Source: Opitutus sp. GAS368 (GTDB taxonomy: Bacteria > Verrucomicrobiota > Verrucomicrobiia > Opitutales > Opitutaceae). From it: 64,000 nucleotides of DNA. This document shows, piece after piece, positions 1 through 64,000 of this stretch (position 1 is the stretch's first letter; every line of letters begins with the position of its first letter). Location: contig CAMDOF010000009.1 of the NCBI GenBank assembly GCA_945903465.1, positions 1 through 64,000 on the forward strand, read 5' to 3'. A model generated the notes under the pieces. It made no database searches, was not told the origin of the DNA, and saw only the letters and a program-made list of their open reading frames with translations. The translations under genes and the position numbers were made by a program.

Positions 1-2804
1 AATTCCCTAAAAATGCGTTCACGATCTTTAGCCGCGATGCCTGGGCCATTATCGATGACGTGGAACAGAAGTTCGCTCGGGTCAGCCGCCTCCTCGATTT
101 TCAGGGTGACACGACCACCCCGGGGGGCAAATTTGATGGCGTTACCGACGACGTTAATGAGGATCTGGCGCAAGCGCAGTTCGTCTCCTTCCACAAGGTT
201 CGTCTGGTGGCGCAGCTCCACACTTAGGGCGATCTCCTTAATTGCTGCTGACGCTGCGACGATACCCCTCACAAAATCGGCCAGCTTGGCGATTTCAACC
301 GGGCCGACCGCCAGCTGCAGCATGCCGGCCCTCGCCTTGCTCAAGTCCAGCAGGTCGCCGATGAGGTCCAGGAGATGCTTGCTTCCTTGCTGGATGCTCA
401 ACAGGGGACCTTGCTGACGATCATGGATGGGGCCATAGGTTCCCGCCTGCATGAGTTGGAGCTGCCCCATGATCACATTTAAAGGGGTGCGCAGCTCATG
501 GCTGATATTGGCGATCAGGGTACTTTTAGCGACGCTCGCTTCCTCTGCCAGTCCGAGGGCGATTTTCATTTGACGCGCGGCCCGGTTGACTTCGCGCAGA
601 TCCGTGATCACTGCCACCGCACGCTCTAACTTTCCGTGAGCATCTAAAACGGGACGGAGCGAAACGGATACCCAGACCTCTTCGCGCGCTTTCGTGTAGT
701 GAAGAATTTCGTAAATCACGGGGTCGCCTTTTTGATAAAACTGGTCCGCCGCAGGACCTAGGCTGGAAATATCGCTCCGGTCTCCCGGGAGGATATCTTT
801 CATCTTTTTTCCCTTCACTTCCGCAAGCGTGTAACCGTAAAGGTCGCTGAAACTTTCATTAGCCCACTCGATGAGCATCGCAGAATCGATCAGCAGGATC
901 GGAGTTTTCGCCTCAGACGCGACGAGAGCCAGTTTGCGGATTTGCAATTTCCCTTCCACCAGGGCCAGATTCGCGAGTTCCAGTTCCTTGGTCCGCTCTC
1001 GAACCTGACTTTCCACCGCGATCTTCTCATTTACCCGATCATGAACGAGACCGCCCAAAAAAAGGCCCGCTAAAATAGCGGAAAGGACACCCCAAATGGG
1101 GCGGGTGCCTAAGAGTTTTAGGTTTTCTAAATTCCCTTCACAAACAAGCGAGAAAGTCCGTTCGAAAATCTTCGTGGCAACAGTTATTTTCGGCATTAGG
1201 TACCCGCCGGTCCCGCCGATCGCTGCCGCTTCAAAAAGGAGTGCCTCTCGGCGGACTTGGGGGCCATCGTAGACAGAACTCACAAAATGTGTTTTTCGAG
1301 GCGAAATCGCGGCCAAATATCCTGCGCTAAATTCAACCGAAAGCCAGCACACCAACGCTTGGCGGCGCAGCTCGCTAGTCTCATGGATGGGCAAACCTTT
1401 AAAAATCGGAATAAACAGAATCAGCTTTTCACCTCGGCGATGGTTTCGGCGGCTACCCTGAAACATCGGCACCACGAGGTGCGGAAGTCCCGTCGACCGC
1501 GAACGATCGAGCGCATCGCGGCACTCCTCAGGACCCGAAAAATCAATCCCGCTCAACGAACCGCGTCTGGTGCCATAACTCAAAGTCGCGATGAAGTGCT
1601 CAAAGCCGGGGGCCCCAAAAGCTCGGGCCGAACCGTCCGGTCCAATCAAATTAGACAGATTGATCCCGCGGGAATGAGCTGCAGAAAAAAAACTGTTCAG
1701 CTCTTCCGACTTCACCGGATACACGACGCTGACGGCGTTTAATCCGGGAAGCTCGGTATTCAACTTTAAGGAAGCTAAATAGAGCTGCCAATCGATGATA
1801 CCCATGCTGGGGTGATCCCTGAGTTTATCGACGATGGGCAAAAAATGATTGCGAAACTTATCAGCAAAGCCGGCCATCGACCGATCGATTTCCGATGCAA
1901 ATTGTTCCAGCCTCTCCCCATACTGCTGCCGTAATGTCATCTGCATCCGCTGGAAAAACAATGGGACAAGCAACACCGGGAGAAGGGTAATGGCCAAAGC
2001 TAGACCCCGCAGTTTTCGTCCCCGCTGATTCATGAGAAACTGCCAAAAAAATGCGAATGTCGCCACAAACGCCGCCAAACAAGTCCGATTAACATCCGCA
2101 TCACCCAAAACCAACTGAACGTTAAACTTTTTAACGATGAAAAATAACCCTAGGACGGTGGTGAGTACGCTGAGGCTCACCGTCCTCTCGTCTAAATAAT
2201 AGTAAGCGATGGCCGGTAAAAATAACGTCAGAAATATCCACCCGCTGCTGTCGGGGAGGGATACGATCAGCCCCAAAACCAGCGCGGAGAGCACCCAGGT
2301 GGCGAGCATCCCGAGCACGGTTCGCCGCGAAGGCCACGTTGGGCGCTGGGCGCATGCGGCAAGAGAGATGAACACGGGACCGGCAATGATCAGACCCAAT
2401 GAATCCCCCAGAAACCACGACGTCCACACGTCGTCCGCGACTGCTTCAGGCAAAACGTAGAGCCAAGCGAGCGTATTGGCTCCGAAAAGCGCCGATAAAA
2501 GGGAAACGATGAGACCCGCTCCAAACAGGGCAAACCCATTGCGCCAGGCACCGAGCCAAGGCAGTGAATTCTGCGCACCTCGGTAGATCGCAGCCGCTAA
2601 CCAAGCTCCGGCGGTATCACTCGCCGCCACCGTCAAAGCCCCCGCGACATCCCCGGTTAACGAAACCCAAGCGCTGGCGTAAGAACCGAAAAAAACGCCA
2701 AGCCAAGCAGACCGAGCGCCCGATAGAGCCGCGGCTAAGCCCAGCCCACTCGCCGCCCAAAACGGGGTCGAGGTCGAACCTGTCATCCCCATGGTGACAC
2801 TCAT
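1..2804 (-). CDS. MASE1-CHASE-PAS sensor histidine kinase, 3' end cut off by the window
   Basis: A membrane sensor kinase that would autophosphorylate on histidine and pass the phosphate to an unseen response regulator. The reading frame is open through the whole left part of the window. In order it shows a MASE1-type membrane array (GVFFGSYASAW, AGALTVAASDTAGAW, WTSWFLGDS, about residues 1-270), a CHASE-like extracytoplasmic domain (FGAPGFEHFIATLSYGTRRG, about 280-540), a membrane segment near 570, a PAS domain with PAC (about 625-735), the HisKA H-box SHELRTPLN with His769, and the start of HATPase with the G1 box around Asp918 (DNGPGI). The 3' end, including the rest of the ATPase, lies outside the window. 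The start is uncertain: the first ATG is used, but hydrophobic residues continue upstream to a stop at 2881-2883, so a TTG at 2825 may add the rest of the first membrane helix. No good ribosome binding site is visible for either. Confidence 0.85.
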   Translation of the reverse strand, partial: MSVTMGMTGSTSTPFWAASGLGLAAALSGARSAWLGVFFGSYASAWVSLTGDVAGALTVAASDTAGAWLAAAIYRGAQNSLPWLGAWRNGFALFGAGLIVSLLSALFGANTLAWLYVLPEAVADDVWTSWFLGDSLGLIIAGPVFISLAACAQRPTWPSRRTVLGMLATWVLSALVLGLIVSLPDSSGWIFLTLFLPAIAYYYLDERTVSLSVLTTVLGLFFIVKKFNVQLVLGDADVNRTCLAAFVATFAFFWQFLMNQRGRKLRGLALAITLLPVLLVPLFFQRMQMTLRQQYGERLEQFASEIDRSMAGFADKFRNHFLPIVDKLRDHPSMGIIDWQLYLASLKLNTELPGLNAVSVVYPVKSEELNSFFSAAHSRGINLSNLIGPDGSARAFGAPGFEHFIATLSYGTRRGSLSGIDFSGPEECRDALDRSRSTGLPHLVVPMFQGSRRNHRRGEKLILFIPIFKGLPIHETSELRRQALVCWLSVEFSAGYLAAISPRKTHFVSSVYDGPQVRREALLFEAAAIGGTGGYLMPKITVATKIFERTFSLVCEGNLENLKLLGTRPIWGVLSAILAGLFLGGLVHDRVNEKIAVESQVRERTKELELANLALVEGKLQIRKLALVASEAKTPILLIDSAMLIEWANESFSDLYGYTLAEVKGKKMKDILPGDRSDISSLGPAADQFYQKGDPVIYEILHYTKAREEVWVSVSLRPVLDAHGKLERAVAVITDLREVNRAARQMKIALGLAEEASVAKSTLIANISHELRTPLNVIMGQLQLMQAGTYGPIHDRQQGPLLSIQQGSKHLLDLIGDLLDLSKARAGMLQLAVGPVEIAKLADFVRGIVAASAAIKEIALSVELRHQTNLVEGDELRLRQILINVVGNAIKFAPRGGRVTLKIEEAADPSELLFHVIDNGPGIAAKDRERIFRE

Positions 2805-3000
2805 TTGCGTAACCAGGAAAAACAAAGTAAAGCACCCCGAAAAAGTCAGCGACTCGCGCCGAGCGGATATTCGTAATTCTTTAAAAAATTCTAGAAATGG
2901 AAAGATCAACGGACGTGGTTTTTCCCTGTTTTTAGTTGGGGGCCTAGAAAAAGTGATGAACCTGGCGGTAGATATCAAGGAGGGATAGGAGCTCAGGGCT

Positions 3001-3132
3001 GATTTTTGCACGGACCGGCTCAGAGAGTGGAACGTCCGCGCCCCGCCTTTCTGCGATCGGCACAAAACTGACCGAGCGCAGAGCGCACAGTGCACCCTTT
3101 CGTGCTACCGGTTGCCGTGCAAAAATCCGCCG
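3001..3132. repeat. 132-bp MITE-like element, copy 1
   Basis: The two ends form an inverted repeat (GATTTTTGCACGG on the left; CCGTGCAAAAATC on the right). The whole element recurs in the same orientation and at the same length at 54390-54521. Blocks such as GGACCGGCTCAGAG, CGGCACAAAACT and CCTTTCGTGC are shared, while the centre has diverged. No protein-coding potential is seen. Size, inverted ends and dispersion suggest a non-autonomous transposable element or a structured intergenic repeat; the source transposase is not identifiable. Confidence 0.65.
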
Positions 3133-3286
3133 AGGGTAGAGTTGAAGTCGCGGGCCTTAAGCTTGACTGCAGAGAAGACGTTGGTCGTGGGGTGCGGCCA
3201 TTGCGCCCTAACACCCTCCAGGTGGCGCGCGATCACCTTCGTGGTTTTCACTAGGGCCGGCGAACAAAGTGGGCGCGGATTTGCCC

Positions 3287-3331
3287 ATGACCCAGCGCAC
3301 CCAACGGCACCGGGCGCACCGGTTACACCGG
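3287..3331. repeat. Direct repeat, left copy (partner at 3570)
   Basis: A 45-bp stretch beginning ATGACCC and ending CACCGG is repeated with a few differences about 280 bp downstream. The shared core includes CAACGGCAC and GGGCGCACCG. The repeat lies between the 132-bp element and the transposase relic, so it may be debris of the same insertion history. Confidence 0.6.
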
Positions 3332-3569
3332 CGAAGCGGCTTCGCATTCTGCCAGCGGCGATCGTGAAATCGTGCATTTCTGGCGATTTCGATCTCACCT
3401 TCGCCCGAGTGAGTATTTTCTTAGAAACTTCATCAAAAAACTCTTCTTAAACTTTTCTTCCTGCATGACATGCGCTTAAGGCACCAAGCGTTCACCCGGC
3501 TCCGGTGATTTCCTGATCGCCAGAAATAGACGGTCTTCGCGCCGCCGGTCACACGCATTCTTTAGAACG

Positions 3570-3615
3570 ATGACCCGAGCGCACTCAACGGCACTGGGCG
3601 CACCGTTTGCACCGG
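3570..3615. repeat. Direct repeat, right copy (partner at 3287)
   Basis: This is the second copy of the short direct repeat, one base longer than the first and in the same orientation. It sits just before the transposase relic. Copies flanking 240 bp of unannotated DNA could mark a duplication or a small excised element. Confidence 0.6.
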
Positions 3616-3643
3616 ACCAGCGTGGTGTCCGCAATCTCGTAGA

Positions 3644-3961
3644 TCATCTTGCAGGATCAGCCCCATCTGGCGCGTTTTGAAGCTCGCCAGATTTCTTTCT
3701 TAAAGCCCGACGGAGCGCGCGGCCTGCCTGGGCCGTGTGGGCCTCGGGATTCTTGAGCAAAATCCAGCGAGCCGGTTTGCGCTGTTCGCGGGCGGCCCCC
3801 TCGGCTTGCGCGCACTCGGCCCGACGAGTTTGGTCCACTCCGAAGTTCGCGGGTATGATCACGTGAAACGTCTCGAACACGACGACGGCTCGTCCGCCGG
3901 GATGCTCCCGCACCCCGGAGATATCGGCCGGGCTCACGCCAGCCAAGTTCCTCGCCGACAT
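3644..3961 (-). pseudogene. Relic of an ISL3-family transposase
   Basis: The translated frame contains VVVFETFHVIIPANFGVDQT, then RRAE and, after an Arg/Lys-rich gap, KPARWILLKNPEAHT. This is the order seen in ISL3-family DDE transposases: an I/VVFDxFHVI block, a (D/N)xVRRAE block and a RWLLLKNPEN block. The N-terminal zinc-ribbon and helix-turn-helix part is not readable in one frame; upstream sequence to about 4140 keeps scraps (for example VRVCAEGDAAGGEQ) in shifted frames. The C-terminal catalytic part is gone. The identification rests on motif recall, so it is moderate. Confidence 0.55.
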
Positions 3962-4534
3962 AGTCGTGACAGTTCACCGCCCGGCCGGCCGCGATACTCT
4001 CGGCGGAGCATAATCCGGCCGTCTCTTCGCTCCAGACTCGCCCACGCCGTCCTGTTCGCCACCCGCGGCATCTCCTTCGGCGCATACGCGCACCGCGTCC
4101 CGCGCCACCGCTATCCCAATCCCAAAAGTTCGTGAAATAATTACCCAAATGTCATCCCGCCACCCGACCACGACCCTCACCCTTCTTCACCGGAAACAGC
4201 GAGGAACCTAATTTCAATTCACCCCCGAGCAGCACTCCACGACGCTCTTCGCCAACGCCGCCTCTCCGGAACGAGCACGCCTCCGCCTTAATTTACGCCG
4301 CCCTCAACGCAGAGGCCGGCCAGATCTAAACCCAGCGCAATCGGCCAGCGCTGGCCAGGGCCCGTTTTCTTAACGCCCTGAGGCTCACTCGCCAAGCCCG
4401 CCTCAACGCGCCCCGCGCCCGCCGCCACTCGACCCTGCCGACATCACGGCGCTCCTTGCCCACCTCGACACGGCGCCTCTCGATCCAGAGGCCATTGCTC
4501 GGTTGTCGGGCGCACCGGCTCTCAAACCGCGCCA

Positions 4535-6763
4535 TTAAAAAAGCCACTCGGCCTGGCCGCTCGCCGCCACCGCCGCCGCCACCACCGGACCCGCCGCCGC
4601 GCTCGCGGGCACCGGTGCCACCTTCAAGAACGCTGCGTAGCGCTCCAACCAATCGTCCAGCTTGTCCGTATAGTATTCCGGATCGTAAGGCGCGCGCACG
4701 GCATCGTATAAGCCCAGCGCCTGCGCTCGCTGCCAATCACTCGTCTTACCCTTGGCTTTAAGCGTAATATAATAGCGCACCCGTTCGCCCATTCGCGGTC
4801 GCGGCGACAGCTGTAACGCGACCTCCGCGGACGCTCGCCGAGGTTTCCCGCCCTCCGCCATCAAGCGTTCGTAAGCCTCCGGACTATGGTTGAGCGTCTC
4901 GCTCTTCGCTAATTCGCCCACCGGCATTTCCCGCCCCGCGATCCGTCGACGATAGTCGTCCACCAATGCCAGCGGTGACTCGGCCGTGACTCCGAGCAAA
5001 AACCGAATCAACTGACTCGAAAGCTTTTTTAGGAACGGCTCGATCCCGCGCGACCGCAAAGCGCTACCGCGCAGGATTATTTTCTTACCATCAAACAATG
5101 CGTAGTTCTTCGCTTTGTAGCAAAACATCGCGGCGTAATGGCCATCGTATTCGAGCTCGATTCCCGCCGGCAAAATCGGCTCCACGAGGGCGAGCAACGC
5201 CTCCGGCCTTTCAAAGTAATCCGGCGAAGAGAGGTAAATACCATCGGTATCGGCCTCCAAAATCGTACAACCACGACCGGCAAAATCGTCAATCAACGCT
5301 TGCAGTAACTCCCGACCGCGCCGCGTCACTTCCGCGGCCAGTTCACCATCGCCAAAACGAGCTCCGGAAAATCCCAGATACCCATAAAACGAATTGATCA
5401 AAATCTTGAAATTCGCCTGCCGCGCCTGCGCCTCCGCCCGATCGGTGGCCAGCGCCCCGGTGCGGGCGAGCAACTTATACTTCAACCGATACTCCCGCAA
5501 CTGCCGCAACAAAGGTACAAATACCCCGAGCGTGTCATTCTTCGGATTCCTCGCGATCTGCAACAACAGGCTCGGGTACAACGAGGCGACGTCAAAATGG
5601 AGCACATGCTTAAAGACTCCCTCCTGAAAACTCCGCGTATACCCCCCCGCAAAGGGCGCCACCGCTGGCGGCACGGGACACGCCTGCCGCGCATGATAGT
5701 ACTCCTCAAGAAAAAGCAGATCGATCTTCGAGGTTGCCCCGCGCAACGTCGCCTCTTGCAACATCGTCGGGAAGGTCCGCACTTGTTCAAAGTAGGTGGG
5801 TAATAACTGGTCCGCGAGACCCTGCGTCTCCCGCAAATCGCCCTCGAGGTAAGCGCAAAATCGTGCGCGATCCTGCGCAAACACCTCTTGGATTTTATGG
5901 CCCGCGATATACGCGCGCTCGGCGCTCCCCTCTTCCGTAATTCCAAAGTAAACCGCCACATCCTTCAACCCGTACGAGGTCAACTCTCGGGTCGTAATGT
6001 CATACAGCTGCACCAAAAGATAAGTATCCACCACCGCCCGCCCCGGCAGATCGCAACGAGGAAAATCAATCCAACGCTCGGCCACTTTCAGCCGAGAATT
6101 TCGAAACGATGCCTTCTGCCCGTAGCGACCCCACGCGCAGGGCACTTTATGCAAACGACAACGCTGCCGAAGATAATCGAGATCGAACTTAAAAATATTA
6201 TGCCCCTCGATCACGTCGGGATCGAGTTCGCTCAACACCGCGTTGAACTCGATGAGCAGGGCTTTTTCGGCCTCCGCCGTCATCTCGGCAAGCAGCAGCA
6301 GGCGATTGACGCCCCCCGACCGCAGCCCGATCGCGAGCACGCGGTCTTCGACCTGAGAGGCATCGGAAAAGCGTTCCCCCGCGGACGCCGTTTCGATGTC
6401 TAGCTGGCAACGCCGAACTTCGCCAAACGTAAGATCGCGATAGAGACGCTGGCGCTGTTGCAAAAGAAACTGACTCTCGAAGGGCCTGATCACATCGAGC
6501 CCAATTTGATTCGCCCGCGCCGCTTTGGTGAACAGCTCAAAGTCGCCGAGCGAGGCCGCCGTGACCAGGTGGTCAAACGCGCCGGCTCCGGACAAACGTT
6601 CCAAGGTTAACCGGCCCAAGTCGACGGGCGCCAGCGGGCCCTGCAGCCAAGCAAAGGGCTGAAACGTTTCGAGCCGCTCGACGCGACCACCTTCCGCCGT
6701 GGTGATCGTCGTGAAAACGCGGCCGGTCTCATCGACCCAAACCCCGCATAATGATCCCGTCAT
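4535..6763 (-). CDS. Family B DNA polymerase with 3'-5' proofreading exonuclease
   Basis: A DNA-dependent DNA polymerase of 742 residues, close to the length of archaeal B enzymes and E. coli Pol II. The exonuclease motifs are all present: ExoI LDIET (Asp122, Glu124), ExoII GHNIFKFDLDYL (from 187; Asp194) and ExoIII YLEGD (Tyr305, Asp309). The polymerase motifs follow: A DVASLYPSLLL (Asp391), B KILINSFYGYLG (Lys453) and C EADTDGIYL (Asp505, Asp507). The DTDG form of motif C is the archaeal style, not the DTDS of E. coli Pol II. The C-terminus is an Ala/Val-rich tail ending in EWLF, possibly a clamp-binding tail. The role would be repair or translesion synthesis. No SOS box was identified. A small membrane protein gene lies 17 bp upstream on the same strand. 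Confidence 0.9.
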   Translation of the reverse strand: MTGSLCGVWVDETGRVFTTITTAEGGRVERLETFQPFAWLQGPLAPVDLGRLTLERLSGAGAFDHLVTAASLGDFELFTKAARANQIGLDVIRPFESQFLLQQRQRLYRDLTFGEVRRCQLDIETASAGERFSDASQVEDRVLAIGLRSGGVNRLLLLAEMTAEAEKALLIEFNAVLSELDPDVIEGHNIFKFDLDYLRQRCRLHKVPCAWGRYGQKASFRNSRLKVAERWIDFPRCDLPGRAVVDTYLLVQLYDITTRELTSYGLKDVAVYFGITEEGSAERAYIAGHKIQEVFAQDRARFCAYLEGDLRETQGLADQLLPTYFEQVRTFPTMLQEATLRGATSKIDLLFLEEYYHARQACPVPPAVAPFAGGYTRSFQEGVFKHVLHFDVASLYPSLLLQIARNPKNDTLGVFVPLLRQLREYRLKYKLLARTGALATDRAEAQARQANFKILINSFYGYLGFSGARFGDGELAAEVTRRGRELLQALIDDFAGRGCTILEADTDGIYLSSPDYFERPEALLALVEPILPAGIELEYDGHYAAMFCYKAKNYALFDGKKIILRGSALRSRGIEPFLKKLSSQLIRFLLGVTAESPLALVDDYRRRIAGREMPVGELAKSETLNHSPEAYERLMAEGGKPRRASAEVALQLSPRPRMGERVRYYITLKAKGKTSDWQRAQALGLYDAVRAPYDPEYYTDKLDDWLERYAAFLKVAPVPASAAAGPVVAAAVAASGQAEWLF

Positions 6764-6780
6764 AATGCGGTCAACCCAGC

Positions 6781-7119
6781 TCAGAACGGCTTCAGATAAA
6801 CCATCGTGACCGCCCCAATCGCCAAGACGAACCCAACCATCATCAGGACGTTCGCCTGCGCGCGCCGCTTAAAGGCGACTCCCGCCAAGGCAGACAAGCC
6901 CAGCCACGCCACCAGCTTCGCCATCGCCCAGCCAGGAAAGCCCAGCTGCAGTTTGTGGAGCAGGCCAATCCCGCTCACCAGCATCAACAGGCTCGCCACT
7001 CCCGTGATCATCAAGACTTTCTTGCGCGTCTCGGCCGGCGCGGCAAAGGCGTAAAACGTGTAACCGAGCAACACGATCAAGGAGCTAACGTGGAGGATTT
7101 GGTAGAAGATTGGGCTCAT
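6781..7119 (-). CDS. Small four-helix membrane protein, function unknown
   Basis: A 112-residue protein beginning MSPIFYQILHVSS with about four hydrophobic helices and a short basic loop after the third (FKRRAQ). I do not recognise a named family; the layout resembles small SirB-like or DUF-type inner membrane proteins. The ATG is chosen because the first helix begins right after it. A TTG 51 bp upstream would add 17 polar residues. It lies just upstream of the polymerase gene on the same strand, so co-transcription is possible, but nothing in the protein suggests a DNA-related role. Confidence 0.6.
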   Translation of the reverse strand: MSPIFYQILHVSSLIVLLGYTFYAFAAPAETRKKVLMITGVASLLMLVSGIGLLHKLQLGFPGWAMAKLVAWLGLSALAGVAFKRRAQANVLMMVGFVLAIGAVTMVYLKPF

Positions 7120-7366
7120 GATTAAAATGAAAAGTGACACCCCGCCTGTGCCGTGCGCCCAAAGGCTCAAGACCTTTTTTAGTTAAAGTGGGCGCCTCCA
7201 TCGCAGCGTCTGTCTTCCGGTTTACGGCCTGACATGTTCCACGACGGGTTGAGCTCCCGTTATTTTCCTAAGGCAAAGAGCAGTTATTGAAAGCACCTCG
7301 AACACTGCAGGGTGTCGCCAAAAATCTAGTTAACACCCCACCGCGGTCAAACTCCAATCTGATTAA

Positions 7367-7828
7367 TCACGAACCGAGAATACTCTCATCCAAATTTTGA
7401 ATGATCAACTCCTGCAGCGTCGCCAAAAAAAGATAACACATAAAAGCCTTCCGGACCGGATCGGGAACGGCCAGCAAATCGGCTCCGCCGCCTTCCAGCA
7501 CTTCATCCGCCAGCGGTTTCAGCGCCCGCGCCCTCAGCCGGAGACGGATGGCCGCACAGGCCCGCAGGATCACCTCGGCGTTATCCGCATCAAACGCGAC
7601 GACCCCCTCACGAAAAAAATTATCATCAAAAAGCCCCAGCAAACGGCCCACTTCGACCTTCTGCGCCGCCAGCAACTCATCCGACCACGCCGCCCGAAAA
7701 TCCGCATCCAAATCGTGGAGCGCGAGCGGGGCCGCGAGACTCTCCCCCAAACCGCCAGCCATATCCTTGATCACATCCAGGAGAGGCGCCACCACCGGGA
7801 CGGCCAGCTTTACGTCAATCCGTTTCAT
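7367..7828 (-). CDS. DUF2017-family partner of ClpS
   Basis: A 153-residue, mostly helical soluble protein starting MKRIDVKLAVPVVAPLL, with EVGRLLGLFDDNF and ending LATLQELIIQNLDESIL. It overlaps the end of clpS by 14 bases. DUF2017 genes directly follow clpS in Actinobacteria, and both sequence layout and position fit that family, although I assign it mainly from context. A role in the N-degron/ClpAP pathway is inference. The overlap implies translational coupling with clpS. Confidence 0.65.
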   Translation of the reverse strand: MKRIDVKLAVPVVAPLLDVIKDMAGGLGESLAAPLALHDLDADFRAAWSDELLAAQKVEVGRLLGLFDDNFFREGVVAFDADNAEVILRACAAIRLRLRARALKPLADEVLEGGGADLLAVPDPVRKAFMCYLFLATLQELIIQNLDESILGS

Positions 7829-8114
7829 CCGCCTCCAAGATCGTCGTGAGATGCCACTGCTGGAGGGTAAATGCGTAGGCCTCGGCTTTTTCCCGCAAAC
7901 CGCTCCAAACTACCGAACGACCCTGCTCATGAACTTCGAGCATCTTCCGACGCGCCGTGGTCTCGTCAAAGCCGAGTACTTTTTTAAAAACGAGGACCAC
8001 ATACGACATGAGATTCACCGGATCGTTCAACACGACCACCCGCCAGACTCCCGCCATGGCGAGCTCCGCACGCGTCGCTTCCTGCGGATAGGTGGTTGAA
8101 CTTTTTTGAGTCAC
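7815..8114 (-). CDS. clpS: ClpS adaptor protein, actinobacterial type
   Basis: The adaptor that delivers N-degron substrates to the ClpA/ClpC-ClpP protease. The 99-residue protein has the core WRVVVLNDPVNLMSYVV and then MLEVHEQGRSVVWSG. Asn30, Asp31, Met36 and His62 correspond to the N-end-residue pocket of E. coli ClpS (Asn34, Asp35, Met40, His66), with the same 32-residue spacing from Asn to His. The NDPVNLMSYV version is the one I associate with actinobacterial ClpS rather than the proteobacterial NDDYTPMEFV. The start codon is GTG. It overlaps the DUF2017-like gene downstream. Confidence 0.9.
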   Translation of the reverse strand: MTQKSSTTYPQEATRAELAMAGVWRVVVLNDPVNLMSYVVLVFKKVLGFDETTARRKMLEVHEQGRSVVWSGLREKAEAYAFTLQQWHLTTILEADETD

Positions 8115-8174
8115 GGCCCGCTAGTAAACGACGAGATCCTCCCGCTGCAACTCTGCACATCGCTCGACTCAAAA

Positions 8175-9110
8175 TCATTTAATCTTACGAGCCAGCAAAA
8201 CAATCACCGCTCCACGCTTCGTCAACGCGCGCCAAAGGGTTACGACCGCGGAGAACGGTAACATCAGTCCGCCACCCACCACCGCCACGGCCAACTGCCA
8301 ACGCGCTGCTCGGGCCGCCCCGCTCGGAGGCGCCGATTTTAGCAGAAGATAGAGAAGATTATGGGCCAAGCCCATCCGATTTTGCCAAGTCTGCATTAGG
8401 CTGAAAGCGTCATACTCCGGCGCCCAATAACTTTCCGCCTCGATCTTAAATCCACACTGGCGCAACTGCTCCCGCAGACAGGCCGCGGGAAAATGAACCA
8501 AGTGCCGGGGTACATCGAGATGGAACCAGGCCGACGGCTTCACCTGCGCTTCCGGCGATGAAAAATCGGGTACCGAGACCAAAAAAAGGCCGCCTCCCTT
8601 CAGCAGTCGCGCGCTTTGCTCAAGTACCGAACGAGGATCACGCATATGCTCCAACGTGTGCCAGCTAATCACTGCATCGAAGCTCTCCACCGGAAAATCC
8701 ATGTCGCCCAGGTTCCCCGTCCGCACATCTAAACCGTAGCGCCGCCGCGGGAGGTCCGCCGCCGCCGGCGAGAATTCGGTCCCCACGGTGCGCCAACCCA
8801 GGGCCCGAAAATGAGCCAACAAGTGACCAGGGCCACAACCGATATCTAATACCTTGCCACCAAAGCCGCTCTCCCGCGTGACCCAGCGCGCCCGCCGACG
8901 ATACAACGCGCTCTGCAGCCACTCGACCAGCCAAGGGTACCGCCGTACCTTCTCGCCATAATAGTGCCCGGGATAATGGCGGGCCATCGCCGAGGGCACC
9001 GGGGTCGTCGCCCACCAACCCGCCGCGGTCGGCACCACCGCAAACCCTTCCCCGGTTAAATAATCCTTCGCCAAAATCGCCGCGACCTCGGCTCCCCGCG
9101 GCGACGTCAT
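8175..9110 (-). CDS. Class I SAM-dependent methyltransferase
   Basis: A methyltransferase acting on an unknown small molecule, lipid or glycan. The SAM-binding motif I is VLDIGCGPGHLLAHF, and the post-III region contains ISWHTLEHMRDP. A hydrophobic C-terminal segment (AVAVVGGGLMLPFSAVVTLW) suggests membrane association. The ATG overlaps the stop codon of the upstream glycosyltransferase (ATGA), so the two are translationally coupled. An upstream in-frame codon adding 26 residues is rejected because it lies inside that gene. With the glycosyltransferase it probably modifies an isoprenoid-linked or envelope glycan. Confidence 0.85.
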   Translation of the reverse strand: MTSPRGAEVAAILAKDYLTGEGFAVVPTAAGWWATTPVPSAMARHYPGHYYGEKVRRYPWLVEWLQSALYRRRARWVTRESGFGGKVLDIGCGPGHLLAHFRALGWRTVGTEFSPAAADLPRRRYGLDVRTGNLGDMDFPVESFDAVISWHTLEHMRDPRSVLEQSARLLKGGGLFLVSVPDFSSPEAQVKPSAWFHLDVPRHLVHFPAACLREQLRQCGFKIEAESYWAPEYDAFSLMQTWQNRMGLAHNLLYLLLKSAPPSGAARAARWQLAVAVVGGGLMLPFSAVVTLWRALTKRGAVIVLLARKIK

Positions 9111-9862
9111 CGGCGATCTCCTCCAATCACCTGCCGGCGGGTCACCGCCCGACGGGAACACCGATGCGCCACCGCGACCCACAAGCACCCCAACCCGTAA
9201 CGGACCGAGCGCGTAAAACTGATGGAACTCGCCTCCGCGAAATACTTCGTCGGGCAGGTGACTTCGCCGATCCCGAAACCCCGGCCAAGGATCCAGACCA
9301 GCATTTGGTTATCAAAAATAAAGTCATCATCGAAGGCCTCTAACGGCGCCTCCTCCAATATCTGCCGAGAAAACGCCCGATAACCGGTATGGTACTCGGA
9401 GAGTTTCGCGTTGAGCACCACGTTCTGAAAGAGCGTCAGGAGACGATTGCTCACATAGCGCCACCAAGGCATGCCCCCGCTGAAAGCCTGACCGCCCAGA
9501 ATGCGTGAACCCAGCGCGCACGGGTAGACTTCATAAGCGACGATGCTCGCCAATGCTGTAATTAAACGAGGCGTGTATTGATAATCCGGATGCACCATCA
9601 CCACGACATCAGCTCCCGCCGCCAAGGCGGCGCGATAACAGGTCTTCTGGTTGCCGCCGTAACCCCGGTTCCGATCATGCGCGATCACGTCGATCCCGGG
9701 TAGCGTCCGCGCCAAAGCAACCGTGCCGTCCGCACTGCAATCATCGACCAGCGCGATGTAGTCCACCACGCCTTGCGCCCGCACCTCAGCGTAGGTTTGG
9801 CTCAAAGTCTTTTCCGCGTTATAAGCCGGGAAAACCACCGCAATTTTGTGGCCATTAATCAT
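9107..9862 (-). CDS. Family 2 glycosyltransferase
   Basis: A 251-residue inverting GT2 enzyme of the polyprenyl-phosphate sugar synthase type. It shows AVVFPAYNAEKTL, then VDDCSADGT (nucleotide/metal region), HDRNRGYGGNQKT, MVHPDYQY and GSRILGG. The ATG is chosen because GAGGAGA lies nine bases upstream and the family begins exactly there; longer frames give an unrelated basic N-terminus. There are no strong C-terminal membrane helices, unlike many dolichol-phosphate mannose synthases. The start is divergent from the TMTC-like gene 160 bp away, a plausible sugar-donor/sugar-acceptor pair. Confidence 0.88.
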   Translation of the reverse strand: MINGHKIAVVFPAYNAEKTLSQTYAEVRAQGVVDYIALVDDCSADGTVALARTLPGIDVIAHDRNRGYGGNQKTCYRAALAAGADVVVMVHPDYQYTPRLITALASIVAYEVYPCALGSRILGGQAFSGGMPWWRYVSNRLLTLFQNVVLNAKLSEYHTGYRAFSRQILEEAPLEAFDDDFIFDNQMLVWILGRGFGIGEVTCPTKYFAEASSISFTRSVRYGLGCLWVAVAHRCSRRAVTRRQVIGGDRR

Positions 9863-10022
9863 TGGTAAAATCTCCTCGTCCCACCAGCATACCAGCACCG
9901 TCCCAGATTTTCTTGCGCCCCCTCGGCTCTCTCGGAAAATTGCGGCGTGCTCATTTGCATTCGACCAGAAAACCGTGAGGTCCCGACCACACGCAAATTG
10001 ATTTTTTCGCGCGCTCCCGCCA

Positions 10023-11861
10023 TTGCCTAAGCTCCCCCCACCCCCTGCTCCGACCAGGCAGCCTTTGGCGTCGCGCCTCGCGATCACCGCGGCCTTGCTT
10101 TTGGCCACTCTCGCCGCCTATCGGCACGTCGGCGCCTGCGGATTCGTCAACCTCGACGACGACGCGTACGTCGAGTTTGCTCCGATGGTTAATCAGGGCC
10201 TCCGCCCCGCGGCTTTGGTTTGGGCCGCAACCGCCGTGCACACGGCCAACTGGCACCCGCTGACCTCCGTCTCGCACATGGTAGATTGCGAGCTCTTCGG
10301 GCTGCGCGCCGCGCCCATGCACTGGGAAAACGTCGGCTGGCACCTCCTGAACTGCGCTTTGGTTTTCCTGGTTTGGCATCGCCTGACGCAAGCGATGGGA
10401 CGCTCCGCTTGCGTCGCCGCTCTTTTCGCCCTGCATCCGCTGCACGTCGAATCAGTCGCTTGGATCTCCAGCCGCAAAGACCTCCTTTGTACCGTTTTCT
10501 GGCTGCTGGGAATTTGGGCTTACCTCCGTTGGACCGAGCGCCCGTCGCGCCGCCGCTATCTGCTCGTAGCGCTTTGCCTCACGACCGCCCTCCTTTTTAA
10601 ACCGATGGCGGTTACCCTCCCAGCGACACTTCTGCTGCTTGATGCTTGGCCGCTGCGGCGACGGCCCACGCTCCCCTGGCGCGACCTGATTATAGAAAAA
10701 ATGCCGCTCTTCGCGATTGTCGCGGCCCACAGCGCCATCACCTGGATGGTGCAATCCGGGGCGGGCGCCGCCAACTACGCCGCGCGCATCTCTTTTGAAG
10801 CTCGTCTCGGCAACGCCTTCGTCGCGTATGCCCGCTACGTTGGGAAAATGTTTTGGCCCGAATCACTCTCCCCTCTTTACGCCCATCCCGGTTTCTGGCC
10901 GGCCTCACTCGTCGCGACGGCCGCGATCAGCCTGGGCCTCGCCATCCTCATTGTCTGGCGCCAAAGGCATGCTCGGCCGTGGCTCGCGTTCGGCGGCGCT
11001 TGGTTCCTCGGGACCTTGGTTCCCGTCATTGGGGTTGTCCAGGTCGGCGCGCAGTCCATGGCGGACCGCTACACTTATATGCCCCTCCTTGGTCTTTTTA
11101 CGGCCCTCGCTTGGGGAGGAGCTGAGCTAATCACAACTTACCCTCGCCTGCGACGCCCACTCACGGCCGCCGCGTTCATCGGTCTCGCGGCCTGCGCGCT
11201 CATAACCGATCGGCAAGTGCTGGCATGGGAAAACAGCGAGCGACTTTACCAAAAAAGCATCGCCGGCGGTGAGGACAACGCCTCGATTCGCTATCTGCTC
11301 GCCACCGCCTCGCAAGCCGCCGGTCGCCCCGAGAGCGCGGTCGTCGCCCAGCTGGAAAAGGCGCTCGCCTACGAGCCGGACTACGTCAACGCCCACACCC
11401 AACTCGCCATCATCGCCCTGCGGCACCAACGTTTCGACGAAGCCCTCGCCCGCCTTGAGCAAAATCTCCGCTGGGAACCTCGCAACGAATCACTCCACGT
11501 TAATCTCGGCTCTTTCTGGTCAATCCGCGGCGACATCCCCCGCGGTCTCCGCCACTATCAAGAGGCGCTCGGTCTCAATCCCCGGTCCCCCGGGATTCAT
11601 CGCGAACTTGCGCAAGCCTACCTGAAGCTCAACCAGCCCGGCACCGCCCTTGCTCACTACCAAACCGCCGCCCAACTCGACCCTTGGAATGTTTCCGATT
11701 GGGTAAACGTCGGTCTAATCCTCGGCCAACAAGGTCGGCTCGCGGACGCCAGGCGCGCGTTCACCCGAGCCCTTTGGATCGATCCCTCGAACAACGACGC
11801 TCGCCGCAATCTGCCCATCGTCGATCAGCTCGAGCGCGGGCAAATGCCCCGATCACCGTAG
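10023..11861 (+). CDS. TMTC-like multi-spanning membrane protein with C-terminal TPR repeats
   Basis: A 612-residue protein with about nine to ten hydrophobic helices in its first 400 residues and tetratricopeptide repeats from about 440 to 600. The N-terminal half carries LDDDAYV, HPLHVESVAWISSRKDLL and ADRYTYMPLLG, hallmarks of TMTC-type (DUF1736) proteins, whose animal members are O-mannosyltransferases. The Asp-rich loop after the first helix is typical of GT-C glycosyltransferases. It is therefore a candidate protein O-glycosyltransferase using a lipid-linked sugar. The TTG start is only moderately supported, since no ribosome binding site is obvious. It is divergent from the GT2 gene, which could supply its donor. 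Confidence 0.8.
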   Translation: MPKLPPPPAPTRQPLASRLAITAALLLATLAAYRHVGACGFVNLDDDAYVEFAPMVNQGLRPAALVWAATAVHTANWHPLTSVSHMVDCELFGLRAAPMHWENVGWHLLNCALVFLVWHRLTQAMGRSACVAALFALHPLHVESVAWISSRKDLLCTVFWLLGIWAYLRWTERPSRRRYLLVALCLTTALLFKPMAVTLPATLLLLDAWPLRRRPTLPWRDLIIEKMPLFAIVAAHSAITWMVQSGAGAANYAARISFEARLGNAFVAYARYVGKMFWPESLSPLYAHPGFWPASLVATAAISLGLAILIVWRQRHARPWLAFGGAWFLGTLVPVIGVVQVGAQSMADRYTYMPLLGLFTALAWGGAELITTYPRLRRPLTAAAFIGLAACALITDRQVLAWENSERLYQKSIAGGEDNASIRYLLATASQAAGRPESAVVAQLEKALAYEPDYVNAHTQLAIIALRHQRFDEALARLEQNLRWEPRNESLHVNLGSFWSIRGDIPRGLRHYQEALGLNPRSPGIHRELAQAYLKLNQPGTALAHYQTAAQLDPWNVSDWVNVGLILGQQGRLADARRAFTRALWIDPSNNDARRNLPIVDQLERGQMPRSP

Positions 11862-12141
11862 TTAAAAAACAACTACGATCCGCCCGTTCTCCCGGCCATA
11901 TCCAGGCCGGATTTTTCACCACTCGGTCCGTCCGAGACCACCGCCCGGCCCAGTCGGCCCGCCAAGGCAACCAGGCCCAGACCGGACGCGAAGTCCACCC
12001 GCGACGCCGCGCCTCGCCTAAACCCACGCTGGTCTCGGCGAAGCTGACGGCAGCTGCCCCATCGCGCCGTCTCGCACGACTCCCGACGCGGGCCCGCCCC
12101 CATAACGACTGCCCCGGACCGCACCGAGGGTAAACCCACCC

Positions 12142-13914
12142 TCAGGTTCGCGCGCGTTCCGCCGCCTCGAGCACCGCTGCTGCGACGCACCTCTCCGCTT
12201 CAGCCAAGGCCACTTTAATGACCTCTTTCTGCGTACGCCACTTAAGCTCAACGATCCCTTCCTTCAATCCCTTGCCTCCGATCGTGATTCGCAGCGGCAA
12301 ACCGATGAGGTCCGCATCCTTGAACTTTACCCCGGGCCGCTCCGCGCGATCATCCACCAGCACATCGGCCCCCGCCCGCTCCGCCGCTAGCGCCAGCTTC
12401 CGCGCTAAATCCATCGCTTCGGGCAACTGCGGGTCAATCACACAAATTAACACCTGAAACGGCGCACAGTTCCACGGCCAAATAATACCATCCGCGTCAT
12501 GACTTTGCTCAATCACCGCCTGCATCGTCCGACTAATGCCAATCCCATAACACCCCATCACCATCAGGTGGGATTCTTTCTTATCGTCAGTAAAAACGGC
12601 CCCGAACTTCTCCGAGTATTTTGTTCCGAGCTTAAAAATATGCCCGACCTCGATGCCGCGGCGCACCTGCAACGGTTGCCCTGATTTAGGATCCGGTTCC
12701 CCCGGTCGCACCCGACGAAAATCACCAAAGCGCGTCACGGCAAGATCCCGCGTGACATTCACGTGGTTGACGTGAAAGCCATCCTTGTTCGCGCCCGTCG
12801 TCCCATTGCCAATCAGCCGGATCGCGTGGTCAGCGTAGATGCCCGCGAGCGCGCCAAAATTCTTAATCGTCCCATTAATGGCGCCCAAACTGCCCGGTTT
12901 CGCCCCCATCACGGGTTCAATTTCATCCGCCGTCGCCGCCCGGAAAAGCGTAAACCCCAGCGCCCCGAGCTTGGCTTCCTCGAGCTCATCACAACCCCGC
13001 AAAATCACGAGAAACGGCTTACCATCGCCCATGAAAACCAGCGTCTTGAACTGCCGGTCCGCCCCCACCGCGTAGGGCGCCGCCGCCAAGGCCGCAATCG
13101 TCACGACCCCGGGCGTGGCAAATTCCTCGAGCGGACCGCTCGGCGCTGCGTCAACCAAATCCGGCGCCACCAAGCCACTCGTCGCCTTCTCGCGGTTCGC
13201 CGCGTAGCCGCTCGCTTCGTTGTAAATCACATCATCATCGCCGATCTCCGCGGGCACCATAAACTCATGGGAGAAACTACCTCCCATCACGCCCGTATCT
13301 GCTTCCACAGCGATTGCGTGAGCACCGACTCGCTTAAAAAAACGCGCATACGCCGCTTTCATCGCGTGGTAACTCGTCACCGCCCCGTCGTCGGTCGCAT
13401 CGAACGAGTAGGCATCCATCATAATAAACTCACGTGCCCGCATCAGGCCAAAACGCGGCCGAATCTCGTTCCGAAATTTTGTCGCAATCTGATAGAAATT
13501 TTTCGGCAGATCACGATAACTGGAGATTTCCGCCTTTACCAGGGGCGTGATCACTTCCTCATGCGTCGGCCCCAGCACAAACTCGGGCTCCCGCGGCGCC
13601 CGCTTACCATCGCCCGCACTATCCGCGCGAAACATGATTTCCCTCGCGGCCGCCCACCGCGGTCCTTGTTGCCAGAGTTCAACCGGATGGACGTGCGGCA
13701 TCCATAATTCAATTCCGCCCGCGCCATCCAATTCCTCCCGGCATATCTGCGTGAGCTTATGAATCACCCGCAATCCGAGCGGCATGTACGTATAAAGTCC
13801 GCCACCCAATTTCCGAACGAGACCGGCGCGGACGAGTAGCTTGTGGGACGCGATTTCCGCATCAGCCGGGCTTTCTTTCAACGTGGGAATAAAAAATTGT
13901 GACCAGAGTTTCAT
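12142..13914 (-). CDS. proS: Prolyl-tRNA synthetase, bacterial type with editing domain
   Basis: Charges tRNA-Pro with proline. It shows the class II motif 2 region (FRNEIRPRFGLMRAREFIMMD), motif 3 GCYGIGISRTMQ, and an inserted YbaK-type editing domain at about residues 220-410 (GADRQFKTLVFMGDG; GSLGAING). The anticodon-binding domain is at the C-terminus. The length of 590 residues fits the bacterial ProRS class. The ATG beginning MKLWSQFFIPTLKE is the family's natural start; an upstream extension of 13 residues is rejected. It is divergent from the small membrane-anchored gene that follows. Confidence 0.97.
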   Translation of the reverse strand: MKLWSQFFIPTLKESPADAEIASHKLLVRAGLVRKLGGGLYTYMPLGLRVIHKLTQICREELDGAGGIELWMPHVHPVELWQQGPRWAAAREIMFRADSAGDGKRAPREPEFVLGPTHEEVITPLVKAEISSYRDLPKNFYQIATKFRNEIRPRFGLMRAREFIMMDAYSFDATDDGAVTSYHAMKAAYARFFKRVGAHAIAVEADTGVMGGSFSHEFMVPAEIGDDDVIYNEASGYAANREKATSGLVAPDLVDAAPSGPLEEFATPGVVTIAALAAAPYAVGADRQFKTLVFMGDGKPFLVILRGCDELEEAKLGALGFTLFRAATADEIEPVMGAKPGSLGAINGTIKNFGALAGIYADHAIRLIGNGTTGANKDGFHVNHVNVTRDLAVTRFGDFRRVRPGEPDPKSGQPLQVRRGIEVGHIFKLGTKYSEKFGAVFTDDKKESHLMVMGCYGIGISRTMQAVIEQSHDADGIIWPWNCAPFQVLICVIDPQLPEAMDLARKLALAAERAGADVLVDDRAERPGVKFKDADLIGLPLRITIGGKGLKEGIVELKWRTQKEVIKVALAEAERCVAAAVLEAAERART

Positions 13915-14034
13915 GAGGGGCCGCAACGAAACAGTCCCGTGCCGCCGGAGCAATTGTATTTGCGGGCCGAGCTCACCACCGCGATGAATCGGCGGCGTAT
14001 GCCTGCAGCTTCCCGCTCACGTCAACCTTGGCCC

Positions 14035-14613
14035 ATGAAATGGATCGTCGTCGCGATCCTCCTGCTGATCGTACCGTACACCTTTGTAACACTCCGCTAC
14101 CGCAAACCCGGACCCGCGTTCGAACCGTACAATGACCTAAAGAATCGGGCGACCGTCTCCCGGTTGCTCTCGGCCGGCTACCAAAGAATCGCCCTTCTCG
14201 CCCAACGCCCCGCCGACGGTGTGCGCGCCACCGGCGGCGCCATCATCACAGGAACGACGGGGGGGATTCCAGCCGATCTGCGCGCCACGTTGGTCGATCC
14301 GCTGATCCTCCCCACCTCGATTACCGCCCTTACCGCGGCCGCTAGCGTGAGCGCCCTGCAACCTTACATCATCCAACTCACCTGCGGACTTCCTGATGAC
14401 AAACAGCAGCTCGGCGGCGCCGATTTGTACGTCCGAGGCGACCAAGTTGTTCTCGCGCCCACCTTCGAGCGCATCGCTGGGGATTTACTCACCCGGAGTC
14501 GCCATGCTTCCGTACTCATCACCATTCCCCCCGGAATCCTGAAAGCAGGGCACTACACCGCCACGCTCCTCGCCGAGCAGGCCAGCCAGACTTGGCCACT
14601 CGACGTGCGCTGA
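14035..14613 (+). CDS. Membrane-anchored periplasmic protein, function unknown
   Basis: A 192-residue protein with one N-terminal hydrophobic helix (WIVVAILLLIVPYTFV) and an extracytoplasmic domain of about 170 residues rich in Ala, Leu and Thr. I do not recognise the family. The ATG is chosen because the helix follows at once; earlier in-frame codons (13939, 13984) run into the proS promoter region. The domain has an all-beta look with repeated short strands (VVLAPTF, ASVLITI, HYTATLL), ending in a WPLDV segment. Its start faces that of proS about 120 bp away. Confidence 0.6.
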   Translation: MKWIVVAILLLIVPYTFVTLRYRKPGPAFEPYNDLKNRATVSRLLSAGYQRIALLAQRPADGVRATGGAIITGTTGGIPADLRATLVDPLILPTSITALTAAASVSALQPYIIQLTCGLPDDKQQLGGADLYVRGDQVVLAPTFERIAGDLLTRSRHASVLITIPPGILKAGHYTATLLAEQASQTWPLDVR

Positions 14614-14722
14614 CCGCCAGCCGGCGGCGGTCGCACGAACCGCCGTGAATAAGGTCAACGGCGAGGACGCCGACCCACGTCCAAAAAATCCCGCGCGGCT
14701 GCGCGCGCCGCCGCGCGCCCGC

Positions 14723-17275
14723 TCATTTCTTTTCGGTTAATAGGAACGTCATCAGATCCCGCTGCTGCTGGCCATTCAGCGCCGTCCACAATCCCGCCGG
14801 CATGAGCGAAACCGCCGACGCTTTCATCTCAGCGATCGCCACTTTGGGGATCACCCGAGTTTTTCCATTTACCTCGCTCAACTGCAACGAAGACTCCGTG
14901 TCCTCCAGAATCATGCCCAGCACGGAGCTCCCGTCTTTTAACTCCACCACATACGCGATGCGATCGGGATTGATCGCGGCGCTGGGCTCCGTGATATCCT
15001 TCAATACCGAAGCATAATCACGGTGCACAAGATTGGACAGATCAGGACCAATGAGGCCACCAGCACCGCGCATCTGATGGCAGGACGCACAAGCCGCGGT
15101 TTCCCCTTGGTACACCTGCCGGCCGCGCTCCCAGTCACCACCCGCAATTTCCGGTATCACCCGCACCGCCGGCGCGACTCGCTCCACCGCCGGGGGCTCC
15201 GCCCAAGGCAAGAGCACGCGGCGCAGCGGCAAGGCCCGCGCCCGCTGATCCTCGGCGGTCAACCACGCCACCGCCAACGTCGGATCACCACCACTCGCCA
15301 CGCCCCCTCCCGTCGTCAGCTTTAGCTCAATCGGCCGCGCACCAGCACCCTGCGTTGTAACCGTCATCCGCACCTCGCCAGCGCTCGGTTGCACCACCGT
15401 CGCCCCCACGGTCGTCTGCAACTCCAGCCGCCCGCTCGCGTTGAAAGTGATCGTGACCTGCTCGGGCGGATAAGTAAAATCCAGCGTCGCCCCAGGTTGA
15501 ATCGCCGTCCGCAACATCAGGTGTAAATCCAATTGACCGCGGAGGACCAGAGTCCCCGGCGACGGCAGTAATGAAAATAACCGACGGTGCTCCTCACTCG
15601 CCGCTGTCATGGCGCGCGCGACCGCCAAATCAGGATGAGGGAGCCAACCACTCCACTGCAAAACGCCCGACGCATCGCGCCATTCCCCTTCAACGCCTCC
15701 CATATCCGTCAACAAATCAACCGCGGCATGCTGCCCTAACTCACCCCGTTCCGCGGCCAACGCCCGCATCCCCCTCTGCACGTCCGGCAACATCAAGGCG
15801 TATTGGGAAATCTCCCGCCGCACCGCGGTCCGCAGCACCAGCGATCGCCGATCCGCCGATATTCCCGCCGACAAGATCGGTAAATCCTGCCGCTCCACTC
15901 GGCGCTGGTCTTTCACCACCTGATACCCAGGCACGAACGACTCAAACCGATCGCCCGCCGCCACGTGCCTTCCCATCGTCATCCGACTTTCCCGAGCGAG
16001 TGCCCGCCAGTGCGCCGGCTCTAATGGGCGTTCAAAAATCACCCGCGTCTCCGTCGGGCTCGACGCATACGCTAACACCGGCTGGGGCTCGCTCTCATGA
16101 TTAAAGGAGATTTTGAAAATCTTGCCGGCGCCCTGGGGTCCCGTGCCCCAATCGGGGGCTCCGCTATGGCAAGCCACCAGCAAATCACCTTGGGGAGTGG
16201 GCACCGCGTCGATCGTCAACATCGCCAGGCAGGCGATTAAGTCGTTCTTGGCGACGTAACCGACCGCCGTTTTAACCAGCTGCGTTCGCCAAATTTTCCC
16301 GCGCGACTCACCCGCGACAAAGGCATCACCGCGCCACCAAGCCGGTCCGAAGATCGCCCGCCCACCCGCTACCGGCTCGTTAAAATGAACACCGCAGGTC
16401 GATTGATGCTGCGGGCCATAATCAAATACGCTCGGCTCATCAATGACCCCGGGCAAATGCCGAGGATGCCGCGGAGGAAATCCATAGTGGCGACCCGGTA
16501 CAATGTGCAGCAACTCGTCGAAGGGATTTCCATTGGGTAACCACGTCGCGCCCTCTTGGTCTGAACAAAAAAGATCACCCGCAGCATTGAAGGCTAAAGA
16601 AACCGGGAAACGCAGCCCCGTGGAGACAATGTCGCGGCGCTTCCCGTCGGCGGAAAGCCGGATGATCGTTCCACGTTCGCTCAACGGGTTATAGGCCGCG
16701 ATACCCGTTTGCGCGTTAACCCGATAGGCGCCGTTCCAAGCGTCACACCCCAGCCCAAAATAAATATTACCCGCGGGGTCTACCGCCAGACCGACCGCGT
16801 CAAGGTTCGAGCCCGCCGCGGCCGTCGGCGGTAACCAACCGCCGGTCACCGTCTGCAACTCCGCCGTCCCATCCCCCTTGTCACGGAGGTGAATCACTCG
16901 TCCGCGGCTCGCAAGATAGAGGCCTCCCGGGCCCCACGCCATCCCGATGCTCGGCGGAATCTGCCCTCGCTCGTTTTTGAAAAATTCCGTGGCGACATCT
17001 TCCAAACCATCGCCGTCCGTATCCTTGAGCTGGTACACGTTTCCGTCGTAACCCAAGGCGAACAGTCGACCATCAGGCGCATAGACCAGGTTATTGATAT
17101 TGCGCAACGCCACCGGGAGCATGCGCACCGAAAATCCCGGCACCAACATTTGCACCGGCGGCGGATTATCCACCAGCCACATTGGCTTTTCCACGGGGGT
17201 CGCCGCTTGCAGGCCCCAATTACCAAGGGTCGCCCCAACTAAAAAAATCACCTGCCGCTGAGAAAAAAAATACAT
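14723..17275 (-). CDS. PVC-type beta-propeller protein with C-terminal c-type haem domain
   Basis: A secreted 850-residue protein. After a signal peptide (residues 1-25) comes a glucose/sorbosone-dehydrogenase-like propeller with VPGFSVRML, NINNLVYAPDGRLFALGYDG, DTDGDGLED and FPVSLAFNAAGDLFCSDQEG. A long middle region follows, then a haem domain with CASCH (Cys729, Cys732, His733) in the TIGR02603-like context GGLIGPDLSNLVHRD. Such proteins are abundant in Planctomycetes and Verrucomicrobia and are thought to be periplasmic sugar dehydrogenases passing electrons to the haem. The distal ligand may be a Met near the C-terminus. It appears to be a single gene with its own promoter, downstream of a strong hairpin. 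Confidence 0.85.
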   Translation of the reverse strand: MYFFSQRQVIFLVGATLGNWGLQAATPVEKPMWLVDNPPPVQMLVPGFSVRMLPVALRNINNLVYAPDGRLFALGYDGNVYQLKDTDGDGLEDVATEFFKNERGQIPPSIGMAWGPGGLYLASRGRVIHLRDKGDGTAELQTVTGGWLPPTAAAGSNLDAVGLAVDPAGNIYFGLGCDAWNGAYRVNAQTGIAAYNPLSERGTIIRLSADGKRRDIVSTGLRFPVSLAFNAAGDLFCSDQEGATWLPNGNPFDELLHIVPGRHYGFPPRHPRHLPGVIDEPSVFDYGPQHQSTCGVHFNEPVAGGRAIFGPAWWRGDAFVAGESRGKIWRTQLVKTAVGYVAKNDLIACLAMLTIDAVPTPQGDLLVACHSGAPDWGTGPQGAGKIFKISFNHESEPQPVLAYASSPTETRVIFERPLEPAHWRALARESRMTMGRHVAAGDRFESFVPGYQVVKDQRRVERQDLPILSAGISADRRSLVLRTAVRREISQYALMLPDVQRGMRALAAERGELGQHAAVDLLTDMGGVEGEWRDASGVLQWSGWLPHPDLAVARAMTAASEEHRRLFSLLPSPGTLVLRGQLDLHLMLRTAIQPGATLDFTYPPEQVTITFNASGRLELQTTVGATVVQPSAGEVRMTVTTQGAGARPIELKLTTGGGVASGGDPTLAVAWLTAEDQRARALPLRRVLLPWAEPPAVERVAPAVRVIPEIAGGDWERGRQVYQGETAACASCHQMRGAGGLIGPDLSNLVHRDYASVLKDITEPSAAINPDRIAYVVELKDGSSVLGMILEDTESSLQLSEVNGKTRVIPKVAIAEMKASAVSLMPAGLWTALNGQQQRDLMTFLLTEKK

Positions 17276-17377
17276 AAAAGTAAAAGCCTGATTGGGATTT
17301 TACTTTGAGAAAAGCGAGCGCTTTACCAGCCTCGCCGGCCCCGCCCGTGGGGGGCCGCGAGCATACTAACAATAAGC

Positions 17378-17419
17378 CCGACGATCATGCAGTCCCTCGC
17401 GGGTCTGCATGATCGTCGG
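17378..17419 (-). terminator. Strong hairpin after the small basic protein gene
   Basis: Two perfect 15-base arms (CCGACGATCATGCAG and its complement) enclose a 12-base loop. The hairpin lies seven bases past the stop codon of the small basic protein, read on the minus strand, and is followed by a T-rich GCTTATTGTT. It fits an intrinsic terminator for that gene, although the T-tract is imperfect. Confidence 0.7.
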
Positions 17420-17425
17420 TCTCAA

Positions 17426-17566
17426 TTACTTCTTCTTGGCAGCGGCCGGCTTGGCCTTTGCCGCTGGCGCCGCGGTCACCGCCACTTTCTTTTGGCTAAC
17501 CGCAGTCGTTTTCGTCTGCTTTTGCGTCGCTTTTTTCTGTACCGATTTTGGAGATCTATCGCCCAT
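17426..17566 (-). CDS. Small Lys/Ala-rich basic protein (46 residues)
   Basis: A short strongly basic protein beginning MGDRSPKSVQKKATQKQ and ending in an Ala/Pro/Lys tail with KKK. It is similar in character to short Lys/Gln/Ala-rich proteins I recall from Opitutaceae and other Verrucomicrobia, which are conserved but unassigned. The ATG is preferred because AAAGGAT lies upstream at suitable distance and the conserved part starts there; a longer frame adds 24 residues. Composition suggests nucleic-acid or ribosome binding, but this is inference. A perfect hairpin follows the stop codon, so it is probably a separate, well-expressed transcript. Confidence 0.7.
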   Translation of the reverse strand: MGDRSPKSVQKKATQKQTKTTAVSQKKVAVTAAPAAKAKPAAAKKK

Positions 17567-17898
17567 GGTGGGTATCCTTTTGTTGAGTTGACTCACTCTC
17601 GGAATGGAAGTTTCCCCGAGAGCATCAGTGGTTATCAACGAGCCGAGCCACCCGAAGCAAGCCTCGTCGATGCTAATCTGCGAGGTTGTCTCCCCTCGGG
17701 CGCCGGCCGCGCCACCTACGTGCGAGCACTTTTAAAAACCCTCACCGCCGCTCAGCCGCTCCTTCCCGACACCGGCTTAGTCTCGCGAAAAAATGCTCGC
17801 CCGCCCATTTTGAGGCGAGACGACACCCCACCGCTCCGGCGGTATTCAGCGAATAATCCCCTCGTTAATTTCCTCGTTTAAATTATCAAAAGTCATCT

Positions 17899-18723
17899 GT
17901 GATTCAATACACCTTTAAATTTACCGACGGTCAGTCGATTGATTTCAACGTAGATTTCACAAGCCCGCCGCCACCGGTATCGGCGGCACCCACGCCCGCA
18001 TTTTGGACCAAGCTGGACTATTGCCAGTGCCCCCGGTGCCCGTTGGCCGCCGCCGATCATTCCCACTGCCCCGCCGCCCTCGCCCTCGAGCAGGTCGTCG
18101 CGCGCTTCGCTAGCTCCACTTCATTCGAGGAGGTCGACGTCGAGGTCCGCAGCACCGAGCGCACCGTCGTAAAAAAAACCGACACGCAATCCGCGCTCCG
18201 CTCGCTCATGGGCCTAAAACTCGCCAATTGCGGCTGCCCAATCCTCGCCCGCTTGCGGGGTCCGGCGCGAATGCATTTACCCTTTGCGAATTTCGAAGAA
18301 ACCCTCTTCCGCATGGTCGGGTCGTATTTAATAAAGCAATACACGGTAGCCAGCCACGGCGGCACTCCCGACTGGAAACTGACTGGACTCAATCAGCTCT
18401 ACACCGAACTGCAGACTGTAAATATCTGGCTCAAGCGGCGCTTTGATGCGCTCAATCAAAAGGACGCCAACCTGAACGCGGTCATCGCCTTTCTCACTTT
18501 CTCGAGCCGCATCTCGCTCTCGATCGAAGAACAGCTCTCCGAGCTGACGCCGTTTATGATCGACAGCGATGCCCCCGCGCCGGCGGACGCGACTCCGGCC
18601 GGGGCTCCGGTCGGAAATCCTCCGACGGTCACTTCTGCAGCGACACCGGACGCCACCACCCCTTTGCCGCCCGCCGCACTGGCGACCCCAGCGCCCCGCA
18701 TAAGGATGAAGCGCCGCGAGTGA
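17899..18723 (+). CDS. Cysteine-motif protein, probably of the DUF6901 type
   Basis: A 274-residue soluble protein. It starts with a short beta-rich part (QYTFKFTDGQSIDFNVDF), then a cysteine cluster DYCQCPRCPL...HCPAA near residues 42-58, and later NCGCPIL near 112. A helical region follows (FEETLFRMVGSYLIKQY, DWKLTGLNQLYTELQ) and then a Pro/Ala-rich tail ending in RIRMKRRE. The order matches my recollection of DUF6901, which has no assigned function; the cysteines could bind zinc. The start is a GTG. The gene stands alone with no neighbour on its strand. Confidence 0.6.
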   Translation: MIQYTFKFTDGQSIDFNVDFTSPPPPVSAAPTPAFWTKLDYCQCPRCPLAAADHSHCPAALALEQVVARFASSTSFEEVDVEVRSTERTVVKKTDTQSALRSLMGLKLANCGCPILARLRGPARMHLPFANFEETLFRMVGSYLIKQYTVASHGGTPDWKLTGLNQLYTELQTVNIWLKRRFDALNQKDANLNAVIAFLTFSSRISLSIEEQLSELTPFMIDSDAPAPADATPAGAPVGNPPTVTSAATPDATTPLPPAALATPAPRIRMKRRE

Positions 18724-18855
18724 GGCGATCCCGCGACCACCCGCGCGCCTGCTGATTATCCGCCGACGCGGGTCTGCACCGCGCAGCGTCGGGCGCTTGC
18801 GCCCGGCCGATCTGCCACCCGCCCCGAGCACCCGGCCCGCGATCACGCCACGCCT

Positions 18856-19620
18856 TTACGGCCCGAGCACGATCCGATAAAAACCCGGAGCCAGCCGGTC
18901 ACCGATCCGAAATCGCTTGGTCAGAAAATTCCTGAAATGAATATCCACTTCCTCGACGGTGGAGGTCGTGGAAACCACCAAAGGTGCGGCGAGGCCCGCG
19001 CGATCGACGGCAGCTAATAACTCAAAGGGTTCCCACCCCTGGTCGGTCGGCGGCTTCGCCTCGAGCGCGAGCACGGCCGCCAGCACCCGCTGCCCCGTCT
19101 CCGTCGAAAATACCTCGAGCCGCCCGCCTTGTTGGACCAACTCGCTCGGCACGGCCGCGCTTCGCCCAAAGCCACCCAGCTCAAGCCCGCCCGCGTCAAC
19201 CGAGAGCATATCAACCGAGCGCACGTGGTCTAACGGGAGTCCGCTCATCGTCACTACGGGAGGGAGCATCCGCGCGACCGATGGACCCGCTTCCGACGAG
19301 CCCAGCCTCAAAATTTCGTTATCGAGAAAAGTCCGGCCGGCTTCTCGCCGTGGTTCCGGCAACGTCGCGTTAAAGGAAGTCGGCAGAAAAAGCGGTCGTA
19401 GATCGCGTATTTCAGTTTCCGCGCGGAGCACGGCATCGGTCCCGGCGGCTCGCACCATTACGATGACCGGTGGGCGGGCGGGCACTATCGCCGACCCGAC
19501 CGCCAAGGCCGCCACCGGCTGCTGAAAAAGCCCCACGCCTAAAGCCACCAGTCCACTCGCCAACCCGAAGGCGACGCCCCAGCGAAGGTTTTCCCTGAAG
19601 AATGATCGCCTCACCGTCAA
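18856..19620 (-). CDS. Single-pass membrane protein at the TonB position of an Exb operon, family unknown
   Basis: A 254-residue protein with one N-terminal membrane helix (WGVAFGLASGLVALGVGLF) and a periplasmic region of about 215 residues. The ATG overlaps the stop of the exbD-like gene (ATGA), so it belongs to the same operon. It has the topology expected of TonB or TolA, but there is no Pro/Lys spacer and no recognisable TonB C-terminal domain. The end (FRIGDRLAPGFYRIVLG) is a short beta segment. It may be a lineage-specific substitute for the TonB/TolA partner, or a separate accessory factor. Confidence 0.6.
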   Translation of the reverse strand: MTVRRSFFRENLRWGVAFGLASGLVALGVGLFQQPVAALAVGSAIVPARPPVIVMVRAAGTDAVLRAETEIRDLRPLFLPTSFNATLPEPRREAGRTFLDNEILRLGSSEAGPSVARMLPPVVTMSGLPLDHVRSVDMLSVDAGGLELGGFGRSAAVPSELVQQGGRLEVFSTETGQRVLAAVLALEAKPPTDQGWEPFELLAAVDRAGLAAPLVVSTTSTVEEVDIHFRNFLTKRFRIGDRLAPGFYRIVLGP

Positions 19621-20066
19621 AGTCCCGGTTTTCGCGCACGAGTCAGCGCCTCTTCTGCCGCCCAGATGGAATCAAAACCGGCCTGGCGCGCAGCATTGGC
19701 GACCGCCGCCATCAGCGAAACGGGCACGCCATCACTGGCGCGGACGAGCAGCAACGGGGCGGGGAAACCGACGCCCTGCTGGCGCAACCAATCACCGAGC
19801 TCTTCGATTTTTCTCAGCCCAGCTCCCGTAAAAATCTGACCAGAGTTGGTAATGCTGATGACGTGGGTCGGCACGGCTCCGCTCGCGCTGGACCCATTGA
19901 CTGCGGGCAATCGAAAATCGACGCCCAACCCCGGGGAGACTACGTAGGCCGATCCGAAGAGCGAAAAAAACAGCACGATCAGGCCAATATTGACAAAAAA
20001 AAGCGCGTCAAAATTCCGCGGTTCAGGCTGCAGCTTGGTGGCTAATTCGAGTGGACGGGTAAGCAT
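19617..20066 (-). CDS. ExbD/TolR-like proton-channel subunit
   Basis: A 149-residue single-pass inner-membrane protein: FDALFFVNIGLIVLFFSLFG with Asp20 at the place of the proton-relaying Asp of ExbD/TolR, then PGLGVDFRLPA and a periplasmic C-terminal domain. In this family it works with a five- or seven-subunit ExbB/TolQ ring to convert proton motive force into motion. It lies between the ExbB-like gene and the unknown membrane protein, with a four-base overlap with the latter. Confidence 0.8.
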   Translation of the reverse strand: MLTRPLELATKLQPEPRNFDALFFVNIGLIVLFFSLFGSAYVVSPGLGVDFRLPAVNGSSASGAVPTHVISITNSGQIFTGAGLRKIEELGDWLRQQGVGFPAPLLLVRASDGVPVSLMAAVANAARQAGFDSIWAAEEALTRARKPGL

Positions 20067-20081
20067 GACCGAGGCGATGAA

Positions 20082-20738
20082 CTAGCTTCCGCCAGCGTGC
20101 TCGCCAGTTTTTTGGCTCCGGTATTCTAGCAGCAAGAAATTCATGATCTCGTTGCCCGACCATTCGACATCCCGAACAATCGAACGAACGCGGGCGGCTA
20201 GGAAATGATGCGCCAGATGCGCAGGAATCGCGAGCATGAGACTGGCCGCGGCACTGATGAGGGCCTGGCCCATGCCGACGGCTAGCACCGAGGCCAGCGC
20301 AAAGTTCCCGCCTTTCTCGAAGGCCAGAAAGGTCGTAATCATTCCGAGCGTTGTCCCCAATAAACCGACCAGCGGGGCCACTTGGGCGACGGCGGCGATA
20401 AGACCCAACCGACGTTCGAGCGCCGGCAGTTCGACGATACCGGCCTCTTGCACGTGAAAACGCATCGCCTCCGGCGATTTATCCGCGTGGAGGAGCGCCG
20501 CCTTGACCACGGCCGCCACAGGCCCGGGGGTTTCTTCGCAGACGGTCAGAGCCTCCACCAAACGACGCTTCGCCAGAATATTTTTTATACCCTCCACGAA
20601 CGCCTTCGCGCGGATTTGTCCCCGGTGCAAATAGAGGACGCGTTCGAGGAAAATGGTAAGACCGAGCACCGCGAGTGCGACGATCACCCACATGACGGAG
20701 CCGCCTTTGGCGAACCAGCTAAGATCAGAGCCAGACAT
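20082..20738 (-). CDS. ExbB/TolQ/MotA-like proton-channel subunit
   Basis: A 218-residue inner-membrane protein with three membrane helices: WVIVALAVLGLTIFLERVLY near the start, PLVGLLGTTLGMITTF and SAAASLMLAIPAHLAHHFLA. The LERRLGLIAAVAQVAPLVGLLGT and MGQALISAA blocks are diagnostic of the MotA/TolQ/ExbB family. The ATG one codon after a TTG is chosen as start. It is the second gene of a four-gene minus-strand operon after the TPR protein. Confidence 0.88.
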   Translation of the reverse strand: MSGSDLSWFAKGGSVMWVIVALAVLGLTIFLERVLYLHRGQIRAKAFVEGIKNILAKRRLVEALTVCEETPGPVAAVVKAALLHADKSPEAMRFHVQEAGIVELPALERRLGLIAAVAQVAPLVGLLGTTLGMITTFLAFEKGGNFALASVLAVGMGQALISAAASLMLAIPAHLAHHFLAARVRSIVRDVEWSGNEIMNFLLLEYRSQKTGEHAGGS

Positions 20739-20796
20739 CAATGAAAAGAGTTAAAGATGAAAACGCATCGGCAACCCGAAAGCGCGAGGATTAAGG

Positions 20797-23529
20797 TTAA
20801 GGTTTGATCGGGAGCACCCCTAATTGCTGCAACCGCGCGCGCGCCACAGCCTCGCCGTAGGGCAACCGCTTCTCCAACAGAAGACGATAGGCCGCCTTGG
20901 CCTCCTCGATCCGTCCTTGCCGTTCCAACACCTCGCCGAGTTCGCGCAACGTTCGCGCCAACCAGTAAAGACGCTTGGCCCCCGACTCAAACGCCTGCGT
21001 TTCCCCAACCAGAAATGGATCGACCACGTCTTGCCACCACACGCGCGCTGCCGCCGCCAGTTTACCACGCCGCTCCAGCAGTTTCCCCAAATTATAGCCC
21101 GCCTCGACCCGGACATCTTTCGGCGCATCTACCCGGTCGCGCAGTTCCTCAAAAATAAGCTGCGCCGCATCGGCATGGCTCTGCGTTTGGGGCGCATCCG
21201 CCGATGACTGCGCGTTGTGAGTTGCCGCCAGGGCGAGTTGCGCCAGGACCACGTCTGGGCGCCGACTATACTTGTTAACGATGTCTTCGTACGCACGCTG
21301 CGCGGCTGGAAAATCATTTAATTTACGAAAAATATCCCCTTGTTTAAGCCGAGCCGCAAAGACCAGATCAGCCTGACCCGCTGCCGGCGTTTTGGCCACG
21401 AGCTCAATCAGATCTTCGATTCGTTTATTCGCTTCTTGAAGATTTTCCGGCCGCCCCAAGCGCTCGGAGAGCAAGGCCAATCGGAACAGTGCGTAAGGCA
21501 CATACTCGCTGTTTTTATAATTACTATTATCCGTGAGGCTGATGAGCCGATTCCGCGCTTCATCGATTTTATCCTGCACCGCGTAGTATTCAGATTCGAT
21601 CAGGAATGATGAGCTCGCGGCATCCGTCATCGGGTATCTCTCCCGCAGCCCCTTCAGCGTCTCCAGCGCAGCTGGTTCCCGGCCCAGTGCAAACTCCGCC
21701 CGCGCTTTAAGCAGGACCGCCGTGCTGGCAATTTCCGTCCGTAAACCGATTTCGATTTCTCCTAAACTCGCCGCGAGCGCATCGGCCAATCTGACCGCGG
21801 CTTCTGCCTCATTGGATTCAAAGGCCAGTCGCGCTTGCAGCCAGGCCATGCGCACCCGCAATTCTGGTTGTAACGACGAATCGCTCGGAACCGGCTCACG
21901 CAGCAGTCTGTTTACACGCGTGTAAGCGGCTTGCATTCCGCTATCCCCCTCCAATTGCAGAGCGCGCGCCCAGCTCCATTCGGCCTGCCAGCGGTTTTCC
22001 AAGTCAAAGGAGGGATCGCGGGCCAGTGCATCGATCACTTCGCCGGCCGCGCCAGAGCCCGCTTTAATTTCCGCGAGCACCCGCTGGTACATCAACGCAC
22101 CCACCTTGGCCACGTCCCAGCCGTTGGGTCGCTCGGCCAAAACCGCCGTATAGGCATCGGCGGCCAGCCGGAAATCGTTGCGATCACCCGCCGTCAACCC
22201 CGCTCGAAACCGCGCCTCGGCCTCCAAGACCCCCAGCTCCATTCGCGCTCGAGGTAACTGCAGCGATCCGTTGCCTTTCGCCGTGCCATTCGGCGCCATT
22301 TCAGCGCGGGCCCGCTGCGCAAAATCCGCCGCGAGCCGAAACCGCCGCTGCTCCCAGGCCGAATGCAACAAGATGCTCAAAGCGTGAACCCGCAAAGGCG
22401 AACGGGGAAATTGCTTCAGGAGCGCCTGCGCATCCTCCTCAGCTGCGCCAAAATCTTTCTCCGCAAGCGCAAATTGCGCACGATAAAAATAGAGACTCTC
22501 CTTAATTGGATGCGCCGGGGTCGTCTCAATTAACGTCCGTAACCATCCAAGAAAGGGCGCCCGCTCCGGCTCAGCACTCGAATCAGCCGCGAGCAATTGC
22601 AAACCCTGCCGCTGCCGCTCGGGACTATTGCCCGTCTCCACAAGTTGAGTCAGCGCCCGACGACCGGCGCCAGTCCGCGTCTTATCGCCGAGCACCCCCA
22701 AAATCAACCGCAGCGTATCCCAAGCCTCCCGCTCGCTTCGTTGAATCGGAATAAGCACCGCCTGCAAAAATGTCACCGCATCGCCCCTTCGCCCCAGCAT
22801 ATCCAGCATCACCGTATAAGATTTCGCAAAATCATAACCCAAAGGGGTCCCTTGGAAGCGCTCATAATTGTCACGCGCAGACTTAAGATCAGACTCTTTC
22901 GGTGTTCCCACCGTCCGCAACCTGACCCTTTCGCCCGCCAATTGAAACCGCGCCTTGGCCAGTTCGTTCGGGGCCGCCGCTTCGGCCTTGGAATAAAACT
23001 CGTTCGCCTTGGCGATGGCGGCACCATCGCGCAGCGGTACCGTGTCTAAGAGCGCACCCGTCAAAAACCAATACCAAGGCCGATCGGGTGGCGCGAGGTC
23101 ATCCAGCTTAATTAAATCCCAGTGCGCTTGCGCCTCATCACGTTTTCCGAGGTAAAACGCCGCCAGCCCCGCGCGCATCCGCCAAGCCGCCCCCGCGGAC
23201 TCCTTTACCTCATCGAGAGCCACCACCGCTTCGTCGATCCGCCCACCATCCAAGAGGGCCGTCGCCAGCGCCAAGGTCAGCGCAAGGCGGTCAGCGGGGG
23301 CAACCTCCCGGGCCCGACGCAAAATGTCGGCCGCGATGAGGGGCAAACCCAAGTCTTGCGCCCGCTGCGCCGCCGACCGAGCGATCACCGACGCGCCCAG
23401 CGAAACCCCAGCCGTCGGCGGCACGAGCGGGATCGCCGGGTTCAAACTCACCCCGTCCTGACCTATCAGCAAAAGCGATAGGGCAACGCCCGCCCAGCCG
23501 CCGTAGAAAATTTTTCGAGTTCGACTCAC
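20797..23529 (-). CDS. Secreted tetratricopeptide-repeat protein heading an Exb operon
   Basis: About 910 residues with an N-terminal signal/anchor segment (YGGWAGVALSLLLIGQDG) followed by many degenerate TPR helices (for example ALTLALATALLDGGRIDEAV and the last repeat near EAKAAYRLLLEKRLPYGEAV). It probably acts in the periplasm as a scaffold for the Exb-type motor encoded just downstream. Start choice is uncertain: a GTG is taken here, because the hydrophobic segment starts 12 residues later; a TTG at 23568 would extend it into the 28-nt repeat that borders the adjacent island. The gap to the ExbB-like gene is 58 bp. Confidence 0.75.
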   Translation of the reverse strand: MSRTRKIFYGGWAGVALSLLLIGQDGVSLNPAIPLVPPTAGVSLGASVIARSAAQRAQDLGLPLIAADILRRAREVAPADRLALTLALATALLDGGRIDEAVVALDEVKESAGAAWRMRAGLAAFYLGKRDEAQAHWDLIKLDDLAPPDRPWYWFLTGALLDTVPLRDGAAIAKANEFYSKAEAAAPNELAKARFQLAGERVRLRTVGTPKESDLKSARDNYERFQGTPLGYDFAKSYTVMLDMLGRRGDAVTFLQAVLIPIQRSEREAWDTLRLILGVLGDKTRTGAGRRALTQLVETGNSPERQRQGLQLLAADSSAEPERAPFLGWLRTLIETTPAHPIKESLYFYRAQFALAEKDFGAAEEDAQALLKQFPRSPLRVHALSILLHSAWEQRRFRLAADFAQRARAEMAPNGTAKGNGSLQLPRARMELGVLEAEARFRAGLTAGDRNDFRLAADAYTAVLAERPNGWDVAKVGALMYQRVLAEIKAGSGAAGEVIDALARDPSFDLENRWQAEWSWARALQLEGDSGMQAAYTRVNRLLREPVPSDSSLQPELRVRMAWLQARLAFESNEAEAAVRLADALAASLGEIEIGLRTEIASTAVLLKARAEFALGREPAALETLKGLRERYPMTDAASSSFLIESEYYAVQDKIDEARNRLISLTDNSNYKNSEYVPYALFRLALLSERLGRPENLQEANKRIEDLIELVAKTPAAGQADLVFAARLKQGDIFRKLNDFPAAQRAYEDIVNKYSRRPDVVLAQLALAATHNAQSSADAPQTQSHADAAQLIFEELRDRVDAPKDVRVEAGYNLGKLLERRGKLAAAARVWWQDVVDPFLVGETQAFESGAKRLYWLARTLRELGEVLERQGRIEEAKAAYRLLLEKRLPYGEAVARARLQQLGVLPIKP

Positions 23530-23561
23530 GCGAGTTCCGAAGTAGCCAAACCTCGCCCCAA

Positions 23562-23589
23562 CAATCAACCGCGTTATGCAAAGTTAACC
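23562..23589. repeat. 28-nt direct repeat, left boundary of a probable island
   Basis: The sequence CAATCAACCGCGTTATGCAA continues into AGTTAACC and recurs with three changes at 30138-30165 in the same orientation, 6.5 kb away. Between the two copies lie an esterase, a sulfatase and a TonB-dependent receptor. It is a candidate attachment or target site, close to the start of the TPR gene. Confidence 0.6.
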
Positions 23590-23925
23590 GGTCGCATCAG
23601 TTAGCGAGAATTACGCACCCACCCAACCAACCATCCCCCGCACCCTATAATGACCCGATCGGGCTGCCCGCACCTCTCCTCAACAAAGCAAACGCCGCGC
23701 GCGCCTCTTCGTTCGTCCCACTCCCCCGCACGAGCATTGCTCGCGGCTGGCCATGCCCCATAACGGTTTTCACCGATTCACTCCAAAAAAGTTTACCCGA
23801 AGAGAGCGAGCCCAAGAACCGCGCCCCGTAGCCCGCGCGATCGCGGCGCTCTCGCTCATTCGCTGGCTTCCGCTAAAGCCGAGCATCCTGAACCGATGTC
23901 GTCCTGAACCGAACTCGCCGCCGTC
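23590..23925. other. No gene seen
   Basis: Between the left 28-nt repeat and the IS630-like relic there is no frame with family resemblance. A short imperfect repeat, CCTGAACCGATGTCGT followed by CCTGAACCGAACT, is visible near 23888. The stretch is probably boundary debris of the island. Confidence 0.45.
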
Positions 23926-24204
23926 TCAAGAAAAACCTTGGCGGCGGAGAGATGCTCGCAGCTTCGTTAAGAATTCTAGCGCGAGGCCGAAACCGATTTT
24001 GACTTGGTTGACCCAGCTCGCCGAGTTCGGGGTGAAGTAAAATTGCACGTCGGGATGTCGCGTGAGCCAGTCGTCGGATTCTTTATGGGTGCAGGCGTTG
24101 TCGAGAATTACGTGCAGTTCCCGATCCGGCGGTTCCGACCCAAGGGGCGATGGCTCAACCTTGTTCACCCTTCTGGTCGTCGCGGGATGGATCGCCCCCT
24201 CCAC
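23926..24204 (-). pseudogene. Relic of an IS630-family transposase
   Basis: The translated fragment contains [15 protein letters not shown], then [20 protein letters not shown] and WVNQVKIGF. This is the C-terminal half of the IS630 DDE domain: the second Asp in LDN, HKxxxVxxWLxxHP, FTPTSASWLNQVE. The last catalytic Glu, expected in NQVE, is replaced by Lys, and the first Asp region and the N-terminal helix-turn-helix are missing. It is inactive. It sits just inside the left end of the island. Confidence 0.8.
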
Positions 24205-24347
24205 GCATAAAACGTCTTCTCATGCTCACCCCGTGGAGTCTTTCCCCCAAGCTGCTTTTTCATCAGAGCGGCGCCGCACCATCACCGTTTGCGAAAATTT
24301 CAAGCGCAGCCTCGCTCTGGGCGCTCCGAGCCTTTTTGATCACAGCC

Positions 24348-25325
24348 ATGAAGTTCCCCTTGCTTCGTTGGACGCACGGCGTCCCGGCCCGCGCCGCCGC
24401 AGTTGCGCTGTTGGCGTGGACGTTGTTTCTCGCGCCGCTGAGCGCGCAGGAGGCCAAGAAAAAAGGCCCGCTAAAACCGAAGCCCGATCTGGCCGATGTG
24501 AAGTATGGGCCGCATGGGCGAAACGTGCTCGATCTGTGGCAGGCGAGGTCGGATACGCCGACGCCCCTTGTCGTCTTCATTCACGGCGGCGGGTTTCGGG
24601 CTGGGAGCAAGGAGGGCGTGCCGGTCGGGCTACTGACGCGGCTGCTGGCCAACGGTATTTCGGTCATGGCGATCAACTACCGGCTCTCCCCGGAAGTGAG
24701 TTTTCCCGCGCATTATCTCGACTCGGCCCGGTCGATCCAGTTCGCGCGCTCGAACGCGAAGGAATGGAACCTGGACCCAAAGCGCGTCGGCTCGACCGGC
24801 GGTTCGGCCGGCGCGGGGACTTCGCTGTGGATTGGGTTTCACGATGATCTGGCCGACGCGAGAAACCCCGATCCGGTGCTGCGCCAGTCATCGCGGCTCA
24901 CGTGCATGGCGGTCAACGGCGCGCAGAGTTCCTACGATCCGCGCGTCATTCGGGAGTGGGTCGGCGAGGCGGCCGCAAGGCACCCGGCGCTGCCGGATTT
25001 TTTCGGCGTGAAGCTGGACGAGATCGACACACCCCGCGCGCACAAAATCTACGAAGCCGCGTCGGCCATCAATTACCTGACCCGCGACGATCCGCCGGTG
25101 TATGCGTTTTACAGCGAGGGGCGAGTCCTGCCGGCGAATGCCAAGGACGGACAGGGGATTCATCACATCAACTTCGGGCTGCGGCTGAAGGCCCAGATGG
25201 ACGCGCTTGGCATCGAGTGTATCGTCCGTCACCGCGACGAAGGCGCCGATCCGAACGATGAGATGGCGGATTTTTTTATCCGGCAACTGACCGGGAAAAC
25301 GGCGAAATCCAACCCGGCGAAATAG
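24348..25325 (+). CDS. Secreted alpha/beta-hydrolase esterase
   Basis: A 325-residue esterase of the HGGG (BD-FAE/hormone-sensitive-lipase-like) type, exported by a signal peptide (cleavage near residue 34, after LSAQ). The oxyanion motif HGGGF is at residues 79-83 and the nucleophile elbow GGSAG at 151-155 gives Ser153. A C-terminal Asp/His pair ([10 protein letters not shown]) is a candidate for the rest of the triad. The ATG opens the signal peptide; a longer frame would start inside the transposon relic. It lies ten bases before the sulfatase, so the two are probably co-transcribed. Likely substrate: acyl groups on a polysaccharide. Confidence 0.85.
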
Positions 25326-25335
25326 ACGAGCCAAA

Positions 25336-26799
25336 ATGAAACGCTTCTCCGTTTTAGTGGTTATCACAGTGGCTTTGCTCTCTCGGTCAGCGGCGGCGGC
25401 GACGGTGCGGCAAAATGTTCTCTTCATCATGGCGGATGATTACCGGCCCGAACTCGCGAGCTACGGTTCGCCAGCGGTGACGCCGAATCTCGACCGGTTG
25501 GCGCGGCGGGCGGTGCAGTTTGACCGGGCCTATTGCCAGCAGGCGGTCTGCAACCCGTCGCGCTCGTCGATGCTCACGGGGCTGCGGCCCGATACGATCA
25601 AGATCTGGAACAACAGCACTCATTTCCGCGATCAAAATCCCGAAGTGCAGACGCTGCCGCAGCATTTTAAACAGAACGGCTACACCGCGCGGTGTGTGGG
25701 CAAGATATTCCACAACTGGCATACTGCGGTGAAGGGCGACGCGCGCTCCTGGAGCGCCCCGGAGTTCCTGCATTACGCGACCCATGGCGAAGACAGCCCG
25801 CAGGTCCAAGGCGCGATTCCACCGAACCAGGCCACGGGCGGGCCGCGAAAGTATCTCAACGTTTTCATGTGCGAGAGCCGCGACGTGCCCGACGAGGCCT
25901 ACTACGACGGCCGCGTGGCCGCCGAAGCGGTCCGCGTGCTGGGCGAGGTGAAGGATCAACCTTTCTTCCTCGCGGTCGGTTTTTGGAAACCACACGCACC
26001 GTTTAACGCGCCAAAGAAGTACTGGGACCTCTACGACCGCGCCAAGTTGCCGCCGCTCGATCCGAGGCGCCCGGTGGGAGCGCCTGAGATCGCGTTTCAC
26101 GACAGCCGCGAAATCCTCGGGCTGCCCGGCGAGCGCGTGACGCTGACACCCGCGCAGGAGTCGGAGATGCGCCACGGATACTTCGCCAACATCTCTTACA
26201 TGGATGCACAACTCGGGAAAGTGCTCGACGCGCTGGACCGGAGCGGCGTGGCAGATCGCACCATCGTGGTGTTCGTCGGCGACCACGGATATCATATCGG
26301 CGAGCACACGCAGTGGGGCAAGACGTCGAACTTCGAATTCGACGCGCGCCCGCCGTTGTTCATCGCTTCGCCGGGTTCGGCGCAGGCGGGGAAACGGACA
26401 AGCTCATTGGTTGAACTGATCGATTTGTTTCCCACGCTCGTCGACCTGTGCAAGCTGCCGGCCGTAGTCGGGCTCGAAGGAACCAGCCTTGTGCCGGTGC
26501 TCCGAAATCCCGCCGCCATAGTGAAGCCGGCGGCCTTTACGCAGCATCCGCGACCTGGATACTACGACCGCGAGCCCGAGAAAGTACCAAAAGCGATGGG
26601 CTGCAGTGTCCGGACAGCGCGCGTCCGCTATACCGAGTGGCGCGACTGGAAAACGGGCGACACGGTCGCGCGTGAACTGTATGTCGAAGCAGACGAGCCG
26701 GCGGAAACCCGCAACCGGGTCGACGATCCGTCGTTTGCCAGCGTACAGCGGGAAGCTGAGACGCTGCTGCGGGCGCGGTTCCCAAAGCAGGCGCACTGA
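25336..26799 (+). CDS. Secreted sulfatase, iduronate-2-sulfatase-like
   Basis: A 487-residue type I sulfatase with signal peptide (residues 1-22). The metal-binding Asp pair is at 34-35 (MADDYRPELASYG). The formylglycine motif is VCNPSRSSMLTGLRP, with Cys72-x-Pro74-Ser-Arg76, so it would need a formylglycine-generating enzyme, which is not in the window. A later FVGDHGYHIGEHTQWGK region also matches. The overall order of blocks is closest to iduronate-2-sulfatase-like enzymes acting on sulfated glycans. It sits between the esterase and the TonB-dependent receptor. Confidence 0.92.
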   Translation: MKRFSVLVVITVALLSRSAAAATVRQNVLFIMADDYRPELASYGSPAVTPNLDRLARRAVQFDRAYCQQAVCNPSRSSMLTGLRPDTIKIWNNSTHFRDQNPEVQTLPQHFKQNGYTARCVGKIFHNWHTAVKGDARSWSAPEFLHYATHGEDSPQVQGAIPPNQATGGPRKYLNVFMCESRDVPDEAYYDGRVAAEAVRVLGEVKDQPFFLAVGFWKPHAPFNAPKKYWDLYDRAKLPPLDPRRPVGAPEIAFHDSREILGLPGERVTLTPAQESEMRHGYFANISYMDAQLGKVLDALDRSGVADRTIVVFVGDHGYHIGEHTQWGKTSNFEFDARPPLFIASPGSAQAGKRTSSLVELIDLFPTLVDLCKLPAVVGLEGTSLVPVLRNPAAIVKPAAFTQHPRPGYYDREPEKVPKAMGCSVRTARVRYTEWRDWKTGDTVARELYVEADEPAETRNRVDDPSFASVQREAETLLRARFPKQAH

Positions 26800-26877
26800 G
26801 CTTCAACCGCCGAAGGGCGGCCCACCACGACCGGGCTATCCTGATTACTTTTCAGAGCGTCCCCGCAAAAAAATCCT

Positions 26878-29800
26878 GTGAACACTCAGAAGATTCCCGT
26901 TCGGTTCGATCAATGGCGGCGCCGGGCGATGACAGACGTGAGCCGATGGATCGGCGGGGCGCTCGCCGCGGCGGCAATTCCTGCCGCGGTGTTCGCTCAA
27001 CACTCACCGATCGCACCGCCGCCCGCCACCGCGGACGTCGTCGAACTCAGCCCCTTCACCGTCAACACCAGCCGTGACGTCGGCTACCAAGCGGAGAACA
27101 CTCTCGCCGGCAGCCGGCTCAACGCGAAGCTCCGCGACACGCCGGGCTCGGTGTCGGCCTTCACGCGGGAGTTTCTCGACGACCTCGCCATCACGGACAT
27201 CAAACAGCTAGTCGAATACTCGGTGAGCTCCGAGGTGGATACGCAGGCGCGAGTCTCCGGCTCGGGCCAGAACGCGTTCATCAACGCGCAGAATCTTAAC
27301 GGCGGCATCCTCACTCGCGGCATCGCGGCGAGTCAGGGGCTCGACTACTTCACGAGCATCGGACCGGGGGATGGTTATCGCATCGGGCGCTACGACGACA
27401 GCCGTGGGCCCAACAGCATTCTCTTCGGTATTGGCGCGGTCGGCGGCATCATTAATCAATCGTCCAAGGTCGCCACACCCTATCGCGACAGCGCGAACGT
27501 GCGCCACGGGTTTGGCTCGTGGAGCCGCAGCCGGGTTGAATTCGACGCAAATCTTGTGCTCAAGAAAGACCGGCTCGCGTTGCTCGTCGCGGCGGTGGAT
27601 CAAAAAAATACGGGTTGGCGCAATTTCGACTATCAGGACAAAAAGCGCATCTTCGGTTCGCTCAACGTACGGCCGACCTCGCGTCTCACGTTCATGGTGA
27701 TGGGCGAGACCGGCCGCGATGTGAACGCGATCCTGCGCTCGGGCTTGGAATCTGAGGAACTGCTCGCATGGTATGACAACCGCGCGGCAAAAGGCGTGGA
27801 CGCGGTGACCTTCACGCCCACAACGGCGCTGCCCAACGCCGCCCAGATTGCGCTGGGGGTGACGGGACGGAACGGTGCCAGCGGCGGGCTTAACCACCGC
27901 CTCACGTTGATCGAAAACAACGGCGTGTTTTTTGACGCGATTGGCACCTATCTTTCCGGAACCTACAACAACTCCGCCGTCCGCTCGCCCGATGGCAGCG
28001 CCGGCCACACCGGCGGCACCCTCCGCATCAGCGACGCGACGGTCTACCCGATTTTCAACAACGCGTCCGGGCCTGGCATGAACCGTGAGCAGACCGTTTC
28101 GAACTACACCCTGACGGCTGACTATCGGTTCTCAGATCGCCTCTTTCTGAACGTCGCTCACAATTACCAGGAGACCAACGCCGTGCTGAATCTCATGGTG
28201 GGTGCCAGCCCGGTCCTGCGGGCCGATCCGAACCGCGTGATCGGTCTTGGCGGGGCGCCGAATCCTTTTGCCGGCCGGCTCTACTTCGACGGCGACTGGC
28301 GGCGCGACAGGCATTTAAAAACCTATCGCGAGACGCGCGCGTCGCTTTCGTATTTGGTCGACACCAAATCGCGTTGGTTCGGCCGGCACAGCCTCGTCGG
28401 GTTCGCCTCGCATTCGTACGATTTTGACACGCGGACGAATACCTGGCTCGTGCTAGCGGGGCGCCCGTTCAGCGCCGATCCGATCAATGCGAATAATCGC
28501 GTGACCGTGCGAAATTACCTGACAGAGGGAAACTACGAAACCTATCGCGTGGGCGACTGGCGCTCAGTGCCGGCGACGATTCCTTTTGGCGGACAAACCT
28601 ACCGGACGGTCTACGCGAACGATCCGGCGACGGGCGGTACGAGCGCGGGCGCGATTCAGGAGACCGATTCGCTGCTTGGCGCGCTGCAAAGCCACTTTTT
28701 GGGCGACCGGCTCGTCGCCACCTTCGGTTATCGCGGGGACCGCGTAAAGCTCGACGCACTCGGCTACCGGAACGATCCGATTTTGGGTGACGTGGTTGAT
28801 GCCGATCCCGCGAAATATACGACGAATCATTTTGCGGGAAAGACCCGGACGACCGGCTTAGTGTATCACGTCATGGCCGCGATTTCTTTGCTCGCGAACC
28901 GATCGTCAAGTGTAAGCGTGCCCTCGTTCAACCGCACGGTGTTTCCCAATGGTAATCTCGCTGGCGCCCCGGTTGGTCAAGGCGCCGACTACGGTGTGAG
29001 CCTTGATTTGTTTGGCGGCCGGCTGAACGCGAAGTTGGTTTATTTCAAGTCGGCGGAGCGGGGGGCGACCGGGTCGTTCATTGCAAACGGGGCGTTCAGC
29101 AATCGCAATCAGCGTGTGGTGGAGGCATTCGGCGGCGTGCTGGCCGGTGCCAACCTGCCGTTTACGACAAGCCAGTGGCAGGCCCTCACGGCAACCTACG
29201 TCCCCAACATCTCGGGCGCGCTTTCGGATTTCAATTCGTCCGGTTACGAGGCGCGCCTGACGGCGAACCTGACGAGGGACTGGCGTTTCGTGCTCAATTA
29301 CTCCTACACCGACTCGGCCCGCTCCAACCTCTACAACGAAGCTCTCGCCTGGTATGGGTTAAAGACGGAGGCCGGTGGCCTGGCCAAGCAGGGCGTGACC
29401 CAAAACGCCGCTGGCCAATTCGTGATCGATCCAAACGCCTATGTTGCGGGCGGCACGGTATCGAAATGGATCGAGCTGGGCGCGACGCGGCCCGCGGCGA
29501 ATCCCGCGACGCTCTCGACCAGCGCGTCCGTCACCGTGGCGCAGGAGTTATTCAATCTCGTCGATGACATAAATTCCTCGAAACAGGATCAGGAGAAACG
29601 ATGGGGCCTGCGGCCGCACAAGCTGAGCCTGTTCACCGCGTATGATTTCAAGAAAGGGTGGGCGAAGGGCGGGTCGGCCGGCGGAGGCTGGCGCTGGCGC
29701 AGCGCGAACATCATCGGCGCCGATGCGGCTGGCAAGGAGCTGACCGGCCGCCCGCTTTCCTACGTCGATCTCATGCTGCGCTATACCCGGAAATTCAAAA

Positions 29801-29988
29801 CGCTCCCGGGTACTTTTAGTTTTCAAGTCAACGTCAGCAACGTGCTCGACAATTCGGATCCCGTGCCCGTCCGCCTGTTGACGAACGACCTTAGCTACGT
29901 GCTACCCGGCGGCCGCGGTGTGCCGTTTGGCCGGCTCGATCTCATCGATCCTCGGGAAGCCCGGTTCACGACGACGTATTCGTTTTGA
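26878..29988 (+). CDS. TonB-dependent outer-membrane receptor
   Basis: A 1036-residue outer-membrane receptor. After a signal sequence (AAAAIPAAVFAQ) it carries a TonB-box-like ELSPFTVNTSRD, a plug domain (about 75-220, with RDTPGSVSAFTREFLDDLA and DSRGPNSILFGIGAVGG), a 22-strand-barrel-sized C-terminal region, and a final aromatic residue (RFTTTYSF). The start is a GTG; an ATG 51 bases downstream also gives a usable signal peptide. With the esterase and sulfatase directly upstream, uptake of a sulfated oligosaccharide or a similar glycan fragment is likely. The plug sequence is typical of the large Opitutaceae TonB receptors. Confidence 0.92.
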   Translation: MNTQKIPVRFDQWRRRAMTDVSRWIGGALAAAAIPAAVFAQHSPIAPPPATADVVELSPFTVNTSRDVGYQAENTLAGSRLNAKLRDTPGSVSAFTREFLDDLAITDIKQLVEYSVSSEVDTQARVSGSGQNAFINAQNLNGGILTRGIAASQGLDYFTSIGPGDGYRIGRYDDSRGPNSILFGIGAVGGIINQSSKVATPYRDSANVRHGFGSWSRSRVEFDANLVLKKDRLALLVAAVDQKNTGWRNFDYQDKKRIFGSLNVRPTSRLTFMVMGETGRDVNAILRSGLESEELLAWYDNRAAKGVDAVTFTPTTALPNAAQIALGVTGRNGASGGLNHRLTLIENNGVFFDAIGTYLSGTYNNSAVRSPDGSAGHTGGTLRISDATVYPIFNNASGPGMNREQTVSNYTLTADYRFSDRLFLNVAHNYQETNAVLNLMVGASPVLRADPNRVIGLGGAPNPFAGRLYFDGDWRRDRHLKTYRETRASLSYLVDTKSRWFGRHSLVGFASHSYDFDTRTNTWLVLAGRPFSADPINANNRVTVRNYLTEGNYETYRVGDWRSVPATIPFGGQTYRTVYANDPATGGTSAGAIQETDSLLGALQSHFLGDRLVATFGYRGDRVKLDALGYRNDPILGDVVDADPAKYTTNHFAGKTRTTGLVYHVMAAISLLANRSSSVSVPSFNRTVFPNGNLAGAPVGQGADYGVSLDLFGGRLNAKLVYFKSAERGATGSFIANGAFSNRNQRVVEAFGGVLAGANLPFTTSQWQALTATYVPNISGALSDFNSSGYEARLTANLTRDWRFVLNYSYTDSARSNLYNEALAWYGLKTEAGGLAKQGVTQNAAGQFVIDPNAYVAGGTVSKWIELGATRPAANPATLSTSASVTVAQELFNLVDDINSSKQDQEKRWGLRPHKLSLFTAYDFKKGWAKGGSAGGGWRWRSANIIGADAAGKELTGRPLSYVDLMLRYTRKFKTLPGTFSFQVNVSNVLDNSDPVPVRLLTNDLSYVLPGGRGVPFGRLDLIDPREARFTTTYSF

Positions 29989-30126
29989 GGGTGGGAGGAT
30001 TTATAGGCGCCCTCTTAATCCCCCCACAAATCCAGTTTTCCTGGCGCTGGCAAAAGTCCGATGCGACGGCGTGCCGCTCTGGCCAGCAACGAACAGACAA
30101 CGACAACGAATGAGCCAACGATAGTC

Positions 30127-30459
30127 TCAACTGAAAGCAACCAACCGCGTTGTGCAAAGTGAACCAATTGGGCCGAGGGCGTTTGCCTCAGAGTTTTTAC
30201 CCACTTGGCCCAAGCGGGCGGTGCGCGCCGGCTGCACCGCCGCGTGCCGCTGCTCGGCCCACTGCGTCAGCGCCTTCCGGCCGAACTAGCGCGTGCGCTC
30301 CACGATTACGTCCTCGGCTTCGTCACCGGTGTTGATCGCGCCAGCACGATTTGCCACCTCGTCGAGGAGTGCGGCCATTTGCGCCGGCAATTGCCGTTGG
30401 CGCTGCCGCCGCGTCACCACGGCCAACGTTTCTTCAGCAGACATCGCGGATAGATTCAT
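30127..30459 (-). pseudogene. Relic of a transposase N-terminus (ISKra4-like, tentative)
   Basis: Reading on the minus strand gives MSAEETLAVVTRRQRQRQ, then QMAALLDEVANRAG and, after the stop at 30286-30288 (TAG), FGRKALTQWAEQRHAAVQP. A one-base change from CAG would restore the frame. The layout resembles the N-termini of ISKra4-type transposases, which carry a helical segment before the zinc ribbon. The frame ends inside the right-hand 28-nt repeat. The call is based on recollection and is only tentative. Confidence 0.4.
30138..30165. repeat. 28-nt direct repeat, right boundary of a probable island
   Basis: This is the second copy of the boundary repeat (CAACCAACCGCGTTGTGCAA continuing into AGTGAACC), in the same orientation as the copy at 23562. 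The two differ at three of 28 positions. It overlaps the end of the transposase relic. Confidence 0.6.
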
Positions 30460-30678
30460 CCCATTGGAACGTGCTGTGCTCCTCAGTTTTCTTTAGCTCA
30501 AAGCTAGTTGCTTCTTCCTTCGTCACTTACCCGCTCATCCAAACTCCCCTCCCCTGTCTTGGTCCGGACTTCGCGGCCGCTGACTTCACTGCCAATTAAA
30601 TCCAAATTCAGACATCCGGCCAGACCTCGCTTGACCTCAGATCAATCAGCGTAAACTCTCTTAAGATTTCGCCATTCC

Positions 30679-31323
30679 ATGTCCTCGCTGAATTCTCGCA
30701 TTTTTCACATCATCATTCTCTCTGCTATCGCCCCTTGCTTGCCGTTCGTCCGGTCTGCGCAGAATGACTCGGCGATGGCGGGAGATGGCAGAAAATCCAG
30801 TGCACTAACAACCAGCGACTACCTTCTTCAGCCGCAAGATACCCTTCGAGTCCAAGTCTACCAAGAGGATGATATTAATAAACAAGGCGAGGTGAGCATC
30901 TCGCAAGAATTTACCATTTTCCTGCCCCTCATCGGCAACATTAACCTCAAGGGCAAGACCGCCCGTCAGGCTGAAGTGATGATCCGCGATCTTTACGACA
31001 AGGACTATCTCGTAAAACCTCAAGTAAGCGTAATCGTGACGAAGTACGCGGAGCGTAGCGTCAACGTGTTCGGGGCCGTCAACTCGGCCGGCCGCAAGCT
31101 TTTCCCGCCCGAGCGGGGGCTAACGATTCTCGACGCCATCTCTCTCGCCGGAGGCCATAGTCGGCTCGCGGATCTTAAAAAAGTGAAACTCACGCGCAGT
31201 ACCGGTGACGGGGATCCCATAACCACCACCATTAACGTTGATGAGATCATGAAAGGCGGCGGCAAAGATTCCGTCAGACTGAACCCCGACGACGTCATCT
31301 TCGTCGGAGAGCGGCTGCTCTAA
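30679..31323 (+). CDS. Wza-like polysaccharide export protein
   Basis: A 214-residue periplasmic/outer-membrane export protein with a signal segment at residues 5-27. It carries a Poly_export domain (YLLQPQDTLRVQVYQEDDI, about 48-125) and an SLBB domain (about 128-205; VNVFGAVNSAGRKLF). It would form or line the channel for exopolysaccharide or capsule. It is followed by the Wzc-like kinase after a 140-bp gap. It is shorter than Wza, so the outer-membrane helix is probably missing. Confidence 0.88.
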   Translation: MSSLNSRIFHIIILSAIAPCLPFVRSAQNDSAMAGDGRKSSALTTSDYLLQPQDTLRVQVYQEDDINKQGEVSISQEFTIFLPLIGNINLKGKTARQAEVMIRDLYDKDYLVKPQVSVIVTKYAERSVNVFGAVNSAGRKLFPPERGLTILDAISLAGGHSRLADLKKVKLTRSTGDGDPITTTINVDEIMKGGGKDSVRLNPDDVIFVGERLL

Positions 31324-31463
31324 ACCGAGCCGAGTTCCCAACAAAACCACGCCGCCCAGGGGCCTGAGTACTGCGTCTGAACGGGCTCTCCGACTAAAGA
31401 GCAGCGCAAGTCGTCCGATTCAAAGGCGGCGAATGATTATCCTCAACTTTACTTTTTAAAATC

Positions 31464-33677
31464 ATGGCAACGGAAATTGGTCAGAAATTAACATCGGAAA
31501 GCAGCAGCTACGGCTATAACTACGGAGGTTACGCCGCTGGTAACTACGGCGAGGGAGGATCATCTGGCGGTAGCGCCCAGCGGACGATGCAGGATTACCT
31601 GCTGGTCCTGAGAGAACGCCTTTGGTACGTGGTCGTCGTTTTTCTGATCGTGATCTCGAGCGCCACGATCTATACCGTCAACCAGCCTAAAATCTATGAG
31701 TCACGCGCGACCGTGCAGATTTTCCGCCGAGAGGCGGCCGTGCTGCAGATTCAGCAAGTCATGGATACGGATATCCGCGGCGCGGAGGACCTCAATACTC
31801 AGATGAAAATCATCGAGAGCGCGCGCCTGACCCAACGCGTGGTTGAGCGGCTGAAGGGCGATGACCTAAAAGCCTTTCTCTTGCCCTACGAGAACGACCA
31901 AACGGGCGGGTCGGTGGCGGACATTTTGGCGAACAACCGCAAGGCGCTGCTCCAAAGGCTCACTCTCATCGTTACCATCTCCTATCAACATCAGAATCGG
32001 CTCATCGCAGCCAAAATCGCTAATTTTTACGCGGAAGAGTACATCAACCATAACTTGGCGATGAAGACGCTCGAGTCGTCCAAGGCGATTGACGACCTCA
32101 AAGCAACCGTCGTTGAACAACAAAAACGCGTCGAAAAGATGGCGTCTGATCTCCAAGATTTCAGGGAGAAAACCATCATGGTATCGCTCGATCAGCGCAA
32201 AGACATCGTCAACGAGTCATTGAAATCAGCCAATTCGCAATTGGGGGCAACCAAAAGCCTTTTGAGCTCCGCCGAAGTCCGCTTGAACCAACTGAAGGAA
32301 CTCCAAGCCAAAGGGGGCGACCCCACGGACTTACCATTTATTGCGAGCAACTCTTTAATCAATAACCTGACCAGCCAGCTCGCGACGCAGAAAATCGCCC
32401 TCGCCACGCTGCAAGAACACTATCGGTCTGGCCATCCCAAATACATTCAGGCGGCTAATTCGTTGACGCAAACTGAGCGGGAATTAAAACGCGCCGTGGC
32501 GACGGCCAGCGCCCAAGTAGAATCCGAATACCAAAACGCCCTCAGGAACTCTCAGCAACAACAGCTGGAGTTAACCAAGCGGCGGCAAGAGTCGCTCGAT
32601 CTGGATCGCGCCGCCCTTGAATACAACAATCGCGAACGGGAATTGAAGACGAACGAACAAATCCTGCAGACGATTGTTGGCCGCAGTCGCGAAACCACGA
32701 TGACGAGCAGCATCAGCAGTCAGAACGCTCGCATCGTCGACATCGCCGTTCCCAGCATGGAGGGTAAATTCATCTCACCGAACATTCCACTCAACCTCGG
32801 CCTAGGAGTCGTTGGCGGGCTGGGGCTCGGCCTCGCGTTTGCCTTCTTGGTCGCCTTCCTCGATGATCGGGTGAAGAGCTCCTACGATGTGGAGGCCGTC
32901 GTCGGCCTGCCTTTGATCGGTATTATACCGCAAATCAAAAAACTGGAGGTGACCGAACGCGCTCAGATCGTGACCAATCAAAAAGACCGCCAGGTGGCGG
33001 AAGCATTTCTCACACTCCATGCCACCATGCGGTTGAAAGACGAAAGCAAGAACGCGAAGTGTATTCTCACAACGAGCACGATTCCCGGCGAGGGTAAAAC
33101 CTTCTGCACGATCAACCTCGCGCTCACGTTCGCCTCCCACGGCGAGCGGGTTGCCATCGTCGACTGCGATCTCCGCAAGCCGAACGTCCACACCTCGTTG
33201 GGATTGGAGAATGCCCGCGGGGTGATCGATATCTGCGCCGGCACCGCGACCATCGAACAATGCGTGCTGAAAAACGTGCATCCGAACATGGACGTGATCA
33301 CCACCGGTGGACGCGCGAAAAACCCGACGCAAATTCTCAATAGCAAAGCCTTCGAGGAAATGATTGCCACTCTCCGCATACGCTATGATCGCGTCTTTTT
33401 CGACACTCCGCCGTTGGCCGCGGTCAGCGACGCCCAAATCATCCTTCCCTTAATGGACGGCTCCGTATTCGCGATCTTCTTCAACAAAGTGCGCCGGAAG
33501 GCGGCCCAGTTCGCTGCCAAGAAGCTCGCAGAAGGGAACGTGCCCGTCTTCGGCGCCGTCCTCAACGGTCTCAACCTGGCCGTTTCGGGCTACTATTATG
33601 CGCAATATTACGACAAATCCTACAAGGATTATTACGTAGCTGCGGCCAATCGCGAAGGCGAGGCTCAGGAACGTTAG
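31464..33677 (+). CDS. Wzc-like chain-length determinant with bacterial tyrosine kinase domain
   Basis: A 737-residue inner-membrane protein controlling polysaccharide chain length. It has a Gly/Tyr-rich N-terminal tail (SSYGYNYGGYAAGNYGEGG), a Wzz domain with TM1 near 55-75, a long coiled coil (about 200-400), TM2 near 455, and a BY-kinase with Walker A PGEGKTF (Lys545) and Walker A' VDCDLRK (Asp567, Asp569). The C-terminus carries the tyrosine cluster YYYAQYYDKSYKDYY that is the autophosphorylation site in this family. A tyrosine-rich N-terminal tail is unusual. Confidence 0.92.
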   Translation: MATEIGQKLTSESSSYGYNYGGYAAGNYGEGGSSGGSAQRTMQDYLLVLRERLWYVVVVFLIVISSATIYTVNQPKIYESRATVQIFRREAAVLQIQQVMDTDIRGAEDLNTQMKIIESARLTQRVVERLKGDDLKAFLLPYENDQTGGSVADILANNRKALLQRLTLIVTISYQHQNRLIAAKIANFYAEEYINHNLAMKTLESSKAIDDLKATVVEQQKRVEKMASDLQDFREKTIMVSLDQRKDIVNESLKSANSQLGATKSLLSSAEVRLNQLKELQAKGGDPTDLPFIASNSLINNLTSQLATQKIALATLQEHYRSGHPKYIQAANSLTQTERELKRAVATASAQVESEYQNALRNSQQQQLELTKRRQESLDLDRAALEYNNRERELKTNEQILQTIVGRSRETTMTSSISSQNARIVDIAVPSMEGKFISPNIPLNLGLGVVGGLGLGLAFAFLVAFLDDRVKSSYDVEAVVGLPLIGIIPQIKKLEVTERAQIVTNQKDRQVAEAFLTLHATMRLKDESKNAKCILTTSTIPGEGKTFCTINLALTFASHGERVAIVDCDLRKPNVHTSLGLENARGVIDICAGTATIEQCVLKNVHPNMDVITTGGRAKNPTQILNSKAFEEMIATLRIRYDRVFFDTPPLAAVSDAQIILPLMDGSVFAIFFNKVRRKAAQFAAKKLAEGNVPVFGAVLNGLNLAVSGYYYAQYYDKSYKDYYVAAANREGEAQER

Positions 33678-33892
33678 AGAGACGGCCGGCGTCCGCCGAG
33701 ACCCACAAAGCCGAAGGAACCGCGGAACCGATCCGGGCGCCGGCACCACGCGGAGTCACGCCGACCGCCCCAGCGCCCTTCGAACTCCGATGGTCAGCCC
33801 GACCTAACGACCGCCAATTAGACCAGGCGGCCCGCGGGAGTCGGAGCGCGCGAAACCACGGCGCGCCCTCGCGCTGCTCGGCTTGAGCTATC

Positions 33893-34639
33893 TCAGCCGA
33901 GCCACTGCTCAAACTTAACGGCATCTTCAGGCAAATCCACGCCGATCGTCAGATCGTCCGTAAGATCACACGCGATCTCGTAACCATTTTCGAGTACGCG
34001 CAACTGCTCGAGCTTTTCGATTTGTTCCAGCCGGCCCAGCGGCAACGTGGCAATCTTCTGCAAAAGATCAGCCCGGTAACCGTAGAGCCCAAGATGCTTG
34101 AAACAGGGCTGCGCCAGCACCCAGGCATCGTCAACAACCCCCGCCCGATCCCGCGCGTAGGGCAGTGGCGAACGAGAAAAAAACAACGCCCGACGCACCG
34201 CCGGCGCCAACACCACTTTGACCTGATTCGGATTCGCAAAATCAGCCGCGCGTCGAAAGGGGGTTGCCAGCGTCGCCATCGGCACCCCACTGGCGAGTAA
34301 AGCCGCCAGCATACGAATCTGGCCCCCTGACACCAACGGTTCGTCCGCCTGTACATTCACCACCCTATCTGCCCCCACGATGCGGTTGGCTTCCGCCAGA
34401 CGATCGGTCCCCGATTGATGCGCGGCACTGGTCATGATCACTGAAAAACCCGCTGCGCCGAGGCACTCGGCTAGGAGAGGGTGATCCACGGCAAAATAAA
34501 GCGGGAACTCTGGGGCCTCTCGCGCAATCCGGGCCGCTACCCAGAGCACCAGCGGTCGCCCTTTAATCATATGCAGCAACTTGCGCGGAAATCGCGTCGA
34601 TTCCAAGCGGCAAGGGACGATGATTGCAGTCTGGGCCAT
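33893..34639 (-). CDS. kdsB: 3-deoxy-manno-octulosonate cytidylyltransferase
   Basis: Activates Kdo as CMP-Kdo for lipopolysaccharide inner core. The 248-residue protein starts with the nucleotide-binding loop [16 protein letters not shown], has [10 protein letters not shown] and the [14 protein letters not shown] ending of KdsB. The ATG is chosen by family start; a 12-residue extension is rejected. It faces the HPr gene and ends toward the Wzc gene. Its presence implies a Kdo-containing LPS. Confidence 0.92.
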
Positions 34640-34716
34640 GCCGGTGCAGGTTGTCGGCCCGTTTTTAAGTTGCAAGCCACCGACACCAACCGGACCGTCA
34701 TCCTACCCGTACCTAA

Positions 34717-35016
34717 ATGAACAAAAGTGATGCGTCATCGGCCAATCTCTCTTTGACCAAGGAGTTGGTAGTCCAGAACAAGATGGGAATCCACGCGCGC
34801 CCTGCTGCGATGATTGTGAGGATCACGAATAAATTCAAAGCCGATGTGTTCGTTGAAAAAGATGACGAACAGGTAAACGGAAAGAGTATTATGGGACTGA
34901 TGATGCTCGCCGCTGGCCGAGGATCGAAAGTGAAATTTATCGCAACGGGCGCCGACGCGGCCGCGCTCCTCACAGAAATCGAGGGGCTCTTCGCGCGGAA
35001 GTTCGAGGAGACTTAA
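34717..35016 (+). CDS. ptsH: HPr phosphocarrier protein
   Basis: A 99-residue HPr with the active His26 in NKMGIHARPAAMIV and the regulatory serine Ser57 in GKSIMGLMML; the distance of 31 equals that from His15 to Ser46 of ordinary HPr. It carries about ten extra N-terminal residues. No Enzyme I or EII genes are near, so it may be a regulatory HPr linked to HPr kinase rather than a sugar-transport component. The kdsB start is 77 bp away, so the two share a divergent promoter region. Confidence 0.92.
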   Translation: MNKSDASSANLSLTKELVVQNKMGIHARPAAMIVRITNKFKADVFVEKDDEQVNGKSIMGLMMLAAGRGSKVKFIATGADAAALLTEIEGLFARKFEET

Positions 35017-35164
35017 GCGGATCCCATCTATTCCACCCCACCACGCCAGGGCCGATTGGTTGGCTCTGGTCCGCCGGACAGCTCCGCCGGACTTCAACCG
35101 ATTGGCCCGACCCAGACAGACGCGCGGTCAAAATCAGCGGCCAGTCGATCTGCACCGAGCCGGG

Positions 35165-36001
35165 CTATAAACCGAAAAAACGGCGGGCATTCGCGCTGGT
35201 GATGAGCGCAAGCTCGTCAGGAGTAACGCTGAACACCTCATTCGCAGCGAAGTCAGCCGTGTACCGGAGGAAGGCCGGTTCGTTGGGCTGGCCGCGGTGG
35301 GGCACAGGCGTGAGGTAAGGGGCGTCTGTTTCGATCATGAGGCGCGCCAAACCCTGAGATTTCGCGGCCGCGCGGACCGCTCCCGCGCTTTTGTAAGTTA
35401 AGACGCCCGTAAACGACCCGAAGCCCCCTCGGCGCGACAGCTCGGCCATTTCCGCCTCCCCTTCCGTGAAGCAATGAAACACCACGCGCGCCCAATCGAC
35501 ACCGCTCGCATCGATCATATCGACACATTCGGCAAACGCTCCGCGGGAATGGACGACCACGGGACAACCGATTCTTTTCGCGATCAATAGCTGCGCGTGG
35601 AAGGCATCCCGCTGCCAGCTGAAAACCTTTGCGGCCTCCACGGGGTCTTTTGGCAGATGAAAACGATCCAACCCACACTCGCCCAACGCCACCGGTCGCA
35701 GCGGGCCGCCGGCACTCGCGCGCGCCCCAACCCCCGCTAATCCATCACCCCAGAACCCCGCCAAGGGCGCCAAAGTCGCTTCCCAAGTCGACTCAACCGC
35801 ACACGGGTGGAGGCCAACCGAATAGTGAACAACGCTCGGAAAATCGCCCGCCAGCCTCCGATATTCAACCCAGTCTTCCGGCGAAGTCCCAATCGTGATC
35901 ATCGCCTCAACCCCCGCCTTTTGGGCACGAGCAAGCGCGGCCGGCAAGGTGCCGTTTCTCAAAAATGATTCCAGATGAGTGTGGGTATCGATGAGGCCCA
36001 T
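35165..36001 (-). CDS. tatD: TatD-family metal-dependent hydrolase (DNase)
   Basis: A 278-residue TIM-barrel hydrolase with the metal ligands in place: IDTHTHLE (His7, His9), GECGLD, VVHSRG, HCFTEG and IETDAPYLTP. It is likely a 3'-5' exonuclease or DNase of the TatD type. There is no signal peptide. It is a single gene; the M32 peptidase gene upstream on the same strand is 159 bp away. Confidence 0.92.
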   Translation of the reverse strand: MGLIDTHTHLESFLRNGTLPAALARAQKAGVEAMITIGTSPEDWVEYRRLAGDFPSVVHYSVGLHPCAVESTWEATLAPLAGFWGDGLAGVGARASAGGPLRPVALGECGLDRFHLPKDPVEAAKVFSWQRDAFHAQLLIAKRIGCPVVVHSRGAFAECVDMIDASGVDWARVVFHCFTEGEAEMAELSRRGGFGSFTGVLTYKSAGAVRAAAKSQGLARLMIETDAPYLTPVPHRGQPNEPAFLRYTADFAANEVFSVTPDELALITSANARRFFGL

Positions 36002-36160
36002 AGTTTAGATCATCCGAGCCAAGAAGAGCTGCGCGCAGACACCACCCTAAACTACCCACCGACGCCCTGCGCAAACCCCATTAACCACGACGCTTGTCCG
36101 CCCCGGCCAGCCCCGCCGGACGCGCGGTGGAGCCATCCGGCCAACCACCGGAGGACGGCC

Positions 36161-37690
36161 TTAAGTGAGATAGATCGATCCGTATCGCTCCTGCAAATAC
36201 GCGACTAAGTGGCGCGGCGAGAGCTCCTCGCCCGTCGCCCGTCGCACCAATTCCAGCGCACTCAGACGACGGCCCTGCGCGTGAATATTCTCCCGCAGCC
36301 AGCCGAGCGGCCAGGAAAAATCCCCTTGGCTGAAGTCCGCCTCCAAATCCGGCCTCAGCACCCGCCACCGCGACCACAGCTGCGCCGCTATCATATTGCC
36401 GAGGCAGTAACTCGGGAAATAGCCAAACGAGCCATCGCACCAATGCACGTCTTGGAGGACCCCCTCGCGATCATTAACCGGTTCCAGCCCGAGTAACTCC
36501 CGCGAGGCCTGCCGCCATGCCACCGGCAGATCCGCCACCGCCAACTCGCCCGAAAATAGTTTTTTCTCCATCTCAAAACGGAGCACAATATGGAGGTTGT
36601 AAGTAACCTCATCCGCATCGACGCGAACCAAAGTCGGCTCAACCGCGTTAACCGCCAGATAAAGATCATCGGAGGAAAGCCCCTCCATCTGCACCGGAAA
36701 AAAAGCACGCCACCGCGGCTCAAAATAACGCCAAAACGAGCGACTCCGCGCGATCTGATTTTCCCACAGGCGGCTCTGCGACTCATGCACCGCCATCCCC
36801 GCGTGAATACTCAGCGCAGTCCCCACGTGCGCCGCTGGCAAACCCTGCTCGTACAGCCCGTGCCCCGTCTCATGGATCGAACCGAAAAGCGCATCGAGCG
36901 GCTGGTCCGGGTTATAACGAGTGGTCATGCGCACGTCACTGCCCGTTCCCGAACAAAACGGATGCAGCGACACATCGATCCGTCCACGCGCATAGTCAAA
37001 GCCGATACGTTCCGTCACTTCCCGTAAAAAATGGCGCTGCCCTTCGACCGGAAAGCCACGCAACCGCTCCCCCACCCCACGAGCTCGCGCGGCGACGGGC
37101 GATGCCAAAATCGCGCGCATCAAGGGAACCAGGTCGCGTTTCAACTCCCCAAAGAGCCGGTCGACCGCCGCGGCCGTCAACCCGGGATCGTGCTTATCCA
37201 ACATGTAGTCATACGCGTTCTCACCTTGGCCGAGGTAGGCCGCCTCACGGCGCGCGAATTCTAAATTTTTCTCCAAGACCGGAGCGTAACCGGCAAAATC
37301 ATTCTCCGCCTTCGCCCGGGCCCAAGCGTGATAACCACGACTGCCTTGCGCCGCCTTCGCCCGCACGAACGCCACCGGCAACTTCGTCGCCCGGTCATAC
37401 TCGCGCCGTGCCTGCTTCACGATCGCGGCCTGCCCCGAGTCCATACCGACTGCGCTCCCGGGCGGTCCCTCAGTCCCCTCCAAGACCACCAGCAACTCCC
37501 CCATTCGCGCCTCGCTGATCGCGGCATGCTGCACCTCTGCCAGCGCGGCGTGCTGCGCCGCGCGTTGCTCGGCCGCCCCTGCCGGTAAGTTGACCTGCTC
37601 ATCCCAGCCCAGCAGGTCACCAATCGTACCGAGCACGTGCGCACGCTTGAGCAAGGCCAGCAATTCTTCGAAAGCGGATTCGGGAGCCAT
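36161..37690 (-). CDS. M32-family metallocarboxypeptidase
   Basis: A 509-residue thermostable-carboxypeptidase-1-type enzyme, cytosolic. The zinc motif HETGH begins at His273 (SIHETGHGLYEQGLP), followed by the family blocks HESQSRLWEN and YNLHIVLRFEMEKKLFSGEL. The C-terminal YFPSYCLGNMIAAQLW is also diagnostic. It removes C-terminal residues from peptides. Length is normal for the family. Confidence 0.93.
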   Translation of the reverse strand: MAPESAFEELLALLKRAHVLGTIGDLLGWDEQVNLPAGAAEQRAAQHAALAEVQHAAISEARMGELLVVLEGTEGPPGSAVGMDSGQAAIVKQARREYDRATKLPVAFVRAKAAQGSRGYHAWARAKAENDFAGYAPVLEKNLEFARREAAYLGQGENAYDYMLDKHDPGLTAAAVDRLFGELKRDLVPLMRAILASPVAARARGVGERLRGFPVEGQRHFLREVTERIGFDYARGRIDVSLHPFCSGTGSDVRMTTRYNPDQPLDALFGSIHETGHGLYEQGLPAAHVGTALSIHAGMAVHESQSRLWENQIARSRSFWRYFEPRWRAFFPVQMEGLSSDDLYLAVNAVEPTLVRVDADEVTYNLHIVLRFEMEKKLFSGELAVADLPVAWRQASRELLGLEPVNDREGVLQDVHWCDGSFGYFPSYCLGNMIAAQLWSRWRVLRPDLEADFSQGDFSWPLGWLRENIHAQGRRLSALELVRRATGEELSPRHLVAYLQERYGSIYLT

Positions 37691-37854
37691 GACTCACAGC
37701 AAACCACTTGGCGCGCGGACGCCAGAATCTTGTCGCGCGGCAATCAGCGACGCGGCGCCTCGCCGCATGACCGCCGGCCCCACGCACCCTTTAAGCGACC
37801 CACCGCCCCCGCGCCCTCCTGCCCTTCGAAGAGCCGAATCTCCACCCGACCACG

Positions 37855-38115
37855 TTAAACCTTCGCGCTGTTGTCGCACTTAAAATGGACCTGAGAGCGC
37901 CGTAAAATATGGGCACGCAAGGCCGAGGTCTGCTCGGGCACTCGACGCTGCAGGGCAAAACGTCGCCGGTTCTGGGCTTCTTCCGACGCCGCCAAAGCCG
38001 CCACGCAAACCAAAGCCTCCGCCTTCGTCGGCAGTCGCCGCTCGGGAAATCCCGCGTGCTGCGCCAGCCAGAGCACGACTTCGTGCAAGGGTTCAATCGA
38101 GGAAGGTTCGTTCAT
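37855..38115 (-). CDS. Small protein coupled to the ArsC-like gene
   Basis: An 86-residue hydrophilic, mostly helical protein (LHEVVLWLAQHAGFPERRLP, EALVCVAALAASEEAQNRRR). I do not recognise a family. Its ATG overlaps the stop codon of the ArsC-like gene (ATGA), so it is translationally coupled and probably acts with it. The end lies in a gap before the M32 peptidase gene. Confidence 0.55.
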   Translation of the reverse strand: MNEPSSIEPLHEVVLWLAQHAGFPERRLPTKAEALVCVAALAASEEAQNRRRFALQRRVPEQTSALRAHILRRSQVHFKCDNSAKV

Positions 38116-38471
38116 AAAGCGAGTACCCTTGCAGACCAGACCGCCGCGTCAAATCCGACGATCGCCACGCGCGGGCCCACCACGAAGGGCCGCTTCACCA
38201 AATTGCCATTGCCAGCGAGGAGCGTGAGCGCGGCCGGCACTGTCAGCGCTGGTAACTTTTCCCCCAGCTGTTGATCGCGATAGTCCCGGCCCGACGTATT
38301 AAATAATTTCCGCATCTCGCCAGCGTAGGCCGCCAACATCACTTCGAGCTCGGCCAACGTCGGCGGGGTTTCCCGTATCGCCCGCTCTTTAAAGGGAATC
38401 CCGTGCTCACGCAGCCATTTCGTAGCCGCGCGGCAGCGGTCACAAACGGTGTAGGTATAGACTGTTAACAT
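38112..38471 (-). CDS. ArsC/Spx-family thioredoxin-fold protein
   Basis: A 119-residue protein with the motif TVCDRCRAATKWL (Cys10, Cys13) and the ArsC-family block KLFNTSGRDYRDQQL. It ends with NLVKRPFVVGPRVAIVGF, corresponding to the Arg-Pro region of Spx/ArsC. The CxxC pair is Spx-like; single-cysteine forms are also known in this fold. Whether it reduces arsenate or regulates transcription cannot be told from sequence. It is translationally coupled to the 86-residue gene downstream. Confidence 0.8.
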   Translation of the reverse strand: MLTVYTYTVCDRCRAATKWLREHGIPFKERAIRETPPTLAELEVMLAAYAGEMRKLFNTSGRDYRDQQLGEKLPALTVPAALTLLAGNGNLVKRPFVVGPRVAIVGFDAAVWSARVLAL

Positions 38472-38567
38472 AAATTCAAATGAGCGAATCGCTCACGCCC
38501 CGAGCCCTCCGAAAGCGCTCCCTTCCTTTCGCCCACGGCGTCTTCGGACCTCCCAGCTCGCCTCGTT

Positions 38568-40073
38568 TTATTTTATCCATGTGGCATCTTGGATCACCCA
38601 TTGCCAGCGGTCGCGATACAGGCCGAGCTCACCATAAAATCGAACCCGGTCACCTGGTTTAAAATCCTCCCGCAGTTTTTTCCTCAGGTGCTCATCGTGA
38701 CTATAAATATCATACGTCTCGCCCATAAACTCAACCGCCAGCCGTGCGCCGGCCGCAACCACGCCCTCCACGCGCACAATTTTACCCAAAAAAAGCGGAC
38801 TCCGCAGCACGGTACCCGCCGCCAAGCTCTCCGCCGTGACTGCACTTTTCACGAGGTCCATGCCAGCATAGCCAATCTTCACCGGTTCACCCGTGTCGCC
38901 GGATTCCACCGACGCGCGGCTCAATTCGAGCCAACGATCGGCGCGCCCTGCGCTCACGGTAATAAATTTCGCGGAGACCGGAAAGTGATCAGAGAAGCCG
39001 CCGCCGCGGGGCCCAAAACCCGACCACCGAACGGGCAACCCTCGTTCGTCCATGTTCAGGCCAGCAAATTTCCCAATCGCAAACGAATTGTCGACGTATT
39101 GCACCCCGCGATAGTCGTAGAGTCCGCGGGCCACGATAATGTGCATCAAGGTCCCCCATTCGCCGCGGTAGGTGTCACTGCCGCGCTCTCGTGGGGGCAA
39201 CTCAAACCAGAGATTATAGAGATCACGGTCGACCCCGCGCACCGCGAGTTCGTCCCCCTGCGAGCGCAGCGTGTCGTTGATCCCGGTCGTCTTCATTTTC
39301 GGATAACGCTTCTTTTGGTTATACTGGGAGTTCAAATCTCCACCAATGATGATGTCCGCGTGGGGATCTCCCCGTAAGATCTGGTCAAGCCGCGTCCGCA
39401 GCGTCTGCGCATTTGCCACCCGCGTGGGTTCAATCTCGGGATCGCCCGCGCCCGACTTCCAGTGATTTGCGAATAAATACAGCAGCACACCGTCCACCTC
39501 GACTTGAACCTCGAGGATGGCACGGGCGTTGAGCGTCGGATGAGAAATCGCGCGCTTCACCGGAAACCGCGTGAACACGCCGCAGGTGATCTCCTGTTTT
39601 CGGTCACTCCCAAGTGTCGTGATATTATCACCGATCACCACGTGATAACCAGTCATGCCAGCATCGTTCAGCGCCTTTAACAGCAGAAATTCTGCCGGCA
39701 GATCCGCGATCTCCGGCGTAAACTTTTCAACCAGCAAATTGGCGAGCGGCACGCCGGCGTACTGAGCCAGAAGCGCCGCATAGTTGGGTGGATTTTTTCC
39801 CGGCGTCGCATCCAGCTCAAGTTCCGCCAGCATTAACACGTCCGGACCACGCCCCGCCTCGAAGCGCCCCACCACCCGCGTGATATTCTGCAACTTCGTC
39901 AACGCATGGAACCGCGTATACACCGCCGGCTGATAGTCCTCGTAAGCCGCCACGCCATCGACGTCGAAAAGATTTTCCACATTATAGGCGACGACGGTGA
40001 AGGGGCGCGCCCCCACCACGGCCCAGAGGAGCGAACTCAGGACCAGCAGTCGGGCGAAGGCGTAAAACAACAT
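38568..40073 (-). CDS. Secreted endonuclease/exonuclease/phosphatase-fold protein
   Basis: A 501-residue exported protein: signal peptide (1-22), an EEP domain at about 25-365 with TVVAYNVENLFD, GGDLNSQYN, the Asp-His pair in FSDHFPVSAKF and the metal-binding LAELEL, and a C-terminal OB-like domain of about 120 residues with GKIVRVEGVV and FKPGDRVRFYG. The C-terminal domain is reminiscent of nucleic-acid-binding folds. Candidate roles are extracellular nuclease or phosphatase for nutrient scavenging. Confidence 0.8.
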   Translation of the reverse strand: MLFYAFARLLVLSSLLWAVVGARPFTVVAYNVENLFDVDGVAAYEDYQPAVYTRFHALTKLQNITRVVGRFEAGRGPDVLMLAELELDATPGKNPPNYAALLAQYAGVPLANLLVEKFTPEIADLPAEFLLLKALNDAGMTGYHVVIGDNITTLGSDRKQEITCGVFTRFPVKRAISHPTLNARAILEVQVEVDGVLLYLFANHWKSGAGDPEIEPTRVANAQTLRTRLDQILRGDPHADIIIGGDLNSQYNQKKRYPKMKTTGINDTLRSQGDELAVRGVDRDLYNLWFELPPRERGSDTYRGEWGTLMHIIVARGLYDYRGVQYVDNSFAIGKFAGLNMDERGLPVRWSGFGPRGGGFSDHFPVSAKFITVSAGRADRWLELSRASVESGDTGEPVKIGYAGMDLVKSAVTAESLAAGTVLRSPLFLGKIVRVEGVVAAGARLAVEFMGETYDIYSHDEHLRKKLREDFKPGDRVRFYGELGLYRDRWQWVIQDATWIK

Positions 40074-40133
40074 CTACCCAAGGTAATTCCCGCGATTGAC
40101 CAGCGCAATCCCGCAAAGGCACACTTTCCCATT

Positions 40134-40913
40134 ATGAAGTCGATTCTCGCGGTTACGGGTCTGCGCATCGCCCGCGGCAGGGCCATCATTATCCACGAAG
40201 TTACCTGGCGCGTCGCCGCGGGTGAAAATTGGGTGATTCTCGGCGCGAACGGTTCCGGGAAGACCTCGCTGCTCAAGGCGCTCACCGGTTATCTCTCGCC
40301 CACCGCGGGAACCATTGCGCTGCTGGGACGCCGCTATGGGGAATGCGATTGGCGGGAGCTGCGTTTAAAAATCGGGGTTGTGACGAGTGCCTTTACGGCC
40401 TCGATTCCCCCGGCCGAGCCCGCTCTCGATACCGTGATGAGCGGAAAATATGCGCAACTCGACCTGTGGCACCGCACAACTCCAGCCGATCGAGCCGCCG
40501 CCTTGCGCCTGCTGCGCGCGGCCGACCTCGGTGGGCTCGCGGACCGCGCCTGGGCGCATCTCTCCCAAGGCGAACGCCAGCGCGTGTTGATCGCTCGTGC
40601 CTTGATGGCGCGGCCGCGCTTGCTCATTCTCGACGAGCCCTGCGCGGGACTCGATCCGGTAGCGCGCGAAAACTTCCTGCAATTCCTTGAAAAAATCGCT
40701 CAGCGCCGAGGACCGTCCCGCCCCGCGCTCGTGCTGGTTACTCACCACGTCGAGGAAATCATGCCCGCATTCACCCACACCTTGATGCTCAAGAGCGGCC
40801 GCGTCTACGCAGCCGGTGAGCGTAAAAAACTCCTGACTTCACAAAATCTTTCCGCGCTCTTCGGCGCCCCGCTCAAGCTGGCCCGACGCGGGCCACGGTT
40901 AACCTTGCGATAA
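40134..40913 (+). CDS. ABC transporter ATP-binding protein
   Basis: A 259-residue ATPase with Walker A GANGSGKT (37-44), signature LSQGERQ (from 143) and Walker B LLILDEP (163-169). The H-loop is THHVEE. The ATG beginning MKSILAVTGLR is the family start. No permease or binding-protein gene is adjacent, so its partner lies elsewhere; the single domain resembles the YlmA/ModF-like group. It starts 60 bp from the secreted EEP gene, on the opposite strand. Confidence 0.87.
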   Translation: MKSILAVTGLRIARGRAIIIHEVTWRVAAGENWVILGANGSGKTSLLKALTGYLSPTAGTIALLGRRYGECDWRELRLKIGVVTSAFTASIPPAEPALDTVMSGKYAQLDLWHRTTPADRAAALRLLRAADLGGLADRAWAHLSQGERQRVLIARALMARPRLLILDEPCAGLDPVARENFLQFLEKIAQRRGPSRPALVLVTHHVEEIMPAFTHTLMLKSGRVYAAGERKKLLTSQNLSALFGAPLKLARRGPRLTLR

Positions 40914-41002
40914 CCCGCCGCTCAACCTGCCACGAGCGCAACCCCTGCCGCAACCGCCCGAATAATTCGACGCTCGATCAAGCGCGAAACGCGCGATTTC
41001 GG

Positions 41003-41476
41003 CTAAGGGGAAAGGCGCACCACATCTCCCGCCACCAGAGCCGCCCCGTCACCCGCTGGGCGTTTGGACGTGAAAACCACCTGGCCCGCCCGCACCACCT
41101 CGACCGAGCGACGCGCCAGTTCCATCCGCGCCCCCGCCCCCGCGCCCGCTAGGGTGAGCCCTTCCTTCCACGGCACTCGCCCGACGACACCCGTCGAAAC
41201 GTCGACGAAGGTGACCATGCCGGCCTGCGCAAGTTTCGCCGTCGCCTCTAACCCGCCGCTCCCCATCTGCCCCACGGTATTCACCCCACTCACCACCAGC
41301 TTACCCGTCGTGGTCACCACCGCCCCCGCCGTCTCCCCCGCTACTATCACCGTCGTCGCCGCGAGTTTCACCGGGGCGGAAACCACCTTGTAGGCAAGAC
41401 AACCCGCAGATCCCAGAGCCGCGACTCCGCCCATAATCAATCCAAACCAATTCCTCCAGCGCGCCGCGTGCCTCAT
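41003..41476 (-). CDS. Putative lipoprotein, function unknown
   Basis: A 157-residue protein with a lipobox-like GSAGC after MGGVAALG, so it is probably lipidated at that cysteine. The mature part is rich in Val, Thr and Gly and contains runs such as TTVIVAGETAGAVVTT and GAGAGARMELARRSVEVVRA. No family is recognised. The ATG giving a basic n-region is chosen; a longer frame adds 13 residues. Confidence 0.65.
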   Translation of the reverse strand: MRHAARWRNWFGLIMGGVAALGSAGCLAYKVVSAPVKLAATTVIVAGETAGAVVTTTGKLVVSGVNTVGQMGSGGLEATAKLAQAGMVTFVDVSTGVVGRVPWKEGLTLAGAGAGARMELARRSVEVVRAGQVVFTSKRPAGDGAALVAGDVVRLSP

Positions 41477-41983
41477 AATTTTATCGAAAACAATTCCACG
41501 CTGCTTTTTTTTCACCGATTGCGGTCAATTTCATAGCGCAACCACCAACACCTCGCAGCCCTCGGGTCAAACGTCCCGTGCCCCAGCAAAAAAAAGTCGC
41601 AGGCCTCGCCCCAAGACGCCCGCGCCGCTTCACGAGTACTCGGAGCCTCGGGTCTGATACGTAACGATGCAGTGGAATGGAGGGCCGGCGCTCACCGACG
41701 GGCCGCTTCGCGACAAAAAAACGCGGCGTGGCGGCGAGCGCCAGCCCTCCACACCTTGGTTTCCGTGGGCTCATTCGTGGACCTTAGTCGGACTGCATGG
41801 ATACGGCTAAGCCGACCAGTCTGCCTCCTCCGCATAAGCGCCACTTTCTTCTCAACAGACGCGATGGCCTCACGGCACACTTTTCATCAGCGAGCGACTG
41901 CGCACGCCGTCCACTCACGACCGCTCCATCTTTGCGCACGCCACCCAGCACCGCCGCTAACGGCTCCGCCCTGCCGTCGATCA
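41477..41983. other. No gene seen; contains a palindromic repeat
   Basis: A 507-base gap between the lipoprotein gene and the CBS gene. The reading frames present lack family resemblance. It includes the palindrome at 41678-41751. No clear promoter or terminator is called. Confidence 0.45.
41678..41751. repeat. REP-like imperfect palindrome
   Basis: Two 16-base arms, TGGAGGGCCGGCGCTC and GAGCGCCAGCCCTCCA, are inverted copies of each other with one mismatch, spaced by 42 bases. A hairpin of this size in a gene-free gap is typical of repetitive extragenic palindromes, and may be repeated elsewhere in the genome. No second copy was noticed in the window. Confidence 0.6.
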
Positions 41984-42427
41984 TCAGGTGGAGAGCCCGC
42001 CCGAGATATAATTCTTGAGATGCTCGGCCTCCGCTCGATGCGCTTCGGATATCCAGCGCGTGATGTCGCCACTCGAAATCGTCCCCACCAGTTGACCTCC
42101 ATCCATCACCGGGAGATGGCGGCAGCGCCGCTCCGTAAAGAGCACCATCGTCTCCTCAATCGAGGCCGTCGATGAGATCGTAATCACCCCAGTCGTCATC
42201 ACGTCAGCCACGAGCGCTTGGCTCGGGTCCAAGCCCACTCCCACGACGCGCCGCAACACGTCCCGCTCGGTAAAAATCCCGACGAGCCGACCGTGGTCGA
42301 TAATCAACACGGAGCCCACCCGATGACGATTCATCTCCACGACGGCGGCCGCGACACTGCTCGTCGAAGATACCGCGAAAACGTTCCTTCCTTTCCGGTC
42401 TAAAATAACAGTGATTGGGGTATTCAT
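41984..42427 (-). CDS. Tandem CBS-domain protein
   Basis: A 147-residue protein made of two CBS motifs: first with RHRVGSVLIIDHGRLVGIFTERDVLRR and second with RRCRHLPVMDGGQLVGTISSGDITRW. CBS pairs bind adenine nucleotides and sense energy status. The family usually ends just after this point. The ATG beginning MNTPITVILDRKG is preferred to a longer frame of 23 extra residues. Confidence 0.88.
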   Translation of the reverse strand: MNTPITVILDRKGRNVFAVSSTSSVAAAVVEMNRHRVGSVLIIDHGRLVGIFTERDVLRRVVGVGLDPSQALVADVMTTGVITISSTASIEETMVLFTERRCRHLPVMDGGQLVGTISSGDITRWISEAHRAEAEHLKNYISGGLST

Positions 42428-42939
42428 AACGTAACAAACACGACGAATCGAAAGGGTGGGCTGAGCCGCCCCCCGATGCAAAGAAAAAGCCTCCACTCAA
42501 AAAAATTAACGCCCCCTCTTCGTAATCAGGCGACTCGCCCCCGAGCTTCCCAACCGGGCGACTCAGCTCGGCCCCCAACCAAGCGAACTCCTCACTCGCG
42601 CTCCTCCGGATGCGCGATAATCAAACAGCAAGACCTACGTCTACCGATTCGTCTTGGAGCCACCACCCCAGCTGAGCTGACTTGAAACCGGCGAGCCGGC
42701 TCCGCTCTTGCCCGCCCCTCCCGCGACGGCCACGACCACCTGCGCACCACCGAGCCTTACTGATACCCGCGCTGATCGCGACACGAGCGATACCCACACG
42801 AGCGATGCCCACCCGCGCTGATCCCGACACGAGCAATGCCCACACGAGCGATGCCCACCCGCGCTGATCCCGACGCGAGCGATACCCACACGAGCGATGC
42901 CCCTTGCCCACGGCCCACCCGGAGATTCTACTCTCAACG
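42428..42939. other. Gap with a tandem repeat; no gene
   Basis: A 512-base region between the CBS gene and lemA. It holds the 46-bp tandem array annotated separately. Chance frames across the array are Arg/Thr- or Ser/Val-rich and are not thought to be coding because the period is not a multiple of three. The lemA promoter should be in the last part. Confidence 0.5.
42767..42902. repeat. 46-bp tandem repeat, three copies
   Basis: Each unit is a 16-mer (CCGCGCTGATCSCGAC) followed by two 15-mers (ACGAGCGATACCCAC and ACGAGCGATGCCCAC). It is repeated almost exactly at 42767, 42813 and 42859, with single-base changes. The array ends about 35 bases before the lemA start. The 15-mer substructure may bind a regulator or be a simple replication-slippage product. 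Confidence 0.75.
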
Positions 42940-43578
42940 ATGAGCATCGGAAAAATCCTCCTTGTTATCGGCGGCCTCATCACGACCGGCTTGATCATCG
43001 CGGCACTCTGGACTGCGGGAATCTATAATCGCCTCGTCACTTTGCAACAGGGCACCGACGCCGCCTGGGCCCAAGTCCAGAACGTCTATCAGCGACGCGC
43101 GGATCTCATTCCCAACCTCGTCAATACCGTCGCAGGCGCCGCTAATTTCGAAAAATCCACACTCACCGAGATCGTCGAGGCCCGCGCGTCCATCGGTCGC
43201 GTCACGCTTCCCGCGGGTAACGCCCCTACCGACCCACAGCAACTGGGCACATTCGAACGTGCCCAAGCCCGCCTCGGCTCCGCACTTTCCCGTCTGCTGG
43301 TCGTCGCGGAAAAATATCCCGACCTCAAAGCGACCGCGGCCTTCCGCGACCTGCAAGTCCAACTCGAGGGCACCGAAAACCGCATCACGGTTGAGCGGGG
43401 CCGCTTCAATGAAGCCGTCCAAGCTTATAACACCGCCATTAAACAATTTCCGGCCATCTTGCTGGCCGGCCTTTTCGGTCAGCAAGCTCGCCCTTACTTC
43501 AACGCCACCGCGGGCGCCGAGCGACCACCAGAAGTTAAATTCGATTTCGGCGCCAAGGCGCCCGCCACTCGGCCGTGA
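42940..43578 (+). CDS. lemA: LemA-family membrane protein
   Basis: A 212-residue protein with one N-terminal membrane helix (ILLVIGGLITTGLIIAALWT) and a cytoplasmic or periplasmic helical domain. LemA blocks are NRLVTLQQGTDAAWAQVQNV, QRRADLIPNLVNTV and AEKYPDLKA. The function is not established. Its stop overlaps the GTG of the TPM gene, so the two are translationally coupled. Confidence 0.92.
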   Translation: MSIGKILLVIGGLITTGLIIAALWTAGIYNRLVTLQQGTDAAWAQVQNVYQRRADLIPNLVNTVAGAANFEKSTLTEIVEARASIGRVTLPAGNAPTDPQQLGTFERAQARLGSALSRLLVVAEKYPDLKATAAFRDLQVQLEGTENRITVERGRFNEAVQAYNTAIKQFPAILLAGLFGQQARPYFNATAGAERPPEVKFDFGAKAPATRP

Positions 43579-44381
43579 CGGCACCACGGTCAGTATGCTG
43601 GCGCACCTCGGTGAGAAAGCTGACCCGGTCGATCAGGATGATCGGGTGGGCTCTCATCGCCACGTTCGGTGGATCGATCGTCTCCGCCACCGCGGGTCTG
43701 CCGCCCCCACCGCCGAACCATTGCAACGATTTCGCCGGGGTGATCCGCCCGGAAACGGTTGCGCGGCTCAACCGAGAACTGGTGCAATTTGAGCGCGAGA
43801 CTTCGAATCAAATCATCGTCGCCATCTATCAAAGGCTCCCGGCGCAATCCGCGCCGGACGAGTACGCCGTACGCCTCGCGCAACACTGGCAAGTCGGGCG
43901 GAAAGACCGCAAAAATGGGGCGGTCCTTTTCGCTTTTCAGGAGAGCCACGATCTCCGCATCGTCACTGGCTACGGTCTGGAAGGCACGCTGCCCGACGCG
44001 CTCTGCAAACGAATCATTGAAACGGAAATCATCCCGCGTTTCCGCTCTGGGAATTTCGACGCGGGTTTGACCGCCGGCGTCCACGCGATGATGGCCGCCA
44101 CCCGCGGTGAATACCGTGGCGCTAACCAGAGTCGGGCGGCGACCGGCGGCACCGCGCACACAAGCGCCTCATCCCGATTCATCCAGCTTATTTTTCTGAT
44201 CGCGATAATCGTGTTGGTGATGCGATTCAACCGCCGAAACGTCGTCTACGGACGGAGCGGGCGACGGCCATGGGACGGCGGTTGGAGGGTCGGCGGTGGG
44301 GGTGGCGGCGGTTCGAGCGGGGGATCGTTCTCTGGGGGCGGCGGTGGCTTCGGGGGCGGTGGCGCGGGAGGAAAATGGTGA
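43575..44381 (+). CDS. TPM-domain protein (YgcG-like), membrane-anchored
   Basis: A 268-residue protein with signal segment (IGWALIATFGGSIVSA), a TPM phosphatase-like domain at about 50-180 (NHCNDFAGVI, FERETSNQIIVAIYQ, GYGLEGTLPD), a membrane helix near 205 (LIFLIAIIVLVM) and a Gly/Ser-rich tail. TPM-domain proteins commonly accompany LemA in operons. The GTG start overlaps the lemA stop; a downstream ATG at 43638 is an alternative. It may form a complex with LemA. Confidence 0.88.
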   Translation: MTAPRSVCWRTSVRKLTRSIRMIGWALIATFGGSIVSATAGLPPPPPNHCNDFAGVIRPETVARLNRELVQFERETSNQIIVAIYQRLPAQSAPDEYAVRLAQHWQVGRKDRKNGAVLFAFQESHDLRIVTGYGLEGTLPDALCKRIIETEIIPRFRSGNFDAGLTAGVHAMMAATRGEYRGANQSRAATGGTAHTSASSRFIQLIFLIAIIVLVMRFNRRNVVYGRSGRRPWDGGWRVGGGGGGGSSGGSFSGGGGGFGGGGAGGKW

Positions 44382-44818
44382 TGAGTTTCTTTTCCGCTAA
44401 ATTAGCTGTCGACGAAGCGCGGCTGATTGCCGCCATTCGTGCGGCCGAGCTGGCGACCTCCGGAGAAATCCGCGTGGTGGTGGCCCGAAGCCAGGTCATC
44501 GCGACCGTCGCGACCGCTCAGGGAGAATTTGCACGACTCGGCATGGCGAAAACCGCTGGTCGCAATGGCGTCCTGATTTTTATCGCTCCCGCCTCCCGCA
44601 CGTTCGCCATCGTCGGCGACACCGGCATTCACGAAAAATGTGGCGAAATCTTCTGGCAGGAGCTGGTCACCGCCATGGCCGGGCATTTTCGCAGCGGCGA
44701 CTTTACCACCGGGCTCACCCTCGGCATCGCTCGCGCCGGGGACCTCCTCTCCCGCCATTTTCCGCGCGAGCCCGACGATCGCAACGAGTTGCCCGATACG
44801 CTTGAGCAAACCGACTGA
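44381..44818 (+). CDS. Second TPM-domain protein
   Basis: A 145-residue TPM domain without a membrane helix (SGEIRVVVARSQV, NGVLIFIAPASRTFAIVGDTG). The ATG overlaps the stop of the first TPM gene, preceded by a GGAGG at good distance. Together with LemA and the first TPM protein it forms a three-gene operon seen in many bacteria. It lacks the Gly-rich tail of its neighbour. Confidence 0.87.
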   Translation: MSFFSAKLAVDEARLIAAIRAAELATSGEIRVVVARSQVIATVATAQGEFARLGMAKTAGRNGVLIFIAPASRTFAIVGDTGIHEKCGEIFWQELVTAMAGHFRSGDFTTGLTLGIARAGDLLSRHFPREPDDRNELPDTLEQTD

Positions 44819-45167
44819 TCCACGCGCCCCCGTGGCCGGCTGCACCGCCGCCCCAGCCTTGGCCTTCGCCTTGGCCTTGCGCCTTGATACCGAGCTCGGG
44901 ATCATCCGCGGCGTCTCGGCGCCCCGGCCTTGGCCTTGCGCCCCCGGGTCGCGCGCTGCCGCGGTCGGCTGGATCAATTCATAATCATCGCCCAAAATCT
45001 GCAGAATTTGGTTGCCCGGGCCGCCGACGGGCACCCGCGAGTGCACCGACCAACCTGCTGGCGATCGTGGCTACCGCAAACGCCAGGTTCAAGGGACGTT
45101 GGGATCACGCGTTGAGATCACCCCACTTGGCCGAGCACGGTTTCCAGCCGCAGGCCGAAACCGGGGC
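44819..45167. other. No gene seen
   Basis: A 349-base gap between the convergent TPM and helicase genes. It carries repeated CTTGGCCTT words (near 44860 and 44930). A minus-strand reading (QILQILGDDYELIQPT) looks superficially protein-like but runs into the TPM gene and is not supported. Confidence 0.45.
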
Positions 45168-48100
45168 TTACGGTCTAAACAAACGATCGAGCGCGTTGAA
45201 ATTTTTGACCGCCGCCGGTTTTTTCTGCGCAACCGGCGTAGCTAAAATAGGCTTCGGGGGCGCGGTCACGGCGGCGATCGACGAGCCTGGATTCTCCACG
45301 CGTCCCGCTTTTAAGGCCGCCACCACTCGGTCAAGTTTCACAGCGGAGACTGGCTCCGCCGTCCCGAGTTCCTGCGCGAAAAGGCTCACCCGAAATTCCT
45401 CCACCAGCCAGCGGAGCGCATCCCAGCCAGTGGGAGTAGGCGCGAGTTCCGGAGTCACCTCGGCCGAGAGAACCGCGCGCCCGAGCCCAGCCGCCCCCGC
45501 TAACTGCGCGAGCGCCTTCTCATAGGGCGTGATCAGCGCGACGCGTTCCGCATCTTTGGCCGGTGACTGCCGCCACCGCTCCGCCCGCAGCTTCATGGCT
45601 TTGAGATAGCGGGGAAAATGGGCCAGCTGCGCATAAGGAGTCGTCCGCAAAAAATCAGGTGGTAACAGAGCCGCGAGATCGCGCTCCGCTCCTGGTGGTG
45701 CGTTGGGCTGAATCATGACCGCTTGGCGCAAGGCGAGAATCTCGCGCAGTTGATCGCAGAAGCGCGGCACCAGCCCGCGCAAGTCGGCCTGCGCCCGGTC
45801 ACGCACCGTGCCAAAAACTGCGGCCGTCAGAGGCGCCACCGCTCGGCCACACAGCCAGCCCCGGATGGCCTGAAACGCCTGCGCCTGCAAGGCGTCCGCT
45901 GGCGCCAGCGTCGTGATCAGCGGTCCCAGCAACCGCACGGCTCGGAGGTCCCGCTCCAACCAACCGAGGTCATGGCTCAGATGACACTCCAGCAGCGCGG
46001 CCAGGCCAGCCCTCGTCAGCGCGCGCGCCTCCTCCGGCGTCTTCGCCAGTCGCAGGGCAACCCCGCCGCTGACGACCGCTAAAGCGGGGAACGCCAAGAC
46101 CGGGACGCCCGCCGGCTCGGCCACCACAACGTTCTCCGGCACGTCGCCAAACTTCCACGTTACTTGGGCGGCCACCTCCCATTTTGCCCGCGCGCGCCGC
46201 CATGCCTCCGGCTCCACCCGCGCCACCGTGGCACTCGCCTCCCGTTTCTGCAGGTGCAACGCCGCATCAATCGCGACCAATTCACGGCTGGCGGCCAGCT
46301 CCTTACCCACTGCGTCAACCACCTTCACCCGCACCCGCAAATGCTCCGGCGGAGGTTTTTCTGCCCAGACCACCGGATCGATCGCCACGCGGAAACGCTC
46401 CGCAATCTGGGCCGCAAGCGCGGCCGTCAACGACTCACGCCGCCCAGTCAAGCGATCGCGCGCCACCAACTGCTCCGCCAAACTTTTTGCCGTCTCCGCC
46501 AGCGGCACGAAGCCCCGTCGCAGCTCCTTCGGAAGCGCGCGGAGATAGTGCTCCACTTTCGCCGCGAGGTGACCGGGCACCGCCCAATCGAGCGCAGCGG
46601 CCGTCAACGCCTCGGCGTCGCGTACACTCACCTCGAGCGTCACGCCGTCATCGTCCTGCCCGGGCTTGTAAGCGTAATTGAGCGGCATCGCGCGGTTCTC
46701 CAGCGGAAGCTCTTCTGGAAAGGCCCCCTCATCGTGATTGATCGTTTCAGGATCACGCAGATCCTCTGGCACCATCATCAAAAAACGCGGCTCCGCACCA
46801 CGACGCTCGCGGACGAGATCGACGAGTTCACCAACCGCCGAAATGCCAAGAATCGCGCCAGAGGCTGGGGCCCTCCGCGTCTCTGTATTATTTTTCTCAA
46901 TCCTCGCCAATTCCGGTTGTCCAGATTCAAGCGCAACGTCACCCGCACGCTCATTACGAACGGGCGCCCCCTTGGCCAACGGGAGCAACCGCGCCGCGTA
47001 AAACCGATACGCCGCCTCGTCGAGGTTGAGGTAACCACTGTCACGCGCACGGGTCAGCAGATCCGCCAGTCTCTCGCGCACACCGCGATTATGGGTGATA
47101 AAATCGAGCGGGAAGGTGATCGTATCGTTGACGAGACCTTCGCGGATAAAGATTTCGGTCGCGTGAAGGGGATCAATTTTACCAAAGCTCACGGCTCGGC
47201 TATCAAGCTCAAGGCCGTAGAGCCGAGTTTTTTGTTTTACCAGCACGCGGCCATTTGACTCGCTCCAAAAAGGCTCGCTGTGAGCCACCCGGACTAAATG
47301 CGCCCCGAGTTCGAGAGCCCACTGCGGATCGAGTCGCGCGCACGTTCGGGCAAATAAACGCGTGGTCTCCATCACCTCAGCCGCGACGATCCAGCGGGGC
47401 ACCCGGCGCGCGCCACCCGGAGTCGTGGCGGGAGCCGGCGACTTCGCGGGCGCCTTGCGCGGCTCTTCGCGCTTGAACAGCACCGAACCGGGAAACAAAG
47501 CGACCCGCCGGTCGTGCGTCGCCTTGTAGCCGCCATTCTCCTCGTCGAGATGCGCCAGATTACCCAGCAGCCCGGCCAGAATACTCCGATGAATCGCCCG
47601 ATAAGGTGGCGTGCCAAAAGTCGTGGTCTTCGCATCCACCACCGCCAATCCGTGCCACGCCGAGGTCATCCGAAAATCCTCCCGCTCCTTCATCGTATCC
47701 AGAAGCTGGGTATAAATGTCCCGCCATTCGCGCATCCGCGTATAACTGAGAAAATGATCGCGGCAAAACCGGCGCAGCTTCGCCTGAGTCAAGGTCGCCA
47801 ATTCATCGTGATACCCCTCCCACACATTTAGGAGGGTGAGGAAATCCGAATCGGGATGAACAAAGCGGCGGTGCGCCGCATCCGCCTGCTGCTGTTTATC
47901 CAGGGGACGTTCCCGCGGATCCTGAATCGACAAGCCCGCCGCAATCACGAGCACCTCGCGCAGCGCCTGCTCCGTGCGCGCCTGTAAAATCATCCGCCCC
48001 ACCGTTGGATCGACCGGCAACCGCGCCAGTTCACGACCGATCGGCGTCAGCTGCCGGTTCCATTCGACCTCGCCCGCCGCCGATCCGCTCCGCCCCTCTT

Positions 48101-49412
48101 CGGTCAATGCCCCCAGCTCCTCGAGAAGGGCATAACCAGCCCGGATCGATTTTACGGCGGGCTGATTGATAAAGGGAAAGCGCTCAATATCGCCGAGACC
48201 GAAGGCCTTCATCCGCAAGATCACGTCGGCAAGATTAGCCCGCTGAATTTCAGGCTGGGTAAAACGCGGGCGCTCGAGGTAATCTTTTTCCGAATACAAG
48301 CGGATGCAGACGCCATCGGCGACGCGGCCACTGCGCCCTTTGCGCTGGTCGGCACTCGATTGCGCCACCGGTTCAATCGGGAGCCGGCGCGTGCGGGCCT
48401 GCGGCGAGTAGCGGCTGAGGCGCGCGAGCCCAGTATCAATCACGAAACGGATACCGGGGATAGTCAGCGAGGTTTCCGCGATATTCGTCGCCAGGACGAT
48501 TTTGCGTTGCTGGGTCGGCGCGAACACGCGCTGCTGCTCAGCGTTGGAGAGTCGGCCAAACATCGGGATGATTTCGCATTGGCGCAGGCGGCGACCCTCC
48601 AACAAATCACCCACTTCCCGGATATCGCGCTCACTCGGGAGAAAAACCAAAACATCGCCGCTGGGGCTCTCCCGAGTCACCCGCTCGACCGCCGCCACCG
48701 CGCCATCAATGTAGTGGAGTGCCTCCGCCTTGGCGGTGCGTTCATCGCCTTCCGCGACATCCGAGCCGAGCTCATCCAGAGGCGCATAGATGACCTCGAC
48801 CGGGAACGTCCGGCCCTCCACGAGAATCACCGGGGCGCCATCAAACGCCTCGCTAAAGGCGGCCGTATCGATCGTGGCCGAAGTAATGATGATTTTCAGC
48901 TCGGGCCGTTTGTATCGGAGCGTGCGCAAGTGCCCGAGCAGAAAGTCGATGTTGAGCGAGCGCTCATGCGCCTCGTCGATGATGATGGTATCGTACTCGC
49001 GGAGCAGGGGGTCGCCCTGCACTTCGGCGAGCAGCATGCCGTCGGTGAGAAATTTTATCGCCGTCTTCGCCGTGGTCTGGTCGTTAAAACGAATTTTGCA
49101 GCCGACTTCGCGGCCCCAGGTGACGCCCAGCTCTTCCGCGACGCGTCGCGAGATCGAGAGCGCCGCCACCCGCCGCGGTTGCGTGCAGCCAATCCGCCCG
49201 CGTGCCCCCCGGCCAGCGGCTAGGCACATTTTGGGGATTTGCGTCGTCTTGCCGGAGCCGGTCTCACCCGCCAGAATCACGACCTGATTCGCCTGAATCG
49301 CCGCCGTGATCTCCTCCGCGCGCACACTGATGGGTAACTCAGGCGGAAACTCGAGGCGGAAAGGAAAGGATTGGTCAGACGAAGGCGGCACGTGATGAGA
49401 AGAGACTGTCAA
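45168..49412 (-). CDS. hrpA: ATP-dependent RNA helicase, HrpA-like
   Basis: A 1414-residue DEAH-box helicase. It shows Walker A GETGSGKT (49-56), DEAH (146-149), SAT (178-180), the motif-VI region QRKGRSGR, and the long C-terminal OB/DUF3418 parts of HrpA. It resolves RNA structures and aids ribosome or mRNA quality control. It is longer than E. coli HrpA by about 110 residues, with a charged insertion after the helicase core. It is a single gene with no obvious operon partner. Confidence 0.93.
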   Translation of the reverse strand: MTVSSHHVPPSSDQSFPFRLEFPPELPISVRAEEITAAIQANQVVILAGETGSGKTTQIPKMCLAAGRGARGRIGCTQPRRVAALSISRRVAEELGVTWGREVGCKIRFNDQTTAKTAIKFLTDGMLLAEVQGDPLLREYDTIIIDEAHERSLNIDFLLGHLRTLRYKRPELKIIITSATIDTAAFSEAFDGAPVILVEGRTFPVEVIYAPLDELGSDVAEGDERTAKAEALHYIDGAVAAVERVTRESPSGDVLVFLPSERDIREVGDLLEGRRLRQCEIIPMFGRLSNAEQQRVFAPTQQRKIVLATNIAETSLTIPGIRFVIDTGLARLSRYSPQARTRRLPIEPVAQSSADQRKGRSGRVADGVCIRLYSEKDYLERPRFTQPEIQRANLADVILRMKAFGLGDIERFPFINQPAVKSIRAGYALLEELGALTEEGRSGSAAGEVEWNRQLTPIGRELARLPVDPTVGRMILQARTEQALREVLVIAAGLSIQDPRERPLDKQQQADAAHRRFVHPDSDFLTLLNVWEGYHDELATLTQAKLRRFCRDHFLSYTRMREWRDIYTQLLDTMKEREDFRMTSAWHGLAVVDAKTTTFGTPPYRAIHRSILAGLLGNLAHLDEENGGYKATHDRRVALFPGSVLFKREEPRKAPAKSPAPATTPGGARRVPRWIVAAEVMETTRLFARTCARLDPQWALELGAHLVRVAHSEPFWSESNGRVLVKQKTRLYGLELDSRAVSFGKIDPLHATEIFIREGLVNDTITFPLDFITHNRGVRERLADLLTRARDSGYLNLDEAAYRFYAARLLPLAKGAPVRNERAGDVALESGQPELARIEKNNTETRRAPASGAILGISAVGELVDLVRERRGAEPRFLMMVPEDLRDPETINHDEGAFPEELPLENRAMPLNYAYKPGQDDDGVTLEVSVRDAEALTAAALDWAVPGHLAAKVEHYLRALPKELRRGFVPLAETAKSLAEQLVARDRLTGRRESLTAALAAQIAERFRVAIDPVVWAEKPPPEHLRVRVKVVDAVGKELAASRELVAIDAALHLQKREASATVARVEPEAWRRARAKWEVAAQVTWKFGDVPENVVVAEPAGVPVLAFPALAVVSGGVALRLAKTPEEARALTRAGLAALLECHLSHDLGWLERDLRAVRLLGPLITTLAPADALQAQAFQAIRGWLCGRAVAPLTAAVFGTVRDRAQADLRGLVPRFCDQLREILALRQAVMIQPNAPPGAERDLAALLPPDFLRTTPYAQLAHFPRYLKAMKLRAERWRQSPAKDAERVALITPYEKALAQLAGAAGLGRAVLSAEVTPELAPTPTGWDALRWLVEEFRVSLFAQELGTAEPVSAVKLDRVVAALKAGRVENPGSSIAAVTAPPKPILATPVAQKKPAAVKNFNALDRLFRP

Positions 49413-49513
49413 TTCGTTTGAAATCGAAACAAAGATCTGAAGTGAAAAGCAGGAAATTGTCTAAAATACCAGTAGCCCGATGCCTGCTTTCCTGATTTCC
49501 CCTTTAATCTTTT

Positions 49514-50029
49514 ATGCGGCCACCGCCATTCCTCCCTGAAGAAACGTTAATCCGCGTACTCCGACTCGCGAAGTTCGACGGCGTGTCCGCACTCGTGCTC
49601 GGTGCCCTGTTCGCCCTCGTTTCGGCGGCGAGCGGGCAGCTGCCTTTCACGGCGATTGGGCTTCTCGCCGCTGGGGCGGGAGCCATCGAGTTGCACGGCG
49701 CCGAACTTATCCGGCAGGGCGAGCCTCGCGGCATGAACTGGCTGATCGCCAGCCAAGGGTTGATGCTGCTCGTGATTTTCAGCTATTGCGGGATGCGGCT
49801 CTGGTTGATTGCGCCCGCCGCCACGCCCGAGCATTTCCAAGAGCTGTTCACCGCCAGCGCGGCCCAATGGGGAATGTCCCTCGATGATTATTTGCAGGTT
49901 TTAAATCGGCTTACCGCGCTGGCCGTGGCCTTGGTCGGAATCGGCTTTCAGGGGGGCATGGCGCGCTACTACTGGCGCCGCCGCCAGCCCATCGCCCAAG
50001 CCTTGGCGATGGAAACGGACGAGGCGTGA
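49514..50029 (+). CDS. Four-helix membrane protein, function unknown
   Basis: A 171-residue protein with about four hydrophobic segments (GALFALVSAASG, TAIGLLAAGAGAIEL, NWLIASQGLMLLVIFSY, ALAVALVGIGFQGGM) and a short loop region. No named family is recognised. It is divergent from the helicase gene, separated by 101 bp. Confidence 0.6.
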   Translation: MRPPPFLPEETLIRVLRLAKFDGVSALVLGALFALVSAASGQLPFTAIGLLAAGAGAIELHGAELIRQGEPRGMNWLIASQGLMLLVIFSYCGMRLWLIAPAATPEHFQELFTASAAQWGMSLDDYLQVLNRLTALAVALVGIGFQGGMARYYWRRRQPIAQALAMETDEA

Positions 50030-50154
50030 GTCTCGCAACCAACCGCGCCAAAGCCCAACCACCCGCGCCAGCGCGTTGACGACGCGAGCCGCCCCGCCGT
50101 GATTCGATCTCGGGCCCACTTGCTCCACGGCCACCACGACCTACCTTCTCCGCC

Positions 50155-50796
50155 ATGTCCAAAGATCGATATATCGCCGCTAAACAAAAATGGGCGGAAA
50201 AACAAAGCGCCCGCGGGTTCACTCCGCGCCCGGTCGCTTCGGCCGAACGCCTGCCGCCTGGGCAAAAATTGACCGCGGGGTTCCCCGTGCTCGATCTTGG
50301 CGTCCAACCAGAAATTTCACCCGAGGAATGGCTTCTAAAAATTGACGGCCTCGTGGCGCAGCCGACCAGCCTTGCTTGGGCGCAGTTCAACGCCCTCCCC
50401 CAGGTCGATGACGCCAGTGATTTCCACTGCGTCACCACGTGGAGCAAGTATGATTGTCGCTGGGGCGGCGTGGCCTTCACGACGCTCTACGAGCAGGTCC
50501 AACCTCTCCCAGAAGCGCAGTTCGTTTATTTCACCAGCTACGATGGTTACTCCACCAACGTACCGCTCGCGCAGTGCCTCGATGCCGACGTCCTGATCGC
50601 GACTTCGTTCGACGGGGCCCCCCTCGCCCGCGAACACGGCGGCCTCGCTCGGGTGATCATCCCGAAGCTGTACGCGTGGAAGGGGGCGAAGTTCGTCAGC
50701 GGCATCACCTTTCTCGCTGAGGATAAACTCGGTTTCTGGGAGGTGCGCGGCTACTCCAACACCGCCGATCCGTGGACCGAGGATCGCTACGCATAA
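50155..50796 (+). CDS. Sulfite-oxidase-like molybdopterin-binding protein
   Basis: A 213-residue cytoplasmic protein with the oxidoreductase molybdopterin domain. DFHCVTTWSKYD contains Cys92, the position of the molybdenum-ligand cysteine. Other family blocks are GGVAFTTLYEQV, TSYDGYSTNVPL, EHGGLARVIIPKLYAWKGAKFV and the C-terminal GFWEVRGYSN. No Tat signal and no b-type haem partner is visible. The gene for a MobA-like nucleotidyltransferase lies next to it on the opposite strand. Similar small cytoplasmic proteins are often assumed to be Moco enzymes of unknown substrate. Confidence 0.85.
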   Translation: MSKDRYIAAKQKWAEKQSARGFTPRPVASAERLPPGQKLTAGFPVLDLGVQPEISPEEWLLKIDGLVAQPTSLAWAQFNALPQVDDASDFHCVTTWSKYDCRWGGVAFTTLYEQVQPLPEAQFVYFTSYDGYSTNVPLAQCLDADVLIATSFDGAPLAREHGGLARVIIPKLYAWKGAKFVSGITFLAEDKLGFWEVRGYSNTADPWTEDRYA

Positions 50797-50902
50797 GGCG
50801 CCAACCCACGCTTCCGCGATCCTCGCCTCTCCTTTCCTGAAAATAGTGGCCTTCTCGTCCCCTCCGCACTGACGACCGCCCCACCTCGGCTCGCGGGTGG
50901 AC

Positions 50903-51559
50903 CTAATCGCCGTGGGGATCGCCGGACGGCACCGACCGCGGTTCGTTCCAGTTTTGGAGACCCCGTGCCGCCCGCTCGCCGATCGGCTCCACACTCATGA
51001 GCCCCGCCGCCACCGCGGCTGTGAGGAGACGTTGCAGCGATAAATCCCCTCGGCGCCAAGCCGCCTCCGCGAGCACCTTCATTTCCTGAGGATAAATGGC
51101 CGCCAAAGGCTCAAAATAATCGTGGTGACGCCCCACCCGACCAACCCCGGGCCGACAGCCGGCAAGTAATCTGGAAAACCATTCCGGCGTGATCGCCGGC
51201 AAATCAATCGCCAAAACCGCCAGCCACGGCTGCGTCGCAGCGTCGAGTCCCGCGACCAAGCCCGCGAGCGGGCCCGACCCCACGGGCCCACCACTCATTA
51301 CAACGCGGTCGTGCCCGACCGCGCCGGCCGGAGCCCCCGCGGCATCCAGCACGACCGCCGTATAACCCACCGCGCTCGCCGCCCACCATTGCTCGGCCCG
51401 CGCGGAGAGAAAAATTTCCACCGCCCCCGCCCGCCGGAGGACATCGCGCTGACGTTGCCACATCGGCACCCCGTCCGCGTGAAGCAACGCCTTGTCGCGT
51501 CCCATCCGCGTAGAATACCCCGCCGCCAAAACTACCGCACTAAAAGATATCGATGCCAT
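50903..51559 (-). CDS. MobA-like molybdenum-cofactor nucleotidyltransferase
   Basis: A 218-residue NTP-transferase with the signature AVVLAAGYSTRMGRDKALL at the N-terminus and ALDLPAITPEWFSRLL-type (VLAIDLPAITPE) acceptor motif. This is the MobA/MocA family, which adds GMP or CMP to molybdopterin. The ATG giving MASISFSAV is used because the family begins there; the longer frame adds 89 unrelated residues. It ends 107 bp from the convergent end of the molybdopterin-domain gene, suggesting a functional pair. Confidence 0.82.
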   Translation of the reverse strand: MASISFSAVVLAAGYSTRMGRDKALLHADGVPMWQRQRDVLRRAGAVEIFLSARAEQWWAASAVGYTAVVLDAAGAPAGAVGHDRVVMSGGPVGSGPLAGLVAGLDAATQPWLAVLAIDLPAITPEWFSRLLAGCRPGVGRVGRHHDYFEPLAAIYPQEMKVLAEAAWRRGDLSLQRLLTAAVAAGLMSVEPIGERAARGLQNWNEPRSVPSGDPHGD

Positions 51560-51837
51560 CGAGCTGAAAAGGGAGTTACTCGCGACCAGCGTGACCGGCA
51601 AGCACCGAGCACTCCTGACCATAACAAGCCATCTGCCCACGCCCATCGCGGCGGACCGCCCCGGAAGGCTTCCCCCGCCCGCAGCACAACGCCCCGGACT
51701 TCCCCGAACTACCCCCATCGCCCCCATCGCCAAGACGATCAGCCGCTGGATTAATCGGCAATTTATCAGTCGACCCGATCGGGCACGCCCACTTCCCGTT
51801 GGACAACACCCCGCGCCTTCCCCCACTTTCCCCCATC

Positions 51838-53166
51838 ATGGCCGAGACCAACCGCCCCCTTGCCAATCGCATTCTCACCGGTCTCGCCTTCGGCGTGCTC
51901 GCCGGTATCACCACGCTCTTGATCGGAAAACTCGCGCCTGAAGCGCTCGTCACCATGCGCAAGGTGGCCACAAACGTACTCGATCCCTTCGGGCAGATAT
52001 TTCTTCGCATTCTGTTTTTCGTCGTGATCCCCTTGGTGTTTGCCTCGCTTGCCGCCGGCATCGTGCAACTCGGGCGCCTCGACAAACTCGGGCCACTCGC
52101 CGGACGAACCTTCGCCCTCTTCTTTCTGAATATGGCGATCGGCGTCTCGCTCGGTTTGATCATGATGAATGTCGTCAAACCCGGCCAGCATCTCGCGCCT
52201 GAGGCGAAGACGCGCCTCATGGCCGAGTTTGGCGGTGCCGCCCAAAAGCATATCGCGAGTGGAGCCGCCAGCCCGCAGATGAACTTCGCGTCCATCGTCG
52301 AAATGTTCATGCCGAAAAATCTCTTTGGCGCCGTCGTCGGTCATAATAACAACGTCATCGGCGACGTGTTGCCGCTCATCCTATTCGCCATTCTCGTCGG
52401 CGCCGCCGGCACACAGCTCAGCGAAGAAAAACGCCGGCAGCTCCAAGAGTTTCTCGAACTCATCGGCGAGCTGATGACTCGTATCGTGAACTTCGCGCTC
52501 AAACTCGCACCTTACGCCGTGCCGGCGATGATCTACAGCGTCATCATTAAAGTTGGGGTCGATATTCTGATCGCCTTGGGCGTGTTCGTCATCGGCTGCG
52601 TCGCGGTCATGCTCCTGCACCTCTTTGGCACGATGTCGCTCTGGATAAAATTTTGGGCGAAGCGCCGCCCCCTCCAAGTGTGGCGCGATCTCCGTGCGGT
52701 GCTGATCACCGCATTCTCCACCAGTTCGAGCAACGCCACTTTGCCCGCCGCACTCGCGTGCGCCAAGGACACGCTCAAAATCCAACCGAGCGTCGCTGGC
52801 TTTGTCCTGCCCCTCGGCACCACGATGAACATGAGCGGCACCGCCCTCTATGAGGGTTGCGTGGTGCTATTCGTCGCCCAGGTCTTTGGCGTCGATCTCT
52901 CGGCTGGCCAACAAATCACCTTGTTACTTCTCTCTGTCCTCAGCGCCGTCGCCGTCGCGGGTATCCCCGGCGGATCCCTCCCTCTCATCGCTGGACTCTT
53001 GGTCACATTTGGCATCCCCGCCGAGGGGATCGGCATCGTGCTCGGCGCCGATCGTATTCTCGATATGACCCGCACCATGACCAATGTTGGCTCCGATATG
53101 GTCACGACCCTCGTCGTCGATGCCCATGTTCGCGTCAACGAAGAGCCCATCGCCTCCGAAAGCTGA
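51838..53166 (+). CDS. Dicarboxylate/glutamate:cation symporter (DAACS family)
   Basis: A 442-residue transporter with about eight membrane helices and two re-entrant loops. The first loop has STSSSNATLPA, followed by GFVLPLGTTMNMSGTALYEG and the second-loop region IPGGSLPL, DRILDMTRTMTNVGSD. These are the DAACS (GltP/DctA) family hallmarks. The substrate is probably C4-dicarboxylate or acidic amino acid, driven by Na+ or H+. The ATG is preceded by a weak site; 13 extra upstream residues are rejected. Confidence 0.93.
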   Translation: MAETNRPLANRILTGLAFGVLAGITTLLIGKLAPEALVTMRKVATNVLDPFGQIFLRILFFVVIPLVFASLAAGIVQLGRLDKLGPLAGRTFALFFLNMAIGVSLGLIMMNVVKPGQHLAPEAKTRLMAEFGGAAQKHIASGAASPQMNFASIVEMFMPKNLFGAVVGHNNNVIGDVLPLILFAILVGAAGTQLSEEKRRQLQEFLELIGELMTRIVNFALKLAPYAVPAMIYSVIIKVGVDILIALGVFVIGCVAVMLLHLFGTMSLWIKFWAKRRPLQVWRDLRAVLITAFSTSSSNATLPAALACAKDTLKIQPSVAGFVLPLGTTMNMSGTALYEGCVVLFVAQVFGVDLSAGQQITLLLLSVLSAVAVAGIPGGSLPLIAGLLVTFGIPAEGIGIVLGADRILDMTRTMTNVGSDMVTTLVVDAHVRVNEEPIASES

Positions 53167-53258
53167 AAAGCCGCAGCGTGAGGACCTAATCAGGGCAGCC
53201 GCCGCCCCAAAGTCCGAGCCCGCCGCTCACGTCCTCTCCTTCCAACCCTAGAATTCCG

Positions 53259-54056
53259 ATGACCTTCGACCTACTTTCGCTCTATAACCTTCCAACGTGG
53301 CTATTTTGTGCGGTTATCGTCGGAGCGTTCATCACCTTCGCCCTGACCGGCCAAATCATCGTCCGCCGTTTTCTGCCCCGCTGGTTTGGAGACAAGGAGT
53401 ACAACGACATCGTGGGCCAGTTCCTCTCGGCCTCGGGCGTGTTTTTCGGCATCACGTTAGGTCTGTTCTCCGTGGGTGCATGGGAGAATTTTTCATCGGT
53501 GGATGGCGCCGTCACGGGAGAGGCAAACCTTCTCGGGGTTCTTTATCGCGTCGTGGATAACTACCCGGAACCACATCGCGCGGTATTAACCGACCAACTA
53601 CGTGATTATGTCCGACAGGAAATTGACCAAGCTTGGCCCCAGCAACGCGTCGGTATCATCCCGGGGACGAACGGAAATCTCAAACTCAGCCGCTTCTTCA
53701 AGAATCTCTCGCTCGTTGAACCATCGACCGAAGCTCAGAAAATTCTTTATCACGAAGCTACCCGCACGTTCATCAGCATGATCGAAAGTCGACGCCGGCG
53801 CCTCGCCAGCGTGACGACCCAACTTCCCCCGATCATCTGGATCGTCGTGATGGGCGGCTCGATCCTAACGCTCTCACTGATGTGGCTCTTCGTTGTGGAA
53901 AATAAGCGCCTGCACGATCTGCTCACGACCATCCTCGCAAGCCTGCTTGGCCTGCTCGTATTCTTGATCGCGGTGATGGATTTCCCTTTCCGCGGGGAAT
54001 TCAGTGTTGGCCCAGACGCGTTTGAAATCATCTACGAACAGTTGATGAAAAAATAA
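53259..54056 (+). CDS. DUF4239-like membrane protein
   Basis: A 265-residue protein with four hydrophobic segments, two N-terminal (about 13-33 and 58-78) and two C-terminal (about 190-212, 222-242). The middle part is a soluble helical domain. Blocks ASGVFFGITLGLFSVGAW and FPFRGEFSVGPDAFE match the bestrophin-like DUF4239 group. Function unknown, possibly a channel. It follows the symporter by 92 bp on the same strand and may be co-transcribed. Confidence 0.8.
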   Translation: MTFDLLSLYNLPTWLFCAVIVGAFITFALTGQIIVRRFLPRWFGDKEYNDIVGQFLSASGVFFGITLGLFSVGAWENFSSVDGAVTGEANLLGVLYRVVDNYPEPHRAVLTDQLRDYVRQEIDQAWPQQRVGIIPGTNGNLKLSRFFKNLSLVEPSTEAQKILYHEATRTFISMIESRRRRLASVTTQLPPIIWIVVMGGSILTLSLMWLFVVENKRLHDLLTTILASLLGLLVFLIAVMDFPFRGEFSVGPDAFEIIYEQLMKK

Positions 54057-54594
54057 GCGGGACCTCATCGAGTCGGAATTCTTTTTGAAGATCCGTCGAA
54101 AAGACCGGCGGTCCCTCGCACCACCGGCGAGGAAGCAAGCGACTGATGACTCGCACTCAGGCTCCTCGCCCAGACACGCCGGCGGCAAATCGCCGGGAAG
54201 CCGGCGAGCACCAAGCAATGGACGCTGTACCGGGGCGGCCCCTCTCGCCGCAAAGAGAAAGCCTCGCAGCCTGTCGTCCTTATAAAAACAAGGCGTCTGG
54301 AATCAGTTCTTGGGGATTTTGCGCTCATAAAAACTCGGATATTTAGCCATAAACGCCTTCCAGCCGGCTAAGTCCGACCGACCACGGCAGATTTTTGCAC
54401 GGACCGGCTCAGAGGGTGGAACGTGGGCTCCACGCGCTTTTTGCTTTCGGCACAAAACTAACCGAACGCCGAGCGCATGATCGATCCTTTCGTGCACCAA
54501 GTTCCCGTGCAAAATCCGCCGTGCGACCGACTCCTGAGCTTCAGGAGACGTTGACATAGCCTCAGCGGCTGACCACGCCGATCGACCGGCCGCC
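54057..54594. other. Gap with the second 132-bp element; no gene
   Basis: A 538-base region between convergent genes (DUF4239 and Hsp33). It holds the second copy of the 132-bp inverted-repeat element. No reading frame in the rest shows family resemblance. Confidence 0.5.
54390..54521. repeat. 132-bp MITE-like element, copy 2
   Basis: Same length, orientation and inverted ends as the copy at 3001. The left end GATTTTTGCACGGACCGGCT and the right end CCCGTGCAAAATCCGCCG are conserved; the inner part is diverged. Not coding. It lies in the 3' gap between two convergent genes, a safe place for a mobile element. Confidence 0.65.
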
Positions 54595-55395
54595 TCAATG
54601 GTGAGCGATAAACGCCTCGAGCGCTTCACGCGTTATCCCGTGCCTCACGCCACATCGCGGGCAACGAATTTCCAGTTTCCGATCGCCCCCAAAGAGCCCC
54701 TCAGGATCTTGGCGCATTGCCGGGGCGACGATCGCCAGCATCCGCACCTGGTTGCACCCGCAGTGCCAGCGATAAACGCGCCGCTCCAACAATGTTAGGG
54801 TCTCTTCGACTTCAATCGCCCGCACCTGCTCCGCCGTAAGATTGCGCAACCAACCCAAATCACAGTCCGGATGTTCCGTTACCATCGCGAAGGATTCCTC
54901 TCCGAGCTGAAAAAAACGCGCCCCGCGCTGCTCGCTCTGCGTGTAAAATTTCTCCGCCGCCGCCAAGGGATCGTTACCACTAAAGGTCACCGCACTGCGC
55001 CGCTTTTCTCCGCGCCCCCGCACGACGTCCGCATAAAAAATATTCTCCGGCAACTCCTTCACGTTCTCGTCGAAAACGCTCCCAATTACCGCCCCGGTCT
55101 CGTTATCACCTGTTATAAAAAGATTCACGCGCGGCGCTTGAAAATTAATGGTCCACGCCAGCAGTTCGTTCCGTGGACGCGACGCGGCGTGCAGCACAAA
55201 AGCCACCAGCGCTCGCTTGAAAAGGGCATCATGCTCCGGCGCGACCCGGGTCTGCGTCGCCCCCAAGTGGAGATAGTAATCAACAAAGAGCTCCCCAAAA
55301 TCTGCCCGCGCCAGCAGCGCGTGGCGGTTCCGCACAAAATGCGTGCAAACTTCAAGGCCGGCATCGGCCAGGTTAGGCGGCGTGGTTTCCAACAT
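54595..55395 (-). CDS. hslO: Hsp33-like redox-regulated chaperone
   Basis: A 266-residue protein ending in a zinc domain with the Hsp33 arrangement HCGC...CPRC: Cys212, Cys214, Cys245 and Cys248. The spacing of 31 residues between the second and third cysteine equals that of E. coli Hsp33 (234 to 265). The N-terminal substrate-binding part is divergent. Under oxidative stress the cysteines would release zinc and form disulfides to activate the chaperone. Single gene; convergent with DUF4239. Confidence 0.82.
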   Translation of the reverse strand: MLETTPPNLADAGLEVCTHFVRNRHALLARADFGELFVDYYLHLGATQTRVAPEHDALFKRALVAFVLHAASRPRNELLAWTINFQAPRVNLFITGDNETGAVIGSVFDENVKELPENIFYADVVRGRGEKRRSAVTFSGNDPLAAAEKFYTQSEQRGARFFQLGEESFAMVTEHPDCDLGWLRNLTAEQVRAIEVEETLTLLERRVYRWHCGCNQVRMLAIVAPAMRQDPEGLFGGDRKLEIRCPRCGVRHGITREALEAFIAHH

Positions 55396-55646
55396 CGGCC
55401 AAACCCTCGTCAGCCGCCATCATTTGTCCAGCCCTACCCACGCATAAATTCCCGCCCGAAAGCCAACCGCCGATTCACGACCAAACCTACGCCACCGTTC
55501 ACGGCGCCAGTCGCCACCGGCCCGACCCGCCAGGAACGCCGCCCACCCGCATTTTTAAACAAGCAGAGACCTCCCCCCCAGCGATGGTCCGCTCAGCGGC
55601 TCAGGCTCCAGCCGCACCCCCAAAAAAAAGACCTGAGCCTCGCTCG

Positions 55647-56372
55647 TTAACCACCCGCGGCGTCTTGGGCTGCGTGCCTCGTCTCGATACCTTTGACCTC
55701 GCCAGCCGCGGCGACCCTACGCCCGCACGCCCCGACCATCGCCGCGGCGGCAATACTTTCCAGCAACGCAAGCCGCTGCTCCGGAATTGCCGCCAACGCC
55801 ACGGGCGGGCGCACCAATTCGAGCGCGTCCCCGCAACGCAGCAAAAGCCCCCATCCCGCGGGCACCTCCGCTGCAGCAAAAATATTCTCCTCCACCACAA
55901 GATAAAGAAAATCGGCGCAACAATATCGAAACATTTTGGAAAACTTCGTCCCGTGCAAAATCCGCGCCTGCAAGGTGGCCAAATCGGCGAGAACTTCCCG
56001 ATAAGCTTGATGTTCCAGCCCCGAAAAATCCCACGAGTCAAATTCGGGAAACAGCGCGTCACTCCGGCGTAAATCCGGACGATGAACTGCCAAAAGTTCT
56101 TCCAGCTTCGCTCGGCGCTGGCTCAGTTCTTCCAGCTGGGCGCGCGTCGCCTCCTCCGCATGCGCATCTTTAAGAAAATCCGCTCGCGCCTGCTTGCACT
56201 CGAACACCGCAGTCCGCCGCCCCCGACCACGCGAACACGCCGCCACATCCGCGCGATATCCCGTACGCGGGACCCTCACCTCGACCGCCGCCAGTCCGAA
56301 GCCGTTTGCCCCCGCCCAATGCAGAGCTAGTAACTTCAGCCGTCGATGCGCAGGAGTTTCGTTTTTAGCCAT
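55647..56372 (-). CDS. Putative nuclease with PD-(D/E)xK-like motif
   Basis: A 241-residue protein. Near the N-terminus is YRADVAACS...TAVFECKQ, giving Asp42, Glu58 and Lys60 in the D-x(15)-ExK arrangement of restriction-endonuclease-like folds. The rest is helical (KLEELLAVHRPDLRRSDALF, FRYCCADFLYLVVEENIF) and ends Ala/Gly-rich. No family name is recognised; it resembles small DNA-repair nucleases such as MmcB only in the motif. It stands alone, 251 bp from hslO. Confidence 0.6.
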   Translation of the reverse strand: MAKNETPAHRRLKLLALHWAGANGFGLAAVEVRVPRTGYRADVAACSRGRGRRTAVFECKQARADFLKDAHAEEATRAQLEELSQRRAKLEELLAVHRPDLRRSDALFPEFDSWDFSGLEHQAYREVLADLATLQARILHGTKFSKMFRYCCADFLYLVVEENIFAAAEVPAGWGLLLRCGDALELVRPPVALAAIPEQRLALLESIAAAAMVGACGRRVAAAGEVKGIETRHAAQDAAGG

Positions 56373-56526
56373 GGTAAACGACGTGACGTCCTCAACAAAA
56401 AGTCACGACCTTCTCGACCGGCGCGGGCGCATGAGATCGGACGATTGGTCGTCACCCTCGCCGCGGGGCCATCCCCATTTAGAAAACTACGTTCTTAAAT
56501 TTCCCAGAAGAAGTAAGCGGCGAAGC

Positions 56527-56970
56527 TCACAAGGCCGAGGCGAGATTTGCCGCCCGCTCAGCATAGGCGTGGGCGGCGCGCGGTGAGCGGCCCGTCACCG
56601 CCGCCGATAAGCCGCCGTTCCAAGCCAACCCTATCATGTAGGGCGTGACCGGAATTCGAGCCGACTCGAGCCCAGCCTTCAGCCATTCATAGTGAATCAC
56701 CGCGATGATGTCCGAAGTTCGTCGATCAAGCGCGCGCGTAAATGGGATCGATGTATGCATCTGCCACGTGTCGACGCGGAACTGATACGCACCCAGCTCA
56801 CCCCGCGCCCCGGGCCTCACGAGATCGCGGGGGTTTTCCAATTGGTGAATCGCCTCAAGCGTCGCGGCGCGGCTCGGAGCGGTTCCCGCCATCGCCCAAG
56901 AACCTGTCAACAAGACCAGCATACCCACGGCGCGCGTCCAACCGAGGAGGGCAGTCGTCAGGATGTTCAC
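56527..56970 (-). CDS. Secreted lysozyme-fold protein
   Basis: A 147-residue protein with a signal peptide ending at AMAG. The mature part has AIHQLENPRD, RGELGAYQFRVDTWQ and GLAWNGGLSAAV, the order of features seen in small lysozyme/transglycosylase-like domains; the Glu of QLEN or RGEL is the candidate catalytic residue. A peptidoglycan or chitooligosaccharide substrate is inference. Confidence 0.6.
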   Translation of the reverse strand: MNILTTALLGWTRAVGMLVLLTGSWAMAGTAPSRAATLEAIHQLENPRDLVRPGARGELGAYQFRVDTWQMHTSIPFTRALDRRTSDIIAVIHYEWLKAGLESARIPVTPYMIGLAWNGGLSAAVTGRSPRAAHAYAERAANLASAL

Positions 56971-57382
56971 GCCACCAGAGACCGCCGAAGAACCCGCCAG
57001 CCCGTCTCGTCAGTTAAAATTAAATCACATTTTTTTGGAACTAAGGAACGAGCACGCGCGTGACCGAATTATCATCGCCGCGCTACCCTGAATTTCCGCA
57101 CGCAACTTCCGGCCATTTTAAATCATCGCCGAAGCTGGCAAAACTGCCGGATCGAATCATGCGAGGCTCAAAGCACCTCCAGTGCTGGAGACCCTGAGCG
57201 GCGACCGCACTCCTCGCCATCGAGAACCACCGCGCCCCGGCGACGCTCCGTTGCCACCCTGCGCACGGCCGACCGAGCGCCCCCGCTTCCGCCGTGCATC
57301 TGCAAAGCAATGCCGCTCCTCCGAAAAACTTTTTTCAGGGATCCCGCATTTTGTCGTTGCGGGTCTGATTGTCCGGGAACCA
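56971..57382. other. No gene seen
   Basis: A 412-base gap between the lysozyme-fold gene and the SNF2-type helicase. Upstream in-frame codons extend the helicase frame to 57182, but with Pro/Arg-rich sequence not typical of the family. The helicase promoter is expected here. Confidence 0.45.
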
Positions 57383-59824
57383 ATGCATCCCGCTCAACCG
57401 ATGCTGCGACTCCACCTGCCACCCAACCTCGCCTCCGCCGCTCCCCGTGACGCCATCGCCGTGCGCGTGGAACTTGACCTGAGCACTTCCCCGACCCCTG
57501 AACTTTTTACCGGTCTCGCACTTTTACAACGCTGGTGCGGCACGACCACCCCGCCGGCTTTTCTCCAACTCACCCGCTCGCAATTACGCCAGCTGATCGA
57601 TGCGCTTCGTGCTCAGTCCGTCTTCTTTTGGGTAAATGGGCCCCCCACCGCCATCACCTGGAACGACACCGAGCTCTCGGGCGTTTCCATCTTTCTCCGC
57701 CCTGTCATCACCGCCCGAGCCAAGCTCGCCGTCACCGAACCCAAGCCGCCCATCCGATCCCCGACCGGTGCCCCCCAGCCGTTAACTGTCGACGGCGGCG
57801 AACACTTTATCGCCCTCTCCCTCCCTTCTCGCGAACACCCACGTTACGCCGAGGCTCTCGCCTTGCTCAAGGAGAGCGGCTTCACCCTCGAACCGTCCAA
57901 CCGAAAATGGTGGCTCCGCGATCGCCATAAAGTCCTTAACTTTATCGCCGCCCACCGGACCCGGCTACGCGAAACATTCGCCGCCGAGTTCACGCTGAAC
58001 TTCCAAAAAAATACCAGCCATCTGCATCAGGCCGAAATCGCCGCGGAGGTGACCGAAGCCGGTGATAGTTTCTCGGTTAGCCTCGGCCTGCGCGCGGGCC
58101 CCGCCGACGAGGTCGCGCTCCGCTCCGCGGTCGCGACCAACCGAGGCTACCTCGAGGCCGGCGGAAAGGTGTTCCTTTTTGATCGTCAGCAACTCGAGAA
58201 ACTCACGGCCGCGCAGCGCGCCCTGACCGGTGATCCCACCACGGGCTTCGCGCCACGACGAACCCAGCGGGTCTCCGCGGCCCGTGCGGCCGAAGCTCAG
58301 GAGATTCTCGAGGAACTCTCCCCCGGTTTCCAATCGCCCGAGTCCTGGAAAACGCGCAGCCACGCCCTCCGTCACCTCAGCGCCCTCGCCCCCGCGCCCA
58401 TGGCGGCGCCACTCCATGACCAACTCCGGCCCTATCAGCGGCTCGGGGCAGCTTGGCTCTGGCACCTTTACCGTCATGAGCTCGGCGGTATTCTCGCGGA
58501 CGAAATGGGTCTGGGGAAAACGCTCCAAGCCCTCGCCCTGCTCACCGCGCTGCCCGGCCGCCCGTCCTCCCACCAGGCCACCGGCCGCCCTCTTTTTAGC
58601 GCCCTCAGTCTCGTGATTGCGCCCGCCTCCCTGCTCGAAAACTGGCGCCGCGAGGCCGCCCGCTTCGCTCCGCAGTTGCGCGTCTTTGTCCATCACGCGG
58701 GTCAACGCTTAAGCTCCGCCGCCGCGTTCGTAAATCACGACCTCGTCATCACCAGTTACGGCACCCTTGCCCGCGATCAGGCATTATTTACTTCGATTGA
58801 ATTTACCGCCGTCGTCGCGGATGAGGCTCAGCATATTAAAAACCGCCGTTCCCAAAATGCGGCCGCGCTGCGGGCCTTGCGCGCGCGCGCCCGCTTCCTG
58901 CTCACCGGGACCCCACTCGAAAACTCCCTCGACGACCTCCGCTCGCTCTTCGAATTCCTGCTCCCCGGCTATCTCACAAAAATCCCCGCCGGCATCCGCG
59001 GCGACGAACGCGGCTGGTTCGACGAGCGCCTCAAGGCGCAGACCGCCCCCTATATTTTGCGCCGTACAAAAAAAGCCGTCGCGCCCGAACTACCCGAAAA
59101 ACTCGAGCAGGTCATTTGGTGCGAGCTGACCCCCGCTCAGGCCAAGCTCTACCGCGAGACCCAAGAAAGATCGGAACGAGAACTTTTTGACCTCGAAGCG
59201 GGCGGGGCCAATCAAGCTGCCCTGCAATTCACCGCACTCACGCAACTCCTCCGCCTCCGCCAAATCTGCTGCGATCCTCGGCTCATCGCCCCGGATTCGT
59301 CCCCCGATCTTTCCACCAAGCTCGAAAGCTTTAACGAACTCCTCGCCGAGGCGATCGACGATGGCCATCGCGTCCTCGTCTTCTCCCAGTTCACCTCTCT
59401 GCTCGCGTTGCTCCGCACGGCACTCGACACCCAGGCGATCCCCCACTGTTACCTCGATGGCTCCATGACCACCGCCGCCCGTCAGGCCGCCGTCGATCTA
59501 TTTCAATCCTCGCCTGATATTCCGCTGTTTCTCCTCTCGCTCAAGGCGGGCGGCACCGGCCTCAATCTCACCGGCGCGGATACGGTCGTGCATTTCGACC
59601 CTTGGTGGAATCCAGCGGCCGAAGCCCAAGCGACTGATCGCGCCCATCGCATCGGCCAAACGCGCGTCGTCACCAGCTACAAACTCATCGCCGCCGGTAC
59701 CGTCGAAGAAAAAGTCCTCGCCCTCCAAACCGAGAAACGCGCGCTCCTCGCGGGTGTTTTCGAGGCCAGCGATGCGGCGGCGGCCAAACTTTCCCTCGCC
59801 GACCTGAAATTTTTACTCAAGTAA
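57383..59824 (+). CDS. SWI2/SNF2-family ATP-dependent helicase
   Basis: An 813-residue DNA translocase of the bacterial SNF2 type. The N-terminal 350 residues are specific to this group. The ATPase core shows DEMGLGKT (from Asp373; Lys379), IAPASLLENWRRE, VITSYGTL, DEAQH (from Asp480), LTGTPLENS, and the second lobe FSQFTSLLALLRTAL, SLKAGGTGLNLTGADTV and DRAHRIGQTR. The ATG at the family start is chosen; another in-frame ATG at 57401 is equally possible. It may act in chromosome or RNA-polymerase remodelling. It is followed 76 bases later by the dehydrogenase gene. Confidence 0.93.
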   Translation: MHPAQPMLRLHLPPNLASAAPRDAIAVRVELDLSTSPTPELFTGLALLQRWCGTTTPPAFLQLTRSQLRQLIDALRAQSVFFWVNGPPTAITWNDTELSGVSIFLRPVITARAKLAVTEPKPPIRSPTGAPQPLTVDGGEHFIALSLPSREHPRYAEALALLKESGFTLEPSNRKWWLRDRHKVLNFIAAHRTRLRETFAAEFTLNFQKNTSHLHQAEIAAEVTEAGDSFSVSLGLRAGPADEVALRSAVATNRGYLEAGGKVFLFDRQQLEKLTAAQRALTGDPTTGFAPRRTQRVSAARAAEAQEILEELSPGFQSPESWKTRSHALRHLSALAPAPMAAPLHDQLRPYQRLGAAWLWHLYRHELGGILADEMGLGKTLQALALLTALPGRPSSHQATGRPLFSALSLVIAPASLLENWRREAARFAPQLRVFVHHAGQRLSSAAAFVNHDLVITSYGTLARDQALFTSIEFTAVVADEAQHIKNRRSQNAAALRALRARARFLLTGTPLENSLDDLRSLFEFLLPGYLTKIPAGIRGDERGWFDERLKAQTAPYILRRTKKAVAPELPEKLEQVIWCELTPAQAKLYRETQERSERELFDLEAGGANQAALQFTALTQLLRLRQICCDPRLIAPDSSPDLSTKLESFNELLAEAIDDGHRVLVFSQFTSLLALLRTALDTQAIPHCYLDGSMTTAARQAAVDLFQSSPDIPLFLLSLKAGGTGLNLTGADTVVHFDPWWNPAAEAQATDRAHRIGQTRVVTSYKLIAAGTVEEKVLALQTEKRALLAGVFEASDAAAAKLSLADLKFLLK

Positions 59825-59900
59825 GTCATCTCCCTGCACGTTCCACTCCCCCTTTTTTGTGGATTCCAACGAGCCAGCCGCTCTTCTCACTCATCCCAAT

Positions 59901-60698
59901 ATGCGCCTCACTGGAAAAACTGTCCTCATCACTGGCGCGAGCAAGGGCATCGGCCGCACGCTCGCGCTCGGCTGCGCCCGCGAGGGTGCCGACGTTATCC
60001 TTAACTATCATTCAGACCGAGCTGGGGCCGAATCCGCCGCCTCCGAAATTCAAGCTCTCGGCCGAAAAACGCTCGTCGTCCGGGCCGACCTCGCCCGCGT
60101 CAAACAGATCGACCGCATGTTCGCGACCGCGCGACAACACTTCCCGCGCCTCGACGTCCTCATTAATAATGCCGGACTCACCGGCTGGGCCAGTTTTTTT
60201 GATACGACCGAGGAAAAATGGGACGTCGTCCTCAACACCAATCTCAAAGGCACTTTCTTCTGCTCGCTCGCCGCCGCCCGCTGGATGCGCGCCACCCAAA
60301 CGGCCGGCAGTATCGTCAACGTCTCCACCCAGTGCGCCCAGCTCGCGGTTAAAAATCTCGTCGCCTACGGCACCAGTAAGGCCGCCATCCACGGCCTCAC
60401 GAAACAACTCGCCGTCGAGCTCGCCGCGCTCGGAATCCGCGTGAACACGTTCGCCCCGGGCCCCGTCAATGTTGACCGCAATCTCAAAGACGATCCCGAC
60501 TATCGCGACGTCTGGGGCGCGATGATTCCCCTCGGCCGTACCGCCGAGACCGCGGAAATGGTCGGCCCCGCCCTCTTCCTCGCCTCGAGCGATTCAAGCT
60601 ACGTCACCGGCCAGACGTTATACGTCGACGGCGGCTGGACCGTGCAGGGCATGGTCCCCACCAGCAACGTCGAAAAAGCCGCGAAAAAAAACCGCTAG
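59901..60698 (+). CDS. Short-chain dehydrogenase/reductase, candidate pentose dehydrogenase
   Basis: A 265-residue SDR with the NAD(P)-binding TGASKGIG (11-18), NNAG and the catalytic YGTSK (Tyr156, Lys160) plus an upstream Ser in VSTQC. The context is a pentose-oxidation cluster, so it is a candidate for D-xylose (or another aldose) 1-dehydrogenase, giving the lactone/aldonate; alternatively it may oxidise 2-keto-3-deoxy-pentonate. The sequence alone does not decide. The ATG is chosen by the family's start. Confidence 0.85.
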   Translation: MRLTGKTVLITGASKGIGRTLALGCAREGADVILNYHSDRAGAESAASEIQALGRKTLVVRADLARVKQIDRMFATARQHFPRLDVLINNAGLTGWASFFDTTEEKWDVVLNTNLKGTFFCSLAAARWMRATQTAGSIVNVSTQCAQLAVKNLVAYGTSKAAIHGLTKQLAVELAALGIRVNTFAPGPVNVDRNLKDDPDYRDVWGAMIPLGRTAETAEMVGPALFLASSDSSYVTGQTLYVDGGWTVQGMVPTSNVEKAAKKNR

Positions 60699-60757
60699 GG
60701 CCGCACTCTGTATCTAATTTTTGATTACATAAAAGTCCCCGCCGACCCACTTCTCTT

Positions 60758-61591
60758 ATGCTTCGCCTCTACGCCACGACCGCCGGATTAATCATCGAAA
60801 AAAATGGCCAGTGCATCACGCCGACCGTCGCGCTTTCCCTCGATGCGCTCTTTCATGCGACCGACCCCGTCGCCGTGGTCGCGGCCGCCTTCGCCAGTGG
60901 CCGGGCCACCGCTGCTCCCGTGGCCGCTGCCTTGCTCGCCCCGCTGCAATCTCAAGAAGTCTGGGCCGCCGGGGTCACCTACTTTCGGAGCCGCACCGCG
61001 CGCATGGAGGAATCCAAGGTCGCCGGCGGCGGTAGCTTCTACGACCGGGTCTATGAGGCGGATCGCCCAGAGATTTTTTTTAAAGCCACCCCGCACCGCG
61101 TCGCCGCTCCGGGTACCGGCGTCGGTATTCGCTCCGACTCCCGCTGGAATGTCCCCGAACCGGAGCTCACGCTCGCCATCAACTCTTCCGGAAAAATCTT
61201 CGGGTACACTCTTGGCAACGATATGAGTTCGCGGGATATCGAGGGCGAAAACCCCCTCTACCTGCCGCAGGCCAAGGTCTACCATCGCAGCGCCGCCCTC
61301 GGCCCGTGCCTAATCGTCACGACCACCCTGCCCGCCGCCGACGCGATCATCGCGATCGAGATTTGCCGCGCCGGCGCGACCGTTTTTTCCGGCCAAACGA
61401 CCGTCGGCCAGATCAAGCGCCCTCTCGCATCGCTCGCCGACTGGCTCTTTCGCGATAACACGTTCCCCGATGGCGCCTACTTAATGACCGGTACCGGCGT
61501 GGTCCCGCCCGACGCCTTCACGCTCCAGCCGGCGGACGAGATCCGCATCAGCCTTGAGCCCGTCGGTATTCTCGTTAACCACGTCCTCTAA
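60758..61591 (+). CDS. FAH-family 2-keto-3-deoxy-pentonate dehydratase
   Basis: A 277-residue fumarylacetoacetate-hydrolase-fold enzyme. Diagnostic blocks are VGIRSDSRWNVPEPELTLAI and GNDMSSRDIEGENPLYLPQA, closest to 2-keto-3-deoxy-D-arabinonate/xylonate dehydratases. It would dehydrate the keto-deoxy acid to 2-oxoglutarate semialdehyde, needing Mg2+ or Mn2+ bound by acidic residues in these blocks. The next gene encodes the enzyme that oxidises that semialdehyde, which supports the assignment. Confidence 0.87.
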   Translation: MLRLYATTAGLIIEKNGQCITPTVALSLDALFHATDPVAVVAAAFASGRATAAPVAAALLAPLQSQEVWAAGVTYFRSRTARMEESKVAGGGSFYDRVYEADRPEIFFKATPHRVAAPGTGVGIRSDSRWNVPEPELTLAINSSGKIFGYTLGNDMSSRDIEGENPLYLPQAKVYHRSAALGPCLIVTTTLPAADAIIAIEICRAGATVFSGQTTVGQIKRPLASLADWLFRDNTFPDGAYLMTGTGVVPPDAFTLQPADEIRISLEPVGILVNHVL

Positions 61592-61773
61592 ATTCCACTC
61601 CCGCGCGTTCTTTTACCCGCTTCCGACCACCGCCCGCTCACCCCGGCCGCGCGCTCCCGCCGCCCCGCTTTTAACGAACGACGGCGCTCTTTTTTTTCGC
61701 CAGCCTGGCGCACGTCTGCCACCATCGCCCTCCGCTCGCGGTTCTCCTTTAATCACTCCTCTCCTTCGCTCCC

Positions 61774-63369
61774 ATGTCTCTCCACGGTCTTAGCCTCCTC
61801 GCTGGTCATCCCGGAAAAATCGGCGGAAAATCATTTCAGGCCATCAATCCTACGACGAATACGCCCCTCAATCCCTCCTTTCATGAGGCGTCTCCCGCTG
61901 AAGTGAATGCCGCGCTCGACGACGCCGCCGCCGCCTTCGCCGCCGACCGAGCCCGCTCTGGCGCCGATCGCGCGAAATTTCTCGAAACCATTGCCAGCGA
62001 GATTGAGGCCCTCGGCGATTCACTTCTGCAGCGCGCCCACCAAGAATCCGGCCTGCCACTCGCCCGCCTCACCGGCGAACGCGGCCGCACCTGTGGACAG
62101 CTCCGCCTCTTCGCCCAACTCGCCCGCGAGGGCTCGTGGGTCGACGCGCGCATCGATCCCGCTCTACCCGACCGCCAACCGCTCCCGCGGGTCGATATCC
62201 GCCGCCTGCTCGTCCCGCTCGGCCCCGTCGTTGTCTTCGGTTCGTCCAACTTCCCACTCGCGTTCTCCGTGGCTGGGGGCGACACCGCTTCCGCGCTCGC
62301 CGCCGGTTGCACCGTCGTCGTTAAAGCTCACCGTGCCCACCCCGGTACCTCCGAGCTCGTCGCCACCGCGATCAATCGCGCCATCGTCATTTGCGGCCTG
62401 CCTCCGGCGACCTTCTCCCTCATCCACGGCGGCGGTGCGACCATCGGTATCGCCATGGTGAAACATCCTGCCACGACCGCGGTAGGGTTCACGGGTTCCT
62501 CCGCCGCTGGCCGCGCGCTCTGCGATGCCGCCGCCGCGCGCCCTCACCCGATTCCGGTCTTCGCCGAGATGAGCAGCCTCAACCCACTCTTCATTCTGCC
62601 GGGCGCTCTCGCGGAACGGGCCACGGCCATCGCGGCCGGCCTCGTCACTTCCTTCACGCTCGGCGTCGGCCAATTTTGCACCAAGCCCGGCCTCGTCTTC
62701 CTCGTGCGCGGCCCGGACACGGACGCTTTTCTCCAGAAGCTCGCCACCACGGTCTGCGCCGCTCCTACTGGCACGATGCTCACAAGCGGTATCCGCGATG
62801 CCTTCCTTGAACATCGCGCTAAAGTCACCGGTCTCGCCGGGGTCCATCTCCTTGCCGCCGCCACCACGGTTATCCAAGAGGCCCGCACCGAAACATCGCC
62901 GAGCGTCGCCACCACCTCCGCTCAAAATTTCCTCGCCCAGCCGACCCTCGCCACCGAGGCCTTCGGGCCCTTCACGGTGGTCGTCAGTTGTGAAAACGCC
63001 TCCGAACTCGTCGCATGCGCGCGCTCCCTCGAAGGTCAACTCACCGCCACCGTGCACGGTAACGCCGCTGACCTGGCGGGAGCGCATCCGCTCCTCGCTG
63101 CCCTCGAACGAATCGCCGGCCGCGTCGTCCTGAATGGCTTTCCCACCGGCGTCGAGGTCTGCTCCGCGATGAACCACGGCGGTCCTTACCCCGCCACCTC
63201 CGATCCTCGTTTCACCTCCGTCGGAACCGCCGCGATCCTCCGCTTCGCCCGCCCCGTCTGCTACCAAAATTTCCCCGACGCCTTGCTTCCCGACGCCTTG
63301 AAAAATGCAAACCCACTCGGGTTGTTGCGGCTCGTGGAAGGTCAGCCGACACGGGAGACCCGAGCCTGA
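61774..63369 (+). CDS. Alpha-ketoglutaric-semialdehyde-type dehydrogenase
   Basis: A 531-residue aldehyde dehydrogenase with the KGSA-dehydrogenase (AraE/XylA-type) features: GSSNFPLAFSVAGGDTASAL, GFTGSSAAGRAL, catalytic Glu265 (FAEMSSLNP) and catalytic Cys302 (GQFCTKPG). It would oxidise 2-oxoglutarate semialdehyde to 2-oxoglutarate with NAD(P)+. It is the last complete step of the cluster. The family's longer-than-usual length is normal for this subgroup. Confidence 0.9.
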   Translation: MSLHGLSLLAGHPGKIGGKSFQAINPTTNTPLNPSFHEASPAEVNAALDDAAAAFAADRARSGADRAKFLETIASEIEALGDSLLQRAHQESGLPLARLTGERGRTCGQLRLFAQLAREGSWVDARIDPALPDRQPLPRVDIRRLLVPLGPVVVFGSSNFPLAFSVAGGDTASALAAGCTVVVKAHRAHPGTSELVATAINRAIVICGLPPATFSLIHGGGATIGIAMVKHPATTAVGFTGSSAAGRALCDAAAARPHPIPVFAEMSSLNPLFILPGALAERATAIAAGLVTSFTLGVGQFCTKPGLVFLVRGPDTDAFLQKLATTVCAAPTGTMLTSGIRDAFLEHRAKVTGLAGVHLLAAATTVIQEARTETSPSVATTSAQNFLAQPTLATEAFGPFTVVVSCENASELVACARSLEGQLTATVHGNAADLAGAHPLLAALERIAGRVVLNGFPTGVEVCSAMNHGGPYPATSDPRFTSVGTAAILRFARPVCYQNFPDALLPDALKNANPLGLLRLVEGQPTRETRA

Positions 63370-63824
63370 AGTCACCGACGAATTCTCGAATCACCCATCT
63401 TCATGTCCTTCGCTTCGATTGGCAGCAGCGACGCGATTCCCGGTTACCCCAGCGCGGTTCCGAGCCGACCGAGCGGCCTCGGCCGTCAGCTCTTTAACCT
63501 TCAAAGCGGAGTGATCCATCATCGTGCTACTCGCCGGAAATTTCGCATTCTTCCCTCCTTGGCCAGGACGATGGACGGATCGATCGCTTGGTTTAATCCT
63601 ACGAAATCCCCGCGCGCGCGCACGAGATGCCACCGGTTTCGCTCCGACCAAGAAAAAAGCAGGCCGATTATTTTCGGGCTCCTCGAAAAACTTTGGAAAG
63701 GGCCACGGCCGATGACGACCTCTGGGCCATCCCTCCGCTCATTGAGCAGTCGAGCCAACACCGCGGACCGCGCCGAGCATTCTCGCTCACAGTCCTCCTT
63801 TTAAACACAGTCACACCCTGACCC
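63370..63824. other. No gene seen
   Basis: A 455-base gap inside the pentose cluster. Frames on both strands (for example near 63519-63761 minus) lack family resemblance. The promoter and ribosome binding site of the dehydratase should lie here but no clear motif is called. Confidence 0.45.
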
Positions 63825-64000
63825 ATGCCCTCACCCATCTTCGATTCACCCGAGGCCATTTATACCCTGCGCACAACCGCGGTGGGTCCGGCGGGCAAAC
63901 TCCCGCTCGAACCCGCGCAGCTTCGTAGCATGGCCAGCGGCGATCTCTTCGGTTGGACCCAAAACGCCGGAATGGGCTGGTCACCCGCCGCCATGCTCGG
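63825..64000 (+). CDS. YjhG/YagF-type sugar-acid dehydratase, 3' end outside the window
   Basis: The first 58 codons of a large ILVD/EDD-family dehydratase. The start shows IYTLRTTAVGPAGKLPL and SGDLFGWTQNAGMGWSPA, the characteristic beginning of the E. coli YjhG/YagF D-xylonate dehydratases. It would make 2-keto-3-deoxy-xylonate from xylonate, the substrate of the FAH-family enzyme upstream. Iron-sulfur cluster ligands lie in the missing part. Confidence 0.85.
   Translation, partial: MPSPIFDSPEAIYTLRTTAVGPAGKLPLEPAQLRSMASGDLFGWTQNAGMGWSPAAML

Follow-up and report, generated by a model that had tools for sequence, protein, structure and literature searches.

The right end of the window, by which we mean the whole stretch of 64,000 nucleotides of DNA analysed from Opitutus sp. 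GAS368, a member of the Verrucomicrobiota, raises the question of whether four neighbouring genes there encode an oxidative pentose pathway of the Weimberg type, and which of its steps they would cover. The contig (C9) is 92,380 bases long and the window takes up its positions 1-64000, so the sequence to the right of the window could be read as well. The row proposed in a preliminary description was borne out, as all four reading frames are present on the plus strand, in the order SDR, FAH, ALDH and YjhG/YagF dehydratase, and fall into the corresponding Pfam and TIGR families (Table 1). The 3' part of the dehydratase gene lies outside the window, its reading frame ending at contig position 65732 (L004:4825-6732). 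The intergenic gaps along the row are 59, 182 and 455 nt, hence a single tight operon is not evident, and the two wider gaps do not prove that the row is cotranscribed. That the row is nevertheless real and not a product of chance follows from the recurrence of FAH-ALDH and dehydratase neighbourhoods in relatives and on a Deinococcus plasmid. Inverted repeats near these genes gave no operator candidate which could be linked to more than one of them. Upstream of the row, at 57182-59824 of the window, a helicase-like protein of about 800-880 aa was recognised by eye; a helicase-like neighbour (61-78% identity) stands upstream of the locus in 12 of 32 relatives, which was taken as chance synteny and not as membership of the row.

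Table 1. Genes of the row at the right edge of the window, with positions in the window
Feature	Position	Strand	Family or best match
SDR-family dehydrogenase, 265 aa, candidate aldose 1-dehydrogenase	59901..60698	+	PF13561/PF00106; PF13561 1e-63
FAH-family protein, 277 aa, putative 2-keto-3-deoxy-D-pentonate dehydratase (KdaD-like)	60758..61591	+	PF01557; KdaD 2q18 185 bits
NADP+-type aldehyde dehydrogenase, 531 aa, putative 2-oxoglutarate semialdehyde dehydrogenase	61774..63369	+	PF00171; 3v4c 463 bits
YjhG/YagF-family dehydratase, 635 aa, 5' part in window	63825..64000	+	TIGR03432 1058 bits

We argue that the last three genes probably form the lower module of a Weimberg-type (Route II) pathway, leading from D-pentonate to 2-oxoglutarate. 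The YjhG/YagF-type dehydratase would dehydrate a D-pentonate (D-xylonate most likely) to 2-keto-3-deoxy-D-pentonate; the KdaD-like FAH protein, in which E134, E136 and D155 would bind Mg2+ and Glu105 and Lys173 form a dyad, would remove a second water to yield 2-oxoglutarate semialdehyde; and the NADP+-type aldehyde dehydrogenase would oxidise this to 2-oxoglutarate, which enters the TCA cycle. The presence of the genes, their family membership, the conservation of residues, the co-occurrence of the genes and the recurrence of their neighbourhoods were observed, and from these we infer every reaction, every substrate and the direction of the module.

The dehydratase scored 1058 bits on the YjhG/YagF model TIGR03432, well over the curated cut-off of 808, while the seven other IlvD/EDD models listed gave at most 320 bits and the L-arabinonate dehydratase model 212. 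It is 63% identical to E. coli YagF and has the cysteine motifs CDKG and GGGCQF in common with YjhG and YagF, a family which NCBIfam names for D-xylonate. By homology, the TIGR03432 match thus provides the pentonate dehydratase that a Weimberg or Route II pathway requires. For the FAH protein, KdaD (2q18) scored 185 bits and the next PDB family, 9kkt, scored 86; the latter is titled a "2-keto-3-deoxy-D-xylo..." enzyme in the fold search, where the top matches were KdaD entries with TM 0.81-0.85; the diketo-acid hydrolases 8gst/8gsr followed at rank 15 and below, behind KdaD and 9kkt/9kkv, so that 2,4-diketo-3-deoxy acid hydrolases are not its nearest relatives in fold. Residues E105, E134, E136, D155 and K173 align with E114, E143, E145, D164 and K182 of KdaD, whose metal-binding and catalytic roles are taken from PMC9795676, and are invariant in 14 aligned FAH members. 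The metal site and Glu/Lys dyad of a 2-keto-3-deoxypentonate dehydratase are therefore present by homology, and the catalytic residues and fold make an acylpyruvate or diketo hydrolase unlikely. The possibility raised in the preliminary description, that the enzyme is only a fumarylpyruvate or acylpyruvate hydrolase, likewise appears unlikely given its KdaD-like sequence, catalytic residues and fold. In one study all D-specific KDP dehydratases belonged to the FAH family and all L-specific ones to the DHDPS family (PMC7374468), in keeping with a partner that dehydrates D-xylonate; FAH/MhpD-type enzymes preferring L-KDP are described in another (PMC6336799), and the FAH kind alone thus cannot settle D versus L. 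In the FAH tree GguC and the long FAH group stand on very long branches, the long group falling among the short bacterial ones, and the tree was accordingly not used for deciding which kind is sister to which.

The aldehyde dehydrogenase matched the solved structures 3v4c (463 bits) and 1eyy (450 bits), the latter belonging to the same family and not known as a 2-oxoglutarate semialdehyde dehydrogenase. On the curated model for that activity, GucD, it reached 98.6 bits against a cut-off of 770, and its best NCBIfam score, also below cut-off, was with another semialdehyde dehydrogenase, HpaE. It is only 25% identical to Priestia gucD and 54% identical to an Azospirillum ALDH whose gene comes after those for an SMP-30 lactonase and a DHDPS-family protein, and its likely catalytic Cys and Glu align with named homologues. 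A literature search on this ALDH type gave no useful paper. Combined together, the TIGR03432 score, the KdaD-like FAH protein and the gene neighbours support the proposed Weimberg fit of the dehydratase/FAH/ALDH core.

It is rather doubtful that the row is the complete pentose route of the organism, with the SDR making the lactone from the free sugar; this overlaps with the lower-module reading and differs from it in the first step only. The SDR lies 59 nt upstream of the FAH gene and directly precedes it in 10 of 33 loci, our own included, at identities of at least 84%; furthermore, FAH and dehydratase are present in all 15 genomes with the SDR, in two cases as fragments at a contig edge. On the other hand, it was found in 15 of 57 genomes as compared to 33 for FAH, it stands apart from FAH in 5 of those 15, and its orthologues in G019, G024 and G032 adjoin Gfo/Idh/MocA, zinc dehydrogenase and transketolase-half genes instead; the SDR tracks the FAH/dehydratase module poorly. 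Its best NCBIfam matches, L-rhamnose 1-dehydrogenase and glucose 1-dehydrogenase, are below their cut-offs, and FabG 4jro outscored the glucose dehydrogenases; database comparison gave no answer on substrate specificity and did not single out an aldose dehydrogenase. Oxidation of the free sugar to a lactone is thus a possible step and a guess, as is the role of the SDR as an aldose dehydrogenase, and the module may instead be fed by an aldonate that is made or taken up otherwise. Xylose isomerase is present in the same genome, hence D-xylose need not go through the row, and the lactonase family searched, SMP-30 (PF08450), had 16 matches in the genome and none on contig C9; both speak against a complete sugar pathway.

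The remainder of such a cluster had been expected to the right. Extending and reading the contig brought a LacI-type regulator (66478-67611 of C9), as foreseen, while a cluster with lactonase and transporter was not found on that side: no sugar transporter was recognised in the right flank, and no GntP permease in the organism's own genome, which is 93% complete. No 2-keto-3-deoxypentonate aldolase was seen among the six ORFs right of the dehydratase scanned with NCBIfam. Farther right, the minus strand carries an SGNH hydrolase-like ORF, recognised by eye and having no NCBIfam match, then MadM, MadL and a malonyl-CoA synthase-like gene; farther still lie a TonB-dependent receptor and two sulfatase-like ORFs (by eye).

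The module itself can be traced by its co-occurrence in relatives. The dehydratase is present in 30 of 33 genomes with FAH as against 2 of 24 without it (p 1.5e-10), and outside the genus in 6/9 as against 0/21 (p 1.4e-4), p-values which overstate the association as congeneric genomes are not independent; inside the genus the figures are 24/24 and 2/3 (p 0.11, not significant). Of the 33 FAH genomes, eight are without this ALDH and three without the dehydratase. ALDH and dehydratase adjoin on another contig in six FAH-bearing relatives (G007, G009, G010, G015, G022, G025), and likewise in G020, in which a search gave no FAH. Of 80 FAH loci, 29 have a YjhG/YagF-type dehydratase nearby, 25 have an ALDH of this type, and 45 have one or both; the other 35 have neither, some being cut by contig ends. 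Five of 80 other loci have an SMP-30 gene close to FAH, and a YjhH query found a YjhH-type aldolase near FAH in none of the 80 FAH loci. FAH-YjhG pairs were seen in Acidobacteriota, Planctomycetota and other Verrucomicrobiota, and FAH, ALDH and YjhG/YagF stand in a row on Deinococcus peraridilitoris plasmid pDEIPE01 (265444-271320). In the complete genome G143 FAH is beside the dehydratase, and that stretch has no ALDH match; a gene of the sodium:solute symporter family lies some 3.4 kb past FAH, and the ten ORFs scanned nearby include no lactonase. Long ORFs without Pfam match beside FAH (e.g. L058:7890-9134, which overlaps an SDR match on the opposite strand, and L062:8418-9659) were set aside as probably out of frame. 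YjhG is thus a recurring partner of this FAH kind in several phyla, and the earlier view of it as an unusual one was not supported.

These neighbourhoods also bear on the unlikely reading that the same chemistry acts on another entry substrate (D-arabinonate, a uronate-derived or other sugar acid), with FAH and ALDH together serving as a general outlet from 2-keto-3-deoxy acids to 2-oxoglutarate. FAH relatives beside altronate dehydratase-family and ALDH genes (Runella), UxaA, DHDPS and gucD (Priestia) and the glucuronate isomerase UxaC (L062) would fit it, as would the 51 of 80 FAH loci, those at contig ends counted too, that have no YjhG-type gene inside roughly 6 kb; against it, the partner in the window genome, and the family that co-occurs with FAH in relatives, is YjhG/YagF, with its D-xylonate name. 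Still less likely is Route III, where the SDR would oxidise the 2-keto-3-deoxy acid at C4 and the resulting 2,4-diketo acid would be split by the FAH protein, as a hydrolase, into pyruvate and glycolate (or lactate), with the ALDH acting elsewhere: the SDR adjoins FAH, and such pathways combine dehydrogenase, FAH-type hydrolase and dehydratase genes, the pentose form being known in Herbaspirillum (PMC6336799), but the FAH protein carries the KdaD dehydratase glutamate (E105 = E114), its nearest solved structures are KdaD and the 2-keto-3-deoxy-D-xylo... enzyme with 8gst only 15th, and the SDR does not track the module.

Read as a Weimberg-type lower module, the row resembles several known systems. 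With the Caulobacter crescentus xyl operon, as described in PMC9795676 and PMC6995148, it would share an IlvD/EDD-family pentonate dehydratase, an FAH-family 2-keto-3-deoxypentonate dehydratase, a semialdehyde dehydrogenase and 2-oxoglutarate as end product; unlike there, its dehydratase is of the YjhG/YagF branch. The row's FAH protein, at 277 aa, belongs to the short KdaD kind; the long kind, which includes the Caulobacter enzyme, measures 383-404 aa. The E. coli xylonate genes yjhFGHI and yagEFG (Dahms type) have the same dehydratase family, but beside the aldolase YjhH/YagE where the row has FAH and ALDH. Archaeal Route II (Sulfolobus KdaD; haloarchaeal clusters) employs FAH of the same kind, a Haloarcula protein being 52% identical over 76% of the query, while pentonate dehydration in archaea falls to an enzyme of the enolase/mandelate racemase kind (as seen in a Haloarcula neighbour; PMC6336799). 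The pDEIPE01 plasmid has FAH, ALDH (NADP+) and YjhG/YagF dehydratase in identical order, with an FAD-binding oxidoreductase in place of the SDR, a TRAP transporter and GntR-family regulators nearby, and an ALDH only 41% identical to ours.

The chemistry of the pathway is already known, and what may be novel is the combination of enzymes: we found no description in the literature of YjhG/YagF together with a KdaD-like enzyme, and paper searches gave no discussion of the Weimberg route in several of the phyla with this pair. Should these assignments be correct, several phyla would possess a natural pair made up of a xylonate dehydratase of the E. coli type and a second dehydratase of the archaeal type. 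This would give pathway engineers naturally paired enzyme sets for what they now build from mixed sources, and would correct how genome-based models treat the use of pentoses and xylonate by these bacteria. We tentatively suggest that the YjhG/YagF family, which in E. coli opens an aldolase route, may serve mainly in a xylonate to 2-oxoglutarate route with an archaeal-type KdaD in Verrucomicrobiota, Acidobacteriota, Planctomycetota and Deinococcota; were this true, an oxidative pentonate route would be widespread in phyla not usually counted among the carriers of the Weimberg pathway.

The preliminary description had placed an SDR, an FAH-family protein (FAH), an aldehyde dehydrogenase (ALDH) and a YjhG/YagF-family dehydratase in a row, and reading frames were indeed found in that order, separated by 59, 182 and 455 nt, on a 92,380-base contig (C9) of an 8.16 Mb draft genome that is 93% complete. 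The window covers positions 1-64000 of this contig. The Weimberg-type pathway proposed for them is well supported in its core by homology and context; such support does not extend to the SDR step or to the precise substrate. Upstream, ARAGORN called a tRNA-Leu (anticodon AAG) on the minus strand at window positions 57878-57974, inside a helicase-like reading frame (57182-59824), which is probably a false call.

Features of the gene row and its right flank
Feature	Position	Strand	Remark
SDR	59901-60698	+	Reading frame, first in row
FAH family	60758-61591	+	Reading frame, second in row
ALDH	61774-63369	+	Reading frame, third in row
YjhG/YagF-family dehydratase	63825 to contig position 65732	+	Reading frame, fourth in row
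LacI-type regulator	contig 66478-67611		Right of row

Behind KdaD, the archaeal 2-keto-3-deoxy-D-pentonate dehydratase, the second PDB match of FAH was 9kkt (86 bits), and five further families scored at most 31 bits. A fold search with its AlphaFold model (mean pLDDT 88) returned KdaD entries as the first four matches (TM 0.81-0.85), followed by 9kkt/9kkv (titled 2-keto-3-deoxy-D-xylo...) and then other FAH members, with the L-2,4-diketo-3-deoxyrhamnonate hydrolase 8gst at rank 15. KdaD residues E114, E143, E145, D164 and K182 correspond to E105, E134, E136, D155 and K173 of FAH, which are invariant in a 14-member alignment; roles of the five are described in PMC9795676, which prints residue 164 as Glu where the KdaD sequence has Asp. 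According to PMC6336799, a specific glutamate of the archaeal D-KDP dehydratase takes the C3 proton, and FAH/MhpD-type enzymes preferring L-KDP are also reported, while among the dehydratases studied in PMC7374468 the D-specific ones belong to the FAH family and the L-specific ones to the DHDPS family. Taken together, this favours, without proving, a D-pentonate as substrate. Three congeneric genomes hold FAH relatives of 50-53% identity (L063, L064 and L065 in G005, G011 and G004) that are preceded by a different ALDH, 26-27% identical to that of the window, and are perhaps a separate sub-type. A Terriglobia genome carries a tandem pair of FAH-family genes (L117, 5971-7691).

The nearest PDB entries to ALDH were 3v4c (463 bits) and 1eyy (450 bits), the next reaching 82 bits, and its score on the curated GucD model was far from the cut-off. 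It shares 54% identity with NADP+ aldehyde dehydrogenases from two other bacteria: the Runella gene comes after FAH, and the Azospirillum gene is preceded by those for an SMP-30 lactonase and a DHDPS-family protein and has gguAB-chvE close by. This gene context makes ALDH a putative 2-oxoglutarate semialdehyde dehydrogenase.

The dehydratase scored 1058 bits on TIGR03432 (cut-off 808), and none of the seven other IlvD/EDD models listed gave it more than 320 bits. Its identity to E. coli YagF is 63%, and it has in common with YjhG and YagF the motifs CDKG and GGGCQF; in this family such cysteines bind the Fe-S cluster. In E. coli the YjhG/YagF-type gene adjoins an aldolase gene, an arrangement also mentioned in PMC12445098, whereas a YjhH-type aldolase was found at none of the 80 FAH loci (the best 80 of at least 594 relatives in a scan where each species was represented by one genome, with a reach of about 6 kb where contigs allow). 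By record title these 80 belong to Verrucomicrobiota, Acidobacteriota, Bacteroidota, Planctomycetota, Armatimonadetes, Spirochaetales and others. A YjhG/YagF-type dehydratase lay near 29 of them, ALDH near 25, both near 9 and one or both near 45, counts which, the loci being picked by FAH, say nothing on YjhG genes in general; the view that YjhG is an unusual partner does not hold beside a KdaD-like FAH. At the 46 loci whose flanks were almost complete, the dehydratase occurred in 14 and ALDH in 13. The plasmid pDEIPE01 of Deinococcus peraridilitoris carries FAH, ALDH and YjhG/YagF in the order of the window. A quick tree of 58 dehydratases, the choice of which was largely by way of FAH, scattered the FAH-partnered proteins and placed E. 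coli YjhG/YagF together with the Deinococcus protein, itself FAH-partnered (SH-aLRT 95). Another YjhG-family dehydratase, sharing 66% identity with that of the window, lies at L079 (G002:C97:22500-42400, 628-11437); its neighbours cluster with genes of L067, an SDR-orthologue locus, namely those for the zinc-type dehydrogenase, transketolase halves, HMGL/DmpG-type aldolase and acylating acetaldehyde dehydrogenase, and this set may form an aldolase route whose end product is an acyl-CoA.

Among 57 genomes, own included, FAH was found in 33, TIGR03432 above cut-off in 30, with two further fragments at contig edges, and ALDH in 28. The dehydratase was present in 30 of the 33 genomes with FAH against 2 of 24 without (Fisher p 1.5e-10), outside the genus in 6/9 against 0/21 (p 1.4e-4) and within it in 24/24 against 2/3 (p 0.11), kinship being ignored throughout. 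ALDH lies directly 3' of FAH at 18 of 33 loci, a dehydratase with 75% identity or more shares the stretch at 10, and the full order of four genes is present at 4, some other loci being cut by contig ends. Eight of the 33 FAH genomes were without the window-type ALDH; ALDH and dehydratase adjoin on another contig in six FAH genomes and also in G020, where no FAH was found. In an even draw of 115 Verrucomicrobiota genomes FAH occurred in four, one of them with a weak match of 118 bits, and the dehydratase likewise in four; the two lie close together in three genomes, all in the same family, and one of these, G143, gave no match to this ALDH on its 20 kb stretch. With so few carriers in the draw, it is an uncommon module across the phylum.

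The SDR was nearest to the NCBIfam L-rhamnose 1-dehydrogenase model (208 bits, cut-off 400), reached 204 bits on that for glucose 1-dehydrogenase (cut-off 215), and its two closest PDB chains are FabG-type reductases. Orthologues (E 1e-70) occurred in 15 of the 57 genomes, all with FAH and dehydratase; the gene stands directly ahead of FAH at 10 of 33 loci, own included, and away from it in G002, G011, G019, G024 and G032. In the last three it sits with genes for a Gfo/Idh/MocA oxidoreductase, for a zinc-type dehydrogenase and for one transketolase half or both, assigned in part by clustering with scanned L067 members. At the orthologue loci L067, L068 and L069 the company is likewise Gfo/Idh/MocA oxidoreductase, zinc dehydrogenase and transketolase-half genes, to which L068 adds a xylose-isomerase-like TIM barrel gene; they would encode a putative sugar pathway.

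Literature searches, which covered open-licence papers and taxa other than Deinococcus and so do not prove absence from print, yielded nothing for Verrucomicrobi* with Weimberg, Opitutaceae with xylonate, or YagF with dehydratase and Acidobacteri*. Planctomycet* with Weimberg gave only a paper on xylose isomerases, and Acidobacteri* with Weimberg only that paper again and a coral microbiome one, judged by titles and abstract openings; on the same basis, papers on YjhG, xylonate dehydratase and Weimberg were mostly engineering or reviews. The proposed pathway is of a known kind; for its combination of enzymes we found no description.

Lactonase, transporter and regulator had been expected to the right; a LacI-type regulator is there, but SMP-30 had no match on the contig (16 elsewhere in the genome). 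Malonate-use genes also lie there: the minus strand encodes the malonate transporter subunits MadM and MadL, both scoring above cut-off, and a malonyl-CoA synthase-like protein, scoring below it, within contig C9 68376-70997 (L004:9376-11997), outside the window. Among the best 80 loci a GntP permease was near seven and an SDR match near eight; a neighbour common to ten Acidobacteriota-titled loci, all with the dehydratase, is an MFS transporter in the one member scanned, and one common to five loci is, in its scanned member, an SMP-30 lactonase-like protein; in other organisms, then, transporter and lactonase genes do accompany the module. No GntP permease was found in our 93% complete genome, and a xylose isomerase gene is present on another contig. 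Given these missing parts and the isomerase, the module is as likely to be fed by xylonate, or by a sugar acid produced elsewhere in the cell, as by free xylose directly.
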